From Acidobacteriaceae bacterium (GTDB lineage Bacteria; Acidobacteriota; Terriglobia; Terriglobales; Acidobacteriaceae), in assembly GCA_003168355.1 (NCBI GenBank), contig PMSQ01000063.1, positions 1 through 64,000 of the forward strand: 64,000 nt of DNA, in the 5' to 3' direction. This document shows positions 1-64,000 of this stretch, piece by piece. Below the pieces are notes generated by a model. That model saw only the letters and a list, made by a program, of their open reading frames with translations. It was not told the origin of the DNA and made no database searches. The position numbers were made by a program, and so were the translations under genes. The stretch's first letter is position 1; the number at the start of each line of letters is the position of its first letter.

Positions 1-498
1 TTCAACCTGCTGATGATCGAGCAGCCGCTCTGGGACGACGACATTTTCTACCACGCCCGCCTCCAGAAAGAACTGCGCACCGCGATTTGTCTCGACGAAT
101 CAATCGTCAGCGCGCGCGCAGCCGCCAATGCAGTCGAGACCGGAGCGTGCCGCATCATCAACGTCAAAGTCGGCCGCGTCGGCGGATTCGCGGAAGCCAA
201 GAAAATCCACGACATCTGCCAGTCGCAAAATATTCCCGTATGGTGTGGAGGCATGCTCGAATCCGGCATTGGCCGCGCCCACAACATCGCGCTTTCCACG
301 CTGAAAAATTTCAGTCTGCCCGGGGACGTTTCGGCCTCGAAACGTTATTGGAAGGAAGACATCATCGATCCGGAAGTGCAAGTTTCACAGCAGGGAATGA
401 TTGCGATTAGCGACCTGCCGGGGACCGGCTATCGAATCAAAGAAGACCTGATCGAAAAATTGACAGTAAGGAAGGAAACGCTGCGCGCCCGAGCGTAA
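1..498 (+). CDS. menC: o-succinylbenzoate synthase-like enzyme (MenC / enolase superfamily), C-terminal part
   Basis: The frame is open from the first base of the window, so the gene starts upstream and only about 165 C-terminal residues are seen. Enolase-superfamily features are visible: the EQPL strand end, the LDESI metal-ligand strand, NVKVGRVGGFAEA, and the CGGMLESGIGRAHN block typical of MenC/N-acylamino-acid racemase-type proteins. MenC dehydrates SHCHC to o-succinylbenzoate in menaquinone synthesis. A closely related dipeptide epimerase or N-acylamino-acid racemase is the main alternative, and the missing N-terminal capping domain would be needed to decide. No other men gene is in view. 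The stop is TAA at 496-498, and the next gene is on the opposite strand. Confidence 0.72.
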   Translation, partial: FNLLMIEQPLWDDDIFYHARLQKELRTAICLDESIVSARAAANAVETGACRIINVKVGRVGGFAEAKKIHDICQSQNIPVWCGGMLESGIGRAHNIALSTLKNFSLPGDVSASKRYWKEDIIDPEVQVSQQGMIAISDLPGTGYRIKEDLIEKLTVRKETLRARA

Positions 499-616
499 CG
501 CTGGGCGCCATTTTATAATGGTAGTCGGCCGCCTGTTTTCGTCAACTATCCGATCACATCGTATGTGGCGTGACTGTTGAAACATCGTCATCACACTCAT
601 TGACCGCCATCGTCTC

Positions 617-1561
617 CTAGTGCGACTTCGGGTCCGTCGCCGCTGCTCCCGGTTTATGATTCTCGGCCAGCTTCGCTTCTTCCGCCTCCAACATCTCCAC
701 TCCCTGGGCAAACGTAGTGCTGTCCGGCACGCGACGGAAGTCGCTGAACACTTCCTCAGATTTGATCGAGAGACTCTTGAAGAGAAGAATTTTCCCCGCA
801 AAGCTCAGGGACATGCGCGAGACGTCCCAGGAACCATCCCCAACATCCCGCTGTTCCACGAGAAAATGTCCACCCTTATCGAGATGCCCCAGAATCCCCC
901 AGCCAAAGCCCACTTCCTTGAACAGAGTCCCGTCAATCCGGGCGATCCTCCGCGCCGCCGCATCAATCAGGAGAAATCCCTGCATCCCGGCGAGCACCTG
1001 CTCCACGTGAGACGGCGGCGCATATGCCGGGTTGGGCCGGAATTTTAGGCGCACCAGCCGAGCCCCATCCTTGCCCACGTCCGCCACGCCTGTCTCCTCG
1101 CCGTCATAGTCGTAAAGAAAAGCCGCGGGCAACGCTTTTACGATGCGCAGCGTATGTTCGTCATTCTCCTGCTCTTGCGAATGTTTGCGTTTAAGCAGAT
1201 CGCGATTGTCCGCCAGACCCGCCAGGCGGCTGTTCTCGCCCTGCATTTGTTCCGGCGTAAGCGGTTGGTCGTTGTAGGCGATGGTCATGCCCGCCATTGC
1301 CTCCCGCGTCTCGACATACAGCCTGGTTTGTGAGCCTTGCGAAGTTTGCTTGCGCGATCGAAACATATGCTTCGTTGAAATGTCGTTGGCGGCTGCTACC
1401 TCGTTTGCAACTGCGGCGCGCACCAGTTCAATCGGAGAAGCCGCATCCTGAACGGAACCTGACTGCATGCCCGCGGCAAGGGAACGCGCGTTCATGCCGG
1501 CGAGCCAGGCGACCAGCGAAACAACCGTAGCGACCCGCTGAGTTGTCCCCTGTCTCATCAT
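617..1561 (-). CDS. secreted protein of unknown function
   Basis: About 314 residues. The N-terminus has basic residues followed by a hydrophobic stretch (VATVVSLVAWLAG) and an Ala-rich cleavage region, so export through Sec is likely. The mature part is a mix of charged helices and beta strands (for example LKFRPNPAY, GFLLIDAAARRIARIDGTLF, GWGILGHLDKGGHF), faintly like lipoprotein-carrier (LolA-type) folds, but no family can be named with confidence. The start was placed at the tandem ATGs near 1558-1561, because the frame extends further upstream only through residues that do not resemble a signal peptide. It is convergent with the menC-like gene and divergent from bactofilin. Confidence 0.6.
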   Translation of the reverse strand: MMRQGTTQRVATVVSLVAWLAGMNARSLAAGMQSGSVQDAASPIELVRAAVANEVAAANDISTKHMFRSRKQTSQGSQTRLYVETREAMAGMTIAYNDQPLTPEQMQGENSRLAGLADNRDLLKRKHSQEQENDEHTLRIVKALPAAFLYDYDGEETGVADVGKDGARLVRLKFRPNPAYAPPSHVEQVLAGMQGFLLIDAAARRIARIDGTLFKEVGFGWGILGHLDKGGHFLVEQRDVGDGSWDVSRMSLSFAGKILLFKSLSIKSEEVFSDFRRVPDSTTFAQGVEMLEAEEAKLAENHKPGAAATDPKSH

Positions 1562-1774
1562 GACCGACTCACAGTGTTCCCACGTCTTCAGTGTACCAAT
1601 TGGCCTTCGTGGCATTCTCTACAGGGAACCTGGTATTAACCTTGGCGCAGGCACGGCTTGCCGCGCACTCCGTGCCTTGCGTATAGTCGTTGCAGTGAGC
1701 AATGTTCCGGTTTTGCTTGCAGACTTTGATTCGGAGCCAACCGGCAGATCCCGTTGCATCCAGGAGAGCGTCCT

Positions 1775-2119
1775 ATGAGTACTCCAGCTACCGCGTTGGC
1801 ACAAATCGGCAAATCGGTCTTCGTCAAGGGCGAACTTTCGGGCAGCGAAGATCTGTATGTAGATGGTCAGGTCGAGGGCAGCATCGCCCTCAAAGGCAAC
1901 AGCCTCACGGTTGGCCCAAACGGGCAGGTTAAAGCCAGCGTCGATGCCAAGGGCGTTGTGGTGCAGGGAAAACTCGAAGGCAACATTCAGGCCAGCGACC
2001 GCGTGGACTTGCGCAAGTCCGCCATGGTTACCGGAGACATCTCAGCCCAGCGCATCTCCATTGAAGAAGGCGCTTTTGTGAAGGGCAAGGTTGATATTCA
2101 CCGGACCGACACGAAGTAA
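1775..2119 (+). CDS. bactofilin-family cytoskeletal protein
   Basis: A 114-residue protein made almost entirely of the short beta-helical repeats of bactofilins (DUF583): GKSVFVKGELSGSEDLYVDG, then repeated G-x-V/I-x-G turns through GDISAQRISIEEGAFVKG. Bactofilins polymerise without nucleotide into filaments that scaffold cell-wall or polar machinery, at the cytoplasmic face of the membrane. The ATG at 1775 is preceded by an AGGAGAG ribosome-binding site (about 1762-1768), which favours it over an upstream TTG in the same frame. The flexible N- and C-termini are short. A methyltransferase gene follows 35 bases downstream on the same strand and may be co-transcribed. Confidence 0.9.
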   Translation: MSTPATALAQIGKSVFVKGELSGSEDLYVDGQVEGSIALKGNSLTVGPNGQVKASVDAKGVVVQGKLEGNIQASDRVDLRKSAMVTGDISAQRISIEEGAFVKGKVDIHRTDTK

Positions 2120-2154
2120 ATTGGCCTGAGCGGATCGGCAGTCAGGATGTAAGG

Positions 2155-2871
2155 ATGTCATCAGTCTCGCAGACTTTCATGAAACTTTTTCGAGGATCAT
2201 CCGGATCGGAGACCATTCCGGCGCAGAGCTCTCAGAAGCTCACCCGCCGCTCCAGCGGCTTGGGCGAGTTATCTCGCACCTGGGAGTCCGCCGAAAATCT
2301 TTGTGTTCTGGACCTGGGATCGACCTCCCCGACCAACATCCGTCACTTCACCGAGCACGGTCACAGAATCTACAGCGAAGATCTGCTCACCGCCTCCACC
2401 GACTCCGAACTTCTCACCAAAGACGAGCAGGGGAGTGCGATTCTCGACAGCCGGAAGTTTCTGGCGGATAATCTGGTCTATCCGGCCGCTCACTTCGATT
2501 TTATTCTTTGCTGGAATCTGCCGGACTACCTCGATGAGAGCCTGGTGAAGCCGGTCGTGGGACGGCTCTGGTCGGTATTGAAACCCGGCGGCATGTTGCT
2601 GGCGTTCTTTCATACCCGCGATGCCGGTCCCGACTCGCCGTGCCATCGCTTCCACATCGTCGGCCCCGACACTTTGGAGATGCAGAAGATTGTGCTGCGC
2701 CGCGAAGCCCGGCGCGGTCCCACCGGTGCGGTCCATACTGCCATCTCGGATGGCTTCCAGTTGCAGCGCGTGTTCAACAACCGCCACATCGAAAATCTCT
2801 TCCGCGATTTCGCTTCCATCAAATTCTTCCTCGCCCGAGATAACGTCCGCGAAGTGTTGGTCGTCCGCTAG
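2155..2871 (+). CDS. class I SAM-dependent methyltransferase
   Basis: 238 residues with a Rossmann methyltransferase core: motif I variant VLDLGSTSPTNIRHF (around residues 50-65), an acidic strand end (IYSED), and the FDFILCWNLPDYLDE / LKPGGMLLAFFHT blocks (motifs IV-V), where the strand after LKPGG is a hallmark. The substrate is unknown. The glycine-rich loop is imperfect (DLGSTSP instead of DxGxGxG), so SAM binding should be normal or weak rather than assumed. It lies just downstream of bactofilin. Its last four bases overlap the 3' end of a second methyltransferase gene on the other strand. Confidence 0.75.
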   Translation: MSSVSQTFMKLFRGSSGSETIPAQSSQKLTRRSSGLGELSRTWESAENLCVLDLGSTSPTNIRHFTEHGHRIYSEDLLTASTDSELLTKDEQGSAILDSRKFLADNLVYPAAHFDFILCWNLPDYLDESLVKPVVGRLWSVLKPGGMLLAFFHTRDAGPDSPCHRFHIVGPDTLEMQKIVLRREARRGPTGAVHTAISDGFQLQRVFNNRHIENLFRDFASIKFFLARDNVREVLVVR

Positions 2872-3599
2872 GCTGTTCTGGTCTTTTCGGCCGCACTCTT
2901 CCAGACAATCACTCCCATGCGGAAAAGGTAATGGCGGGAAATCTCCACCTGCCTGACTCCCTGCGAAGAAAAAGCAGATGCGATCAAGCTCCTGATCTCC
3001 GCCGGAACATACGCCCGGCGCACCGAGGTCAGCCCATCCATCCAGGCCACCCGGCTGCGCATAAGGGGAAATCCAGCAAACGCCAAAGCCAGATGCAAGG
3101 GGTGCCGGACGAGGTCGTTGATCAGCAGCGCCCGCCGGCTCACCCGCAGACCTTCGCGCACGAACTGCGCCAGTTGCTGCGGCCCCAGATGATGCGCGAA
3201 AAGGCAGCAACTCACCAGATCGAAAGCTCCATCCCCAAAGGGGAGAGCAAACGCATCGCCCACAACAGAGTGATTCTGACCGGTCTGATCTTTTGCGGTG
3301 GGATTTCCCAGTGGCAGGTGAGATCGCGCTCGATCCAGCAGCGCGGCGTCCAGCGTGATGCCCCGTCGCGCCAGTCTCTGCTGGACCATCTCCGGTACTT
3401 CTCCCGACCCAGCAGCCACTTCCAGCAGCGAGATACGTTTCATCCCGTAAGCTTGAGCCACGCGCTCCACCATCTTCTGCGTGGTGGTGACTCCGCCGAA
3501 CCAGCGGTTGACCCGGCCAATATCCCGCATAGAAATCTCAACGTCCGCTGGAGAACAAGCGTCGGAATCGAGAATCTCTGGCGCGTCGATTCTTTGCAT
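2868..3599 (-). CDS. SAM-dependent methyltransferase, UbiE/type III polyketide-associated type
   Basis: 243 residues. Motif I is LLEVAAGSGEVPEM (around residues 58-71), followed by GDAFALPFGDGAFDLVSCCLFAHHL, the classical methyltransferase_11 pattern, and by RVSRRALLINDLVRHPLH. The INDL-RH motif resembles methyltransferases found beside type III polyketide synthases, but no synthase is visible here, so the substrate stays open. The N-terminal segment (about 23 residues before MRDIGRVNRWFGG) may not belong to the protein, and a start at that internal Met is possible. Its 3' end overlaps the converging methyltransferase by four bases. Confidence 0.72.
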   Translation of the reverse strand: MQRIDAPEILDSDACSPADVEISMRDIGRVNRWFGGVTTTQKMVERVAQAYGMKRISLLEVAAGSGEVPEMVQQRLARRGITLDAALLDRARSHLPLGNPTAKDQTGQNHSVVGDAFALPFGDGAFDLVSCCLFAHHLGPQQLAQFVREGLRVSRRALLINDLVRHPLHLALAFAGFPLMRSRVAWMDGLTSVRRAYVPAEIRSLIASAFSSQGVRQVEISRHYLFRMGVIVWKSAAEKTRTA

Positions 3600-3660
3600 G
3601 GCAGGATAGTGTTTCGATTCGGATTTTTCGACTCCGGAGATTCTTCACGCAGTCGAAGGC

Positions 3661-3722
3661 TTTGAAAGGGCGCGGCTTCAGTCGCGCCGTTAGAAGTCCA
3701 CGAAAACCACGGGCTTTAGCCC
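3661..3722. repeat. two-stem dispersed repeat, copy A
   Basis: Between the 3' end of the ABC exporter gene and the methyltransferase start. The first stem is GGCGCGGC-TTCA-GTCGCGCC (eight pairs, one G-T) and the second is GGGC-TTTA-GCCC, separated by about 22 bases. The same two-stem layout recurs at 44910, 46113 and 60447. Confidence 0.6.
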
Positions 3723-3738
3723 TCGCACGGCCCCGGCT

Positions 3739-5478
3739 TCAAACCTCGGCCAGTTCCTCTTCCAGCAATTGCTTGTTATACAGGTCGCTGTAGTAGCCGT
3801 TCAAGGCGAGCAGTTCGTCGTGCGTTCCCAGTTCCACGATGCGTCCATCGTGCAGCACGGCAATGCGATCGGCGTTGCGGACCGTCGAAACGCGGTGGGA
3901 GATAAAGATGGTGGTGCGGCCCTGCATCACATCGCGCAGGTGATTCAGGATTTTGTCTTCGGTGTGCGTGTCGACGCTGGAGAGCGCATCATCGAGGATG
4001 AGGATGCGCGGATTTCGGATCAGAGCCCGAGCCAGCGCCGCCCGCTGTTTCTGCCCTCCAGACAGCGTGATTCCACGCTCGCCTACCATCGTCTGATACT
4101 GCTCGGGAAAGCCTTCGATGTCGCCGGCGACATCGGCAGCGTTCGCCGCGTCCTGAATTTCCTGCTCGGTCGCCGACTCTACCCCGAGGGCAATGTTCTC
4201 CCGAATGCGGTCGCTGAACAAGAATGTCTCCTGCGGCACAAAGCCAATGCTCCGGCGGAGCGAAGCCAGAGAAAACTCGCGAATCGGCCGGCCATCCACC
4301 AGAACCATCCCTGGCTCTGCGTCGTAAATGCGCGGAATTAGATTGACCAACGTGGTTTTTCCCGATCCCGTCGGCCCCACGATCGCCATACTGCTGCCCG
4401 CCGGAATGCGCAGGTTCAGGTCGTGCAGCACGCGCTTGCCCTCATATTCAAAGCTCAGCCCGCGGAATTCGATCTCGCCTTCCACGTTCCGTTCGCGTGC
4501 CTCAACGTCATCTTTGATCTCGGGTTGTTCCTGCAGAATCTCGTTCAGGCGGACCAGCGACGCCGTGCCTCGCTGGAAAATATTGATCACCCAGCCCAGC
4601 GCAATGATGGGAAAGGTAAGCTGCATCATGTAGATGTTGAAGGCGGTGAAAGCGCCAATCTTCATATGGCCTTGCAACACTTCCCGCCCGCCCATCCACA
4701 AGACCAGCACCAGGGCCAGACCGAGCATCAGTTCCAGCGTTGGCCAGAGCATGCCCATCAGCCGCACCAGCTTGAGACTGCGCGCCACATATTCCTGGTT
4801 CGCAGTTTCGAAAGATTCAATTTCCGCTTCTTCCTGCACATAGGCGCGAATCACGCGCGCCCCGGAAAAGTTTTCCTGGGCTCGCGCAGAAATGTCGGAG
4901 AACATCGCCTGAATTCTCTCGAAGCGCTCGTGAATCCTCCGCCCGAAGTATTGAATGACAATGCTGATCACGGGCAACGGCAGAAACGCGTAGAACGTCA
5001 GTTTGGGACTGTTGCCCACCATGAACCACAACGCCGCCGTCGTGAAAACCAGGGTATTCGCCGAGTACATGATCGCCGGGCCCATCAGCATGCGCACCGC
5101 GTTCAAATCGTTCGTCACCCTGGCCATAATGTCGCCGGTGCGCATCCGCTGGTAGTAGGAATAGGAAAGCGTTTCCAGGTGCGCGAAAAGGTCATTGCGC
5201 AGGTCGAACTCAATGTCGCGCGAGATGCCGATCACAACCCACCGCGTTAGAAAAAGAAAAATCCCCCGCACTGCCGCTAGCGCCAGCACCTGCAGCGCGA
5301 AGATCAGAAGTTTGTGCCGGGTGACGCCACCTTCCAGACTCTGAGCCGCATTGCCGATCACCCGAGGCAGTCCCGCCCAGGCGCCGTTGCTCAAAATAAT
5401 GCACACCGCGCCCGCCGCGAAGCCCCAGCGATAGCGCTTGAGGTAGGGCAGAAGCGGACGCATACTTTTTGGAATCAT
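3739..5478 (-). CDS. ABC exporter, fused permease and ATPase (MsbA/MdlB type)
   Basis: 579 residues. The N-terminal half holds about six membrane segments of the ABC type-1 fold (starting near WGFAAGAVCIILSNGAWAG) with the LRTGD/RMRTGDIMARVTNDL coupling-helix signature of exporters. The nucleotide-binding domain follows with Walker A GPTGSGKTT (about residue 370), a Q-loop, the signature LSGGQKQRAALARAL, Walker B ILILDDALSSVD and the H-loop TIFISHRVSTV. It should act as a homo- or heterodimer in the inner membrane, exporting a lipid, drug or peptide; the substrate cannot be read from sequence. It is monocistronic, flanked by a dispersed repeat on its 3' side. Confidence 0.9.
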   Translation of the reverse strand: MIPKSMRPLLPYLKRYRWGFAAGAVCIILSNGAWAGLPRVIGNAAQSLEGGVTRHKLLIFALQVLALAAVRGIFLFLTRWVVIGISRDIEFDLRNDLFAHLETLSYSYYQRMRTGDIMARVTNDLNAVRMLMGPAIMYSANTLVFTTAALWFMVGNSPKLTFYAFLPLPVISIVIQYFGRRIHERFERIQAMFSDISARAQENFSGARVIRAYVQEEAEIESFETANQEYVARSLKLVRLMGMLWPTLELMLGLALVLVLWMGGREVLQGHMKIGAFTAFNIYMMQLTFPIIALGWVINIFQRGTASLVRLNEILQEQPEIKDDVEARERNVEGEIEFRGLSFEYEGKRVLHDLNLRIPAGSSMAIVGPTGSGKTTLVNLIPRIYDAEPGMVLVDGRPIREFSLASLRRSIGFVPQETFLFSDRIRENIALGVESATEQEIQDAANAADVAGDIEGFPEQYQTMVGERGITLSGGQKQRAALARALIRNPRILILDDALSSVDTHTEDKILNHLRDVMQGRTTIFISHRVSTVRNADRIAVLHDGRIVELGTHDELLALNGYYSDLYNKQLLEEELAEV

Positions 5479-5654
5479 GCAGATTGTGTAGATGAAATTC
5501 TAGCAGGCGGGGTTCAAGTTTTGGCAGGGCAGGAGCAGACAGGAGTTTCTCTGGAAATTTTCGGCGCAGCCGCGCTACGTCAGGCAAGGAGCCCGATCAC
5601 GCGCGGCTGAGAGGGTAGAACAAGCTCTAACGCAAAGTCTCGCAGAAGGCCGTC

Positions 5655-6143
5655 TTACTTCTCGGGAGGAGCGGACGGCTCGCTCTGCATATGTTGCTGC
5701 ATGCGCGCTTCCCGGTTGGCCTCGAATTCCTTCATCTTGGCCTGCTGATCCGGCGTGAGCAACTGGAATAGTTCGTTGTGAATGCGGGTTTCCTGCACCG
5801 CCAGCTCCTCCACGGTCTGCGTATGCTGCGCGACTATGGCCCGCACTTTTACTTCATCGTACGCGCCTTCCTCATACGGCTTCAGCTGCTCGTGAGCCTG
5901 CCGTAGTTGCTCCATCAAAGGTTCCAGCGTGGGGCGCTCTTTCTGCATGACGGCCTTTATCTGGGCCTTTTGGGCGTCGCTCAGATCCAGGTACTTGGCG
6001 AAGAAGCCCATCATGTGGCCTCCCATGCCGAATTCCTGCCCATGCATCGGTGGAGGCACATCCGCGGTTTGCGACTTAGCGATTGCACTGCCCAACATCA
6101 CCGCCAGGGCCGCCACCAGCAAGCGAAAACGAATCGATTTCAT
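5655..6143 (-). CDS. periplasmic Spy/CpxP-like protein (LTxxQ family)
   Basis: 162 residues with a clear signal peptide (MKSIRFRLLVAALAVMLGSA, cleavage near AIAKSQ). The mature part is helical and has the paired LTxxQ-type motifs of the CpxP/Spy family: LDLSDAQKAQIKAVM (about residue 50) and LTPDQQAKMKEF (near residue 130). Family members are periplasmic chaperones or inhibitors of the envelope-stress kinase CpxA. Here the gene is divergent from an OmpR-type regulator and kinase pair, the same relationship as E. coli cpxP with cpxRA. The shared intergenic region carries GTAAA repeats that match the CpxR box. Confidence 0.85.
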   Translation of the reverse strand: MKSIRFRLLVAALAVMLGSAIAKSQTADVPPPMHGQEFGMGGHMMGFFAKYLDLSDAQKAQIKAVMQKERPTLEPLMEQLRQAHEQLKPYEEGAYDEVKVRAIVAQHTQTVEELAVQETRIHNELFQLLTPDQQAKMKEFEANREARMQQHMQSEPSAPPEK

Positions 6144-6241
6144 AAACTCTTGACTCCTTCAAGGCCGATTCTTACGGGGAACTAATTCGAGAACCAGGGC
6201 CTTGCCACTTTCATAAAAACACGATTCCTGTGGGAAAGTAG

Positions 6242-6267
6242 TAAAAAGTCAGTAAAAGCGAGTAAAG
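6242..6267. promoter_or_regulatory. candidate CpxR-type operator (three GTAAA repeats)
   Basis: In the divergent region between the Spy/CpxP-like gene and the response regulator, GTAAA occurs at 6242-6246, 6253-6257 and 6263-6267. The last pair is spaced exactly five bases (GTAAA-AGCGA-GTAAA), the published E. coli CpxR consensus GTAAA-N5-GTAAA. The first interval is six bases. The sequence is read directly; binding is inferred from position and from the neighbouring genes. Confidence 0.55.
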
Positions 6268-6350
6268 TTTTGTCAACCGGGAACGAGCTGCGATTTGACA
6301 ATTCTTTACTGCCGGCGCTGCCTGCTTGGTGCACAATGAAAACCACGAAG

Positions 6351-7073
6351 ATGGAACGAATTTTGGTTATCGACGATGACGTAGAACTCTGCACTCTGGT
6401 CGGCGAGTACCTGCAGGCCGAGGGTTTCGTGGTGGAAGCGGCGCACGACGGCGAGAGCGGATTGCAGCGCGCCACCAGCGGCGGTTACCTGCTCGTGGTT
6501 TTGGACGTGATGCTGCCCGGCATCAATGGCTTCGAGGTACTGCGCAGAATCCGCGCAGCCTCGCGCCTGCCCGTGCTATTGCTCACCGCGCGCGGGGAAG
6601 ATGTGGACCGCATTGTTGGTCTGGAGATCGGCGCAGATGATTATCTGCCCAAACCTTTCAATCCGCGGGAACTGGTGGCGCGGATTCGCGCCATCCTGCG
6701 CCGCACACGGAGCGACAAGTCAGTCCCGTCGGCGCCTGATGTGGTTCGCGTGGGCGAGATTGAACTCGATCCTGCTACCCGCAGCGTGCGCCGCGATGGC
6801 CAGCCCGTTGACCTCACCTCGGTCGAGTTCAACTTGCTGGAAGTGTTGCTGCGCGAGGCTGGCCGCGTGGTTCCGCGCGAGCGTTTGGTGAATGCCGTGC
6901 TCAGCCGGAAATTCTCCCCTTTCGACCGCAGCATCGATATGCACGTCAGCAAAGTCCGCAAGAAACTCGGCGACACCGACGCCGACGAGCACATTAAGAC
7001 CATCCGTGGAGTGGGCTATATCTTCGCTCGTCCGCGAGAGAAAACTGGGGAAAAGGTGAAGGCCACGTCATGA
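6351..7073 (+). CDS. OmpR-family response regulator, CpxR-like
   Basis: 240 residues from the ATG at 6351, which directly precedes the receiver domain (MERILVIDDD); an in-frame ATG at 6336 is a possible alternative. The receiver has acidic pocket DDD (8-10), phosphoacceptor Asp52 (VVLDVMLPG), the Thr of LLTARG and the Lys of LPKPFNPREL. The C-terminal winged helix (about 130-235) is of OmpR/PhoB type, with VRRDGQPVDLTSVEF, REAGRVVPRERL and DMHVSKVRKKLG. It probably activates the Spy-like gene through the GTAAA sites upstream. The kinase gene overlaps its stop codon by four bases, so the two are translationally coupled. Confidence 0.9.
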   Translation: MERILVIDDDVELCTLVGEYLQAEGFVVEAAHDGESGLQRATSGGYLLVVLDVMLPGINGFEVLRRIRAASRLPVLLLTARGEDVDRIVGLEIGADDYLPKPFNPRELVARIRAILRRTRSDKSVPSAPDVVRVGEIELDPATRSVRRDGQPVDLTSVEFNLLEVLLREAGRVVPRERLVNAVLSRKFSPFDRSIDMHVSKVRKKLGDTDADEHIKTIRGVGYIFARPREKTGEKVKATS

Positions 7074-8485
7074 AGAGCCTCTTCCTCAAGATTTTTCTTT
7101 CCTTCTGGATGGCCTTTGCTCTGTTTCTTGTGCTCGCGATCCTGGTTACCCTTGCGTTTCGTCCCCGGACCTCAAGTTGGGAAGCTCTTCTTGTGACCGC
7201 GTTGAACGACTCGGTGAATGCCTACGAGCAAAAGGGCCAAAGCGGACTTGGTGAATATTTGGATAATCTGGAAAGGACGCAGCGCGTCCGCGTCTTTCTA
7301 TTCAATGAAAACATGGAGGAGGTGTCTCACCGAGGCGCGCCAGAGTGGGCGCTACGGGTCGCAAAGGGAGGGCCGAGGATTCCGCACGAGGGTTTCATTT
7401 TTCCTGCTCCGCCTCCTGTGTTGCGCGATTCGCGCGCTTCCTCCGACGGATTGCATCGTTATACGCTGGTGCTATCCCCTCCGCCGGGACCACGCCTCTT
7501 CTTAGGTCCGCGTGGTCTTCCCATCCCCGGTCTGATCATCGCCGTTATTTCCTCTGGGTTTGTTTGCTACCTGCTCTCGTGGTTCCTCACCATGCCCGTG
7601 GTTCGCCTGCGGGCCGCCACGCGCAAGCTGGCTGCCGGGGATCTTACTGCGCGGGCCGGTGCGCCCAACATCCGCAGACGCGACGAGGTTGCCGGCCTGA
7701 TGCGGGACTTCGACACCATGGCGGAGCGGCTGGAGAATCTTGTCAAAGCGCAATCGCGCCTGCTGAATGACATTTCCCACGAACTGCGCTCACCGCTGGC
7801 CCGTTTGAACGTGGCTCTGGGCCTGGCGCGACAGCGCTCCGGTCCGGAAAGCGCCAGCATGCTCGAGCGCATCGAACTCGAAGCCAGCCGTCTTAACGAA
7901 CTCATCGGACGTTTGCTGACTTTGGCCCGTCTCGAAGATGGTGAGCAGCGCGTGCCCCCAACTCCGGTGTTTCTCGACGAAGTGGTGCTGAACGTCGCTG
8001 AAGATGCTGAGTTCGAGGCCCAGGCGCGGCACTGTCACGTACGCAGCGAAATCCCGGCGGGAGGCTGGGCCGTGCGGGGAGAAGCATCCTTGCTGCACAG
8101 CGCGATTGAGAACGTTGTGCGCAATGCCATCCGCTACACCCGGGAAGGCACGACGGTTGCGATTCATCTGGCCAGGGCCGAAAACCCGAGCGGTGCGGAA
8201 GCGGTCGTAAGCGTCACCGATTGCGGTTCCGGCGTTCCGCCGGATGCGCTGGCAAAACTGTTCCAGCCTTTTTATCGGCTGGACGATGACCGGGGCCGGC
8301 AGACCGGCGGCGTTGGTCTGGGGCTGGCCATCACCGAGAGAGCGGTGCGCTTTCATGGGGGCCGCGTCGCAGCGTTCAACCGCGCCGAGGGGGGTCTTAT
8401 AGTTGAGATTCGTCTGCCTCTCGACCCGGCCATCTCCAGCGCCGGGAAAACGCCTGAACCGGTTCCCGAAGAACAAGAAGCCTAA
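7070..8485 (+). CDS. sensor histidine kinase, CpxA-like
   Basis: 471 residues. An N-terminal membrane segment (FLSFWMAFALFLVLAILVTLAF), a periplasmic loop of about 120 residues and a second membrane segment (GLIIAVISSGFVCYLLSWFL) are followed by HAMP (LRAATRKLAAGDLTARAGAP), HisKA with phosphoacceptor His237 (DISHELRSPLARLN) and HATPase_c (N-box NVVRNAIRY, G1 DCGSGVPPD, G2 GVGLGLAI). The ELRSPLARL H-box and LPxxFxRSPL-like layout match CpxA/EnvZ-type kinases. It overlaps the regulator gene by ATGA. With the divergent Spy/CpxP-like gene it forms a Cpx-like envelope-stress module. Confidence 0.9.
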   Translation: MKSLFLKIFLSFWMAFALFLVLAILVTLAFRPRTSSWEALLVTALNDSVNAYEQKGQSGLGEYLDNLERTQRVRVFLFNENMEEVSHRGAPEWALRVAKGGPRIPHEGFIFPAPPPVLRDSRASSDGLHRYTLVLSPPPGPRLFLGPRGLPIPGLIIAVISSGFVCYLLSWFLTMPVVRLRAATRKLAAGDLTARAGAPNIRRRDEVAGLMRDFDTMAERLENLVKAQSRLLNDISHELRSPLARLNVALGLARQRSGPESASMLERIELEASRLNELIGRLLTLARLEDGEQRVPPTPVFLDEVVLNVAEDAEFEAQARHCHVRSEIPAGGWAVRGEASLLHSAIENVVRNAIRYTREGTTVAIHLARAENPSGAEAVVSVTDCGSGVPPDALAKLFQPFYRLDDDRGRQTGGVGLGLAITERAVRFHGGRVAAFNRAEGGLIVEIRLPLDPAISSAGKTPEPVPEEQEA

Positions 8486-8489
8486 ACTG

Positions 8490-8562
8490 CAGTGGTCAGT
8501 AATCAGTGGCCAGTGACCAGTATCCAACGAACTGGCCACTGCCCACTGGTCACTGATCACTG
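8490..8562. repeat. imperfect palindrome of CAGTGGTCAGT-type units
   Basis: Arms 8490-8521 and 8531-8562 (32 bases each) are inverted copies matching at about 27 of 32 positions around a nine-base loop. Each arm itself contains tandem CAGT-GGTCAGT-like units. It starts five bases after the kinase stop codon, so it could act as a transcription end or RNA-stabilising hairpin. A similar dispersed element elsewhere in the genome is likely but not testable here. Confidence 0.55.
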
Positions 8563-8738
8563 CCTTCAGGCAACTCGCGGCTGTCTCCGAGGTTCCAATG
8601 AGGTTGGTGGGCGTTTGCTCTTCCCGCGCATTCCTGATACATAAATGGATGGCAATTCACGCCTTCACAAAGGTGTTCCAGCCCGGCTTGTAACGGCCGG
8701 GCAGTGCGGAAGCACGTTCACAGGAGATAAAGCGAAGA

Positions 8739-10109
8739 ATGCGGACAAGGTTTGCCTGGGTTGCGGGAATTTTGGTCTTGGTTTCAATCGGCGTCCTGGT
8801 GGCTTGCAGTAGCAAGTACACATCTCACTTCGATGGTCTGGTGGTGGTGTCCACCCAAGAAGAGGGCGTGATGGAGACCTTCAGCCTCGATCTGGGCAAC
8901 GGCGACATGACGCAGATCAACAACGAGAACGGTCCTCCCACACCCGGAATTGCGACCTCTGTTGTCATTGATCCGGCGGGCGCATTCGCGTATGTGGCGA
9001 CCACCGTGACTTGTACTCCAACCCTGGCTGCGAACACTTCTCTCACCGGCGCGGTACAGGGCGCCATTTTGGTATACCCGATCAACTCCGACGGCAAACT
9101 GGGCGCGGCGGGTAATCCGACGTACTTGCCCGGGAATTCCGCATATCCCAGCACTTTTCCAACCTGTGGCCTCGACGATTCGACAAATCCCAACCCCGGC
9201 AGTGCGCCAGCCGCTATCGCCATGGACTCGGCTGGGAAATACCTTTTTGTGGCCGCAGCTCTGGAGGCCGCTACCTATACCACCAACCTCAACACGACGC
9301 CGATCCCGACCGTGGCGACTCTCAACTCGGTGGGCGTCGTGGTCTACGCCATCGGCAGCGCTGGCAGCCTGACGGAAGTCGCAGGTTCGCCTTTTGCGCT
9401 TCCCTCCCAGCCGGGTGGCCAGCCCCCTCAACCATCGGCGCTCGCCGCCACTCCAACGGTGTACCCGGTCCTGGATGCTCCATGTACCGCCCATACGCCT
9501 CCCACAACGGAAGATCTTTATGTGACGGATTTTGAGAATGATGTGATTTTGAATTACTCGGTCTCGTCCACTGGCAGTCTGACCCTGGTTAATACTGGAG
9601 GATCGACCCAAGGGGTTCCCACCGGCACTCGGCCCAACGGGGTTGCGGTCGACCCTTGTAACCGGTTTGTTTATGTGGGAAACCAGGAGTCGAACAGCGT
9701 TAGCGCCTACACGATTTGCAGTGTTGTTTCTTTGCCACAATGCCCCGTCGGAGACTACAGTCTGCTGCCAGTTGCGGGTTCGCCCTTCAACTCCGGCACC
9801 GGTGCGGGACCTTTGACGGTGGATGCGTACGCCAATTTCTTGTATGTGCTGGCCACCGGTAGCGACGCGGTGTACTCGTACAAGATCAGCTCCACCAATG
9901 GCGCGTTGACGCCCATGACACCCGCGTTCGTTGCCACCGGCCAATTTCCGACATCGATTGCGATTCGCAGCGACGATAGCTTTATGTTTGTGGTCAACTT
10001 CAATTCCGCGAGTCTTTCGGAGTATGGCGTCACGCCGGGGGATGGAGCTTTGACGGTGCAGCCGACGGTCACTGCCTTTCCCACTCCTTGGGGAGTGGCA
10101 GTGAAGTAG
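8739..10109 (+). CDS. beta-propeller lipoprotein (YVTN/lactonase-like repeats)
   Basis: 456 residues. The N-terminus is a lipoprotein signal with a lipobox-like VLVAC (Cys22) after a hydrophobic run. The rest is a chain of beta-propeller blades recognised by repeats such as DPAGAFAYVATT, DSAGKYLFVAAAL, VDPCNRFVYVGNQ, VDAYANFLYVLAT and RSDDSFMFVVNF, each followed by an AYxI/VYxI-type strand, as in 6-phosphogluconolactonase-like and YVTN surface proteins. These are common in acidobacterial genomes; enzymatic activity should not be assumed. A weak hairpin (GCCCGGC...GCCGGGC near 8684-8705) lies in the 5' leader. The gene is monocistronic. Confidence 0.75.
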   Translation: MRTRFAWVAGILVLVSIGVLVACSSKYTSHFDGLVVVSTQEEGVMETFSLDLGNGDMTQINNENGPPTPGIATSVVIDPAGAFAYVATTVTCTPTLAANTSLTGAVQGAILVYPINSDGKLGAAGNPTYLPGNSAYPSTFPTCGLDDSTNPNPGSAPAAIAMDSAGKYLFVAAALEAATYTTNLNTTPIPTVATLNSVGVVVYAIGSAGSLTEVAGSPFALPSQPGGQPPQPSALAATPTVYPVLDAPCTAHTPPTTEDLYVTDFENDVILNYSVSSTGSLTLVNTGGSTQGVPTGTRPNGVAVDPCNRFVYVGNQESNSVSAYTICSVVSLPQCPVGDYSLLPVAGSPFNSGTGAGPLTVDAYANFLYVLATGSDAVYSYKISSTNGALTPMTPAFVATGQFPTSIAIRSDDSFMFVVNFNSASLSEYGVTPGDGALTVQPTVTAFPTPWGVAVK

Positions 10110-10206
10110 CCCTGGTCAGCGCGAAGGCATCGCCCCTGAGTCGTTCATTCGGACAAGAATCGATTCCGTCAAGCGATTTTTCCTTCAATTTGCTTCGCGA
10201 GGCTGG

Positions 10207-12534
10207 TTATGTCGGAATTTTCAGAATCAAGTAGGCGCCCACCAGAGCGAAAATCAGATCCGGCGACCAGGCCGCAAGGGCTGGCGGCAACTGGCTGAGG
10301 TCTCCCATCGCCTCGAACAGCCGCGACACCACGGTGTAAACCACTGCGATGCCCACCGCGACCGCAATTCCCGTGATGGCTCCTTTTTTGGCCGCTGACA
10401 TGGAAAATGGAACGGCGAGCACAGCCATGATCAACGTGATCAGCGGAAAGGAAAGCTTCTTATTTAGTTGCACCCGCAGCCGCACTACATCGAACCCGCT
10501 CTGCTGCAGATCGCGGATATAGCGACGCAGTTCCTCGTAGTTCATCTCGGAATACTGTTTTACTTCCTTCTTGAAATAGGACGGCGCTTCGCTGATTTCG
10601 GGGAAAGTGGAGACGTCGAAGGTGCGGTAGCTGGCGATGGCGGCGCCGTGCAGAGACCGCTGCCAGCCCTGTTCGAAGATCCATCGGTCCATGCTCTCGG
10701 ACCAGTGAGTGCGCTCGGCATGGATGCGCTGGGTGATGTCGAAGCTGACGGGGTCGATCTGGAAGATGGTGAGGTTGGCAAACTGATCGCGGTCGGCGTC
10801 GAAAAACTGGTAATAGTAGATGTCATTGTGCTGGCCGAAAATCCAGCGGCGGTCCGGGCGTAGATAAGTCTGCGGGGGCTTGCCTTTGATCTGGTTGTGC
10901 AGCGCCTCCTGGCGTTTGTTGGTATGAGGAAGATAGAACTGGTCGGCAAAGAACAGTCCCGCCGCCAGCACAGCGGCCGCTGCCAATACGGGTGTGACGA
11001 TGCGGTAGATGCTGGTTCCGGTCGCCTTAATGGCGGTAATCTCATTGGAACGGTTCATCAGCCCGAACGTGATCAGCACCGCGAGCAGCATGATCAGGGG
11101 CGCAACGCTGTAGAGAAGGTACGGAGCCACGTTGAGCAGATATTCCGCGACCACGATGAAAGGCGTCTGATTGCGCAGTATGTCGCTCAGCAGTTCGAAC
11201 AGAGTAAACACCAGCAGCAGGACAAGGAACGCCGACAGGATCATCCCCAGATAGACGAAGAAATCGCGCAGTACGTAGTCATCGAGCAGCGTGGGAAAGC
11301 TGGCGCTGAAAACGCGCCGACGGGTGGAGGCGCGCTCAAAGGCACTGTCTCTGCGCCTTTGCCTGCGATCCTGTGCGGGGCCGTTCGCCGGAAGCTGGTC
11401 GCGCTTCCACGCCAGCCTGATTGCCGACAGCGAAAGAGGACGCCGCTCCGCTTGCCACAACAGGAACAACGCCGCGGCGAAGAATACAAGGTTGGCCAGC
11501 CAGGCTCCGAACGCTGGGCTGACCCTGCCTTGCTTGGCCAGCGAGACTCCCACCAGAGAAATAAAGTAATAGACGAAGACCAAAGCGATGGTGAGTACGA
11601 AACCGCCGGACTTGCCGCTCTTTTTCGACGAGAGTCCCAGAGGGATTCCGACCATGGCCAGCACCAGACACGCCGTGGGCAAGGCGAAGCGGTTGTGAAA
11701 TTCGATGAGGTATACCCGCGCCGATACGACATCGGCACTGGCAGCGTGATCGTGCAGCGCCCTCGTATCGATGGCTTTGACCGGAACCTGTTCGTCTGCT
11801 TTGTTCTCCGACGAAGGCAAATCGAGCGGGATGTCGGTTTGCTGGAAGGTTGAAATCTGATAGTGGTCGGCCTGTGTCAGATCGGTTTCGTGGGTGGAAC
11901 CATCGACTAAGTGTAAATGCAGGCGATCCTGGCCTTCGGGGACGAGGATACCTTCGTGGGCCAGCGTGATGCTCGGGTTGGCGGGATCGGAGATGTCTGC
12001 GAGAAACACGCCCTTCCACACCGCGGCACCCTGGGCTGTATGTACGTCCTGCACATAGAGCACGGTCTTGGGGAACCCTTCATAGAACACTCGAGGCTGC
12101 ACTTCAAACGACGCTTGCGAGGTTTTGAGTTGATCCTCAAGGCGTCCCAGCGACGCGAGCGACCATGGCGCCAGGTACAAGCCGTTGATCAAAGCCAGGA
12201 ACCAGGCGGCCACGACGAAAATGGCGAGCACGCGCCCAAAGTTCCAAACGCCCATGCCGCTGGCGCGCATAGCGGTGATTTCGCTGTCGGCAGCGAGGCG
12301 GCTCAGGCCGATGAGAATCCCCACCAGCACGCTCATGGGAATGGTGTAGGTGAGCGCGAGCGGGACTGTGTAGAAGAAGATCTCGGCAACGCTGGGCAGG
12401 GGCGCGCTGGCGCGGACCACCAGTTCCAGAATCCGTCCCAGATCGCGTGTGAACAACACAAACGTGAAGATGGCCGCGCCGATCAGGGCGTGCGACGTGA
12501 CTTCACGGAGAATGTAGCGGGTAAGAATCCGCAT
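10207..12534 (-). CDS. fused LPS-export permease LptF-LptG
   Basis: 775 residues from the ATG at 12534 (MRILTRYILREV is the typical LptF N-terminus; upstream codons in frame look non-coding). Residues 1 to about 375 form one YjgP/YjgQ permease: N-terminal helices, the SEITAMRASGMG coupling motif, a periplasmic beta-jellyroll and C-terminal helices. A basic linker (about 380-415) follows, then a second full permease starting TLLDDYVLRDFFVYLG with its own SNEITAIKATGTS coupling motif, jellyroll and terminal helices. In most Gram-negatives LptF and LptG are separate partners of the LptB ATPase that move LPS from inner membrane to the Lpt bridge. No frameshift or stop separates the halves. Confidence 0.85.
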   Translation of the reverse strand: MRILTRYILREVTSHALIGAAIFTFVLFTRDLGRILELVVRASAPLPSVAEIFFYTVPLALTYTIPMSVLVGILIGLSRLAADSEITAMRASGMGVWNFGRVLAIFVVAAWFLALINGLYLAPWSLASLGRLEDQLKTSQASFEVQPRVFYEGFPKTVLYVQDVHTAQGAAVWKGVFLADISDPANPSITLAHEGILVPEGQDRLHLHLVDGSTHETDLTQADHYQISTFQQTDIPLDLPSSENKADEQVPVKAIDTRALHDHAASADVVSARVYLIEFHNRFALPTACLVLAMVGIPLGLSSKKSGKSGGFVLTIALVFVYYFISLVGVSLAKQGRVSPAFGAWLANLVFFAAALFLLWQAERRPLSLSAIRLAWKRDQLPANGPAQDRRQRRRDSAFERASTRRRVFSASFPTLLDDYVLRDFFVYLGMILSAFLVLLLVFTLFELLSDILRNQTPFIVVAEYLLNVAPYLLYSVAPLIMLLAVLITFGLMNRSNEITAIKATGTSIYRIVTPVLAAAAVLAAGLFFADQFYLPHTNKRQEALHNQIKGKPPQTYLRPDRRWIFGQHNDIYYYQFFDADRDQFANLTIFQIDPVSFDITQRIHAERTHWSESMDRWIFEQGWQRSLHGAAIASYRTFDVSTFPEISEAPSYFKKEVKQYSEMNYEELRRYIRDLQQSGFDVVRLRVQLNKKLSFPLITLIMAVLAVPFSMSAAKKGAITGIAVAVGIAVVYTVVSRLFEAMGDLSQLPPALAAWSPDLIFALVGAYLILKIPT

Positions 12535-12654
12535 GGGATCAGTTCTGAGGGCAGGATAGCACGGGGTCCGGTACTGATCCGCCGCTACAGCTCGATCCCG
12601 TGCAGAATCACGGGTGATGCAGGTTGAGTTTCCACGGTTCGTAATTCTCAATGA

Positions 12655-12775
12655 CGTCATCCTGAGCGCAGCCGCTTTCCAGGCGGAGCGAAGGATCTCG
12701 CGCGCAGACCGGTGGCACCTTCGGGAAGCTCCAGATCCTCACCCGTCCAAATTTGCGCCGGGCTCGGGGATGACG
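12655..12775. repeat. short interspersed element with inverted ends (GTCATCCTGAGC type)
   Basis: The left end CGTCATCCTGAGC (12655-12667) is matched by an inverted right end GCTCGGGGATGACG (12762-12775) about 120 bases away. Inside is the GCGAAGGATCTCGCG block that usually accompanies this kind of element. It has no open frame, so it looks like a MITE-like or REP-like unit inserted upstream of the toxin-antitoxin genes. The inverted ends are read directly; the dispersed nature is inferred. Confidence 0.45.
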
Positions 12776-12889
12776 CCTTCTGAAAGAAAGTCCCAGGAGT
12801 CAAGTTGCACCACTACCAGAAGTAAGTTCCCGATGGTCAGCGCAGATGCAATGTGGTAAGATTTCCTTGTTTCCTTGAATAAGGTTATC

Positions 12890-13114
12890 ATGCTAGCGAA
12901 AAAGACCGTCAAGAACCAAATCACTCTTCCCAAGACAGTAGTGGCGCGCTTCACTGAGGTGGACTATTTCGACGTGAGTACGGATGGGGAGTGCATCATC
13001 CTGCGTCCGCTGCAAAGGAGCCGTGCCGAGGAAGTGCGGGCGCGGCTGGTCGAACTCGGGATTGACGAACAAGATGTGACAGCCGCGGTTTCGTGGGCGC
13101 GCAAGAAGGCATGA
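12890..13114 (+). CDS. AbrB/VapB-like antitoxin
   Basis: 74 residues. The N-terminal swapped-hairpin segment KKTVKNQITLPKTVVARF is an AbrB/MazE-type DNA-binding motif, followed by DYFDVSTDGECIILRPL and a helical tail that should wrap the toxin. The ATG at 12890 has AAGG five bases upstream; a TTG at 12875 would add five residues. The stop overlaps the start of the PIN toxin by four bases (ATGA), the usual arrangement for autoregulated antitoxin-toxin pairs. Confidence 0.8.
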   Translation: MLAKKTVKNQITLPKTVVARFTEVDYFDVSTDGECIILRPLQRSRAEEVRARLVELGIDEQDVTAAVSWARKKA

Positions 13115-13530
13115 GCCGACGCGTGGTCTTTGACACGACGACGGTTGTGTCGGCGCTCTTATTTGCGGGTGGCCGCTTGGCGTGGCTACGCCGGCATTGG
13201 CGCGAGAACGGCTGCGTGCCCCTGATCTCTCGCGCAACTGCTGCAGAACTCACGCGAGTTCTCCGTTACCCAAAATTCCGGCTGTCTCCGGACGACTGCC
13301 GGGAACTATTGGCCGATTATCTTCCTTACTGTGAGGTGATCGAGCCAATAGAGGGATGCGCGTTCGTGTGCCGGGACGCAAACGATCAGCCGTTTCTGGA
13401 CCTGGCGCAGAGCGGTAAAGCCGATCTGCTGATCAGCGGTGATCGGCATCTGCTGACACTGGCTGGGCAAACAACATTCTTGATTGAAACTCCTGAGGCC
13501 TATCGTCGCAGAATATCCGAGGTGCCGTAG
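13111..13530 (+). CDS. PIN-domain toxin (putative toxin-antitoxin component)
   Basis: 139 residues starting at the ATG that overlaps the antitoxin stop. The PIN nuclease signatures are present: VVFDTTTVVSALLF (first acidic residue), the ATAAELTRVLRYPKF helix with its Glu, CRDANDQPFLDLA (third acid) and KADLLISGDRHLL (fourth acid). This matches the subfamily annotated as putative toxin, PIN family, which cleaves RNA in a Mg-dependent way. Unlike classical VapC it has the RYPKF and DANDQPFLDLA blocks. With its upstream AbrB-like partner it makes a complete, apparently intact module. Confidence 0.85.
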   Translation: MSRRVVFDTTTVVSALLFAGGRLAWLRRHWRENGCVPLISRATAAELTRVLRYPKFRLSPDDCRELLADYLPYCEVIEPIEGCAFVCRDANDQPFLDLAQSGKADLLISGDRHLLTLAGQTTFLIETPEAYRRRISEVP

Positions 13531-14059
13531 AAACGTTGATACAACGCACGACGTATTTCAAGCGGGCCAGCATTGGGAGCACCGCCTACTAGCGGTCGCT
13601 GTGAAGGTTCTTGAGAGCATTGAGGATTTGCCCCAGATCGCCAATTGTCTTTCTTCTCCCAATAGGGTCGGGTACGCTGCTCTCGATCTCAGATTTCGAC
13701 ATTTGGCTCGCTGTTGCGAAGGTTCGTTACGCGCGCCACGCAAAGGAAATTCACAGCCTCCGTGTGACATCTGACCTTGTGCCTACCATCGCACTTGCGC
13801 GATCATGGTCGAGGCCCTGACGTTGCGCACATCGCGCACCGCACTGTCGCATGTTCTTTGCTTTCTAGATTTTGATACCTAAGCTCTTTGACATCCGGAT
13901 TTTGCGGAGAATTTCTTGCTAGCTCCATGATTCTAATCAGAGGGGGGTAGGGGTATACACCAATCTTGCACACGCTCCGGTGCAGGCTCCGCACCACCGC
14001 CCGCCGCGCCGGAAATTCATTTCGCTGTAAAATGCACGGCCGGAACCGGCTGTGGCTGC
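13531..14059. other. 529-base intergenic region, no gene recognised
   Basis: Between the PIN toxin and the 3' end of glgB. No open frame here resembles a protein. A G-rich tract (AGGGGGGTAGGGGT, about 13941-13954) is the only notable feature. The sequence may hold decayed DNA or the remains of a dispersed repeat. Confidence 0.4.
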
Positions 14060-15985
14060 TTATCCCGCCTTGAGGAACAGCGCCCCCAGCGGCGGCAGCG
14101 TAAGCTTCAGCGAATGGGGACGGCCGTGCGCCGGTTCTTCCTCGGCATTGACCCCGCCCAGGTTGCCCACACCTGTACCGCCATATTCCAAAGCGTCGCT
14201 GTTCAGCAGTTCGCGCCAGTAGCCGCCTTCCGGCACGCCCACACGATAGCCGACCCGCGGGATGGGCGTGAAGTTACAAACGATGAGCACCGTGTCCTTG
14301 GGCGACTCGCTCTTGCGCAGCAACGAAATCGTGCTGGTCAGATTGTCGTTGCAATCCACCCACTCAAAGCCCGCGGGATTGTTATCGAGCAGGTGCAGAG
14401 CAGGCTCGCTGCGGTAGACCCGGTTCAACTGTCCCACCCAGTTCTGCATGCCGCTGTGAACTGGATACCGAAGCACATCCCACTCCAGGCTGGTGTCGTG
14501 GGCCCACTCGCGGACCTGGCCGAACTCATCCCCCATGAACAGCAACTTCTTGCCGGGCTGAGCGTACATGTAAGCGAACAAGAGCCGCAGGTTGGCGAAG
14601 CGGTCGCGCTCACCACCGGGCATCTTGCCGATCAGCGACCCCTTGCCGTGAACCACTTCATCGTGCGAAAGCGGCAGCACGAAATTTTCCTGAAACGAAT
14701 ACAACATGCGGAAGGTCAGTTTGCTGTGGTGGTACTTGCGATGAATCGGATCTTGCTTGAAGTATTCGAGCGTGTCATGCATCCATCCCATGTCCCACTT
14801 CAAGCCAAAGCCCAGCCCGCCCAGGTACACTGGCCGCGAAACCATGGGCCACGAAGTCGACTCTTCCGCGATGGTCTGAATGTCCGGGTGTTCTTTGTAG
14901 GCTTCCTGATTGAAGCGCCGCAGGAAGTCGATGGCTTCCAGGTTCTCGCGTCCGCCGAATTTGTTAGGAATCCACTCGCCGGCCTTGCGGGAGTAGTCGA
15001 GGTAGAGCGTGGAAGCGACCGCATCCACCCGCAGGCCGTCGATGTGATACTTGTCCAGCCAGAACATCGCGCTCGACATCAGAAAGCTACGGACTTCGCT
15101 GCGTCCGTAGTTGAAGATGTGCGTCTTCCAGTCGGGATGAAAACCCTGCCGCGAATCCGCGTGCTCGTAGAGGTGAGTGCCATCAAAGTAGGCCAGACCG
15201 TGCGCGTCGGAAGGGAAGTGCGAAGGCACCCAATCAAGAATGACGGCAATGCCGTGCTGGTGCAGATAGTCCACCAGGTACATGAAATCCTGCGGCGTCC
15301 CGTAGCGCGAGGTCGGCGCGAAATAGCCCGTGGTCTGGTATCCCCAGGAACCGTAGAAGGGATGCTCCATCACCGGCAGAAATTCCACGTGGGTGAAGCC
15401 CATGCGTCCCACATATTCCGCGAGACGTGGCGCGGTTTCGCGATAGGTTAGAGGACGATTGTGTTCTTCGGGAACCCGCATCCAAGAGCCTAGGTGAACT
15501 TCATAAACGGCTTGCGGCGCGCGCAAAGAGTTGCGGCCGGCGCGCTTCTCCATCCACTCGCGGTCGCCCCACTGGTAGTCGAGATCCCACACCACGGAAG
15601 CCGTACGGGGAGGCTTCTCGTGCATGAGGCCGAGCGGGTCAGCCTTATCGACCTGGTAGCCGTGCCGCCGTGACTCGATATGAAATTTGTAGAGCGCGCC
15701 CTTGGTCACGCCGGGGACGAAGCCCTCCCAGATCCCGGAGGATCCACGAGGAGCGAGATGATTGGTGCGCGGATCCCAGTCGTTAAAGCTGCCGATCACC
15801 GAAACCTGGCGAGCATTCGGCGCCCACACACCGAAGATCGCTCCCTCTTTTCCGTCGCGCGTGACCAAGTGAGCGCCCATCGTCTCGTAGAGGCGATAGT
15901 TGCTGCCCTCGTTGAACAGGTAAAGATCCTGATCGGAGAGCAGCGTCACTCGGTCAGAAGCGGCGGGAATGGAGGTTTCTGGCAT
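14060..15985 (-). CDS. glgB: 1,4-alpha-glucan branching enzyme
   Basis: 641 residues. A CBM48 domain (about 25-130, [20 protein letters not shown]) precedes the GH13 barrel, which has region [14 protein letters not shown], catalytic nucleophile Asp321 in [12 protein letters not shown], the acid/base in [10 protein letters not shown] and region [18 protein letters not shown]-terminal beta domain ends the protein. It transfers glucan segments to alpha-1,6 positions in glycogen. It is shorter than the roughly 730-residue E. coli enzyme because the extra N-terminal N1 module is missing, as in many bacterial GlgBs. It is divergent from a GH57 gene 92 bases away, which suggests a shared glycogen function. 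Confidence 0.95.
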
Positions 15986-16077
15986 TTGCCGATTTCTTAG
16001 TGTACCGGAAGAGCGGCCCTGCGGCCCTTCGTGCCTCCAGGCACCCCGAACCCCATGCTAGACTGACGTTTCCATCC

Positions 16078-18363
16078 ATGCCCGCCCTGCGTCTGATTCT
16101 TCTCTGGCACCAGCACCAGCCTTTCTACAAGGATCTGGTGACCGGCGAATATTGCTTGCCCTGGGTGCGCCTGCATGCGCTCAAGGACTACTACGGCATG
16201 GTCAAGCTGCTGGACGAGTTTCCCAATGTGCACCAGAACTTCAACCTGGTGCCTTCACTAATTACGCAAATTCAGGATTATGTCGCGGGGACGGCACGCG
16301 ATCCATTTCTGAACGTGGCGTCCAAGCCGGCAAAAGACTTGACGGTGCCGGAGCGGCAATTCGCACTGCAGTATCTTTTTCAAGCGAACCTGGCAAACCT
16401 GATTGGGCGGTATCCGCGCTATTGGGAGTTGCGGGAGCGCTTCCGCGAGCATGGGTACTCGCCGGAGAAAGCGGAGAAGTATTTCGAGCCGCAGCACTTC
16501 ACGGACTTACAGGTGCTCTCGCAGATCGCATGGTTCGACGAATTCTTTCTGGAAGATAAAGACGTTGCGGCGCTGATCAAGAAAGAGCGCAACTACTCGC
16601 TCGAAGATCAGCAGTTTGTGATAGCGCGAGAGCGGGAACTGCTGGGCAAGGTTCTGCCGGCATACGCCGATGCCGCGAAGAAGGGATCGATCGAGATTTC
16701 GGCGACGCCTTTCTATCATCCGATTCTTCCCCTGGTCTGCGATACCAATGCGGGAGCGGCTTCGTCGCCGGGCCTGCCCTTGCCCCAGAACCGGTTCCGT
16801 CATCCCGAGGATGCGCGCGAACAACTGGTGCGCGCTCTCGACCTGCATGAGAGAGTGTTTGGAGTCCGGCCGCTGGGCGTGTGGCCGTCGGAGGGCAGCG
16901 TTTCGGATGAGGCGCTGGCCATTGCTCATAGTCTGGGTATCAAGTGGATGGCGACAGATGAAGGTGTGCTCGGCCGCAGCACCGGCGTCTCCTTTGAGCG
17001 CGATGGCAACGGCCGTTTGCCCGGGCACTTGGCGGAGCGGCTCTATAACATTCACCGCTACGAGAACGGCCAGACCGAGATGCACCTGCTATTTCGGGAC
17101 CACACGATTTCGGACCTGATCGGCTTTGTCTACTCGGGGATGGATCCCGGGGATGCTGCCCGGCATCTCCTGCACAACATCAAAGAGGCAGCTCAACCGG
17201 TGCTCGCGCAGGGCCGGGACGCTGTAGTGTCAGTGATCCTCGATGGAGAGAACGCCTGGGAATATTATCCAAAGTCCGGGCGGGAATTTCTGCGGCGCTT
17301 CTACGATGCTCTGCAGCGCGAGGGAGGTCTGGAAGCGGTTACGGTCTCAGAGGCAATTGCCCGCCAGCGCAACGTCTCGCCATTAAAATCCCTGGTGCCG
17401 GGTTCTTGGATCAATGCGAACTTCAACGTCTGGATCGGCGCTCCCGAGGACAATCGCGCCTGGGACTACCTGCACCACGCGCGCGAATTCTATGCGCAGA
17501 ACGCGGCCCGTGCCAGCGAGGCGCAACGCAAGCTGGCGTTCGAGGAAATCCTGATCGCCGAAGGCAGCGACTGGAACTGGTGGTACGGGCCGGAGCACCA
17601 CTCGGCCAACGACCGCGACTTTGACGAGCTCTACCGCAAGCATCTTTCGAATGTTTACCAGGCCCTGGGAGCGACGCCGCCCGATTATCTGTCGCAGCCG
17701 ATCACGGGAGGTGAAGTGCGGCCGGTCTTCACGCCCCAGACCGCCTACATTCATCCCCGCATCACGGGCGACAAGATCCGTTACTTCGAATGGCTGGGCG
17801 CGGCCATTTTCACCGCCGACCAGCGCGCTGGGGCGATGCACGGCAAACAGTTTCTGCTGGACTCTGTGTATGCCGGGATCGACAGCGTGTTTGTCTATGG
17901 TCGACTGGACTTTGCCGGAGCGGTTCCTGACATGGAATTCGACCTGGTAGTCAATCTGGAATCATGGGCGAGCGGAGAAGCGCGCCCACGGCGAAGTTTG
18001 CGGCTCGACGCCAAGGTGCAGGATCACAAGCTGACGGAGTGGAAGGTCGATGGCAGGGAAGAATCGTCGGGGGCTTCTGCGAGCAAGAATGAAGAGACTG
18101 CGAAGGCGGCTCTGCTGCGCAACTTTGAGTTCCGCTTGCCCCTGAACTGGCTGCTGGCCGTGCCTGGCTCGGCTGCGAGCTCGGGGACGATCTCTTCGAC
18201 CACGGCAGATCGCAAGCCGGGCGCTGTGCCGGTCCCACCGACCAGCCGCGTGCGGCTGCGCTTCAGCCTCTGGCACAATCGACTACCCGTGGACGCGTTG
18301 CCGGTGGAGGGATGGATCGAGCTGCAGTTAATGAGCGAAGCTGATTTGCGGGCGGGGATGTAA
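16078..18363 (+). CDS. GH57-family glycoside hydrolase (alpha-amylase/4-alpha-glucanotransferase-like)
   Basis: 761 residues from the ATG at 16078 (MPALRLILLWHQHQP; residues upstream in frame do not fit the family). GH57 conserved regions are visible: HQHQPFY at the N-terminus, ISATPFYHPILPL, GVWPSEGSVS with the likely nucleophile Glu272, KWMATDEGVL, and VILDGENAWEYY with the likely acid/base Asp389. After about residue 470 there is a beta-rich C-terminal region with a low-complexity Ser/Ala linker (about 660-720). GH57 enzymes act on alpha-glucans. Sitting head to head with glgB it probably works in glycogen synthesis or remodelling. Substrate (amylase, transferase or branching) is not decidable from motifs. 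Confidence 0.85.
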   Translation: MPALRLILLWHQHQPFYKDLVTGEYCLPWVRLHALKDYYGMVKLLDEFPNVHQNFNLVPSLITQIQDYVAGTARDPFLNVASKPAKDLTVPERQFALQYLFQANLANLIGRYPRYWELRERFREHGYSPEKAEKYFEPQHFTDLQVLSQIAWFDEFFLEDKDVAALIKKERNYSLEDQQFVIARERELLGKVLPAYADAAKKGSIEISATPFYHPILPLVCDTNAGAASSPGLPLPQNRFRHPEDAREQLVRALDLHERVFGVRPLGVWPSEGSVSDEALAIAHSLGIKWMATDEGVLGRSTGVSFERDGNGRLPGHLAERLYNIHRYENGQTEMHLLFRDHTISDLIGFVYSGMDPGDAARHLLHNIKEAAQPVLAQGRDAVVSVILDGENAWEYYPKSGREFLRRFYDALQREGGLEAVTVSEAIARQRNVSPLKSLVPGSWINANFNVWIGAPEDNRAWDYLHHAREFYAQNAARASEAQRKLAFEEILIAEGSDWNWWYGPEHHSANDRDFDELYRKHLSNVYQALGATPPDYLSQPITGGEVRPVFTPQTAYIHPRITGDKIRYFEWLGAAIFTADQRAGAMHGKQFLLDSVYAGIDSVFVYGRLDFAGAVPDMEFDLVVNLESWASGEARPRRSLRLDAKVQDHKLTEWKVDGREESSGASASKNEETAKAALLRNFEFRLPLNWLLAVPGSAASSGTISSTTADRKPGAVPVPPTSRVRLRFSLWHNRLPVDALPVEGWIELQLMSEADLRAGM

Positions 18364-18395
18364 AGGGTTCATGCTGCCGTCCGAAAAGGGAAAAA

Positions 18396-18417
18396 GCCGG
18401 AGGCATGCGCCTCCGGC
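18396..18417 (-). terminator. rho-independent terminator for the minus-strand secreted-protein gene
   Basis: Perfect nine-pair stem GCCGGAGGC / GCCTCCGGC with loop ATGC. Read on the minus strand it is followed by five T residues (18395-18391), giving a classical intrinsic terminator 24 bases beyond the stop of the gene at 18441. It also lies 33 bases past the GH57 stop on the other strand, where no T-run follows. Confidence 0.75.
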
Positions 18418-18440
18418 ATGGGGGAGAGCCGAAAGTTATT

Positions 18441-19091
18441 TTACTGTCCCGCGCTGGCCACCGCAGTGGTCATTGCAAGAGGGCGGTTGAGTTCGAGCGT
18501 GAGTTCGGTGCCGGCGGGGAGCGTGGCCGACCGGTGCTTAGTCAGCCAATGAACGCCGGTTGAGCCTGCGCCGACCACTCCTCCGATGACGATTCCGGGA
18601 GGGCCACCGATGAGGCCGCCGATCAGCATGCCACCGGCTGTGCCGCCGCCGGTTTCCATCTGGTCGCGGCGGTCGTGACCAGATCCTTTAAACTCGCCTT
18701 CTTGATTTACATCGGTACCGCCGCCGGCATTGGTATCGACCAGTGTGGCATCGAGGAAAAGGTGCTCACCGGTAGGGAGGACCAGCGCTTCGGCCAAAAT
18801 TCCGATGGTGGGTTTGCCCGAGATCCGGCGGGGCTCGTCCACCTTGGTGACACGGCCTTCCACCATTGTGCCGGCAGGAATAACCGTCTTGCCTTCGATC
18901 ACCACGGCCTGGGTCAGCCGCGCCTGGAAAGGATCACCAGCCTTGTTGCTGAAGGTCGCAAGAGTTGTTTCCAGCTTAACCATCAGCGCCGTGCCGGCTG
19001 GTACGGGCGAACTGGTCTGCGCCGCAGCCATCGTACTCACATAGGAGTATGCCATCAGCAAGATGCAGGATAGAACTGTCCACTTCTTCAT
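18441..19091 (-). CDS. secreted protein with glycine-zipper segment
   Basis: 216 residues. A signal peptide (MKKWTVLSCILLMAYSYVSTMAAAQ) is followed by PAGTALMVKLETTLAT, VIPAGTMVEGRVTKVDEPRRISG and LILPTG-like strands, a beta pattern reminiscent of TrbI/VirB10-like folds. A Gly-rich hydrophobic stretch (GGMLIGGLIGGPPGIVIGG, about residues 150-170) looks like a glycine zipper, and a further PAGTELTLELNRPL strand ends the protein. Function is unknown. The start has a GGAGGA ribosome-binding site; an in-frame GTG one codon upstream is equally possible. An intrinsic terminator follows the stop. Confidence 0.6.
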   Translation of the reverse strand: MKKWTVLSCILLMAYSYVSTMAAAQTSSPVPAGTALMVKLETTLATFSNKAGDPFQARLTQAVVIEGKTVIPAGTMVEGRVTKVDEPRRISGKPTIGILAEALVLPTGEHLFLDATLVDTNAGGGTDVNQEGEFKGSGHDRRDQMETGGGTAGGMLIGGLIGGPPGIVIGGVVGAGSTGVHWLTKHRSATLPAGTELTLELNRPLAMTTAVASAGQ

Positions 19092-19262
19092 CACTCCTCC
19101 TCAAGTCTTCCAACCCTTAAACCCACGATTCTTGCTTTCGACTCTAGACCAGACCGAAGTCCGGAACAATATGTGGCGGGGCTAAGGAACCAGCGAAGAC
19201 AAGGGTTGGGCGTGATTTATGGAGAGGCACTCGTCCAAAGGGCCTGGTGATAACCTTACCGG

Positions 19263-19943
19263 ATGCCTACCGAACCTGATGCGGGCTCCTACACTCAAAA
19301 GCCGGCTCGATCCTCTGCGGCGGTTGTCTTTGCCCTCATCATAGGTTTACTGCTCGGGATTCTGTGTGTCGGCTCGATAGGATGGTTGATGCTATCGCGA
19401 AGTTCCGGGCGTGCCCTGTTGGGGCATGTGTGGTCGGCGGTGACCGGTAGAACCCTCAGCATCGACGTAAGCCAGCCCACTGTGGTCGATCGCATTCAGC
19501 GCCTGCAGCGGCTGGAGACCGTGGTTTACACCATGGACAAGCTCGTGACCGGCGCGAAAGAGAATCCCATCTTCCCGGATTTTCTTGCCGGAGATCGCCT
19601 TCTGATGATGGTACACGGCGAAGTGGTCGCCGGACTTGATTTCTCGAATCTGAAGCCGGGCGACGTCAGAGTGGATGGCAAGCAGATTCGGTTGCATCTT
19701 CCCGCGGCCGAGGTGTTCCACACCCGGATCGATAGCGCGAAGACCCGGGTGTATTCCAGGCAAACTGGGCTGCTGGTGCCGACCGATCCAAATCTGGAAA
19801 CGCAAGTTCGACAGGAGGCAGAACGTGAACTGCAAGAGGCTGCCTTGGCCGATGGCATCTTGCGGATCGCGCAACAGAATGCGGCGTCGACTATCGGGGG
19901 TCTATTGCAGGGTTTGGGATTCGAGAAGATCGACTTCGACTAA
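19263..19943 (+). CDS. DUF4230-family membrane-anchored protein
   Basis: 226 residues. A single N-terminal membrane segment (SSAAVVFALIIGLLLGILCVGSIG) anchors a domain with the DUF4230 pattern: RIQRLQRLETVVYTMDKLVTG, GEVVAGLDFSNLKPGDVRVDG, IRLHLPAAEVFHTRIDSAKTRVYSRQTGLL and a helical QEAERELQEAALADGILRIAQQNA end. The domain should face the periplasm. The family has no established function. No operon partner is evident. Confidence 0.7.
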   Translation: MPTEPDAGSYTQKPARSSAAVVFALIIGLLLGILCVGSIGWLMLSRSSGRALLGHVWSAVTGRTLSIDVSQPTVVDRIQRLQRLETVVYTMDKLVTGAKENPIFPDFLAGDRLLMMVHGEVVAGLDFSNLKPGDVRVDGKQIRLHLPAAEVFHTRIDSAKTRVYSRQTGLLVPTDPNLETQVRQEAERELQEAALADGILRIAQQNAASTIGGLLQGLGFEKIDFD

Positions 19944-19979
19944 GGCAGAGCCGATCTCGGCCGCGTGACGGGTGCGCCC

Positions 19980-21203
19980 TCATTCTCCGCTTTTTGCTGC
20001 GCGAGAAGATGGTAAAGATGCTGCGGTGGCGGAGAGTACCAGTGGACTTGAGGTTGGATCGACAGGAGCGAGTACGGCGATCTCTTTGTCAATCGTTCCC
20101 CATCGCGATAAATGGTCGAGTTTGATCAGAAGAGTCTGCGTAAGTTCCTGCCCCTTGGCGGCCAACAACATTCCTCTACCCAGAGTTCTAATCTCCTGCT
20201 GCAAGATCATACCTGTCGTAAGCTTTGAAGCTGGAAGCTTGCGCAACTCCATTTTTGCGCTTTCGGGGTTAAGGCCTGCCACCGCCTCAACCAGTTCTGG
20301 CCCGAACTCGCTGAGCCGATCACGAAGCCTGGCAATTGCATCTTCGTCCGACAACCCCTTCATTCTGAGGTTGTCAAACGCAACCGCCAGCTTGAGCATT
20401 TTCGCTCCAAGCACGATGTCTGCCGCCAAGGAAACTGGCTCGCCAGGAACTTCGTGCGCGGTTTTCTCCGTTAGTTGCTGACTAATCATCCATGCTATCG
20501 GTTCCAGCCGGGGAATATTGACGAGTAGGTCTCTCGCCACTTGTGGATGAGCAGCGAACCTGGCCTGATCTTCCGATGAGAGGCTGTTGCCAACGTATGC
20601 CGCCTGGATGAGGTCGGGATCAAGCGTAATGCACCCCAACTGCGACAACATGGCTGCAGCCTCGAAACGCCATGGAGAAGGCAGATTGAACTTGCCCACC
20701 AGGTAGCGGACCAGGTGCGCAATCCGCATTGATCTTCCAAAAGCCTCTGGGCTGGCAGCGCTTAGGACGTCCGTCAGTACCTTTATGCTCCCCATGAGGG
20801 TCTTTTCGAGGAGATCCTTCTCAGCCGTTACCAGGCGGTACTGGACCAATCCGGTGGTGAGAGCCTTTGCCAGAACCTCCTTTTCGCACGGCTTGGTGAG
20901 AAAGCGAAATATGTTTCCCTCATTCACCGCTTGCATGGCCGCGTCCAGGTCTGTGTAGCCGGTCAGCAACATCCTTACCGTGTCCGGCGCCGTCCCCCGC
21001 ACCCGCGCCAAGAACTGGGCACCGTTCATTTCAGGCATACGCATGTCAGAGATCACAACCGCGTACGGACCGTGTTCTTGAATGGCGGCCAGGGCCTTTT
21101 CTCCGCCCACGGCGGTGTCTACCTGAAACTCGCGGTGCAGTATTCGCTTGTAGCCATTCAGTACGTCCGGCTCGTCATCTACGAAAAGAATTTTGTCACT
21201 CAC
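19980..21203 (-). CDS. response regulator with degenerate HD output domain
   Basis: 407 residues from a GTG at 21203 preceded by AGGGGGA. The receiver has acidic pair Asp9-Asp10, phosphoacceptor Asp53 (VVISDMRMPEMNG), Thr of LLTGYTD and Lys of LTKPCEKE, the layout of RpfG-type regulators. The following helical region resembles an HD-GYP domain in outline (FEAAAMLSQLGCITLDPDLI, HPQVARDLLVNIPRLEPIAWMI), but the metal-binding HD pair is replaced by SQ and no HHExxDGxGYP segment is present, so phosphodiesterase activity against c-di-GMP is unlikely. It is divergent from the ethylene-receptor-like kinase and could be its target. Confidence 0.8.
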   Translation of the reverse strand: MSDKILFVDDEPDVLNGYKRILHREFQVDTAVGGEKALAAIQEHGPYAVVISDMRMPEMNGAQFLARVRGTAPDTVRMLLTGYTDLDAAMQAVNEGNIFRFLTKPCEKEVLAKALTTGLVQYRLVTAEKDLLEKTLMGSIKVLTDVLSAASPEAFGRSMRIAHLVRYLVGKFNLPSPWRFEAAAMLSQLGCITLDPDLIQAAYVGNSLSSEDQARFAAHPQVARDLLVNIPRLEPIAWMISQQLTEKTAHEVPGEPVSLAADIVLGAKMLKLAVAFDNLRMKGLSDEDAIARLRDRLSEFGPELVEAVAGLNPESAKMELRKLPASKLTTGMILQQEIRTLGRGMLLAAKGQELTQTLLIKLDHLSRWGTIDKEIAVLAPVDPTSSPLVLSATAASLPSSRAAKSGE

Positions 21204-21570
21204 GGTGTTCCCCCTAATGGCCTCCCATCGGCACCGGGTGCACAACGCATGAATTACTTTTGATACCTCCCTGTGGGAGAGTAACTCTTACTGGCAGTCT
21301 GAAGAAAACCAGGTCCTGTACCGATACTTCTCACAGCCAAACAACCCCGAATCAGGAACCGCTTCGAAATGGGAGTGCGGCTATGCCGAAGACATCACAC
21401 AGCCCTTTCAGCCCTTCGAGTTTATTGGGAACTGGACGATTATCACTCTACATGCGCCAGTGATCAGTACATGGCATCGTCGGCAACTGTTGGCAACTAA
21501 ATTACCCTGGAATTGGAGACCGAGGCTGCGTCCGCCGTCAGCAGGCCGAATCTAGGGTGGAGATAAGGCC
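21204..21570. promoter_or_regulatory. 367-base divergent regulatory region of the ethylene-receptor-like cluster
   Basis: Sits between the REC-HD gene (minus) and the kinase (plus), so it should hold both promoters. A ten-base-spaced direct repeat GGCAACT (21482-21488 and 21492-21498) and a small inverted repeat CTCCC-TGT-GGGAG (21267-21279) are visible. No clear -35/-10 pair was recognised, and no open frame looks real. Confidence 0.3.
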
Positions 21571-23232
21571 TTGGAGTTCCTTAAGCCACTGTTTTCTTCC
21601 GACTTCATGCCCCACGGCTACTGCTATCAGTGGAACCCGTCGATCCTATGGCTGCACGTCGTCTCGGACACGCTGATCACGCTTTCTTACTACTTCATTC
21701 CGCTCGTGCTCATTTATTTCGTCCGCAAGCGCCACGATCTTCCTTTCAACCGGATGTTCGTCATGTTCGGGGTTTTCATTCTGGGTTGCGGCACCACCCA
21801 CCTCATGGAAGTCTGGACCGTGTGGCACCCTGATTACCTCCTATCGGGTCTCATTAAAGCTATTACGGCCGTTGTTTCCGTGGCGACAGCGGCACTGCTC
21901 ATACCACTGGTTCCCAAGGCACTGGCCTTGGCCAGCCCTTCGGACCTGCAGGCAATCAACCGCCAGCTTGAAACCGAGGTTGCCGAGCGCCAAAGGGCAC
22001 AAGAGATCCTGCGCCAGGCTCACAGAGATACCGAAGTCCTCCTGAATTCGGTTCCGTCGCTGTTGATTGCACTGGACGCGAATGGTCACATTCGACAATG
22101 GAACAAAGCTGCAACCATGATTTTGGGGTGGCAGGAAGGCGACGTACCGGGCAAGACTCTGGATGAGTGTGGAGTCAAGTGGCTCACGGCTAGCATCAGT
22201 GCCCAGGTCGCAGCTCGCGTCCAAGACCCGTCTGCCTGCAGTCTCGACGACATCAGGTTAGACAAGAGCGGAGTAATCCGATCCCTCGGTCTCAATGCCA
22301 TTCCACTCAATACGGATGGGGCGGCAGGGATTCTGGTGGTGGGCGCTGATATAACCGACCGGATAATGCTCAAAGAACAGCTTCTTCAGGCTCAGAAGCT
22401 GGAGTCCATCGGGCAACTTGCGGCAGGAATCGCGCATGAAATCAATACCCCGACGCAGTACATCGGAGACAATGTGCGGTTCTTGAAAGATGCTTTCCAA
22501 GACCTAAGCGGTCTGCTGGCTAATTACGGCCGCTTGTTGGTAACGGCTAAAGACGCCGCCCTTCCTGGCCAAATCGTGCAGGAGGTCTCCGCTGCGGTCG
22601 AGCACGCCGACGTTGGCTACCTGCTGGAAGAGATTCCCAAGGCCATCGAGCAGACTTTAGAGGGCGTGGCCCGGGTATCGAAGCTAGTGGGTGCGATGAA
22701 GGATTTCTCCCATCCTGGCTCGAAAGAAAAAACCTTTCTGGATCTGAATCGCGCCATTGAAAGCACGATTACGGTCGCACGCAACGAGTGGAAATACGTA
22801 GCCGACCTGGAAACCGACTACGACTCCTCATTGCCCATGGTTTCGTGTTTGCCTGGCGAGTTCAACCAAGTGATCCTGAACCTAATCATCAATGCCGCGC
22901 ATGCCATTGCCGATGTGGTCAGTAAAGGAGGCTCAACCAAGGGAAAAATTAAAGTGCAAACGCGGAATTGTCCGGAGTGGGACGAGATTCGAATCCAAGA
23001 CACGGGTTCGGGGATCCCCGAAAAGGTGCGGGCCCGAATCTTCGATCCTTTCTTCACTACCAAAGAGATCGGCAAGGGAACCGGGCAGGGCTTGGCCATC
23101 GCCCGCTCGGTGGTCGTCGATAAACACGGTGGAACCATTCATTTCGAGACCGAGGAGGGGAAAGGTACAACCTTTATCATTCGTCTCCCCCGAAATGGCA
23201 AGGTTCTTGCCATCAGCGGGGCCTCGGCGTGA
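21571..23232 (+). CDS. ethylene-receptor-like hybrid: ETR1-type membrane domain, PAS, histidine kinase
   Basis: 553 residues from a TTG at 21571 with GGTGGAG nine bases upstream (an ATG at 21607 lacks a ribosome-binding site). Residues 25-125 form three membrane helices that reproduce the plant ETR1 ethylene-binding site in register: Asp33, Tyr40, Ile70, Cys73, His77 and Trp82 correspond to ETR1 Asp25, Tyr32, Ile62, Cys65, His69 and Trp74, with identical spacing and the CGTTHL copper-ligand motif. A PAS domain (about 150-270), HisKA with His289 ([12 protein letters not shown]) and HATPase_c ([27 protein letters not shown]) follow. It has no GAF or receiver domain, unlike ETR1. Its stop overlaps the REC-HDOD gene. 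Ethylene binding is inferred, not shown. Confidence 0.85.
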
Positions 23233-24425
23233 AACGCATCTTGTTCGTGGACGATGAGAGCAAGGTTCTCGATGGCATCCGTCGTATGCTGCACTCCGAG
23301 CGGGAACGTTGGGACCTGCAGTTTGCAGTAGGCGGCGAAGCCGCCTTGCAGGCGTGCGAAGCTGGCAGCTTCGACGTGGTCGTTTCTGACCTGCGGATGC
23401 CGGGAATGGATGGTGCCACACTGCTTGGTCACATTCAGAACCGCTTTCCGAGCGCAGCGCGGATTGTCCTTTCCGGATATGCCGAGGTCGCGCTGGCCAC
23501 CCGCTCAGTTCCGGTGGCACATCGCTTTATCACCAAACCATGTAACGCAGCCGAACTGCAAGCTACGATTGAGCGTGTCTGCACTCTGCAGGACATATTG
23601 TGCGCACCCGAGATCCGAAAAATCGTCGGAGCCGTCGGTGAACTGCCCTCCCTTTCCAGCACGTTCACATCGCTTACGCAAGCGCTGCGAGACCCGAGCA
23701 CATCCATAAACCAGATTGCAGACGTCATCGGACAAGATGTCGCCATGTCGGCAAAAGTCTTGCAACTCGTCAACAGCGCTTTCTTCGGGTTGGCCCAGAG
23801 TGTCACCAGCTTGCGGGGCGCCGTCTCATATTTGGGTATGGAAACAATTAAGAATCTTGCCTTAGCTACCGAGACCTTCAGGGTTTTTGCGCCCGACCCA
23901 CGTATTCCACAATCAGTCTGCGAGAGCATCCAGCAACATGCGCACTGCACGGCCGCCATTGCCGGCAAGCTTCCCGGGGACCGGAAAACTCGGGAGGTTA
24001 CCGTCGTGGCCGCGCTTCTCCACGATGTTGGAAGACTCATCCTGGCAAGCAAAATGCCGGATATGTTCTGTTCTGTACTCTCACGTGCCGCTGAGCGCAA
24101 ATGCGAGCCCTTCGAAGCGGAAGAAGAACTACTGGGGACCTCACACGCGGAGATAGGTGCGTACCTGCTCGGATTGTGGGGCATCCCCAACCTTGCCGTT
24201 GAAGCGATCGCGCACCACCATCATCCCGCTCGCATTCCGCACTCCGGTTTCGACAGCTCAATAGCCGTCTATGTTGCGGACCTGTTGGCCCACGAACTGG
24301 ACGCTCACCCACAGGATTCGACAGGATCTGAACTCCGGGAGGCGGATCGATCCTGCCTTGAGACGCTCGGAATTTTGCACCGGTTTCCTGAATTTCGTGA
24401 GCTCGCGCTCCAAAGCGGCGACTGA
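23229..24425 (+). CDS. response regulator with HDOD output domain
   Basis: 398 residues. GTG start overlaps the kinase stop (GTGA), so the two are coupled. The receiver has Asp8-Asp9, phosphoacceptor Asp54 (VVVSDLRMPGMDG), LSGYAE and the Lys of ITKPCNAAEL. The C-terminal HDOD domain (about 130-330) starts GELPSLSSTFTSL and contains VIGQDVAMSAKVLQLVNSAFFG, an intact HD pair (AALLHDVGRLIL) and the late GIPNLAVEAIAHHH motif. HDOD proteins are poorly understood output modules for signalling. Placed directly after the ethylene-receptor-like kinase, it is the most likely phosphotransfer partner. Confidence 0.88.
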   Translation: MKRILFVDDESKVLDGIRRMLHSERERWDLQFAVGGEAALQACEAGSFDVVVSDLRMPGMDGATLLGHIQNRFPSAARIVLSGYAEVALATRSVPVAHRFITKPCNAAELQATIERVCTLQDILCAPEIRKIVGAVGELPSLSSTFTSLTQALRDPSTSINQIADVIGQDVAMSAKVLQLVNSAFFGLAQSVTSLRGAVSYLGMETIKNLALATETFRVFAPDPRIPQSVCESIQQHAHCTAAIAGKLPGDRKTREVTVVAALLHDVGRLILASKMPDMFCSVLSRAAERKCEPFEAEEELLGTSHAEIGAYLLGLWGIPNLAVEAIAHHHHPARIPHSGFDSSIAVYVADLLAHELDAHPQDSTGSELREADRSCLETLGILHRFPEFRELALQSGD

Positions 24426-24757
24426 AATGGCGATCTCCTGCAAACTCGTATCCACAACTTTGCACGCTATGAACGCCCGAGATTTATATGGTGGGCAGTG
24501 CAGGACTCGAACCTGCGACCTCCTGCTTGTAAGGCAGGCGCTCTAACCAGCTGAGCTAACCGCCCCTGGGTACTTTGGCGAGATCAGATTCCTTCGGCTG
24601 GGCTGAGGACAAGCGCCGTACCGTTGGGAACTCGCTTGAGGGGAACTGCGCGAATCGCGCTTGAGTGAGTATATGCGACGTGCGAAAACCCGGTCAAACC
24701 TGCCTGAGCCGCTTCAGCGCTCCAGAACGTGAGCGCCCTGCCTGCTAGACTGACGCG
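24426..24757. other. intergenic region around tRNA-Val
   Basis: Between the REC-HDOD stop and the deacetylase start. Apart from the tRNA at 24489-24565 nothing else was recognised. Confidence 0.5.
24489..24565 (-). tRNA. tRNA-Val (anticodon UAC)
   Basis: Read on the minus strand it folds into a full cloverleaf: acceptor GGGCGGT/ACTGCCC (one G-U), D arm with AGCTCAGCTGGTTAGAGC, anticodon stem CCTGC/GCAGG with loop CTTACAA (anticodon TAC, reads GUA), a TPsiC arm with GGTTCGAGTCC, and an encoded CCA end. The 77 bases include CCA. Confidence 0.95.
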
Positions 24758-25651
24758 GTGCGCCGGTTGATCGTCAATGCCGATGACTTTGGCTTTACCG
24801 CGGGCGTCAATCGCGGCATCGTCGAGGCTCACACTCGCGGCATCGTGACTTCCTCCACGCTGATGGCCAACGGGCGTGCCTTCGAAGACGCGGTGTGCTT
24901 GGCAAAGACTGTGCCCCGGCTCAGTGTGGGCTGCCATGTCGTACTGATCGACGGCCAGCCGGTGCTGGATGCGGAGCGGCTGCCCTCCCTAACTTCGCGG
25001 CATTCCGGCGGCGTTCGCTTCCGCGACGGGCTGAAGTCCTTCGCTGCCCGTGCGCTCGCCGGCGGGCTGAATGCGGGCGAGATCGAAGCGGAGACAAGCG
25101 CACAGATTCGCAAGCTCCAATCGGCTGGCATCATCGTCTCCCATCTCGATACCCATAAACACACACATTTGTTTCCGGCAGTGTTGCGTCCGCTGTTGCG
25201 TGCCGCGCGAGCTTGCGGAGTGCGGGCTGTGCGCAATCCCTTCGGCCCGCGCCAACCGCTGATATCTGGTCAACTGCTGGCGCGGCCCACTCTCTGGACG
25301 CGATACATCGAGGTAGGAATTCTGCGCGCTCTCGCCGGTAAGTTCCGCGAGGCTGCGGCGCGCGAGGGCCTCGTGACTCCCAATGGCACGCTTGGCATCG
25401 TCGTGACCGGGGCGCTCGATGAAAAACTTTTCCGCGGCATCGCCGCAATCATTCCCGAAGGCACCTGGGAATTCGTCTGCCACCCAGGCTACAACGATGA
25501 TGATCTCAAGTCGGCCAACACTCGCCTGCGCGAATCGAGGGAGACCGAGTTGCGCCTTTTGACGATGCCCGAGGCACGAGAGTTGCTGTTGACTCAGGGC
25601 ATCGCTTTAGTTTCGTATCGCGATCTGATTCTCGCCAACACCCTTGAATAG
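24758..25651 (+). CDS. ChbG/HpnK (YdjC-like) family deacetylase
   Basis: 297 residues from GTG 24758. The family signatures are the N-terminal VNADDFGFTAGVNRGI, STLMANG, the metal-binding HLDTHKHTHLFP and the C-terminal EFVCHPGYND. YdjC-like proteins are carbohydrate N-deacetylases such as chitooligosaccharide deacetylase ChbG or the hopanoid-linked HpnK. No hopanoid or chitobiose genes are nearby to choose between them. It ends 41 bases before a PilZ-domain frame and is not obviously in an operon. Confidence 0.8.
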   Translation: MRRLIVNADDFGFTAGVNRGIVEAHTRGIVTSSTLMANGRAFEDAVCLAKTVPRLSVGCHVVLIDGQPVLDAERLPSLTSRHSGGVRFRDGLKSFAARALAGGLNAGEIEAETSAQIRKLQSAGIIVSHLDTHKHTHLFPAVLRPLLRAARACGVRAVRNPFGPRQPLISGQLLARPTLWTRYIEVGILRALAGKFREAAAREGLVTPNGTLGIVVTGALDEKLFRGIAAIIPEGTWEFVCHPGYNDDDLKSANTRLRESRETELRLLTMPEARELLLTQGIALVSYRDLILANTLE

Positions 25652-25782
25652 TATTCTCTGAGTGCAATTCCGACAGATCATCCTCGACTCGGATGACTAT
25701 CGTAACCTTCGGCAAATCATCTCTGGAGGGTATGATTGCCTTAGATCTAGCTCAGAAGACTCAGGCTGGGAGGCCTTTTATC

Positions 25783-26463
25783 ATGTCTGCCTCAGGGGCA
25801 GCCCCGCGCGCGACCTTGGACTTGCGCATACGTGTGTGGGGCATGGGGGCTAATAACCAGCCCTTCCATCAGAATGCCACTGCCCAGAACGCTAGCATCA
25901 CAGGAGCGTGCATTTCCGGCCTCGAACAGGGGTTAAAGGTGGGCGACGTCATCGGCGTTCAATTCGACACCAGGAAAGCGCGCTGCAGAGTAATCTGGGT
26001 GATGGAAGCCGGAGGCCAAAAGAAACTTCAAATCGGCGTGCAATTGGTGGCTGACCAGGAGTGCCCCTGGCTTTCAGAGTTGCCGGTCGAAATGCGGTCC
26101 AACCTGCTGGTTCCCTCGGCTGACAATCGCAGAAGGTTTCAGCGTCATAAAATCTCTTTCCCCCTCGAATTCCGCGACGAACGCGTGAACACCCCCATGC
26201 GGGTAAACGCCACCGACATCAGTGGAAACGGTTGTTATGTTGAGGTCGCCATGCCGTTGGAGGTCACCACCGTGCTGAAGGTGGATTTCTGGATCGACCA
26301 GGAGCGCGTCACCGCCACCGCCACGGTTCGCACGCGCGACCCCGGAGTCGGCATGGGCATTGAATTCACAGGTATGCCGGAGGACTCCAAGAAGCGCTTC
26401 CAAGCCCATCTGGACAAGCTGGACCCTGGCATTTCCAAGCCGGGGCCAAAAACCCCTGAGTAG
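25783..26463 (+). CDS. PilZ-domain protein (c-di-GMP receptor candidate)
   Basis: 226 residues from the ATG at 25783, which has GGGAGG nine bases upstream; an upstream ATG at 25693 or 25732 would add residues without a better ribosome-binding site. The C-terminal half is a PilZ domain with the c-di-GMP motifs RRRFQRHK (RxxxR) and ATDISGNGCYVE (D/NxSxxG). The N-terminal half repeats a similar beta-barrel pattern (LRIRVWG, ASITGACISGLEQG, GVQFDTRKARCRVIWV) but without the arginine motif, so it looks like a degenerate tandem PilZ. No effector domain is present. A glycosyltransferase follows 132 bases later. Confidence 0.8.
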   Translation: MSASGAAPRATLDLRIRVWGMGANNQPFHQNATAQNASITGACISGLEQGLKVGDVIGVQFDTRKARCRVIWVMEAGGQKKLQIGVQLVADQECPWLSELPVEMRSNLLVPSADNRRRFQRHKISFPLEFRDERVNTPMRVNATDISGNGCYVEVAMPLEVTTVLKVDFWIDQERVTATATVRTRDPGVGMGIEFTGMPEDSKKRFQAHLDKLDPGISKPGPKTPE

Positions 26464-26595
26464 CTCGTCGCTCCAAATCGCGTTCTCAGCGTGTTAACAC
26501 CCCTCCGTCCACTGTAGAATCTGCATCCTCTATAGTTTCCAGCCATCGAATCACAGGACCCCACAGAACCACGGGAAAGGGCGGACTTCGGCAAG

Positions 26596-27738
26596 ATGAA
26601 GATTGGGATCACCTGTTATCCCACCTACGGCGGCAGCGGCGTGGTGGCGACTGAACTCGGCCTGGAGCTGGCGCAGCGCGGCCACGAAATTCATTTTATC
26701 TCCTATGCCCAGCCCATCCGGCTCCGCGGGCAGGAACCCAACATTCACTATCACGAGGTCGAAGTGTCGCGGTACCCGCTGTTCGACTATCCGCCCTACG
26801 ATCTGGCGCTGGCCACACGCATGGCCGAAGTTGCGCAGTTGTACGATCTCGATTTGTTGCACGTCCACTATGCGATCCCGCACTCCGTGAGCGCACTGCT
26901 GGCGCGCCAGATGCTTGCGGATGGTCCGCGCGGCCGCCGGTTGCCCTTCGTCACCACTCTGCATGGCACAGACATCACGCTGGTGGGGCTGGATCGCTCC
27001 TACCTTCCCATCACGCGTTATTCAATTGACCAGAGTGACGGCGTCACCGCTATCTCGAACTACCTTCGCGACCGCACCATGCGGGTCTTCGACGTGAAGA
27101 AAGAAATCGAAGTCATCTACAACTCGGTCAATTGCGACGTGTATTGCAGGCCGAAGAACTGGGCGGAACTTCGCACCGAGTACGCGCCGAACGGGGAACG
27201 GTTGCTGGTGCATCTCTCGAATTTTCGCCCGGTAAAGCGCGTCTCGGATGTGATCGAGATATTTGATCGCGTGCGAAAGGAAATGCCGTCAAAACTGATG
27301 CTGATCGGCGATGGCCCGGACCGTTCTGTGGCCGAGTGGTTGGCAGTACAAAAGGGAATCCACGAAGATGTTCTCTTTCTGGGCAAGCAGGATCAGGTCC
27401 AGGAAAAGCTGGGGGTCGCCGATATTATGCTGATGCCGAGTGAGCTTGAATCATTCGGTCTGGCGGCGCTGGAAGGGATGGCCTGTGAAGTCGTGCCCAT
27501 CGCAACCCGTACCGGCGGCGTGCCGGAAGTGATTGAACATGGCGTTAGCGGCTATCTGGCCGAGGTTGGCGACGTGGACACGATGGCCCGCTACGCCATC
27601 GAACTCTTGAACGATGAAAGCCGCCTGCGGGCCACGGGCAAGGCGGCTCGTGCTGTGGCCCAGGCCCGTTTTTGCTCCAGCAGGATAGTCCCCCAATACG
27701 AAGAGTTTTACCGGCGCGTCGTCGAGCGCTCTTCGTAG
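26596..27738 (+). CDS. bshA: N-acetyl-alpha-D-glucosaminyl L-malate synthase (bacillithiol step 1)
   Basis: 380 residues of a GT-B, GT4-family glycosyltransferase. MKIGITCYPTYGGSGVVATELG at the N-terminus, HVHYAIPHSVSALLA, TTLHGTDITLVG, YNSVNCDVY, HLSNFRPVKRV, LIGDGPD and MPSELESFGLAALEGMACE are the BshA signature blocks. It joins UDP-GlcNAc to L-malate, the first step of bacillithiol. BshB (deacetylase) and BshC (ligase) are not in the window; the ChbG-like gene two genes upstream is a different deacetylase family. The 3' end overlaps that of the LytS-like kinase on the other strand by 31 bases. Confidence 0.93.
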   Translation: MKIGITCYPTYGGSGVVATELGLELAQRGHEIHFISYAQPIRLRGQEPNIHYHEVEVSRYPLFDYPPYDLALATRMAEVAQLYDLDLLHVHYAIPHSVSALLARQMLADGPRGRRLPFVTTLHGTDITLVGLDRSYLPITRYSIDQSDGVTAISNYLRDRTMRVFDVKKEIEVIYNSVNCDVYCRPKNWAELRTEYAPNGERLLVHLSNFRPVKRVSDVIEIFDRVRKEMPSKLMLIGDGPDRSVAEWLAVQKGIHEDVLFLGKQDQVQEKLGVADIMLMPSELESFGLAALEGMACEVVPIATRTGGVPEVIEHGVSGYLAEVGDVDTMARYAIELLNDESRLRATGKAARAVAQARFCSSRIVPQYEEFYRRVVERSS

Positions 27739-29060
27739 AAGCCTTCTGGCACCGCTCCCGCCGCCTGCAACAGCGGCAACCGGATGCGTACCAACGTTCC
27801 TTTCCCTTCGTGGCTGTCGATCGTCATGCGCGCCGTATCTCCATACAGCACCTGGAGCCGCTCGGAAACATTGGCCATGCCAATTCCAGCGCCTCGCGCA
27901 CTCCCGGATTCCATCTGCTGCGTGGCAGCCATTCCAACCCCATCATCCTCCACTTCAATCACCAACCCCGAGTCGACTAAGCGGCTGCGCAAATGGATGC
28001 TTCCGCCCTCCACCTTCGCGGCGAGTCCATGCTTGATCGAGTTCTCCACCAGCGGCTGCAGGAGCATGCTGGGAACCATCACGTCCAGCGAGTCCGGCGC
28101 CAGTTCCTTCACCACCCGGAGTTTGTCGTTTCCGAAGCGGACAACTTCGATGTCGAGATAGTTGTCGATGAACTCTACTTCCTCCCGCAGCGGCACGAAA
28201 GAATCCGTGCTGTTCAGCAAACGCCTTAGGATGGTGGCCAGCTTGGAAATCATGTCGCGTGCCGTATCCGGATCGAACCGCACCAGCGAAGAAATCGAGT
28301 TCAGGGTGTTGAAAAGGAAATGAGGATTGATCTGGTTTTGCAGCGCTTCCATGCGTGCGTGCAGCAGCAATCGTTCCTGCTCCTCCAGTTTGATCTGGAT
28401 GCGCACGCTATTGAAGATCTTGAGCTCAATCCCAATGGCCGTCACCGAGGCAGCATAGATCGCACCCCACACCCACAGGTTGTCGGGACTTTCCATGCTG
28501 AAGATCGAGTGAGGAAAATATCGCGCCAGTTCGGTTTGGACAAACCGCAATAACACGATCGTAGTGAAGAACATGACCTGCCAATCGAACAAGCGCGGCC
28601 GTGGCAGGTTGCGCCGAATCAGACGAAAGATGCTTTGATCGATGAACGGAGAGAACGACCAGATGTCGTCCTTGTCCGCGGCCATGGTGCGAAGCTGGCC
28701 TGCGATAAAACCTGAAAGCACTCCGAACGGCAGTGCCGCCCACTCGCCATGCAGGAGAGCCGGTACACCCATCAGCAGGCCGCCAAGAGATCCCGTCCAA
28801 CGTCCGCCGATCACGCCCAGCAGCAGAGCAGTCTCAAAACTTAGATCTCCCGCCAGAAAACTTGGGACTGAAAGACGAATCCAGACGCCAACCATGATGG
28901 GAAGAGCCATGCACAACACCAGGTAAACCTTCTGCCGAAACGAGCGCTCTTCGCGGAACAACAGCAATTTGAATTCCTTGGAACGCACCAGACTGCTGGA
29001 GACGGCGGCGGCTACGCCGAGCTTCAGCGCCAGGTGAATAAGAATGGTCTGCGGTTCCAT
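27708..29060 (-). CDS. LytS-type sensor histidine kinase
   Basis: 450 residues. The N-terminal half has about five to six membrane helices of the 5TM-LYT type (LALKLGVAAAVSSSLVRS, GRWTGSLGGLLMGVPALLHGEWAALPFG). A His_kinase domain follows with the phosphoacceptor motif NQINPHFLFNTLNSIS and an HATPase_c with VPSMLLQPLVENSIKHGL, EVEDDGVGM and GIGMANVSERLQVLYG. Such kinases normally pair with an adjacent LytTR-domain regulator, but none is present here: the gene converges on bshA and has a four-helix-bundle gene behind it. It is therefore an orphan kinase in this window. Confidence 0.9.
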   Translation of the reverse strand: MEPQTILIHLALKLGVAAAVSSSLVRSKEFKLLLFREERSFRQKVYLVLCMALPIMVGVWIRLSVPSFLAGDLSFETALLLGVIGGRWTGSLGGLLMGVPALLHGEWAALPFGVLSGFIAGQLRTMAADKDDIWSFSPFIDQSIFRLIRRNLPRPRLFDWQVMFFTTIVLLRFVQTELARYFPHSIFSMESPDNLWVWGAIYAASVTAIGIELKIFNSVRIQIKLEEQERLLLHARMEALQNQINPHFLFNTLNSISSLVRFDPDTARDMISKLATILRRLLNSTDSFVPLREEVEFIDNYLDIEVVRFGNDKLRVVKELAPDSLDVMVPSMLLQPLVENSIKHGLAAKVEGGSIHLRSRLVDSGLVIEVEDDGVGMAATQQMESGSARGAGIGMANVSERLQVLYGDTARMTIDSHEGKGTLVRIRLPLLQAAGAVPEGFYEERSTTRR

Positions 29061-29122
29061 GGAATTCAGGCGAACACAATTGCCAGCGAGAAAACTGTAG
29101 CACGAGAGAAGATCGGGCGATT

Positions 29123-29188
29123 TGGTGATCTGGTCATCGGGTGATCTTAGAAACTAGTACTTCCGATCGCCCGATGACCCGATCACCA
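29123..29188. repeat. inverted repeat downstream of the four-helix-bundle gene
   Basis: Arms 29123-29146 and 29165-29188 are 24 bases each with 22 pairs, made of TGGTGATC(T/G)GGTCATCGGG-type units; the loop is 18 bases. The same core recurs on the other side of the gene at 29602. Confidence 0.6.
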
Positions 29189-29196
29189 GATCTTTC

Positions 29197-29568
29197 CTAG
29201 TGTCGTGCTGTGCGATGAGAAGCGGCGAAGATAGCTACAAGTTCATTTGCTTCGACTAGCAGGTCCTTTAACAGTTCTTCTTTCACAATTCCGGATTCGA
29301 CCAGACACTCGAGCCAGAACACGGTCTCGTCGGCTTCCTCGACGACAATCCCTATCTTCGAAACAAACTCGGCTTTGGATCTAGAGCGCCCGGCGGCCCG
29401 ATAGTTCGCACCCACCGAAGTGCCCGACCGCAACAACTGTTTGCCGAGAACTTGTGCTTCGGTGGAGCGGGGCAGATGCTGGGACAAGCGGATGATTCGC
29501 AGCGCAAATTGCTTGGTCCGCTTCCGAAGTTCTTCCTGCCGACTGATTTGTCCATCCGCCACAGTCAT
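29197..29568 (-). CDS. four-helix-bundle protein (23S rRNA intervening-sequence type)
   Basis: 123 residues from an ATG at 29568 (GAGG six bases upstream); a start at 29610 would lie inside the flanking repeat. The family pattern is clear: RTKQFALRIIRLSQHLPRST, LGKQLLRSGTSVGANYRAAG, RSKAEFVSKIGIVVEEADE and the helix TVFWLECLVESGIV. Homologues occur in 23S rRNA intervening sequences of some bacteria and as free-standing genes of unknown role, possibly nucleic-acid binding or diversity-generating element partners. The gene sits between two matching inverted repeats and between lytS-like and gpmI genes. Confidence 0.85.
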   Translation of the reverse strand: MTVADGQISRQEELRKRTKQFALRIIRLSQHLPRSTEAQVLGKQLLRSGTSVGANYRAAGRSRSKAEFVSKIGIVVEEADETVFWLECLVESGIVKEELLKDLLVEANELVAIFAASHRTARH

Positions 29569-29601
29569 CTCCGTCCTCAAATCAATCGGATCATCGGGAA
29601 G

Positions 29602-29660
29602 TCGGGTCATCTGGTGATCGTAAGTGCTCAGTCAGCCTCCGAAATCACCCGATGAGCCGA
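29602..29660. repeat. inverted repeat upstream of the four-helix-bundle gene
   Basis: Arms near 29602-29618 (TCGGGTCATCTGGTGAT) and 29643-29660 are inverted copies with two mismatches. A further half-copy runs through the 3' end of gpmI, whose stop (29668-29670) lies in the repeat tail. It shares its core with the repeat at 29123. Confidence 0.55.
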
Positions 29661-29667
29661 TCAAAGA

Positions 29668-31281
29668 TCACCCGATTTTAAGAGCCATGCGCAGATCCGC
29701 TCCCGTCATCTCCTTTGGTTCATCGATGCCGAGTATTCCCAGCATGGTCGGCGAAATATCCCGTAGCGAGCCGTTGGGCTTCAGAGTGAACTGTTTTGCA
29801 TCTTCTGCGACCACGATGAACGGCACCGGATTGGTGGTGTGCGCCGTGTGCGGTCCGCCAGTCGCGGGGTCGATCATCATCTCGGCGTTGCCATGATCGG
29901 CCGTAATCAACATGGCGCCGCCCTTGGCACGAACGACGGTTTCGATGCGGCCCAGGCAGGCATCCACGGTTTCGACCGCCTTCACCGTCGGCTCGATCTT
30001 GCCCGAGTGCCCGACCATGTCCGCATTGGCGAAGTTGACGATGACTACATCAAACGCTCCTTCTTCCGTGGCCTTTATGACGGCGTCGGCAATGCCCGCA
30101 GCACTCATCTCCGGCTTCAGATCGTAGGTCGCGACCTTCGGCGATTGCACCATCACGCGCTCTTCGCCGGGAAACGGCTGCTCCACTCCGCCGTTGAAGA
30201 AGTATGTAACGTGCGCGTACTTCTCGGTCTCGGCCACGCGCAGGTTGCGCATATTGAGACCGCCCATCACGTTGGCTAGGATGTTCGCCATCGATTCCGC
30301 GGGAATCACCACCGGCAGGCTGAAGTTCTTGTCATACTGCGTCATGCACACGTAGTGCAGATTTTTCGGGGCACGGTTGCGGGCAATCGTGGCATCGAGA
30401 TCGGCCGCGCCTGGAAGATCGCTGCCGCCTTTCGTGTTCAGCCCGTTATTGCGCGTCAGCGCGCGCGTGATCTGGCGGACACGATCGGCGCGAAAATTAA
30501 AGCAGATGCAGGCGTCGTCATCGCGAATGGTTGCCAGCGGCTGGCCGGCCTTGTCGGTGCAGACAAAAGGCACCACGAACTCATCGGTGACGTCCCGGTT
30601 GTAAGCATCCTTCATTCCTTGAACCGGGTCGGCGCACTTGCCGCCTTCCGCGTCGGCGAAGACCATTGCGTTGTAAGCTTTCGCAATGCGCTCCCAGCGC
30701 CGGTCGCGATCCATCGCGTAGTAACGGCCGTTCACCGTGGCAATCTTGCCGGAGTTATACTCGCGCATCTTCTGCTGCAATTGTTCGAGATATCCGGCGC
30801 CGTTAGTGGGCAGCGTATCGCGACCGTCCATGAAGGCGTGAACGAACACACGATCCACGCCGTTCTGTTTCGCCATTTTCAGCAGCGCGAAGAGATGAGC
30901 CTGCTGCGAGTGCACACCTCCATCGGAGACCAAGCCGAACAAGTGCAGCCTCCGTTCACCCACGCGCGCATGCTTCATGGCTGCAAGCAGCACAGGATGC
31001 GAGAAGAACTCGCCGTTCTGGATCATCAGGTCGATGCGGGTGATGTCCATGTGAACGATGCGGCCCGCGCCAATATTGAGATGTCCAACCTCGCTGTTAC
31101 CCATCTGCCCTTCGGGCAGGCCGACGAAGGGTCCGCTGGTGTGAATTAGCGTGTTGGGATACTCGCGCAGCAAACGGTCGTAAGTTGGTTTGCGCGCCAG
31201 CGCGATCGCGTTGGCCTTGGTTTCGGCGCGGTAACCCCAGCCGTCGAGGATGATGAGAACGAGTGGTTTGGGACGAGGCAT
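29668..31281 (-). CDS. gpmI: 2,3-bisphosphoglycerate-independent phosphoglycerate mutase
   Basis: 537 residues of the alkaline-phosphatase superfamily. [10 protein letters not shown] at the N-terminus carries the first metal Asp; [17 protein letters not shown] holds the catalytic Ser; [41 protein letters not shown] and ITADHGNAE are the remaining signature blocks. It interconverts 3- and 2-phosphoglycerate in glycolysis using Mn. Another glycolytic gene, eno, lies 2.7 kb away on the same strand, separated by unrelated genes. The last codons and stop are contributed by a dispersed repeat, so the C-terminus ALKIG may be repeat-derived. Confidence 0.95.
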
Positions 31282-31651
31282 AAATCTGCTTCTAGCTCCT
31301 GGCTTCTAGCTCTTGGCTTTAATCTAGGATGGGAAGGGAACGGCTCGAACTACAGTTGCCGAGTTCCGGTTTGGAGACAAATGCTATTTACTCTTCGTAA
31401 ATGGGTGGTACCCTCCCTGGTCCTGCGCTATTGGAATCATCATGGTAGCGTGAAAATGGTGAAAAATCTAAGAGCTGCAACAAGTTACGGGCAAGATCTT
31501 GGGAACAAAGGACTTGGCATTGCCCGTAGTGCGTCCACACTCCCTCCATCACTATCATCGGCTGTCGGGGGCCGTGGTGGCAAGGCTAGATGTCACAGGC
31601 GGTGTGGATTTCTGCGTGAGCGCCCAGAACAGGGCGCGTCAAGAAGAACCT
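31282..31651. other. 370-base intergenic region, no gene recognised
   Basis: Between gpmI and a Phd-type antitoxin. It was checked on the minus strand for the PIN or Doc/RelE toxin that would normally follow the antitoxin; none was recognised in any frame. No repeats were seen. Confidence 0.4.
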
Positions 31652-31879
31652 TCACCAGAAGGGATCGTCGATCTCTTTGGGCAGGGGATCGTTGAAATCG
31701 TCCGGAACCACGAATGCGCCTTTCGCCGACCCCAGCTTGAACCTCGGACGGGAGGATTCGACGGGCACCAACTTTGCCACGCGCTTGCCTGCTTTGGCGA
31801 TGACGACTTCCTCGCCGACTGCCACGCGCTCAAGCAGGCGCGAGAGGTGGGTCTTGGCTTCGCGGATGTTGACTTCCAT
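31652..31879 (-). CDS. Phd/YefM-type antitoxin, apparently without toxin
   Basis: 75 residues. MEVNIREAKTHLSRLLERV, GEEVVIAKAGKRVAKLVPV is the standard Phd/YefM (prevent-host-death) DNA-binding N-terminus, followed by a proline-rich tail (FVVPDDFNDPLPKEIDDPFW) that is typical of antitoxins paired with VapC-type PIN toxins. No toxin gene lies downstream within 370 bases, so the module is either a solitary antitoxin or has lost its toxin. Confidence 0.82.
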   Translation of the reverse strand: MEVNIREAKTHLSRLLERVAVGEEVVIAKAGKRVAKLVPVESSRPRFKLGSAKGAFVVPDDFNDPLPKEIDDPFW

Positions 31880-31939
31880 GAACTCATTCTAGCTAAGTCG
31901 TAGACTAAGTCAATATATTGAGTACCGCAACAGGATGAG

Positions 31940-32710
31940 GTGAAAAGCTCTAACGCGGAGAATAGCGCCATCACCATCCAGGAACAAATCGCGAACTACA
32001 ACGCAGAACTCTTGCGGCTGAGGCAAGCCCTAGACTTGGCGTTCCCAAGGGAGGCAAGGATTTCGGCACCGGAGCGGGCAATATTTCCGCTTGGGGCGGC
32101 ATGTCGTGACCTTTTTGAGGAGGTGATTTTTGCAGTCTCCGGCGGGTTTGGCCAGCTAGCGTTTCGCTCGGTGCGAACAATGTACGAGTGCGTAGTGTTC
32201 GCTCGCTATCTTAGCCTTCATCCTGAAAAAACTGCGGACTACTTGGCCAACTTCTATTCTGAATGGGCAATGGTGGCGCGCAATATACCCGATGCAGATA
32301 AGGGTATGCCCGAAGTTCATCAAGCAATATCCGGGCAGGTTCCGCAATATGCCACCGGGAAACGCTTAGACTTGAAATGGAGTGATGAGACTACTCCACA
32401 AATGGCCGAGGGGATGAATATCCCCAGCAGTTTCCACGCTTTTGCATTCGACTATGCGTCCATGTACGTACACCCAAGCGCAGAATTCCTTCTTCGCCAT
32501 ATATCGGAGGTGCAACCAGGCGGGGTCATGAGGATCGCTGCTAAGTCGCAGGACCACGAAGCCAGGTTCGCGCTACGCATATCACACGCTTTGATCCTAA
32601 ACGTATTGGGGTTGCGCCTGGAATATGCACTTTCGTCCGCGTTGGGAGAATGCTTAGAGGAATGCAAAAGAGATTTTTTTAAAGTGTGGGGATATCAACC
32701 TCCGATCTAA
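31940..32710 (+). CDS. DUF5677-like protein of unknown function
   Basis: 256 residues from GTG 31940. Almost wholly helical. A central block (FRSVRTMYECVVFARYLSLHPEKTADY) with an Arg-Ser/Glu-rich helix and the later HPSAEFLLRH segment resemble the DUF5677 family (often annotated in plasmids and defence-rich islands). The match is by eye only and the function is unknown. It is divergent from the Phd antitoxin 61 bases away. The codon usage looks less GC-rich at third positions than neighbouring genes, a possible sign of transfer. Confidence 0.45.
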   Translation: MKSSNAENSAITIQEQIANYNAELLRLRQALDLAFPREARISAPERAIFPLGAACRDLFEEVIFAVSGGFGQLAFRSVRTMYECVVFARYLSLHPEKTADYLANFYSEWAMVARNIPDADKGMPEVHQAISGQVPQYATGKRLDLKWSDETTPQMAEGMNIPSSFHAFAFDYASMYVHPSAEFLLRHISEVQPGGVMRIAAKSQDHEARFALRISHALILNVLGLRLEYALSSALGECLEECKRDFFKVWGYQPPI

Positions 32711-32904
32711 TTGCTGACCGAACTACGAAGCTGGATCATTTCGGCTTGTAATTCGGCGCCTTCAGCCCTCAGAACCTTGCCACTTACGGGAAGGTAAAGA
32801 TCAAAGTTTTCAAATCAGCGCGAAATCAGTATCCTACCGGACTGGCATCCAGGTCTTCGCCAGGAGTCAGGAATTGCGGTTATACTCAATCACCGGAGAC
32901 AATC

Positions 32905-33408
32905 ATGCCTATTAGCGAATTGCTGTTGCCCGAACTCGATGAAGAGATGAAGAAGACGCGCACGACCCTGGAGCGCGTTCCTGCCGACAAGAAAGAATTT
33001 GCGCCCCATGCCAAGTCGATGCCGCTGGGCAAGCTGGCGCCTCACGTAGCGCAGTTGGCCGGCTTCGGGCTGATTATCCTCACTACGCCCGAGCTGGACT
33101 TTTCCAAGGGCAGCATCGCATCGTTGCCGTTCGAGTCAACTGGCCAACTGTTGCAGGCCTTCGATGAGGGCGTGGCGAAGGTACGCGCCGCTCTGCAAGC
33201 CACTCCGGATGGAGCCTGGAAAGAAAACTGGAAGCTGAGTTTTCAGGGTAAGTCCATTTTCGAAGGGCAGCGATTTCTGGCTTACCGGGAAATGTTTCTG
33301 AATCACATGGTCCACCACCGAGCCCAGCTTGGTATTTATCTGCGATTGAACGGTAAGCCGGTGCCCGCGACCTACGGGCCCTCGGCCGACGACACGATGG
33401 GGTTTTGA
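32905..33408 (+). CDS. DinB-family protein (DUF1993-like)
   Basis: 167 residues forming a probable four-helix bundle. The family hallmarks are the first-helix LDEEMKKTRTTLERVP, the internal His (APHVAQL) and the C-terminal metal-binding segment NHMVHHRAQLGIYLRLN followed by GKPVPATYGPSADD. The three conserved histidines of DinB/YfiT-like proteins are therefore present (His in APHV, and the HMVHH pair), which bind Ni or Zn. Members include thiol transferases (BstA, bacillithiol-linked) as well as proteins of unknown role. With bshA in the same window a bacillithiol link is possible but unproven. Confidence 0.75.
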   Translation: MPISELLLPELDEEMKKTRTTLERVPADKKEFAPHAKSMPLGKLAPHVAQLAGFGLIILTTPELDFSKGSIASLPFESTGQLLQAFDEGVAKVRAALQATPDGAWKENWKLSFQGKSIFEGQRFLAYREMFLNHMVHHRAQLGIYLRLNGKPVPATYGPSADDTMGF

Positions 33409-33468
33409 GAAGTGAGCGTCTAGGGCCAGCGGACCTTCAGCCCTAGATGCCGCTTCGAATATCCAATT

Positions 33469-33978
33469 TTATTTCGGCGAATCGGCCTTCTCCTCGGCTC
33501 GCTTTAGCGCCGCATCGACCTCCGCCTGGATTCGCGGATACACCGCCCGCATGGTTTCCGCCGTTACCGCAGGCATCTCGTGAAGAAATTTCTGTCCGGG
33601 CGGCGAAGAATAAAAAGCGATCAGTGCGTCGATCTCGGACTTCGTGAAGTGCCGCTGATAGATGGGAACCATGTCGCTTAGCATTGCGTCCAAGGGAAAA
33701 TTCTTGATGACATCCTCGGACTCGCGGTCCATGCGCGCAAGTTCTTCCTGGGTGATGTCCGGACGCTTTTTCTTAAGCTCGTCGCGGTTCAGGCTCCGCA
33801 TCTGCGCGAACACCTGCTGCATGGTCCGGCTCATCTGCTCGCGGCTTGCCATGACATCAAAGAGTTTTTTTACGTCTTCCTTAGACGCGGTGTCCGGAGC
33901 GATCGAGACCGTGGTCTGCGCGCCGGCGCACAGCGACAGCGCGAGAAGAAAAGCGAATAGCAATGACTTCAATTTCAT
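33469..33978 (-). CDS. secreted DUF2059 protein
   Basis: 169 residues. A signal peptide (MKLKSLLFAFLLALSLCAGA) is followed by a helical domain: DVKKLFDVMASREQMSRTMQQV, then MVPIYQRHFTKSEIDALIAFYSSPPGQKFL, which is the DUF2059 signature (YxxxFTxxEIxxLxxFYxSPxGxKxL). The family is exported and functionally unassigned. It is 30 bases beyond the end of eno on the same strand, probably separately transcribed. Confidence 0.82.
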   Translation of the reverse strand: MKLKSLLFAFLLALSLCAGAQTTVSIAPDTASKEDVKKLFDVMASREQMSRTMQQVFAQMRSLNRDELKKKRPDITQEELARMDRESEDVIKNFPLDAMLSDMVPIYQRHFTKSEIDALIAFYSSPPGQKFLHEMPAVTAETMRAVYPRIQAEVDAALKRAEEKADSPK

Positions 33979-34008
33979 AGAACGCTCCGCTAACCAGAAT
34001 GGCTTCCT

Positions 34009-35385
<1,377 letters not shown>

Positions 35386-35575
35386 CTACGATAGCCGGCC
35401 CGCATGTGGTTTTCCTGTGCGGTGCTTCCGAGACTCACGATTATAGCGGATGGAAGATCAAGGCGAATGTGACAGCGCTCACAGCCGAGGGCGTTGTCCA
35501 TTAGTGCAAACTTAAGCTGCTCGGGCTTGGGATGTTGCCAACTTCCCAGAAACCGGTTTTTCAAAAAACTTCCGG

Positions 35576-36364
35576 CTAGCGGAATTGACTACTATCTCGA
35601 ATCTTCTTGGCCGCTTCCTCCAAAAACTCGTCAACATGCTGGTTGGGCTGCGGCTGCAATCCGGTCTTGGCCGTAATCCTGTCTGCAATTTGAATCGCGG
35701 TGTTCGTGCGAACGTACTTATCGAGATCCCATCGCCGGTGCAGGTAGGTCTCAATCAGGACGAGTTCCTCTGGCGTAATCTGCGCCAGACCCGGAGTGGC
35801 CGCCGTTCCTTCAGCCGAAGTATGATCCGAAATACGATCCGCGGTACTCCATGACGGGCGTACATCGTCGGCAGCTTTTTCATGCACGACAACCGTGCCG
35901 GCAACAAAGTCACCCAGCCTGCGGCTCTGCTGGTTGCACATCATGCAAACTACGCCCACGCCGTAAATTCCTGGCAAAAAATCCACCGCGCGCATAAGAT
36001 TCCTGGCGATGGCCTCGAACGCAGTGATGGGCCGGCCCGAATCCTTAATCACCCGAATGCCGGCATAACGCTTGCCGGGCGTTTGCCCTTTCCAGATCGT
36101 CTCGAAGAAGGCAAAATAACCCCAGTAAATAGTGAACCAGATAAAGATCGCCAGGGCTGGTCCCAACAATCGCGGGAGAAAAGTCAGGACCGTGGATCCG
36201 GCGGCAAATGTAAATATGAAAATGACTGCGGTTATGAGATAAAAGACACCTTGGATTAGAGAGTCGATGGCCAGGGCAAGGAACCGGCTTCCGATCCCAG
36301 CCAAGGGCAACTCCAGAGCGATTTGTTCCGGAGTGTCGATTCTCAGTTGGTCGAACGAGTTCAT
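35576..36364 (-). CDS. RDD-family membrane protein
   Basis: 262 residues. The RDD domain covers the first 160 residues: GSRFLALAIDSLIQGVF (the Arg and Asp of the RDD name), a second helix, and TIWKGQTPGKRYAGIRVIKDSGRPI, then DFLPGIYGVGVVCMMCNQQSRRLGDFVAGTVVV. The C-terminal 100 residues are soluble and helical (ITPEELVLIETYLHRR). It is divergent from a SpoIIM-type gene only 15 bases away, and the pair is normally found in the same conserved cluster as MoxR/DUF58 genes, which lie just beyond. Confidence 0.85.
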   Translation of the reverse strand: MNSFDQLRIDTPEQIALELPLAGIGSRFLALAIDSLIQGVFYLITAVIFIFTFAAGSTVLTFLPRLLGPALAIFIWFTIYWGYFAFFETIWKGQTPGKRYAGIRVIKDSGRPITAFEAIARNLMRAVDFLPGIYGVGVVCMMCNQQSRRLGDFVAGTVVVHEKAADDVRPSWSTADRISDHTSAEGTAATPGLAQITPEELVLIETYLHRRWDLDKYVRTNTAIQIADRITAKTGLQPQPNQHVDEFLEEAAKKIRDSSQFR

Positions 36365-36379
36365 TCAATCGAGTCCACG

Positions 36380-37345
36380 ATGATTTCCACTCGCTGGCTG
36401 GAGAAACGCAAACCATACTGGAGCAAGCTGGAAACGCTGCTGGAGCGAAGCGCGAAAGGCGGGCTGAAGTCGCTTTCCCGCTCCGAATTGCAGGAACTCA
36501 GTCTCCTGTATCGCCAGACGGCGGCGGATCTTGCCGCCATTCGCGAAGACCGCGGTTCCGTGCACTTTGCCCGCTACGTCAACCAGTTGCTGGTTCGCGC
36601 TCACAATACCATCTATTCGGGTCGCAGGGCGAATCCTGCCGCTATATTTTCATTTTTCTGGCGTACCTACCCTTCGGTCTTTCGCCGGAATCTGAACCAT
36701 TGCTTATTGTCCGTCATGATCTTTCTGGTCGCCGGGGTCGTCGGCGCCGTCCTGACTTATCAGAATCCCGATTTCAAAGTGAAACTTCTCGGCCCACAGA
36801 TGGTGGAAACCATTGACCGGCATGAGATGTGGACGGAGTCCATTGTGGGTATCAAGCCCTTCGCCTCCAGCGCCATCATGACCAATAATATGAGCGTGGG
36901 CTTCACCACGTTTGCGTTGGGAATTACCGCCGGTCTCGGAACCATTTATATGATGGCCTTTAATGGCCTGCTGATCGGGGTGATCGGGATGGCCTGCTGG
37001 CTGTCGGGGATGAGCGTGCAACTGTGGAGCTTTGTGGCGCCGCACGGAGTGCTGGAGCTGCCGGCCATTTTTATTGCAGGTGGGGCGGGCCTGCGGATCG
37101 CTCAGGGCCTGTTGTTTCCGGGACTCCTGCCGCGAAGAGATTCACTGGCGCGATCGGGATTGGAGGCCGTGCAACTGGTTTTGGGAACTGTTCCCATCCT
37201 AATAATTGCGGGCTTGATCGAAGCCTTCGTCTCGCCGACGGCGCTTCCTGTTGCGTTAAAGTTCTCCATGGCGGGCGCGTTGTTCGTGCTGCTGGCAGCT
37301 TACTTGTTCGGACTCTCACGCGAGTGTGAGTCCGCTCAGAGTTGA
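36380..37345 (+). CDS. SpoIIM-family (stage II sporulation protein M-like) membrane protein
   Basis: 321 residues from the ATG at 36380. A soluble N-terminal region (KPYWSKLETLLERSAKGGLKSLSRSELQELSLLYRQTAADLA) is followed by about five to six membrane helices with the SpoIIM pattern: NNMSVGFTTFALGITAGLGTIYMMAFNGLLIGVIG, then APHGVLELPAIFIAGGAGLRIA. Despite the name, this organism is not implied to sporulate: the family is widespread in non-sporulating bacteria within the MoxR cluster. Its 3' end overlaps that of the DUF58 gene on the other strand by ten bases. Confidence 0.88.
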   Translation: MISTRWLEKRKPYWSKLETLLERSAKGGLKSLSRSELQELSLLYRQTAADLAAIREDRGSVHFARYVNQLLVRAHNTIYSGRRANPAAIFSFFWRTYPSVFRRNLNHCLLSVMIFLVAGVVGAVLTYQNPDFKVKLLGPQMVETIDRHEMWTESIVGIKPFASSAIMTNNMSVGFTTFALGITAGLGTIYMMAFNGLLIGVIGMACWLSGMSVQLWSFVAPHGVLELPAIFIAGGAGLRIAQGLLFPGLLPRRDSLARSGLEAVQLVLGTVPILIIAGLIEAFVSPTALPVALKFSMAGALFVLLAAYLFGLSRECESAQS

Positions 37346-38715
37346 TTCCGTTCCTTGATCTGCAAGTACGAATTCACCAGCACCGGAGAAATTGCTCCAG
37401 AGCTCACCTCCAACGCCAGAGCCCCCCGCTCTCGCAAGCGGGCCAACAGCAATTCCCGGCGGTGAACCATCTCTTGCGCAGCGGCCACCTGGTACATGTC
37501 TGTCTCGCTCTCTGGCCTCTTCGTCGCGAGTTCGCCCAAGTCCGGTTGTCCGATCACTACAAACAGAACCAGATGTCGCGGCATCATCATCGCCGCCGCT
37601 TCGATTACTTCGGGGGTCATGGCGGTCTCGGCGAGATCGGTGAGCCATACGATGAGGCTGCGCCGCTTCTGATCGGTCAGAAGGCGCCCGGCCATGTGCA
37701 GATGGTCAGCCTCGGAGGTTTCCTCGTGGACCAGCGCGAGCTGCTCGATGAGTTGCCGCAAGTGAGCGCTGCCTTTTGCGGCCGGAAGCTGCTGACGAAT
37801 CGTCCGGCCATAAGCCACCAGTCCCACGCGGTCGCCTGAGTACAACGCCACCTGGGCCAGACTCAGCGCGGAATTGACCGCATGATCCAGTTTGCTGAAG
37901 CTTCCCACGCGCGCCCGCATCAACCGCCCGGAGTCGATGACAATCCAAACCGTCTGGCTACGTTCGATCTGATAAACCCGGGTGACCAACTTTCCGCGCC
38001 GCGCCGCTGCGGTCCAGCAGATGTCACGATACTCATCCCCTTGCTGGTGCTCGCGCAGGCTTTCAAACTCGCGGCCGATACCGCGCACGCGCGAGTGGCG
38101 TTTTTCCAGGGCAATCTGCCGGCTGCGCAACAGGTAAATGGAGTGCCGTTTTGCCTCTTCCAGGTTGGGATAAATCCGCACCGTCTGTCCCACGGAAGCT
38201 CGCACCCATCTCTCCGCGATGCGCAGTAGGCTTTGATAACGCACATAGCAGTGGCCTAGTTTCGCGTCTCCCCGTTGCGTCGGGCAAATTCGGTACGTCG
38301 CCGTGGCTTCATTTCGCGCTCCGGCTTTGACTGTGAGAGTTGGAGGCTCATTCCTCAACTGCGCGGGAACGGTGTCAACCATGGTTGCACACACAGTCTT
38401 GCCAGAGGAGTTGATCAAGGTGAGGTCGACATTCGACGGGATTGACAGCGCCCCGGGCGAATGCCAAGTTCGCTTCACGGTGAGTTGTGACGGATTCGGA
38501 AGTTGTTTCAGATCGGCAAGCCAGGCAAGAACCACTAACGCGTCCCAGGCAAGCAGGGCATAGACAAATCGTAGATCGACGAATGCCGGAGCCAGCCAAA
38601 CCAACCCCAAAAAAAGCAGCATGAAGAAACGATCACCAAACGCGACGCCGAAGCGTTTGTAGGAATGCGCGGCCGCCTCCACTTCGGCAGGAACTAACTT
38701 GCCGAGGTTGCTCAC
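37336..38715 (-). CDS. DUF58-domain protein (MoxR-associated, vWA-like)
   Basis: 459 residues from a GTG that overlaps the MoxR stop (GTGA). Two N-terminal membrane helices (FGDRFFMLLFLGLVWLAPA, FVYALLAWDALVVLAWL) precede a beta region and the DUF58 core: VRGIGREFESLREHQQGDEYRDICW is the family's diagnostic motif, followed by a vWA-like fold with WIVIDSGRLM (a DxS variant of the MIDAS start) and SLIVWLTDLAE. DUF58 proteins are thought to work with MoxR AAA+ ATPases in metal-cofactor or protein assembly. The ORF could extend further upstream in frame, but that part overlaps the MoxR coding sequence. Confidence 0.88.
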   Translation of the reverse strand: MSNLGKLVPAEVEAAAHSYKRFGVAFGDRFFMLLFLGLVWLAPAFVDLRFVYALLAWDALVVLAWLADLKQLPNPSQLTVKRTWHSPGALSIPSNVDLTLINSSGKTVCATMVDTVPAQLRNEPPTLTVKAGARNEATATYRICPTQRGDAKLGHCYVRYQSLLRIAERWVRASVGQTVRIYPNLEEAKRHSIYLLRSRQIALEKRHSRVRGIGREFESLREHQQGDEYRDICWTAAARRGKLVTRVYQIERSQTVWIVIDSGRLMRARVGSFSKLDHAVNSALSLAQVALYSGDRVGLVAYGRTIRQQLPAAKGSAHLRQLIEQLALVHEETSEADHLHMAGRLLTDQKRRSLIVWLTDLAETAMTPEVIEAAAMMMPRHLVLFVVIGQPDLGELATKRPESETDMYQVAAAQEMVHRRELLLARLRERGALALEVSSGAISPVLVNSYLQIKERNQL

Positions 38716-39659
38716 TTCGGAACCTCGACCGCCCGCAACACATCTTCCAAAACCTGGTCCGGCGTGATGCCTTCGAGATCGGCCTCCGGCCTGACGATGA
38801 TGCGATGGCGAAGCACCGGACGCGAACATGCCTTCACGTCGTCGGGAATCACGTAATCGCGTCCGTCCATTGCGGCGACTGCTTTCGCGACCGCCATGAG
38901 GCTGACCGCGGCGCGAGGGCTCGCTCCCAGCGATAAGGACGGCCAATCTCTGGTGCGCCGCGCGATCTGCACGATGTAGCTGAACAGCGCTTCCTCCACC
39001 GTGACCGCCTTGAGCTCCTGCTGCGCCTGCTCCAGCAATCCCGCGGCGATCGGGAGTAGTTCCATCTTGTCCAAGTCGCGGGAGTCAAATCCGTTCTGTA
39101 CATTGACGAGCAACCGGACTTCATCCTGCAGCGCAGGATACGGAACCTGAAGCTTTAGCAGGAACCGGTCGAGCTGCGCCTCCGGGAGGGGATAGGTTCC
39201 TTCGAATTCCAGCGGGTTCTGCGTGGCGAAAACGGTGAAGAACGCAGAAAGCTGGTGGCTCGTCCCATCGATTGTCACCTGGTGTTCCTCCATGCACTCC
39301 AACAGCGCTGCTTGCGTCCGCGGAGGCATGCGATTCACCTCATCGACCAGCAGCAAATCCGTAAACACCGGTCCCTGGTGCACCTGGAACGAGCTGGTCG
39401 CCATATTCAGAATATTGGTCCCGACGATATCTGCCGGCATCAGATCGGACGTGCACTGAACCCGCTGAAAACTCAACCGCATCAACCGCGCGATGGTCTT
39501 GACGGTCAAAGTCTTGGCGATGCCGGGAACACCTTCCAGCAGAACATGTCCCCGGCAAAGTAATGCCATCACACACTGGTCGCGGAGTTCTTCCTGTCCC
39601 ACGACCACTTTGCCCATCTCGCTGCGGATGTGCTGCGCCAGCTCTGGAACTGCTTTCAT
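38712..39659 (-). CDS. MoxR-family AAA+ ATPase
   Basis: 315 residues. MoxR signatures: VVVGQEELRDQCVMALLCRGHVLLEGVPGIAKT with a Walker A variant (GVPGIAKT), LMPADIVGTNIL, Walker B LLLVDEVNRMPPRTQAALLECMEE, the sensor-1 Asn in FATQNPLEFEGTYPLPEAQLDRF and a C-terminal lid. It probably acts as a chaperone-like ATPase on partner proteins containing vWA domains, here the DUF58 and DUF4129 neighbours. It overlaps the upstream DUF4350 gene by ATGA and the downstream DUF58 gene by GTGA, a tightly coupled operon. Confidence 0.93.
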   Translation of the reverse strand: MKAVPELAQHIRSEMGKVVVGQEELRDQCVMALLCRGHVLLEGVPGIAKTLTVKTIARLMRLSFQRVQCTSDLMPADIVGTNILNMATSSFQVHQGPVFTDLLLVDEVNRMPPRTQAALLECMEEHQVTIDGTSHQLSAFFTVFATQNPLEFEGTYPLPEAQLDRFLLKLQVPYPALQDEVRLLVNVQNGFDSRDLDKMELLPIAAGLLEQAQQELKAVTVEEALFSYIVQIARRTRDWPSLSLGASPRAAVSLMAVAKAVAAMDGRDYVIPDDVKACSRPVLRHRIIVRPEADLEGITPDQVLEDVLRAVEVPK

Positions 39660-40846
39660 CGAGCTCTCTCCTTCCGAATGCCTTGAAACAATTTCAATTG
39701 AGCCGCGTACCCGTCGAGTTCCTGCAGCAGGTGCAACGCCACAGGAGCCCGCAGAAAAGGATCGGAGCTGGCGGATTCACAATGCTTCATGGTTGCGATG
39801 AATCGAGCGCCGGTCACTCGATCGCTGCTGAGTCCCCAGCGATCATGAATCGCAGCTGCGAGATCCTCCGAAGAAATGTTGCCTGCGACACCGAGCCGCC
39901 GCGTCAGCCAGTAACGGAAGCGCCGGTAGCAAATGTCGACCGCGACCGAAGCCGTTCCCGCATGCTCGTAGAGCCCACCGAGCGTCTGAACAAATTCCAG
40001 CGGCGACAACCGGACTTCGCCCGTCGGAACAGCAGTCGGGCCGCTGCGGCGGGAGAACGTCGCGATCACCGCTGCTGCCAGAAGAACTAACTGCAGCGCG
40101 AGCCACTTCACCGGTGAGTGAACAATGGAAGCAGCCAGGGTTTGGCGATAGCCGTGAATATATTCGTCCCAGAGAATCTCGTTCTTTTGATCGCCCAGAC
40201 ACGCCAGGAAGAATTCCAGATTGCCCTGCTCTTTCAGTCCGGCATTGGTGAGAGGTGTAGCCGAAGCCCACCACAGTACCTCACCTCGACCGAAAGGATA
40301 TTTCACCACTACCGTGTGCGTGCCATCGCCGTACAGAGGGTACGCGGCGGAGAGCGACTGCCAATAGGCCCGCGGAACCAGCACAATTTGAGGGGCGGCG
40401 CGAGTAATTTGGGAGGGCGAAAGCGATGATGCAGTCTTCCATGTCATCCCCGAAAAAACGTCAGGAACCGAATCATTTTCCGGAAGAAATGTGCCCGCGA
40501 ACATTCCTGTGGCGATGACATGGCCACCGTTATAAATAAATGTTCGTAGCCGCTCTCGTTCTTCGCGAGTTGGAGCTTCATCCGGCTCCGCCAGGATCAA
40601 AATTTTCGCCCTGGCCTCCGGAAGGTAGCTTAATGGCTTTTCCCAGCGTTGAACTTTGTATCCCGTGTCCGCGAGCAGCAGATATGCGGCTTTGGCGCCG
40701 CCCGAAGCCGTCGAGTAGCTGCTGGGATATTCATCCCGTCCTTGTCCGCCGGAGCCGAACACCAATGCGACAACCACAAGCAGAACGAAAACGATTCCTG
40801 CGCCGAGCATCAGCTTGCGGTCTTTCCGATTCAGCTTGAGTGACAT
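39656..40846 (-). CDS. DUF4350-domain membrane protein
   Basis: 396 residues. An N-terminal membrane helix (LMLGAGIVFVLLVVVALVF) is followed by the DUF4350 domain: YSTASGGAKAAYLLLADTGYKVQRWEKPLSYLP, LILAEPDEAPTREERERLRTFIYNGGHVIATG and a beta-sheet region, then a second membrane helix (WLALQLVLLAAAVIATFSRR) and a soluble helical tail. DUF4350 proteins occur in MoxR clusters. The start is next to the DUF4129 stop (overlap of 16 bases) and its stop overlaps the moxR start by four bases. Confidence 0.82.
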   Translation of the reverse strand: MSLKLNRKDRKLMLGAGIVFVLLVVVALVFGSGGQGRDEYPSSYSTASGGAKAAYLLLADTGYKVQRWEKPLSYLPEARAKILILAEPDEAPTREERERLRTFIYNGGHVIATGMFAGTFLPENDSVPDVFSGMTWKTASSLSPSQITRAAPQIVLVPRAYWQSLSAAYPLYGDGTHTVVVKYPFGRGEVLWWASATPLTNAGLKEQGNLEFFLACLGDQKNEILWDEYIHGYRQTLAASIVHSPVKWLALQLVLLAAAVIATFSRRSGPTAVPTGEVRLSPLEFVQTLGGLYEHAGTASVAVDICYRRFRYWLTRRLGVAGNISSEDLAAAIHDRWGLSSDRVTGARFIATMKHCESASSDPFLRAPVALHLLQELDGYAAQLKLFQGIRKERAR

Positions 40847-41787
40847 CCTAGCCTCTCCAGCGCTTGCATCATCTGCGAGAAAGATCCCGCATCTGCCTCC
40901 TGTTTTGCATACCAGGTGAGTTCGAACATACGGGTGATGGCCGCCAGAGTTTCGCGATGCTCGCTTGAGCTGGATAAGAGCCGCAGGTATTCGCGTGGCG
41001 TGCGCGCCCGATCCGGCCGCCAGGTACCCTTCTGCTCTAGAAACGAAATGCCTGCCCAGTAGGCGAGATGAACCGCCTCCCGCCAGTTATCGTGTGCGGC
41101 CGCCGCCCGCGCCTCAGCCAGCCAAAGCCCCCAACTTCTCGCAGAAACGGGAAGATCGCTGGGCACAACGCTTTGCTGTTCGCTGGCTGATCTGATCTGC
41201 CGGTATGCGATAAACCCCAAAGTCAACACGGCCAGCCCGATCAGGCCATATACAAAGAACTTGCTGATCGTCGGAATAGCCGACGAGCGGAAAAGAAATT
41301 CCAGCGCCCTGAGCAGGAGCGCAACCAGCCACTGCTTGAACCGGTCGATGAAGGTTGGTCCGCGTACGGCTCGAAACTCTGGTCGAGCCAGAAGAGCGAT
41401 GAGTCGAGCCCGGCTGCTCGAAACATCTTGCGGAGCTTTCTCAAATCCATCGAGATCGTTGCGCAGACTCTGAATCCGCGACCGCACAGCGCTTGCTGCC
41501 GTCACGGTCTTTTCTTGCTCGAACTTTCGGACGTCCTTGCGCAGACCTTCGGTAGAGATTTCGAAATTCTGCTGATCGGTGTGAACTTGCCAGCTCGAGG
41601 GCACCTCCTTCAGAATCGGCGGCGCGGCGCGTCCCGAGCTATCGAGCTGCTGAGTAGCGATCAGCAACTGATCCAGTTCCGCGCGATATTCCACGACGCT
41701 GAGTGGACTGCCTCCTCCCGAATCCGCCCGGCAAAACAAACTGGCGATCAGAAGCCCGGCGAGAATGTGGGTGCGCCTGGCCGTCAT
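40831..41787 (-). CDS. DUF4129-domain protein
   Basis: 318 residues from the ATG at 41787; the frame extends upstream into the previous gene, but those residues look non-coding. A signal-like segment (THILAGLLIASLFCRA) is followed by a helical extracytoplasmic part, one membrane helix (FFVYGLIGLAVLTLGFIAYRQI), and the DUF4129 domain (HLAYWAGISFLEQKGTWRPDRARTPREYLRLL) on the cytoplasmic side. It belongs to the MoxR/DUF58 cluster seen in many phyla. It lies five bases downstream of a membrane-protein gene and overlaps the DUF4350 gene at its 3' end. Confidence 0.82.
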   Translation of the reverse strand: MTARRTHILAGLLIASLFCRADSGGGSPLSVVEYRAELDQLLIATQQLDSSGRAAPPILKEVPSSWQVHTDQQNFEISTEGLRKDVRKFEQEKTVTAASAVRSRIQSLRNDLDGFEKAPQDVSSSRARLIALLARPEFRAVRGPTFIDRFKQWLVALLLRALEFLFRSSAIPTISKFFVYGLIGLAVLTLGFIAYRQIRSASEQQSVVPSDLPVSARSWGLWLAEARAAAAHDNWREAVHLAYWAGISFLEQKGTWRPDRARTPREYLRLLSSSSEHRETLAAITRMFELTWYAKQEADAGSFSQMMQALERLGCHSS

Positions 41788-41792
41788 TTGCC

Positions 41793-42614
41793 TTACGCTG
41801 GAGCACCCTGGAGAGTAGGCGCATCCAGCGTGGTCATCATTAATTGCAAGTCGAAGGCTTCCTTGCGTACTCGTTCGTCGTAATAAACCAGCGAGAATGC
41901 GATGGTTGCCAGGGGGCCCACCAGACATTCCGAAACAAACGTCGCTACCAGCGATGCTACCCGCCATCCAACCGCAGCGCGTTGCAACGCGACTATGCTG
42001 CTAACTCCTGCGGCGACTTCGATGGGCCAACGCAGAAGGAGACCAATTCCGATGCTCAGCAGTACGAACAATAACCAGATCACGAAAATGCGGCCGCGGT
42101 TTCCCGCGGTCAGGTCGCTGCTCCTCGACATCGAATCTCCAACGCTCTTGTTTTCCAGAACCTTTACAGGAACGGCCAACGACCACCGTATTGCCAGCAG
42201 TACTCCGGGCACGATCAAGGCAAGGCAAGCCAGACCCACCAGGAATCCGACGGAAAGCGAAAGTCCGATCACGCCCGCAACCTGATTTTTCACCTTCGAG
42301 AACGAATCCATCACTCCGGCGGGTCGATCGAGGTGAACCTGCGAAACCGCGACCACGGTGGCGGCTTGGGAGGCGGCAGAAACCACAAGGGTCAAGAGAA
42401 GCGCTCCAAGACTCCAAAAGAGTGACATTAGCACCGTGGAGATCTGGAACACGACTCCAGGAGTTTGAAAGGCCAACGCCAGGCACTGGAAGGCGAGAAC
42501 GCAAAGATGGGGCAGAGCGAAGATCCCCACAAACAACGCGAAGTGACTTCGATAAAGTGAGAACGTGCGGTCGAGTAATTCTCCGGTAGTGAGGGGCCTG
42601 AGCACAGTCGCCAT
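41793..42614 (-). CDS. multi-pass membrane protein, first gene of the MoxR operon
   Basis: 273 residues with six or so membrane helices and an N-terminal LRPLTTGELLDRTFSLYRSHF block that is common in membrane proteins annotated as glycerophosphoryl diester phosphodiesterase membrane-domain relatives. No enzymatic domain is attached. It opens the five-gene operon (membrane protein, DUF4129, DUF4350, MoxR, DUF58), with five bases to the next gene, so it may serve as a membrane platform for the MoxR system. The role is inferred from context. Confidence 0.65.
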   Translation of the reverse strand: MATVLRPLTTGELLDRTFSLYRSHFALFVGIFALPHLCVLAFQCLALAFQTPGVVFQISTVLMSLFWSLGALLLTLVVSAASQAATVVAVSQVHLDRPAGVMDSFSKVKNQVAGVIGLSLSVGFLVGLACLALIVPGVLLAIRWSLAVPVKVLENKSVGDSMSRSSDLTAGNRGRIFVIWLLFVLLSIGIGLLLRWPIEVAAGVSSIVALQRAAVGWRVASLVATFVSECLVGPLATIAFSLVYYDERVRKEAFDLQLMMTTLDAPTLQGAPA

Positions 42615-42702
42615 GATGAGCCTCCCATCAGCTTAGAACTTGCCCGGCATGGTAGCACAAGAGACTGCTGCGGTCTTCTCCAAACAGGGCCGACCATTTT
42701 TT

Positions 42703-44811
42703 TCAGTCCACGCTTCCGAACTGCTTCAGGTCATCCGGACCATCTCTTACTGCGACCGCCCCTTTTCCCTGAACCATTTCGCGGACGCTTTCGACGATAT
42801 CCGGATTCGCTAACGTGCTGATGTCGCCTGTGCTCAGGTTATTGGAAATAGCGGCCAGAACACGGCGCATGAGCTTGCCCGATCGTGTTTTCGGCATATC
42901 CGGAACGATGTGAACTCTTTTTGGCCGGGCGATCTTGCCGATTATGGTTTCAATCGTCCTCGTCACTTTCTCGGCTATTTCGGGGCTGGGCTTAATCCCG
43001 GGCGCCAGGGACACATAGACCTCCGGCACGCGGCCCTTAATCTCATCCACCACGGGTACGACAGCGGCTTCCGCAATTTCCGGGAGCGTCAGGCACGCGG
43101 ATTCGATTTCTTTGGTGCCCAGCCGGTGTCCGGCTACATTGATGACATCATCCACGCGTCCGAGAATGCGCATATAACCGTCCGCGGCCAGCACCGCGCC
43201 ATCGGCGGCAAAATAGGGCCAGTCATGCCAATCTTTGCTCTTCGCATCCTTGCAGTATTTTCTGTAGTACTGATCGACGAAGCGATCGCGATCGCCCCAA
43301 ATGGTTTGCATGATCCCGGGCCAGGGATTGCGGATGCAGATGTTTCCCGCTTTGCCCGATCCCGCTGTGACTTCGGCGTTATTTTCATCAAAGATCGTGG
43401 GATAGATTCCGGGCGCGCCTGGCCCTGCGCTTCCCGGCTTCATGGGGTCAATCGCCGGCTTGGTGGTGCAGAGGAATCCTCCGTTTTCGGTCTGCCACCA
43501 TGTGTCCACAATCACGGCCTCGCCTTTTCCCACCGTATCGTGATACCAGCGCCAAACCTCTGGCTCGATCGGTTCTCCAACCGTGGTCATGTGTTTGAAG
43601 TGATAGTTGTATTTCTTGGGTTCATCGGGGCCGGATTTGCGCAACATGCGAATCGCGGTAGGTGAAGTGTGAAAGATGTTGACATTGAGGCGCTCGGCGA
43701 TTCTCCATACTCTCCCCGCGTCGGGGAATGTCGGCACGCCTTCATAAAGCACGCTGGTCGCGGCCAGTGCCAGCGGACCGTAAACGATATAGGAGTGCCC
43801 GGTGATCCAGCCGATGTCGGCCATGCACCAATAAACATCTGTAGGATGAATGTCCTGAATGAATTTGGCGGTGCCGGTGACGTAGGAGAGATAGCCCCCG
43901 GTGCGGTGCTGGCATCCTTTAGGCTTTCCCGTGCTGCCGCTGGTATACATGAGAAAGAGAGGAGCTTCCGCATCCATGGAAACTGGTGCGACGATTCGCC
44001 CGGAGAATTTCAGTAGTTCTTCATCGAGAAAGTAGTCTCGCCCTGGCACCATGGGCGCGGTCGAGCCATACTGCCCGCGATGCCGCTTCCAAATCAGCAC
44101 CTTGTCGACGGATTGGCCTTCCTGTTTCGCCACGTCGAGTGCAATCTGCGCGTTGGCTTTGTGGTCGATCATCTTGCCGCTGCGATAGTAACTATCCGCG
44201 GTGATCAAGATGCGGCTGCCGGAATCGGCGATTCGCCGGCCGCAAGCTTCTCCGCTGAACCCGCCGAACACAACCGAGTGGATGACTCCCAGCCGCGCAC
44301 AAGCCAGCATGGTGACCGGCAACTCGGGGATCATCGGCATGTGAATGGTGACGCGGTCTCCGGCTCTTAAGCCCGCAAAGTCGCGCAGCAGCGCCGCCAA
44401 TTCATTCACACGGACATACAATTCCTGATAGGTAACGGATACAACCGCCTCCTGCTCAGGCTCGGGAACAAAGATCAAGGCAGCTTTATTCTTGTACTTG
44501 TCGAGGTGCCGGTCCACGCAGTTGTAACAGGCGTTGAGCTTGCCTCCCACAAACCATTTCCAAAAAGGCGGATCGTTCGTATCGAGAGTGGTGTGCCAAT
44601 ACTGATCCCAGCTCAGCATGTCGGCATATTCCCGAAAGCACTCCGGGAAATTTTTCTCGCCGAAACGCTCCATCACCGCGGAGTCAGTCAGGTTCGCCTG
44701 CCCGATGAATTTTGGAGAAGGATAAAAATATTCTTCTTCCCGCCAATGAACTGCAATCTGTGCGTCACTGGTCTCAACCGCGGTATTGCCTCTCTCGCGA
44801 ACGTCAGCCAT
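42703..44811 (-). CDS. acsA: acetyl-CoA synthetase (acetate-CoA ligase, AMP-forming)
   Basis: 702 residues. ANL-superfamily motifs: LMYTSGSTGKPKGCQHRTGGY (P-loop-like A3), VDTWWQTENGG (A5), GRVDDVINVAGHRLGTKEIE (A8 hinge) and the C-terminal PKTRSGKLMRRVL, which holds the acylation-prone catalytic Lys. WFVGGKLNACYNCVDRH and WWQTE place it with acetate/propionate ligases. It is slightly longer than the usual 650 residues, owing to extra N- and C-terminal residues. It converts acetate, ATP and CoA to acetyl-CoA. It stands alone; activity is probably controlled by lysine acetylation, but no deacetylase or acetyltransferase gene is nearby. Confidence 0.95.
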   Translation of the reverse strand: MADVRERGNTAVETSDAQIAVHWREEEYFYPSPKFIGQANLTDSAVMERFGEKNFPECFREYADMLSWDQYWHTTLDTNDPPFWKWFVGGKLNACYNCVDRHLDKYKNKAALIFVPEPEQEAVVSVTYQELYVRVNELAALLRDFAGLRAGDRVTIHMPMIPELPVTMLACARLGVIHSVVFGGFSGEACGRRIADSGSRILITADSYYRSGKMIDHKANAQIALDVAKQEGQSVDKVLIWKRHRGQYGSTAPMVPGRDYFLDEELLKFSGRIVAPVSMDAEAPLFLMYTSGSTGKPKGCQHRTGGYLSYVTGTAKFIQDIHPTDVYWCMADIGWITGHSYIVYGPLALAATSVLYEGVPTFPDAGRVWRIAERLNVNIFHTSPTAIRMLRKSGPDEPKKYNYHFKHMTTVGEPIEPEVWRWYHDTVGKGEAVIVDTWWQTENGGFLCTTKPAIDPMKPGSAGPGAPGIYPTIFDENNAEVTAGSGKAGNICIRNPWPGIMQTIWGDRDRFVDQYYRKYCKDAKSKDWHDWPYFAADGAVLAADGYMRILGRVDDVINVAGHRLGTKEIESACLTLPEIAEAAVVPVVDEIKGRVPEVYVSLAPGIKPSPEIAEKVTRTIETIIGKIARPKRVHIVPDMPKTRSGKLMRRVLAAISNNLSTGDISTLANPDIVESVREMVQGKGAVAVRDGPDDLKQFGSVD

Positions 44812-44909
44812 AGTATTGCCCTCCGAACGGAACGGGCAATTTTACTGCTTTACGGCTCACGGCGTCACTGCTTAGGGTTAGCTCAGGGAAGATCGTCCGA
44901 GATTCTGTC

Positions 44910-44976
44910 TTGAAAGGGCGCGACTTCCAGTCGCGGCGCAAGGCTTCTCAAAATCAACAGCGGCGTTAGCCGCCGA
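44910..44976. repeat. two-stem dispersed repeat, copy B
   Basis: Starts TTGAAAGGGCG. The first stem CGCGACT-TCC-AGTCGCG has seven perfect pairs (44919-44935); the second is GCGGC-GTTA-GCCGC (44960-44973). It sits between acsA's start and the 3' end of the sugar-binding-protein gene. See copies A, C and D. Confidence 0.6.
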
Positions 44977-45077
44977 GGGATCAGGCGGCCGTTAAAATTG
45001 AGTTCTTCAGCGGCCTGCTCCGGCCGGGGTTTTGAGGATGCGGGAGAGGTCTGACGGGGCAACTTGTTCCAGTGATT

Positions 45078-46022
45078 TCACACGCCGGCGGAGTGATGAA
45101 GTCTGCCGGGATCGGTTTTCGCAGTTCGTCTCGTGAGATCCTCCAGCGAGGGGATCGATTCGGCGGCGAGGAGTTTGCGCTCGACCGGTTGAGAGCCAGT
45201 ACGGATGGCTTCCGTAAGCATTTCCAACGCGAGGTCGGTGTTGGGACGAATATAGATTGTGGCCGCCAGCACGCCGCTTCGCACCCATGCCTGACCGGTC
45301 TTTGGCAGGCCGTCGCAGCCGGTGAAGGGTATCTTGAGCCATCGCGTGCGCTCACCCTCTGCAATTTCCGCAAAAGCTTTTCGCGCCCCTACCGCCATAC
45401 TGTCATCCTGCGCTCCCACCAGATCGATGCGCGTTTGTTGCGAAGTGCGCAATCGCAACCACGAACTAACGGAGTGGTATGCGCTCTGTTCGGTCCAATT
45501 TGCTCTTAAGGTCTTCACTTGAATGTTCGCGGGCTTTGCCCGGTTCATTCCCGCGGCCCGCTGTTGCGCGGCAGAACTATTGGCCGGACCTTCGAGGTAC
45601 AGAACAGACCCGCCCTGCGGCAGCAGCGCCGCAAACTGCATGCCCTGAATCTTGCCCACCTCTTCATGGTCGGCGCTGATGGAGAAAACCGGCACGTGGC
45701 ACGACAACCGGAGCTTTGAGAGATAGTCCGCGTCATGGTTCAGGACGACCCAGCCGATATCCGCGGCCGCGGCGGCACGCGCCACCTGGGGGAAGCCGGT
45801 TCCGCCGGCGGGCTCCAGCATGATCGCATCCGGACGCGCAGCGGCCGAACCCTGGATGAAATGCAGCAATTGCTGGCTCTGCGTTACCGCATCGTTGTTG
45901 GCATGGACAATCTGCACATCCACGCCCAGGCGACGCCCAGTCTTCTCCGCTGCAGCCGCCTGCTCCTGCTGATAGTCGTTGTCGCCGTTGGTGAGCGAAA
46001 CCAGGAAACTTAGCTTCTTCAT
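45078..46022 (-). CDS. periplasmic-binding-protein-fold (ribose/sugar type) protein lacking a signal peptide
   Basis: 314 residues of the type I periplasmic binding protein fold: LSFLVSLTNGDNDYQQEQAAAAEKTGRRLG, DAIMLEPAGGTGFPQVARAAAAADIGWVVLNHD, VGKIQGMQFAALLPQGGSVLYLEG and VGAQDDSMAVGARKAF match Peripls_BP_4 (RbsB-like). The N-terminus (MKKLSFLVSLTNGDND) runs straight into the first beta strand, so no signal peptide is present and the protein should be cytoplasmic. No ABC transporter genes or DNA-binding domain accompany it. Its function may be intracellular ligand sensing. Dispersed repeats B and C flank it on both sides. Confidence 0.75.
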   Translation of the reverse strand: MKKLSFLVSLTNGDNDYQQEQAAAAEKTGRRLGVDVQIVHANNDAVTQSQQLLHFIQGSAAARPDAIMLEPAGGTGFPQVARAAAAADIGWVVLNHDADYLSKLRLSCHVPVFSISADHEEVGKIQGMQFAALLPQGGSVLYLEGPANSSAAQQRAAGMNRAKPANIQVKTLRANWTEQSAYHSVSSWLRLRTSQQTRIDLVGAQDDSMAVGARKAFAEIAEGERTRWLKIPFTGCDGLPKTGQAWVRSGVLAATIYIRPNTDLALEMLTEAIRTGSQPVERKLLAAESIPSLEDLTRRTAKTDPGRLHHSAGV

Positions 46023-46430
46023 GACTGGACCCGTTTCGGATAATAGTTCAAAACCGCATCCAGCCCATCGTTACCAGTGTAACCGTGCAACTCTCGTACG
46101 TTCCGGCTCCGCTTTGAAAGGGCGCAACTTTCAGTCGCGCCGCGATGTCCTACCAAGTCCACCGCGGCTTCAGCCGCAGTGAGTCTGCGGATTATTTCGG
46201 CTCATGATCAGATCGCTTGTGGGCAATTTTTCACTCCAATAAACCGCCTAACTTACTCATCGCTTCTCCATCTCGACGATGTTGTAAACCCATGTCGTGT
46301 CGACAGTTGGGAACCAGTAAGAGTGATAACCAACCGAATACCTGTGCCCAAAGGCGCAATTGCTTTATAGGGCGGCTTCTGCGGTAATCGAATTACTGGA
46401 GGGGGAGCGTGTGCTTCCCATATTTTTTCT
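46023..46430. other. 408-base region upstream of the PqqD-like gene
   Basis: Divergent space between the sugar-binding-protein gene and the peptide-modification locus, so it should contain the promoter of the latter. It holds dispersed repeat C at 46113-46177. No promoter, operator or riboswitch was recognised with confidence. Confidence 0.4.
46113..46177. repeat. two-stem dispersed repeat, copy C
   Basis: Starts TTTGAAAGGGCG. The first stem is GCGCAACTTTCAGTCGCGC-like (imperfect), the second GCGGC-TTCA-GCCGC (46164-46177, five perfect pairs). In the same orientation as copy B, about 1.1 kb away, so the two copies flank the sugar-binding-protein gene. Confidence 0.6.
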
Positions 46431-46823
46431 ATGGAAACTATGTTGTTGCGAAAAACGGAATCGGTCGAAGACCCGCATCCGGGGCAGGTTTTCGTGCGCT
46501 CACCAGCGGTGGTCTCACGCCGCATAGCCGGGGAGACTTTAATTGTTCCCGTCCGTGGCAAGGTCGGCGATCTCGCGTCGATCTACAGCTTCAACGAAAC
46601 CGGTTCTTTGATTTGGGAGTTGCTGGAAACTCCGAAGGGACGTTCGGAGTTGATCGGCGCCGTCGAGCAGGAGTACGCGGTCGGGCCAGAGCAGGCAGAG
46701 CGGGATGTGACGCAATTCTTGAACGACATGCTTTCGGTGGGATTAGTCGAGGCCTGTCCGGAAGTTGAGATGGCTGCAATGGAATCGGCGGCGCAAGGCG
46801 AAATGCAAGCGGGATCGCACTGA
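46431..46823 (+). CDS. PqqD-like peptide-recognition (RRE) protein
   Basis: 130 residues. The core VVSRRIAGETLIVPVRG, then SIYSFNETGSLIWELLETPKGRSEL, then AVEQEYAVGPEQAERDVTQFLNDMLSVGLVE is the PqqD winged-helix pattern (beta hairpin, FNETGxxIWxLL, EYxVxxxxAxxDVxxFLxxLxxxGLV). PqqD-type domains bind the leader of a ribosomal peptide and present it to a radical SAM enzyme. Its start is either ATG 46431 or 46440. The radical SAM gene follows 106 bases later on the same strand. The long C-terminal tail (about 20 residues) is extra to the family. Confidence 0.85.
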   Translation: METMLLRKTESVEDPHPGQVFVRSPAVVSRRIAGETLIVPVRGKVGDLASIYSFNETGSLIWELLETPKGRSELIGAVEQEYAVGPEQAERDVTQFLNDMLSVGLVEACPEVEMAAMESAAQGEMQAGSH

Positions 46824-46929
46824 TTGCGGGGATTCGATTTCCAAAATTCGATTTCCAAAATTTAGAGCGCGAATTTAGAGCGCGAAAATTGATCGCAGGC
46901 AGTCGGCACTTTAACGGATCAGGGAGAGT

Positions 46930-48195
46930 ATGGAACAACTGAGTTACGGAGCATTCAGCGCAGGCCTGCACCAACGCCAGTCCGGTCAACGTGTGCCCAT
47001 GCAGGTCTCGATCGAAGTGACGCGGCGCTGTCCGCTGGAATGCCAGCACTGCTACAACAATCTCCCCATGGGCGACCAGGACGCCCGCAGCCGTGAAATG
47101 ACCACGGAAGAGCACTTCCGCATGCTCGACGAACTGGTCGAGATGGGCTGCTTCTGGCTCCTCTACACCGGCGGAGAAATCTTCGCTCGCAAAGATTTTC
47201 TCGAGATCTACACCTACGCCAAGAAAAAAGGTTTCCTGATCACCCTCTTTACCAATGGCACCCTCATCACGGAAAAGGTCGCGGACTATCTGATGGAGTG
47301 GCCGCCCTTTGCCATCGAGATTACGTTGTACGGTCGCACCCGCGAAACGTACGAAGCCCTAACCCAAATCCCAGGTTCGTACGATCGATGCTTGCGCGGA
47401 ATCAAGTTGCTGCGCGAGAGGGGATTGCCGCTGAAGTTGAAGACGGTGGCGACCAGCATTAACAAGCATGAAATCTCAGCGATGCGCCATTTTGCGGAAG
47501 AAGAGCTGGGAGTGGAGTTCATGATGGATGGGCAGATCAATCCGAGGATTGATTGCTCGCAGAGTCCGCTCGCCGTACGGCTTACGCCGGAAGAGGTTGT
47601 GGCGCTGGATATGAGCTCACCGAAGGCCGCGGTTGAGTATCGGAGCTTGGCGGAGCAAGAGCTGGCAGCCTCTTCCCGCCTATCCAAGATCGACACGGTC
47701 TACTTCTGCGGCGGTGGGATCAAGGCTTTTTCAATTAATCCCGGTGGAGAGATGAGCATTTGTGTCACATCGCAGCAAGATACGTTCGATACTCGGCAGT
47801 CCGGCCTCAAGTACGCATGGGAGCATTCCCTTCGTGAGGTGCGAGATCGCAAGCGAACGCGAGCCACGAAGTGTGTTAATTGCAGGATTCAGTCTCTGTG
47901 TGGTATGTGTCCCGCGAACGGCGAGATGGAGAACGGGGACAAAGAAAGTCCTGTTGCGTTTCTTTGTAATGTGGCTCATCTGCGGGCGGCTGTGATCGGC
48001 GCTGAGGCTCCGGCGCATGGCGAGTGCGAGTTCTGCGCGGGCGGAAGTGAGCATGAAGCGCTGTTGGAATCGGCGCGGCGCATTCGAAGCAAAGAGATTG
48101 ATGTGGACGGTTGGGTGGGGCCGCAGTCGATCCTGCCGATTCTCAATAATTCGAGTGTGTCGGCGGGCGGTTGTAGGGGCTGTGGAAGTCATTAA
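46930..48195 (+). CDS. radical SAM/SPASM peptide-modifying enzyme
   Basis: 421 residues. The radical SAM cluster motif is C34-x3-C38-x2-C41 (RRCPLECQHCY), with a SAM-binding TGGE at LLYTGGEIFA and a second motif VATSINKHEIS. The SPASM domain follows: VYFCGGGIKAFSINPGGEMSICV, then KCVNCRIQSLCGMCPANGE and FLCNVAH, supplying the auxiliary iron-sulfur ligands. The C-terminus is Cys-rich (CEFCAGG and GGCRGCGSH). Enzymes of this architecture make carbon-carbon, thioether or other crosslinks in RiPP precursors. It lies between a PqqD-like protein and a 57-residue candidate precursor. Reaction type is unknown. Confidence 0.9.
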   Translation: MEQLSYGAFSAGLHQRQSGQRVPMQVSIEVTRRCPLECQHCYNNLPMGDQDARSREMTTEEHFRMLDELVEMGCFWLLYTGGEIFARKDFLEIYTYAKKKGFLITLFTNGTLITEKVADYLMEWPPFAIEITLYGRTRETYEALTQIPGSYDRCLRGIKLLRERGLPLKLKTVATSINKHEISAMRHFAEEELGVEFMMDGQINPRIDCSQSPLAVRLTPEEVVALDMSSPKAAVEYRSLAEQELAASSRLSKIDTVYFCGGGIKAFSINPGGEMSICVTSQQDTFDTRQSGLKYAWEHSLREVRDRKRTRATKCVNCRIQSLCGMCPANGEMENGDKESPVAFLCNVAHLRAAVIGAEAPAHGECEFCAGGSEHEALLESARRIRSKEIDVDGWVGPQSILPILNNSSVSAGGCRGCGSH

Positions 48196-48271
48196 GTTGC
48201 TATGGCCCGGGATGGCATCTCCCTGCGGCCCGCGTTTTACACGCTCTGAGAGCGGAGTGACTGGAGGCTAG

Positions 48272-48445
48272 ATGGATCATGAGATATGCCAATCCGACGG
48301 CAAGAAGCCTTACACCAAGCCTGAATTGACGACGATCAGCTTGCGTCCGGAGGAGGCGGTGCTGGGCGCCTGCAAGATTTTCGGACAAAGCGGCGGCAAC
48401 AGCTCCAGTGTATGTGGTGTTTTATGCCGGATCGCCGGATCATAG
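48272..48445 (+). CDS. candidate RiPP precursor peptide
   Basis: 57 residues, too short for usual gene calls, starting at ATG 48272 with GGAGG four bases upstream and ending at TAG. The N-terminal half looks like a leader: KKPYTKPELTTISLRPEE contains Tyr14-x-x-Pro17-x-Leu19, the YxxPxL motif that recognition elements bind in lasso-peptide leaders. The C-terminal half is small and polar with three cysteines (Cys34, Cys48, Cys52; a fourth at Cys6), a GQSGGNSSS run and a C-terminal Ser57. It sits directly after the radical SAM gene and before the HprK-like kinase, the expected place for a precursor. Modification and product are inferred. Confidence 0.7.
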   Translation: MDHEICQSDGKKPYTKPELTTISLRPEEAVLGACKIFGQSGGNSSSVCGVLCRIAGS

Positions 48446-48493
48446 CGGGGAGGGCGGTAATACCGAGGATTGAGCGGGGGGGATTTGTAGGAG

Positions 48494-49432
48494 ATGCTGG
48501 CCACGCCAATGGAGGAATCGAATGCCGCAGCCCACAGCAGTGTTGGCATCGGCGGAGTGTGTGTGAGGCTTTCTGGTGGAAGCGATGCTGATGTCAGGCT
48601 GATGCCTACACTTGAACCGTTCCGCATTGACGCCGCCGCGTTTGATATCGACATCCAAATCGAGTGGATTGGCAACATTCCTCAGCCCCGGGGGCGGCAG
48701 ATGTTCGACTCAGGAACCACATGGCGATTGCACGAGGCTGAAGCAGGACTTGGGTTCGACGTGAGCTCTGAAGTGCGGGGTCCAAGTCCATTTACGCGGC
48801 TGCTCATCGACAGAAGCTTCAGCAGTGCAACACTCCAGATGAATGAAGAATGTTTTGCGGGCTTTCCTCCTGCCGCACCACCCTTGAGCTATCCCCTCGA
48901 CGAACTCCTGATCATGCACCGCCTAACCCAGGAGCGCGCTATCGAACTCCACGGCGTCGGCATCGTCGGTCCGGATGGCGCAAGCAACTTGTTCGTCGGC
49001 CATTCTGGCGCGGGCAAGAGTACGACGGCGCGGTTGTGGACCTCGCTCCACAAAGTAGAGATTCTGAGCGACGACCGCATCATCGTTCGTGAAAGCCCGG
49101 GCCGCGAACTGCGCCCCGGCGACGATCCCGCGCAAATCTTCATGTACGGCACTCCGTGGCACGGCGAGGGATGTTTCGCTCTACCGCAGCGCGCGCCGCT
49201 GCAACGCATTTTCGTTCTGGAGCACGGCCACGGCAACGTGCTCACGCGCCTCACCCGCAGCCAGATGGTCGCAGAACTATTCGCGCGCAGCTTTGTGCCA
49301 TTTCACCGGCACGAGTATGTGGATTCCGCGTTGAGTTTTCTGGAGCGGGTTGCCGATTCCGTCCCGTGCTATCGCTATTCTTTCGAGCCCGATGAACGCG
49401 CCGTGGAGAGGGTTCTCAGTCTCCGTGAATGA
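48494..49432 (+). CDS. HprK-like kinase of peptide-modification clusters
   Basis: 312 residues. The C-terminal half is an HPr kinase/phosphorylase-type P-loop domain: VGHSGAGKSTTARLW (Walker A), ILSDDRIIVRE, YGTPWHGEGCF. The N-terminal half has a beta-strand region (EAGLGFDVSSEVRGPSPFTR, FAGFPPAAPPLSYPLDELLI) seen in HprK-related proteins of RiPP loci rather than in true HprK. In paeninodin-type lasso clusters such kinases phosphorylate the C-terminal serine of the precursor; here the precursor ends in Ser57. The ATG has no clear ribosome-binding site at proper distance (AGGAG abuts it), so the start is uncertain. Its stop overlaps the next gene's start by eight bases. Confidence 0.8.
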   Translation: MLATPMEESNAAAHSSVGIGGVCVRLSGGSDADVRLMPTLEPFRIDAAAFDIDIQIEWIGNIPQPRGRQMFDSGTTWRLHEAEAGLGFDVSSEVRGPSPFTRLLIDRSFSSATLQMNEECFAGFPPAAPPLSYPLDELLIMHRLTQERAIELHGVGIVGPDGASNLFVGHSGAGKSTTARLWTSLHKVEILSDDRIIVRESPGRELRPGDDPAQIFMYGTPWHGEGCFALPQRAPLQRIFVLEHGHGNVLTRLTRSQMVAELFARSFVPFHRHEYVDSALSFLERVADSVPCYRYSFEPDERAVERVLSLRE

Positions 49433-52400
49433 TCTCGTGACCACTGATCTCCCAATCATTGACCGTCCGCAGTCGAAGCAGTTTGAATCTTTCGTTCTTG
49501 AATGCCTGAAGGACGGGCTGCGGGTTCGGTTTCAAGCGCGCGGAGCCAGCATGTCTCCCGCGATTCGCGATGGCGAAATGGTTTATGTAAGACCGGCCTC
49601 CGAGGTGCACCTGCGCCGGGGAGACATTGTTTTGGTGAAGGGCGATTACGGCTTCAGGCTGCATCGGCTGGTGAAAGCCGACGCAGCTGCGGATATCTTC
49701 ATCACACGCGGCGACTGCGGCCTGCAAGACGATCCGCCGGTGCGTGGCGAACAGATTCTAGGCGTCGCCGTGGCCAAAGAAGTGCGGCTGGGACGAACAA
49801 GCGTGCGGACAAAACTAAGAGGTGTCGGCGGGATACTGTTGCGCGGCGCGGCGCGAGGACAATCGGCCGCCGGCAAGCTCTTGCGCAGATCAGGACTGCG
49901 GCGCTCGCCACAAGGCGCAGCTAGCCGAAGCGGCGTTCTTGGTGCGCTAGGCCTGATTCTCGTTCTCCTCGCCGCAACTTCTTCCCGCGCGCAGGTCGCG
50001 GTCGATACTAACTCCAGCACGAATACCACCGCAGATCTGACGGGCGCAGGCACGCGGACGCTCACCTTTAATCACACCACTTCGAACACGGCGAATCGCG
50101 CACTGCTCGTGGGCGTTTCCATGAACATCGCAAACAGCGCCGCGACTGCCGTAACCGGCGTTACTTACAACGGCACGGCCCTGACGTTCGTAGGCGCGCA
50201 CAACGATGCCGGAAACACGCGCCGGGTGGAAATGTGGTATCTGCTCAATCCCGCGTCCGGAACCAACCTGCCAATTATTGTTTCCGTCGACGTTCCCACA
50301 GCTGCGACCGTTGGCGTAACGGCCGGAGCGACTGTGTTTACCGATGTCGATCAGACCGTGCCGCTTAGTTCGTTCGTCTCCGCAAATGGTGCGACCGCGA
50401 CTAACTCTCAACTGGATGTCCCGAGCGTCGTCAATGGGATGGTATTCGACACGCTTGCGGTGGGACTGGGGGCGATCACGGTAAATGGTCCCCAGGTTTC
50501 GCAGTGGAACGTAGCCTCAGGGGGCACGACCTCAAATGCAACTCAGGATATAGTGGGCACAGCCAGCAGCAGAAGCGGTGCGCCCAGTGTGCCCGTCTCG
50601 GAAAGTTTCAACGGAACCCTCAACCTCACGGCCGCTGTGCCCAAGGCGGTCTCATTCAATCTCACCTCCGTTACGCCTACCACTGTCGCGCTCGCTCTCA
50701 CCAAGGCCGCGAATGCCTTTGGCGGCACCACCGTGTATACGGGAACAATCACCGGCGGAGGCGGCAATGCCTACGTCGGGGACACGGTCGTTGTAACCGG
50801 TTTCACCACCGCTGCCGACAACGGGACATTCACGTGCACCGCATCCTCGACCACCACAATCACGCTCAACAACAACGCCGGAGTTGCGCAAACGCACGCC
50901 GGAACGGCCACCGCGACCACCAGCACCGTTTACACGGGAACGATCACCGGTGGTGCCGGCAATGCATTTGCCGGCGATACCGTCGTCGTGACCGGGTTCA
51001 CTAACGCCACCAATAATGGAACGTTCACGGCCACTGCATCTTCGGCGACCACGCTCACGCTTAACAACAAAGCCTCGGTTGCTGAAACGGATCCTGGAAC
51101 GGCCACGGTGGCGACCGCGACCAGTACCAGTACCGTCTACACAGGAACGATCACCGGCGGCACCGGCAATGGCTTCGCCGGTGACAGCTTTGTTGTGGCG
51201 GGCTTCACCAATGCCGGGAACAACGGAACATTCACGTGTACCGCCTCCACTGCAACTACCCTGACGTGCAGCAACGCGGCGGGAGTTGCGGAAACGAACA
51301 CGGGAACGGCGACCACTAACGCCACGTTCAACTGGTCGCTCGGCGCGGTGTCGATCAATCCCACGGCGGCCGATATCGGAGTAACAACCAGCGTAGGCAG
51401 CGCGATTTTTCTGGGATCGAATACCATCTACACCATCACGATCTCCAATAGTGGAACTTCGGCGGCGAATGCCGTTGCGCTCTCCGACGCTCTGGCTTCC
51501 GGAATGACGCTAGTCTCGGTGACCCCGAGCGTGGGCAGTTGCGTCACTACTGCCAACCCGGTTACCTGCACGATCGGCACGCTGGCGAGCGGTGGAACGG
51601 CCACGGTCGTAGTGGTTGAAACCGCGACTGCCGCAGGGGCGTATTCAAATACGGCGACCGTCTCTGACTCCGGCACGCCTCCCGATCCGAATACGGGCAA
51701 CAACACTTACACCGCGGTTGCCACGGTGCAGTCGCCCGCTTGCGCCACTGTTGCGCAGGCAGTGCCCAATAATAGTGTGTCGGGTACGGTGAACACCTAC
51801 TATCCCGGAACGGCGAGCGTAGCCGCGGGAGTAACTTCGATTCCCGTGGGTGCCGCGACCGGGACGGGAACTGCCATCGCCGCCGGAAATCTCTTGCTGG
51901 TAATCCAGATGCAGGATGCCAGCATCAGTGATTCGAATACCGTCGCCTATGGCAACGGCAGCACGGGCCAGGGCTTTACCACGCTGAACAGTGCGGGAGA
52001 CTACGAGTTCGTTACCGCGCAATCGGCCGTAGGCACGGGCGGCGGTACGGTCACGATTTCAGGCGCAGGGGCAAGCGGGGGAACGGTCTTTGCGTATCGC
52101 GCATCCGCCGCTTCAGCAACCGCGGGACAGAGCACCTATCAAGTGATCGTGGTGCCGCAGTACACCACGGCTACTTTCAATGCCACCACGCCGCCAACGG
52201 CGCCCGCCTGGAATGGTTCCACCGGCGGAGTTCTCGTCCTGGATACTTCGAGCACTCTTACTTTGAACGGCGCCACCGTTTCGGTGAGCGGACAAGGCTT
52301 CCGCGGCGGCGCAGGAATGCAACTCGATGGCGGTGTGGGAGGCAGCAACGCAGACTACCTTCACGCCTCTCCCGCAACCTATACCGGCGTCGTGGAAAAC

Positions 52401-55400
52401 GGAGTGGATGCATCCAAGGGAGAAGGAATTGCGGGCACGCCGTTCTGGGTTGAATCGGGTGGCACCTATGTGCTCGGCAACAGCAGCTATCCCAGCGGTA
52501 CCGCGGGAACGGATGGCAGCAGCGCGCGCGGCGCACCGGGCAACGCCGGAGCCGGTGGCACGGATGGCGATCCCACAAATAACGACCAGAATGCGGGCGG
52601 TGGTGGAGGCGGCAACGGAGGCTCTGGAGGTTTCGGCGGAGACTCGTGGAACACAAACTTCAGCGATGGCGGCGAAGGCGGCGCGGCATTTCCGGCGACC
52701 ATCAACCGCATAGCCCTGGGGGGTGGAGGCGGCGCAGGCACGCGCAACAATTCAGACGGTGACACTCAAGCCAGCGGCGGCGCGACCGGTGGCGGCATCA
52801 TCATCATTCGCACCAACGCGCTCAGTGGTACCGCGACCCTCACGGCGAACGGAGTTTCGGCCTACAACGGTACGGCCAATGATGCCGGCGGCGGCGGCGG
52901 AGCCGGCGGCACCATCGTTGTTCTCTCGGCCAACGGGGGCGAAAGCGGCCTCACCTTGCAGGCCAACGGCGGTAACGGCGGTAACGCCTGGGCCACGGAG
53001 CCCTATACTCTCGGGAATCGCCACGGGCCCGGTGGCGGTGGTGGTGGCGGCGTTGTTCTGGTTTCTGGAACTCCTGCCAGCATCAGCGAAACCGGCGGGA
53101 CGAACGGCCTTACAGAAAATCCCGGAGTATCTTACGGATCGACGCCCGGCGCCACCGGCACCAGCGCGACCAACGAATCAATCACGCAAACTTCCGGCAC
53201 GCAGTCCGGCGCGCAATGCACTCCCGACATGACGCTCGGTAAGAGCCATGTAGGAAATTTTGTGCGCGGCTCCACGGCGGCCTACACCATTCCAGTTGAA
53301 AATTTAAGTCCCTACGGATCGACGAATGCCACAGTAACGATCAACGATACCTTGCCCGTCGGCCTGACTCCTACCAGCGCCAGCGGCACCGGATGGGCCT
53401 GCTCGATCATCTCGCAAACCGTGAGCTGCACCGATTCCACCGTGTTGGCAGCGAACAGCTTTTATCCATCGATCACCATCAACGCGAACGTAGCGCAGAC
53501 GGCACCCTCCACGGAGACCAATATCGCCACCGTCAGCGGCGGCGGCGAGCTCAACCTCGCGAACGACACTGCTACCGACGTAGCCACCGTCGTCTCCAGC
53601 GCCGACCTGAGTGTGACCAACGCCGCATCGCCCGATCCTGTAGCCGCCGGCGCCAACCTAACTTTCACGCAGCTCGTCACCAATAGCGGCCCCAGTGCCG
53701 CCGATAACGCCACGTTCGTGGAAGCCGTTCCGGCAAATACGACTTTCGTTTCCCTATCGGCTCCTGCGGGATGGACTTGCTCTTATCCCTCAGGCGGTAC
53801 CACAGGTAACGTCGTCTGCACCGACCTGAACATGGCGGGAGGCACCGCGGCCACCTTCTCCATGATTGTGAATGTGAATTCCGGGACCGCCAACGGCACG
53901 GTGATTACCGGTACTGCTGCGGTGAGTTCGTCGGTGAGCGATCCCAATTCGACTAACAATATTGCCTCCGCGTCGACCGTGGTTGGAACGACCGCCGGAG
54001 CGGAGATGACGGTCACGAACTCGGCCTCGCCCAATCCTGTGATTGCCGGCAACAACATTACCTATACGCAGACTGCCACCAATGTTGGCAGCGGCACAGC
54101 CAATGCTCCAACACTCAGCGATACTACTCCGCCCAACACGACGTTCGTATCGATCTCCACGCCGCCCGGCACTACGTGCACCCCGACGTTGGCCGTGGGT
54201 GCTACCGGTACAATAACCTGCACTGGCGCGTCCGCTCCCGCCGGCACGAGTGGGACGGTAGTATTCGTCGTGAAAGTCACCGCGGGAACTGCCAGCGGAA
54301 CGGTCATCACCGATACAGTAACGGTAAACGCGACCAATCAGGCGTTCGGGGCCAATTCCGCGACGGCTGCCGACGTAGTGGCCACGGCAACGCAATCCGA
54401 TCTCGCTCTGAGCACGGCCGCCACGCCGCTCACTGTGTATGCCGGCAATGACATCACCTATACGCAGACCGTCACAAACAACGGCCCCGCGGCTGCCACG
54501 ACCGCCCAGTTAGTAGAGGCGACTCCAGCCAACACCACCTTTGCTTCCGTCTCTGCTCCAGTTGGTTGGACCTGCACCACGCCCGCAGTGGGCGGAGTCG
54601 GCAATGTGACCTGCTCTGACCCGAGCCTGGCCTCGGGTGCGTCGGCTGATATTATCGTGGTCGTCAATCTTGCGTCCACGGTCATCGCTTCATCCATCAC
54701 CGCGACTTCTACGGTCTCTTCAACCACCACCGATCCCAACTCCGCCAACAACAGCACGACCATCGTTACGCCTGTCGTCACCGTCTGCGACCTCGCCGTG
54801 ACGAACAGCGGCACTCCAAGTCCAGTTACGGTGGGCAACAATATCACCTACACGCAGGTCGTCACCAACAGCGGTCCGGGCAATTGCTCCACTGCCAGCT
54901 TCACCGAAGCGTTTCCAGCCAACACCACATTCGTTTCGCTCACTCCTGTGCCTGCGGGTTGGACTTGTACAACTACGGGATCCATCAGCTGCAGCGATCC
55001 CAGCTTCGCTCCGGGAACGACGAGCACGTTCCCTGTGATCGTAAAGGTCACCGGGGGCACACTCATCACCGACACTGTAACCGTTGCCACGACCACCCAT
55101 GACACCAACACCGCCAACAATACCGCCACCGTCACCATTGGTGTCGCAACAGCCACGCAAGCTGATCTGAGTATCACCAACTCAGCCAGCCCGAACCCCG
55201 TGACTGCGGGCAACAACATCACCTACACGCAAACTGTAACCAACGGCGGACCAGCCGCCGCGACCACGGTCACCCTGACCGAAACGCTTCCCACAAACAC
55301 CGCGTTCGTGTCCCTTTCCGGAGCCGGGTGGACTTGCACCTCCGCCGCACCTTACACCTGCACCATTGCCAGCCTCGCAGCCAACGCCACCGCAACCTTC

Positions 55401-58400
55401 ACTTTTGTGGTGACGGTAAACGCGACGGCAACTTCAGGTTCCACCATCACAGATACAGCTTCTGTCGCCAGCAGCGTCACCGGCGATCCTAATCCGGCAA
55501 ACAACACCGCCTCCGTCGGCGTGCTGGTGGCGGACTCCGCCGATCTGTCGGTTACAAACGTTGCCAGCCCGGTTCCGGTGCAGGCGACCAACAATATCAC
55601 GTACACCCAAGTTGTAACGAACGCGGGGCCGAGCACTGCCACTACTGCAAGTCTTACCGAAAGTACGCCGGCGAATACGACGTTCGCGTCCATCGTCGCC
55701 GCCGCTGGATGGTCGTGCACCACGCCGATTGCCGGCAATGCCGGGACCATCACATGCACCAACCCGAGCTTCGCCGCCGGAACCGCCAGCTTCACGGTCG
55801 CCGTGAAAGTCAATGCGTTAACTCCGGCCGGGACGGCAATCAACAGTACCGCAACTGTGAGTTCCACAACCGCCGATCCCAACTCCGCCAACAATACCGC
55901 GACCGCCGCAGACGTGGTCGCGACCGCTACGCAATCCGATCTCATCACCACCAACACCGCCGCGCCGTCTTCCGTTGCGGCAGGCAGCAACGTTACCTAT
56001 ACACAGAGCATCACCAACAACGGCCCCGCGGCGGCAACTTCGGTCAGTTTTTCTCAAACTACACCGCCCAATACAAACTTCCAGTCCATCACGCCGCCGG
56101 CAGGCTGGACGTGTACTCCCCTTACAGTGGGCACGGCGGGCACCATCACTTGTACCGATGCCACTCTGGCTCTTAATGCTACGGCGGCCTTCACCCTGGT
56201 TCTTCAGGTGAATGCGGGTACGGCTTCCGGAACAAATATTGCGGAGACCGACACGGCAACCGCAAGCAACATCGTTCCAAGCCTCACCAGCAACAGTGCG
56301 ACCGCTATGGTTGTTGTCGCGAACAGCGGCGCTGCCAGCCTGGCTATTGTGAAAACAGCCACGCCAAGTCCAACAGTATCCGACGGCGATACCCTGACTT
56401 ACAACCTCGCGGTGACGAACAATGGTCCGGCGAACGCGAACAACGTAACAGTCACGGATGTATTGCCGTCCGATGTGACCTGGCTGCAGGAAACTACAAC
56501 CGTGGGCACATGCTCCGAAGCAGGTGGCACTGTCACCTGCCTTCTGGGAACAATGGCGAACGGCGCCACTGCCACGGTCACCATCCTCACCCTTGCGGGA
56601 GCACCCGGGACAGCGACGAATACGGCCACCGTGAGTGCGGCTGTGCCGGCTACGGGCGGCAGCTCGACTCAAGTGGAAACCATCACGGCCGCGACGAAGA
56701 TCCGGCTGCAGTTTTTCGCCGCTCAGCAGGGCAAAGATAAGACCGGTTCAAACCGGGTCGTGCTCTTCTGGAAGACGGGAGGGGAAGCGCATAACCTCGG
56801 ATTCAACGTTTACCGTGAACAGAACGGCGAGCGCGTCCAGCTGAATCCTTCGCTGATCGCGGGTTCGGCTCTACTGATGCACGGAACAGCGCCGAAGCAC
56901 GCCGCCAAGACGTACTCATGGATTGATTCGTCCGTGAGCGCTGGCCGCGGCTCCTACTGGTTGGAGGATGTGGACACCAACGGCACGCGTACCCAGCACG
57001 GGCCGGTGTCGGCAGAAGCTGCCGCGAGTTCGTCATCCGCGAGCGAAGCGGTTCCAGCTGCGGCGGCACTGATGTTGAACCAACTGAACCAGGCGCAACC
57101 TGCCGCAGCTTCCAGCGAGGCAAGCCATCCGGTTGAAAATGTTTTACGGACGGTGCGGCCCGCACTTACGCAGTACCAGAAGCAGTTTGAACTGGCGGCG
57201 CATCCCGCCGTGAAGATCTTAGTAAAGCACGAAGGCTGGTACCAGGTGACGCAACCCGACCTGGTCGAGGCTGGATTGGATCCGAATGTGGACCCGGCTT
57301 TGCTCCACCTTTACGCCGAGGCCGTCGAACAGCCGATGGAAATCACCGGCACATCCGCTGGGTCCGGAGGCTTTGGGCCTCAGGCTGCAATCAATTTCTA
57401 CGGCACCGGAATCGACACGCCGTATTCCGGTACCCGAGTCTACTGGCTCGCCGTGGGCGAAAATCAGGGCGCACGAATTCAGCAACTGCCGCCGTCTACC
57501 GGATCGAACCAGCCTCCGGCGAGCTTCCCCTTCACAGTAGAACTCACGCCCCATACAACCTACTTCTCCGCGCTGATCACTTCGAACGGCAACAATTTTT
57601 TCGGATCGATCATTTCCTCCACGCCCATCAATGAAATACTGCAGGCGTCCCACATCGACAAGAGCGCCGCGGAGCCGGCGCAGTTGGAAGTGATTCTGCA
57701 AGGGGTCATCCTTGCCATTCCACATGATGTGGCCATTGCGCTGAACGGTACGACCTTGGGCAATGTCACCTTTACGGGGCAGGACAAAGGAAGACTCACC
57801 GTGACCCTCCCGCCTAGCCTGTTACAGGATGGCGATAATACCGTCACGCTCACTTCCCAGGACGGAGAATACGACCTCAGCCTGGTGCAGTCGATCCGCA
57901 TTGCTTATCCCCACTCCTATGTGGCGGATGCTGATAGCTTGTTTTTCACCGGGCGTCCTGGAGATCAACTGAAAGTCACTGGCTTTGCCTCTGCTCCAGT
58001 GGTGGTACTGGATATCACGAACCCGGATCAACCGGTGGCGCTCACTCCTCAAATCGCCACCGATACTACCTCTAATCCAAACCAGTACGGACTCACAGTG
58101 CAGGTACCCTGGTCGACCACCGCGGCATCGGCCCCCGCTCGCCACACGTTACTCGCTTTGGCGAATGACAAGGTCGCTTCAGCCTTGGGCATTCGGCAGA
58201 ATCACCCGTCGCATTGGCACAGCCCTCAACCCGGCAGCGAGATCGTCATGGTGTCGCCGGGCGCATTCGCGGAGGCTCTCACGCCGGTGATTCAAGCGCA
58301 TGAGAAAGAAGGCAAATCGGCTGCTCTGGTACCGGTCGATGAGCTGTACGACGAATTTAATTTTGGCCAGCACAGCCCGTCCGCGATCCGTGACTTTTTA

Positions 58401-59288
58401 CAAACCGCGGTAAAGGTCTGGCATACCGCGCCGCGCTACCTGTTGCTCAATGGCCGGGCATCCCTTGACCCGCGCAACTACCTCGGCTTCGGCCATCTGG
58501 ATTTTGTTCCGACGAAGATCGTGCCCACAAGCATGCTGATGACGGCCTCCGACGACTGGTTCTCGGACTTCAACGACACTGGTATGCCAACCATCGCAAC
58601 CGGGCGTCTCCCCGTGAGCACCGCAGCCGAAGCCCAACTGGTGGCCGGCAAAATTGCCACTTACGAAGGCCAATCCACAAACGGTCCCTGGACCTCGCAG
58701 GCGCTTATGGTCGCCGACATAAACGATACCGAAAACTTTACGAAAGACAGCCAGCTCGTGCAGGCGCAGCTGCCTTCTACGATGCAGGTAACCGATGCTT
58801 TCGCCAGCACGATGACCATAGCCCAAGCCCAGCAGGCAATCCTTTCCGCCATCAACTCCGGGCAGTTATTAGTAAACTATGCGGGACATGGCTCCGAAGA
58901 CGAATGGTCCGGAAATGATCTTTTCGACAACACCGCCGCGAATTCGCTGACCAACGGCTCTTCCTTGCCGGTGTTCCTGATCATGGATTGCCTGAATGGT
59001 TTCTTCCAGGACGTTTACGATGAGCCTCTGGCAGTCACCCTCATGCTCGCCCCGAATGGAGGCGCGGTCGCAGTCTTGGCTTCGAGCGGCCTGAATCAGG
59101 CAGCGCCGCAGACGCTTCTCGACAAGCTGGTTGTGCAGAGCGCAATAAATTCGCCGCAGCTGGCCTTGGGAGATGCCGTCCTTAAAGCAAAATCGGGCAT
59201 CACCGATCTCGGTGTCCGCAAAACCTACAATCTGCTGGGCGATCCCGCCATGCAGATCAAACCTCCGGCTCCAACTCCAGCGCACTAG
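49425..59288 (+). CDS. giant surface protein: ER-type signal peptidase, DUF11 repeats, C25 peptidase
   Basis: 3287 residues from GTG 49425. Residues 20-130 form an S24/S26 signal peptidase of the ER/SipW type: GASMSP with Ser42, RLHRLV with His80 and TRGDCGLQDDPP with Asp97 (possible Asp102/103), i.e. a Ser-His-Asp rather than Ser-Lys site. A hydrophobic segment (169-190, ending SSRAQ) follows. Then come three tandem 65-69-residue units (435-632), one DUF11 repeat, a Gly-rich stretch (about 1000-1215), nine more DUF11 repeats (1267-2422) and a C25 (gingipain-like) peptidase with His3155 (NYAGHGS) and Cys3189 (IMDCLNGF). No type IX sorting domain is at the C-terminus. TTG/CTG starts near 49880 leave room for two separate genes, but the reading frame is continuous. 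Confidence 0.82.
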   Translation: MNDLVTTDLPIIDRPQSKQFESFVLECLKDGLRVRFQARGASMSPAIRDGEMVYVRPASEVHLRRGDIVLVKGDYGFRLHRLVKADAAADIFITRGDCGLQDDPPVRGEQILGVAVAKEVRLGRTSVRTKLRGVGGILLRGAARGQSAAGKLLRRSGLRRSPQGAASRSGVLGALGLILVLLAATSSRAQVAVDTNSSTNTTADLTGAGTRTLTFNHTTSNTANRALLVGVSMNIANSAATAVTGVTYNGTALTFVGAHNDAGNTRRVEMWYLLNPASGTNLPIIVSVDVPTAATVGVTAGATVFTDVDQTVPLSSFVSANGATATNSQLDVPSVVNGMVFDTLAVGLGAITVNGPQVSQWNVASGGTTSNATQDIVGTASSRSGAPSVPVSESFNGTLNLTAAVPKAVSFNLTSVTPTTVALALTKAANAFGGTTVYTGTITGGGGNAYVGDTVVVTGFTTAADNGTFTCTASSTTTITLNNNAGVAQTHAGTATATTSTVYTGTITGGAGNAFAGDTVVVTGFTNATNNGTFTATASSATTLTLNNKASVAETDPGTATVATATSTSTVYTGTITGGTGNGFAGDSFVVAGFTNAGNNGTFTCTASTATTLTCSNAAGVAETNTGTATTNATFNWSLGAVSINPTAADIGVTTSVGSAIFLGSNTIYTITISNSGTSAANAVALSDALASGMTLVSVTPSVGSCVTTANPVTCTIGTLASGGTATVVVVETATAAGAYSNTATVSDSGTPPDPNTGNNTYTAVATVQSPACATVAQAVPNNSVSGTVNTYYPGTASVAAGVTSIPVGAATGTGTAIAAGNLLLVIQMQDASISDSNTVAYGNGSTGQGFTTLNSAGDYEFVTAQSAVGTGGGTVTISGAGASGGTVFAYRASAASATAGQSTYQVIVVPQYTTATFNATTPPTAPAWNGSTGGVLVLDTSSTLTLNGATVSVSGQGFRGGAGMQLDGGVGGSNADYLHASPATYTGVVENGVDASKGEGIAGTPFWVESGGTYVLGNSSYPSGTAGTDGSSARGAPGNAGAGGTDGDPTNNDQNAGGGGGGNGGSGGFGGDSWNTNFSDGGEGGAAFPATINRIALGGGGGAGTRNNSDGDTQASGGATGGGIIIIRTNALSGTATLTANGVSAYNGTANDAGGGGGAGGTIVVLSANGGESGLTLQANGGNGGNAWATEPYTLGNRHGPGGGGGGGVVLVSGTPASISETGGTNGLTENPGVSYGSTPGATGTSATNESITQTSGTQSGAQCTPDMTLGKSHVGNFVRGSTAAYTIPVENLSPYGSTNATVTINDTLPVGLTPTSASGTGWACSIISQTVSCTDSTVLAANSFYPSITINANVAQTAPSTETNIATVSGGGELNLANDTATDVATVVSSADLSVTNAASPDPVAAGANLTFTQLVTNSGPSAADNATFVEAVPANTTFVSLSAPAGWTCSYPSGGTTGNVVCTDLNMAGGTAATFSMIVNVNSGTANGTVITGTAAVSSSVSDPNSTNNIASASTVVGTTAGAEMTVTNSASPNPVIAGNNITYTQTATNVGSGTANAPTLSDTTPPNTTFVSISTPPGTTCTPTLAVGATGTITCTGASAPAGTSGTVVFVVKVTAGTASGTVITDTVTVNATNQAFGANSATAADVVATATQSDLALSTAATPLTVYAGNDITYTQTVTNNGPAAATTAQLVEATPANTTFASVSAPVGWTCTTPAVGGVGNVTCSDPSLASGASADIIVVVNLASTVIASSITATSTVSSTTTDPNSANNSTTIVTPVVTVCDLAVTNSGTPSPVTVGNNITYTQVVTNSGPGNCSTASFTEAFPANTTFVSLTPVPAGWTCTTTGSISCSDPSFAPGTTSTFPVIVKVTGGTLITDTVTVATTTHDTNTANNTATVTIGVATATQADLSITNSASPNPVTAGNNITYTQTVTNGGPAAATTVTLTETLPTNTAFVSLSGAGWTCTSAAPYTCTIASLAANATATFTFVVTVNATATSGSTITDTASVASSVTGDPNPANNTASVGVLVADSADLSVTNVASPVPVQATNNITYTQVVTNAGPSTATTASLTESTPANTTFASIVAAAGWSCTTPIAGNAGTITCTNPSFAAGTASFTVAVKVNALTPAGTAINSTATVSSTTADPNSANNTATAADVVATATQSDLITTNTAAPSSVAAGSNVTYTQSITNNGPAAATSVSFSQTTPPNTNFQSITPPAGWTCTPLTVGTAGTITCTDATLALNATAAFTLVLQVNAGTASGTNIAETDTATASNIVPSLTSNSATAMVVVANSGAASLAIVKTATPSPTVSDGDTLTYNLAVTNNGPANANNVTVTDVLPSDVTWLQETTTVGTCSEAGGTVTCLLGTMANGATATVTILTLAGAPGTATNTATVSAAVPATGGSSTQVETITAATKIRLQFFAAQQGKDKTGSNRVVLFWKTGGEAHNLGFNVYREQNGERVQLNPSLIAGSALLMHGTAPKHAAKTYSWIDSSVSAGRGSYWLEDVDTNGTRTQHGPVSAEAAASSSSASEAVPAAAALMLNQLNQAQPAAASSEASHPVENVLRTVRPALTQYQKQFELAAHPAVKILVKHEGWYQVTQPDLVEAGLDPNVDPALLHLYAEAVEQPMEITGTSAGSGGFGPQAAINFYGTGIDTPYSGTRVYWLAVGENQGARIQQLPPSTGSNQPPASFPFTVELTPHTTYFSALITSNGNNFFGSIISSTPINEILQASHIDKSAAEPAQLEVILQGVILAIPHDVAIALNGTTLGNVTFTGQDKGRLTVTLPPSLLQDGDNTVTLTSQDGEYDLSLVQSIRIAYPHSYVADADSLFFTGRPGDQLKVTGFASAPVVVLDITNPDQPVALTPQIATDTTSNPNQYGLTVQVPWSTTAASAPARHTLLALANDKVASALGIRQNHPSHWHSPQPGSEIVMVSPGAFAEALTPVIQAHEKEGKSAALVPVDELYDEFNFGQHSPSAIRDFLQTAVKVWHTAPRYLLLNGRASLDPRNYLGFGHLDFVPTKIVPTSMLMTASDDWFSDFNDTGMPTIATGRLPVSTAAEAQLVAGKIATYEGQSTNGPWTSQALMVADINDTENFTKDSQLVQAQLPSTMQVTDAFASTMTIAQAQQAILSAINSGQLLVNYAGHGSEDEWSGNDLFDNTAANSLTNGSSLPVFLIMDCLNGFFQDVYDEPLAVTLMLAPNGGAVAVLASSGLNQAAPQTLLDKLVVQSAINSPQLALGDAVLKAKSGITDLGVRKTYNLLGDPAMQIKPPAPTPAH
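50727..51320 (+). repeat. three tandem 65-69-codon repeats inside the giant gene
   Basis: Each unit begins STVYTGTITGG (or TTVYTGTITGG), continues NAxxGDTVVVTGFT, NNGTFT, TTLTLNN and ends with an AGVAET-like block. Unit starts are near 50727, 50922 and 51129. Recent internal duplication is likely because the units keep about two-thirds identity. Confidence 0.8.
53223..56690 (+). repeat. nine tandem DUF11-type repeats inside the giant gene
   Basis: Units begin near 53227, 53604, 54000, 54399, 54787, 55162, 55540, 55937 and 56332 with ADLSVTN-like strands, followed by N-x-I-T-Y-T-Q-x-V-T-N-x-G-P, ANTTFVS, GWTC and C-x-x-PSF/L. The period is about 375-400 bases. Another related unit sits earlier at about 51340-51718. 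The Cys pair (GWxC...C) in each unit could form an intradomain disulfide. Confidence 0.85.
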
Positions 59289-59300
59289 GGTTCGTGTGGA

Positions 59301-59338
59301 GACAGCCGCCCTCGGCTGTCCGCCGGGCGCAGCCCGGC
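59301..59338. terminator. double hairpin between convergent genes
   Basis: Two adjacent perfect hairpins: GACAGCCG-CCCT-CGGCTGTC (59301-59320) and GCCGGGC-GCA-GCCCGGC (59322-59338). They sit in the 61-base gap between the stops of the giant gene (plus) and the DAHP synthase gene (minus), a natural place for bidirectional termination. No strong T-run follows, so it could equally be a dispersed repeat. Confidence 0.5.
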
Positions 59339-59349
59339 CTTGAGTGCCC

Positions 59350-60363
59350 TCATGCCGGAATCGCCGCCGGCCGCAGCGGCTCCGCGATGGCCTTCATCAC
59401 CCTCTCAAATCCGGCGAAATCAAGCGACTGCGCCCCATCGGATAGCGCCCGCTCCGGACAAGGATGAACCTCGATGATCAAGCCATCCGCTCCCACGGCC
59501 ACGGCTGCGCGAGAAACTGCGGCAATCAGACTCTGTTTGCCCGTCCCGTGCGAAGGATCGGCGATCACGGGCAGGTGAGAAAGATCGCGGGCCAGAGCTA
59601 CAGCGGCGAGATCGAAAGTATTGCGCATTTCCGTTTCAAACGTTTTAATACCACGCTCACAAAGCACAACCTGCGAATTTCCTCCCGAAAGCAAATACTC
59701 CGCCGCGAGCAGCCACTCTTTCACCGTGGCCGAGGGTCCCCTCTTCAAAAGCACCGGCTTGCTCACGGTTGCCAGTCTCCGCAGCAGCGCGAAATTCTGC
59801 ATGTTCCGCGCCCCCACCTGCAACATATCCACATGTTCGCAAATGATGTCCACATCTTCCGTGCTCATCACTTCCGTGACCACGGGCAGACCGGATTGTT
59901 CGCGAGCTTCGCGCAGAATCTTCAGCGCCTCCAGGCCCAGTCCCTGAAAGTCGTAAGGAGAAGTCCGCGGCTTATAGGCTCCGCCGCGAAGCATCGTCGC
60001 CCCGGCACGCTTAACGGCGTGGGCGGTGCTGAGCAACTGCTCCCGGGATTCCACCGAGCAGGGTCCGGCAATGATCACAACCCCCGGTCCGCCGATCGGA
60101 ACTCCGCCCACATTCACCACCGATCGCTCAGGCTTGACCTGCCGGCTCACCAGCTTGAAAGGTTGGGCGATGGCCACAACATTTTCCACGCCGGGCGCCA
60201 CCTGCAGCGCCTCGATTTCGTGACGGCGCCCATTTCCCACCGCAGCCACAATGGTGCGTTCCACTCCCCGCGTAACGTGCGGCTGGTAGCCCGCCTCGCG
60301 AATGCGCTCGATGATGTGCGCAATCTCCTGTTCGCTTGCTTTCTCGGACATGTTGACAATCAT
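59350..60363 (-). CDS. aroF: 3-deoxy-7-phosphoheptulonate synthase (DAHP synthase, type I-beta)
   Basis: 337 residues from ATG 60363 with AGGAG upstream. An N-terminal ferredoxin-like regulatory domain (1-70, [23 protein letters not shown]) precedes the barrel: [92 protein letters not shown], and [12 protein letters not shown] plus [20 protein letters not shown]. It condenses PEP and erythrose 4-phosphate as the first shikimate step. The N-terminal domain suggests allosteric control by an aromatic product. It is monocistronic here. Confidence 0.95.
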
Positions 60364-60446
60364 TGGCTTTCTCCTGATTCAAGCTTTTCACCACAGAGTC
60401 ACAGAGACACAGAGAAAATCTCTAGAAGCTATCTTATGAATCGTTT

Positions 60447-60510
60447 GGGAAGGGCACGGCTTCAGCCGTGCCGCCCAGAGCCAACAAGTATGCGGGCTTC
60501 AGCTCCTGAG
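60447..60510. repeat. two-stem dispersed repeat, copy D
   Basis: First stem GGCACGGC-TTCA-GCCGTGCC (60453-60472, eight perfect pairs); the second GC-rich stem CGGGCTTCAGCTCCTG (near 60494-60509) is poorly paired. Starts GGGAAGGGCA instead of TTGAAAGGGCG. Belongs with copies A, B and C by the TTCA-loop stem. Confidence 0.5.
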
Positions 60511-60625
60511 GATCCGGCACCTTACTTCTTCGGTTCATCATGAGATAGCCTCCAGATACATCCCTCTTGTTTTCTTTCTGTTTTCCTCTGTGTCTCTGTG
60601 GTGAGTCCTTCTCCTGCAAAAACAA

Positions 60626-60650
60626 AGGCCGCGATCCGGGATCGCGGCCT
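60626..60650 (-). terminator. intrinsic terminator downstream of the Flp pilin / nuo operon
   Basis: AGGCCGCGAT-CCGGG-ATCGCGGCCT is a ten-pair perfect stem (up to twelve if the loop is shortened). On the minus strand it is followed by TTTGTTTTT. It lies 187 bases beyond the pilin stop, and may also end read-through from nuoN. Confidence 0.7.
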
Positions 60651-60836
60651 CTGAATGAAACTTGCTTAAAATCTAGTCGATCATGGCTGACTCGATCTCC
60701 CCGCAAGCTCCGCAGCAGCCGCTACTCCGGTAAACCAGCAGTAGCGAAACTGCCCGGTAAATGAGGTAAATCGCGTCATAAGAAATGGTTCCGGCTTTAC
60801 GATTCCGAACGGCAAAGGCTATGCAAGCTGATCCTG

Positions 60837-61001
60837 CTATTGTATCGAACTTGCCACATTGGAGAAGGCATTATTTGAGTTAGATCCGATCAGGCGTATC
60901 GTGCCCACCACCAGAACAAGGATCACAGCCAGCATTACGGCGTATTCCGCAATATCCTGCCCCGCATCTTCCGGCCAAATTCTGCGAATGAAGTTGGACA
61001 T
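60837..61001 (-). CDS. Flp/Fap-type pilin subunit (type IVb pilin)
   Basis: 54 residues, too short for usual gene calls. GGAGGG five bases before the ATG at 61001 is a strong ribosome-binding site. The sequence EDAGQDIAEYAVMLAVILVL is the Flp pilin signature: a Gly/Gln-rich cleavage area, the conserved Glu-Tyr of the mature N-terminus, and a hydrophobic helix, followed by GSNSNNAFSNVASSIQ. Flp pilins are assembled by the Tad secretion system, none of which is in this window. It lies 87 bases downstream of nuoN on the same strand and its stop is followed by an intrinsic terminator. Confidence 0.85.
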   Translation of the reverse strand: MSNFIRRIWPEDAGQDIAEYAVMLAVILVLVVGTIRLIGSNSNNAFSNVASSIQ

Positions 61002-61088
61002 TTTTTCCCTCCGAAATCGACATCGTTCCCCGGCGCAAGGGAAGAACTACATTGGAAGGACACATCATGCCGCAGCATGCGCTGCTTG

Positions 61089-62644
61089 TCAAATACCGGA
61101 TTTTACGATTTTCACAACCGTCCCGGCCGTTCCGGGCTCAGCGGAAACCGGTGCGAATGAACTCTGCCAGACGAGTCGCTGAGCCGAGTCCTGCGCATAC
61201 TGCAACGTGCTGTTCGGAAATATTCCTAGATAGATGGTCGCGACCAGGCAGGCTACCAGCGCCAGCCGGAGCGCGAAAGGCACGGGCATCACCGGCACTT
61301 CCTTCCGCGATTCGCGCATGTACATCCTCACAATGATGCGCAGATAGTAATACGCTCCCACGCCGCCGTTTACGACGCCGATGATCGTGAGCCAGATCAG
61401 ATTAGCTTTCATGGCCGCGTTGAACACATAGAACTTGGCAAAAAATCCGCCGGTCATCGGGATACCGATCAGCGAAAGCAGGAAGATGGTGAGCGTCGCC
61501 GCCAGCAGCGGAGAACTGCGGCCCAGGCCTTCATAATCTTCGAGTGTCACGTAGCGCTCGCCGGCGTTCGCGAAATGGCTTACCACTGCAAACGCGCCCA
61601 GGTTCATCGCGGCATAGGCCGCGGTGTAGAACATCGCCGCGGAAATTCCCGGACCCGGCGCGGCCGCGAACGCCACCAGCAAGTAGCCCGCATGCGCAAT
61701 CGAGGAATAAGCCAGCAGCCGCTTCACATTATTTTGCAAGAAGGCGCTGATATTGCCCAACGTCATGGATAGCGCCGCCGCAACCCAAATAACATAAAAG
61801 ATGGCATGCACGTCGATCACGAAAACAATGCGCAACAAAACTGCAAACGCCGCTGCCTTGGGTGCCGTCGACATCAGACCCACAATCGGCGCCGGTGCTC
61901 CCTCGTAGACGTCCGGCGTCCAGCTGTGGAACGGAGCGGCTCCCACTTTGAAGCCCAGGCCCACGAACATGAACGCCACCGCCACAAACGCGAGCAATGG
62001 AATTGGCCCGGACTGCAACGTCTGGCTGATCTGGTCAATATTCGTCGAGCCCGTCGCGCCAAACATCAACGCCACTCCATACAGGAAAAACGCTGTTGCG
62101 AATGAACCCAGCAAAAAGTATTTCAACGACGATTCAGCGCTCGCAGCCTCGTGCCGCCGGAATCCCGCCAGCACGTAAGAAGAGATGGAGGAAATCTCGA
62201 GCGCGATGAAAATCAGAACCAATTCGATCGCCGACGACATCAGCGCCATGCCCACCACTCCGAAAAGAATCAGGGCATAGTACTCCCCGGCGCGAATCCG
62301 CTGCACCGCCATATATTCGTAAGAAATAAGGATGACGACGGTCGCGATCGCAATCACCAGAACATGGAAGAAAACGCTGAATTCGTCCACTTGCACCATG
62401 TTCCAAAAGGCCAGCCCGGGAGATTGCGCCATGAACCAGGTCGCCCCAAGTCCCGCCAGCGTGCCCACCAACGCAATCAGTCCCAGAATTTTCTGACTTT
62501 GTTCCTCGTCCAGCAAGGGTTCAAGCACCATCACGATCATGCCGAAGACGGAGAGCACGATCTCCGGTAGGATGCGAACGTAATCCGCACCTTGCGGGAG
62601 CGTCTGCACCAGGGCTGGGAAAAAAGTCGCGACCCAATTCACGA

Positions 62645-62648
<4 letters not shown>
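61089..62648 (-). CDS. nuoN: NADH-quinone oxidoreductase subunit N
   Basis: 519 residues from the ATG at 62648, which overlaps the nuoM stop by ATGA. Fourteen or so membrane helices. Proton-channel features of the Mrp-antiporter family are visible: ALEISSISSYVLAGFRR, GLGFKVGAAPFHSWTPDVYEGAPAPIVGLMSTAPKAA (the conserved Lys/His helix), YSSIAHAGYLLVAFAA and GIPMTGGFFAKFYVF. It is a proton-pumping membrane-arm subunit of complex I. In bacteria nuoN is usually the last nuo gene, consistent with the small pilin gene and terminator that follow. Confidence 0.96.

Positions 62649-64000
<1,352 letters not shown>

Follow-up and report, generated by a model that had tools for sequence, protein, structure and literature searches.

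Linear polyphosphorylated peptides (LPP) are RiPPs whose described pathway comprises a RiPP recognition element (RRE), a kinase and an SpI peptidase (Popov et al. 2026, PMC13381572). Removal of the leader by the peptidase LppS requires the RRE, and the class was described as restricted to Bacillota (PMC13381572). Phosphorylation is also known from lasso peptides, where the kinases PadeK and ThcoK act on the C-terminal serine and where a conserved terminal serine is found in published phosphorylated precursors where a homologous kinase is present (PMC9266682). Two further groups, the sactipeptides/ranthipeptides and the PQQ pathway (PqqA-E), combine an RRE with a radical SAM enzyme of the SPASM type. 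For the described sactipeptide and ranthipeptide systems we know of neither a kinase nor an SpI peptidase.

Here, we describe a gene cassette that combines parts of all these systems. The window (the whole stretch of 64,000 nucleotides that was analysed) derives from contig C79 of a 5.3 Mb acidobacterial metagenome-assembled genome (MAG), which is Ca. Sulfotelmatobacter-like. Its nearest named relatives are MAGs of Acidobacteriaceae and Candidatus Sulfotelmatobacter, many of them of peat origin.

Results

An earlier note on this DNA had placed four genes, for a PqqD-type RRE, a radical SAM enzyme, a precursor and a kinase, next to each other on the plus strand, and all four were present at these positions. 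Together with the gene that follows, they give the following features:

46431 to 46823, + strand: PqqD-family RiPP recognition element (RRE), a discrete protein (PF05402, E 2e-16)
46930 to 48195, + strand: radical SAM/SPASM peptide maturase (PF04055, E 1.4e-20)
48272 to 48445, + strand: precursor peptide, 57 aa (55 homologous precursors; leader dN/dS)
48311 to 48328, + strand: YxxPxL RRE-binding motif of the leader (YTKPEL), from sequence; motif class as in lasso and LPP leaders (PMC13381572)
48341 to 48376, + strand: conserved leader/core boundary LRPEEAVLGACK, with predicted leader cleavage near VLG/xCK (between VLG and xCK)
48377 to 48442, + strand: hypervariable core, 22 aa, two Cys, invariant C-terminal Gly-Ser (identity comparison; last residue Ser or Thr in 55/55)
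48494 to 49432, + strand: HprK/PEPCK-fold kinase with H153, P-loop GHSGAGKS and D193-D194 (profile, model, motif as in BsfK)
49425 to 59288, + strand: giant fused protein, 3,287 aa from a likely GTG start (8-nt overlap with the kinase stop)
49425 to 49931, + strand: S24/S26 signal-peptidase-like module with S42, H80 and D97/D103 (Pfam S24; SEC11C profile match; fold; alignment)
49932 to 49994, + strand: transmembrane/signal segment, then AQVAVD (hydrophobic segment in 17/17 genus loci)
51372 to 56643, + strand: DUF11 repeats including a Gly-rich stretch, a putative surface stalk (PF01345, E down to 2.5e-79)
58245 to 59255, + strand: gingipain-type peptidase domain (C25) carrying GHG and DC motifs (PF01364, E 1e-73)

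As the earlier note had also reported, the signal-peptidase/C25 gene overlaps the stop codon of the kinase (49430-49432). Its start is likely the GTG at 49425, because several aligned homologues begin there, and this position inside the last kinase codons suggests that the two genes are translationally coupled. No exporter or transporter is encoded in the cassette, which counts as a point against the pathway proposed below.

We next set the cassette against the known systems, of which LPP and paeninodin-type lasso peptides come closest. With LPP it has in common a discrete RRE, a YxxP leader, an HprK-like kinase, the lack of a lasso cyclase and an archaeal-type SpI leader peptidase with Ser-His-Asp, whose activity in the cassette is predicted from these residues. 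LPP differ in having an NTP transferase and an MsbA-like exporter (no ORF for either lies between 46431 and 59288), a phosphate on core Ser3 and a Bacillota host, and they lack the radical SAM enzyme, the Cys-patterned core and the C25/DUF11 fusion. Of the LPP leader motif YxxPxVLxHQxIxFETxxS, the cassette leader shares YxxPx only and then continues with LRPEEAVLGxCK. Paeninodin-type lasso peptides (PadeK, ThcoK, PsmK) likewise have an RRE, a kinase and a precursor with a conserved terminal Ser, but unlike the cassette they have neither a radical SAM enzyme nor a C25 protein, and they need a B2 cysteine protease and a macrolactam cyclase (C), neither of which the cassette contains. What the sactipeptides and ranthipeptides share with it is a SPASM radical SAM enzyme plus RRE acting on a Cys-containing core; their maturases, however, belong to named families, and the cassette enzyme scores far below all of them. 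Finally, the PqqD-type RRE and SPASM radical SAM enzyme recall PQQ biosynthesis, but PqqA, PqqB and PqqC are lacking, the core is variable where PqqA has conserved Glu and Tyr, and a PQQ-like operon lies on another contig. The earlier note's view that the locus cannot be assigned to a named class therefore holds, as no named class fits all parts. Our literature search, which covered open-licence papers, so that an earlier description elsewhere is possible, returned no description of the set of radical SAM enzyme, HprK-like kinase, SpI peptidase and C25 domain. Since the module types are known and no published description of their combination was found, we call the cassette a RiPP family that newly combines known types of module and whose product is predicted from its genes.

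To see how widely the cassette recurs, we turned to other acidobacterial genomes. Orthologues of the radical SAM gene (74-87% identity) occur in 18 further genomes from this genus, with the order PqqD, radical SAM, precursor, kinase, S24 and giant protein wherever contigs allow, and the RRE gene preceded the radical SAM gene in 18/18 genus loci whose contig covers that position. As 13 of the 16 upstream flanks fall into one related group, the synteny in the genus is partly due to shared descent; because the location of the cassette is mostly the same within the genus, independence of the grouping was judged from other families. Among 396 genomes drawn from the phylum, 49 further ones had relatives at E 1e-50 or better, distributed patchily over many families, while the sister genera of the same family listed in this draw had none at E 1e-50. 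The earlier note had proposed the neighbourhoods of radical SAM homologues as a check on the grouping: genes for a small peptide and for an HprK-like protein accompanied the radical SAM gene in all 18 genus loci reaching far enough, and among 40 loci outside the genus the kinase was near it in 37 and PqqD in 36. Two of the kinase-less loci (L104 and L117) end at a contig edge; the third, L091, has neither kinase nor PqqD nearby. Eight named acidobacterial loci agree with the gene set of the cassette. As judged from these neighbourhoods, the genes form one unit.

Elsewhere in the same genome, genes of these kinds recur in a different order in a second cluster (contig C115, about 8358-11350, reverse-complemented strand): a 57-aa precursor ending in Ser, a separate S24 gene, kinase, PqqD and radical SAM. 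Its radical SAM enzyme is 31% identical to that of the window and has relatives in most genomes of the genus. On contig C49 there is a PQQ-like operon with pqqB-, pqqC-, pqqD- and pqqE-like genes, so the PqqD of the window is not the PQQ one.

The precursor gene (57 codons) matched no Pfam or NCBIfam family. By pattern search we collected 55 precursors after removal of one false match, the least certain member being that of L126, with its unusual length. The leader consensus is [KR]xYxxPx followed by LRPEEAVLGxCK or a close variant. Mean identity was 84% for the leader and 35% for the core within the genus, and 59% and 30%, respectively, over all loci. In the genus, the leader region has a dN/dS of about 0.06, with the differences at third codon positions. 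This selection, together with conservation across 55 homologues, shows that the small ORF, the candidate peptide of the earlier note, is a real gene, and on such comparative grounds it is the cassette's precursor. After CK, the cores run for 21-28 residues (with a single outlier of 41) and usually contain two Cys, the last of which stands five residues before the end in 47/50 precursors. Of the precursors, 53 end in Ser and two in Thr. Both Thr-ending precursors (L107, 7461-7625, and L091, 7327-7491) come from one genome.

The radical SAM enzyme of the window has the CX3CX2C motif and seven SPASM Cys; among 45 homologues, the former is kept in all and the latter in 43-45. Against every named NCBIfam radical SAM family, its score fell far short of the cut-off. 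Additional CxxC motifs at its C-terminal end (C366/C369 and C415/C418), which less than half of the homologues retain, are possibly a further metal site. In four related clusters, the radical SAM profile and the HprK profile match one and the same open frame (L120, 2620-4785; L122, 2677-4875; L123, 1823-3781; L127, 1891-3918; oriented coordinates), which suggests radical SAM-kinase fusions. A defence system was rejected as a reading of the locus, the PADLOC matches being only generic radical-SAM ones to viperin models.

The kinase went unrecognised by Pfam and NCBIfam apart from a sub-threshold match to AAA_33. A profile of 26 kinase sequences matched the solved HPr kinases 1jb1 and 2qmh in the P-loop region with an E of about 0.002, although generic P-loop matches to ABC transporters scored higher. 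Its AlphaFold model (pLDDT 90.9) matched PEP carboxykinases in the PDB (Z 13.8), the only proteins among the VIA-align matches listed, so that the identity as an HPr kinase rests on the sequence profile. HPr kinase and the PEP carboxykinases have a common P-loop kinase fold. Residues H153, G169, G174, K175, D193 and D194 are invariant in the alignment, and the motif is the same as that of the lasso-precursor kinase BsfK (PMC10368454). With a profile match to HPr kinases, a fold model of the HprK/PEPCK family and a complete kinase motif, the HprK-like kinase that the earlier note saw directly after the precursor is supported.

In the giant protein, the profile of the S24 module matched the ER signal peptidase subunit SEC11C (E 9e-8), and its model gave weak matches to signal peptidases and LexA-type domains. 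S42, H80 and D97 are invariant in 21 sequences and D103 is nearly so. The spacing is 38 from S to H and 23 from H to D103, compared with 39 and 25 in LppS, whose catalytic residues are Ser29-His68-Asp93 (PMC13381572). The module has no preceding N-terminal membrane segment, and an Arg-rich linker stands before the hydrophobic segment, which probably places the module in the cytoplasm and the remainder outside. Module and exported part are in one frame in 17/17 genus loci extending that far, and S24 and C25 are likewise in one frame in L139-L142 outside the genus; a separate S24 gene occurs in L092, L097 and L098, which belong to other families. The cassette's C25 gene is the sole one in its genome. 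Across 61 genomes, C25 was found in 17/19 with the cassette versus 1/42 without (Fisher 5e-12, uncorrected for relatedness), and in both cassette genomes without it the contig breaks off within the gene set. The constant order throughout the genus and the uniqueness of this C25 gene support the earlier suggestion that the signal-peptidase/C25 gene is part of the pathway. Some loci outside the genus had no detectable C25 (e.g. L106, L107, L109-L114), and C25 is therefore not essential to the core pathway. In the more distant clusters L116, L118, L124 and L125, a large C25 protein lies upstream, not downstream, of PqqD/radical SAM.

Discussion

Our best reading is that the cassette specifies a new RiPP family that is modified by a radical SAM enzyme and probably phosphorylated at the C-terminal Ser. 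We give a rough probability of 0.8 that it is an Acidobacteriota RiPP gene cassette working as follows, where the chemistry, the order of steps, the cleavage site, the topology and the biological role are inferred from the genes. The PqqD-type RRE would bind the YxxPxL leader, as its motif implies, and present the precursor. The SPASM radical SAM enzyme would then modify the core, most likely by forming thioethers that join carbon atoms to three cysteines, one at the boundary and two in the core; given an enzyme that matches no named maturase family, we put the odds of this bond type a little short of even. Phosphorylation of the invariant C-terminal Ser by the HprK-like kinase appears probable, even if core Ser3, as a target of the HprK-type kinases BsfK (PMC10368454) and LppK (PMC13381572), counts against a C-terminal site. 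With similar confidence, the archaeal/ER-type Ser-His-Asp signal-peptidase module would remove the leader next to xCK on the cytoplasmic side. More tentatively, the secreted DUF11/C25 part may serve on the outside as a dedicated partner for further processing, reception or display of the product. C25 enzymes of the PorU type are transpeptidases; by analogy, one membrane-spanning protein might couple the cytoplasmic leader peptidase to an extracellular C25 transpeptidase that anchors the peptide, once phosphorylated and crosslinked, on the surface stalk, which is speculative and quite improbable.

The DUF11/C25 part could instead belong to an independent surface adhesin or protease, separated by an internal start or by signal-peptide cleavage from an S24 module that alone serves the pathway. 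The signal-like segment with AQVAVD after the module in 17/17 loci fits such a separation, as do the separate S24 genes in L092, L097, L098 and the paralogous cluster of the same genome, whereas C25 tracks the cassette and the common frame of S24 and C25 recurs outside the genus in L139-L142; we regard independence as a substantial minority possibility, under which the RiPP reading itself would stand. It appears unlikely that the cassette is no separate family and belongs to the LPP or paeninodin group as an acidobacterial branch, its radical SAM enzyme being one more tailoring enzyme. Such a placement would account for the RRE, leader, kinase and SpI-type peptidase in common with LPP and for the C-terminal Ser in common with paeninodin, but not for the fixed Cys positions of the cores, and it is opposed by the missing NTP transferase, MsbA-type exporter, lasso cyclase and B2 protease, by a leader without the HQxIxFETxxS part and by the description of LPP as restricted to Bacillota.

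That the peptide is instead a redox-cofactor substrate, as in PQQ or mycofactocin, and not a bioactive RiPP is very improbable, even though PqqD and a SPASM radical SAM enzyme are the core of PQQ biosynthesis and mycofactocin and heme radical SAM enzymes were among the best sub-threshold matches. Precursors of cofactors have fixed core residues while the core here is hypervariable, a normal pqqB/C/D/E-like operon exists elsewhere in the genome, and such a kinase and leader peptidase are foreign to the PQQ and mycofactocin pathways; on the sub-threshold nature of the matches, the variable core and the separate operon we rejected this pathway. Contigs from MAGs and a weak Pfam match for the kinase might also raise the suspicion of chance neighbours, with a small ORF that is no gene or a kinase that is unrelated, but conservation of the cassette and selection on the precursor (dN/dS) rule this out.

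Under the reading of a separate RiPP family, the cassette defines a widespread family in the Acidobacteriota, a phylum that ranks among the most abundant in soil and among the least studied. It unites the predicted activities of radical SAM chemistry, precursor phosphorylation and a signal-peptidase-type leader protease, and because RRE, kinase and peptidase are common to LPP and lasso pathways, it allows a direct look at how shared modules come together into RiPP classes. The fixed Cys spacing and the invariant terminal Ser lead to precise predictions on modification, and the fused protease, if true, would be a new route linking peptide maturation to the cell surface.
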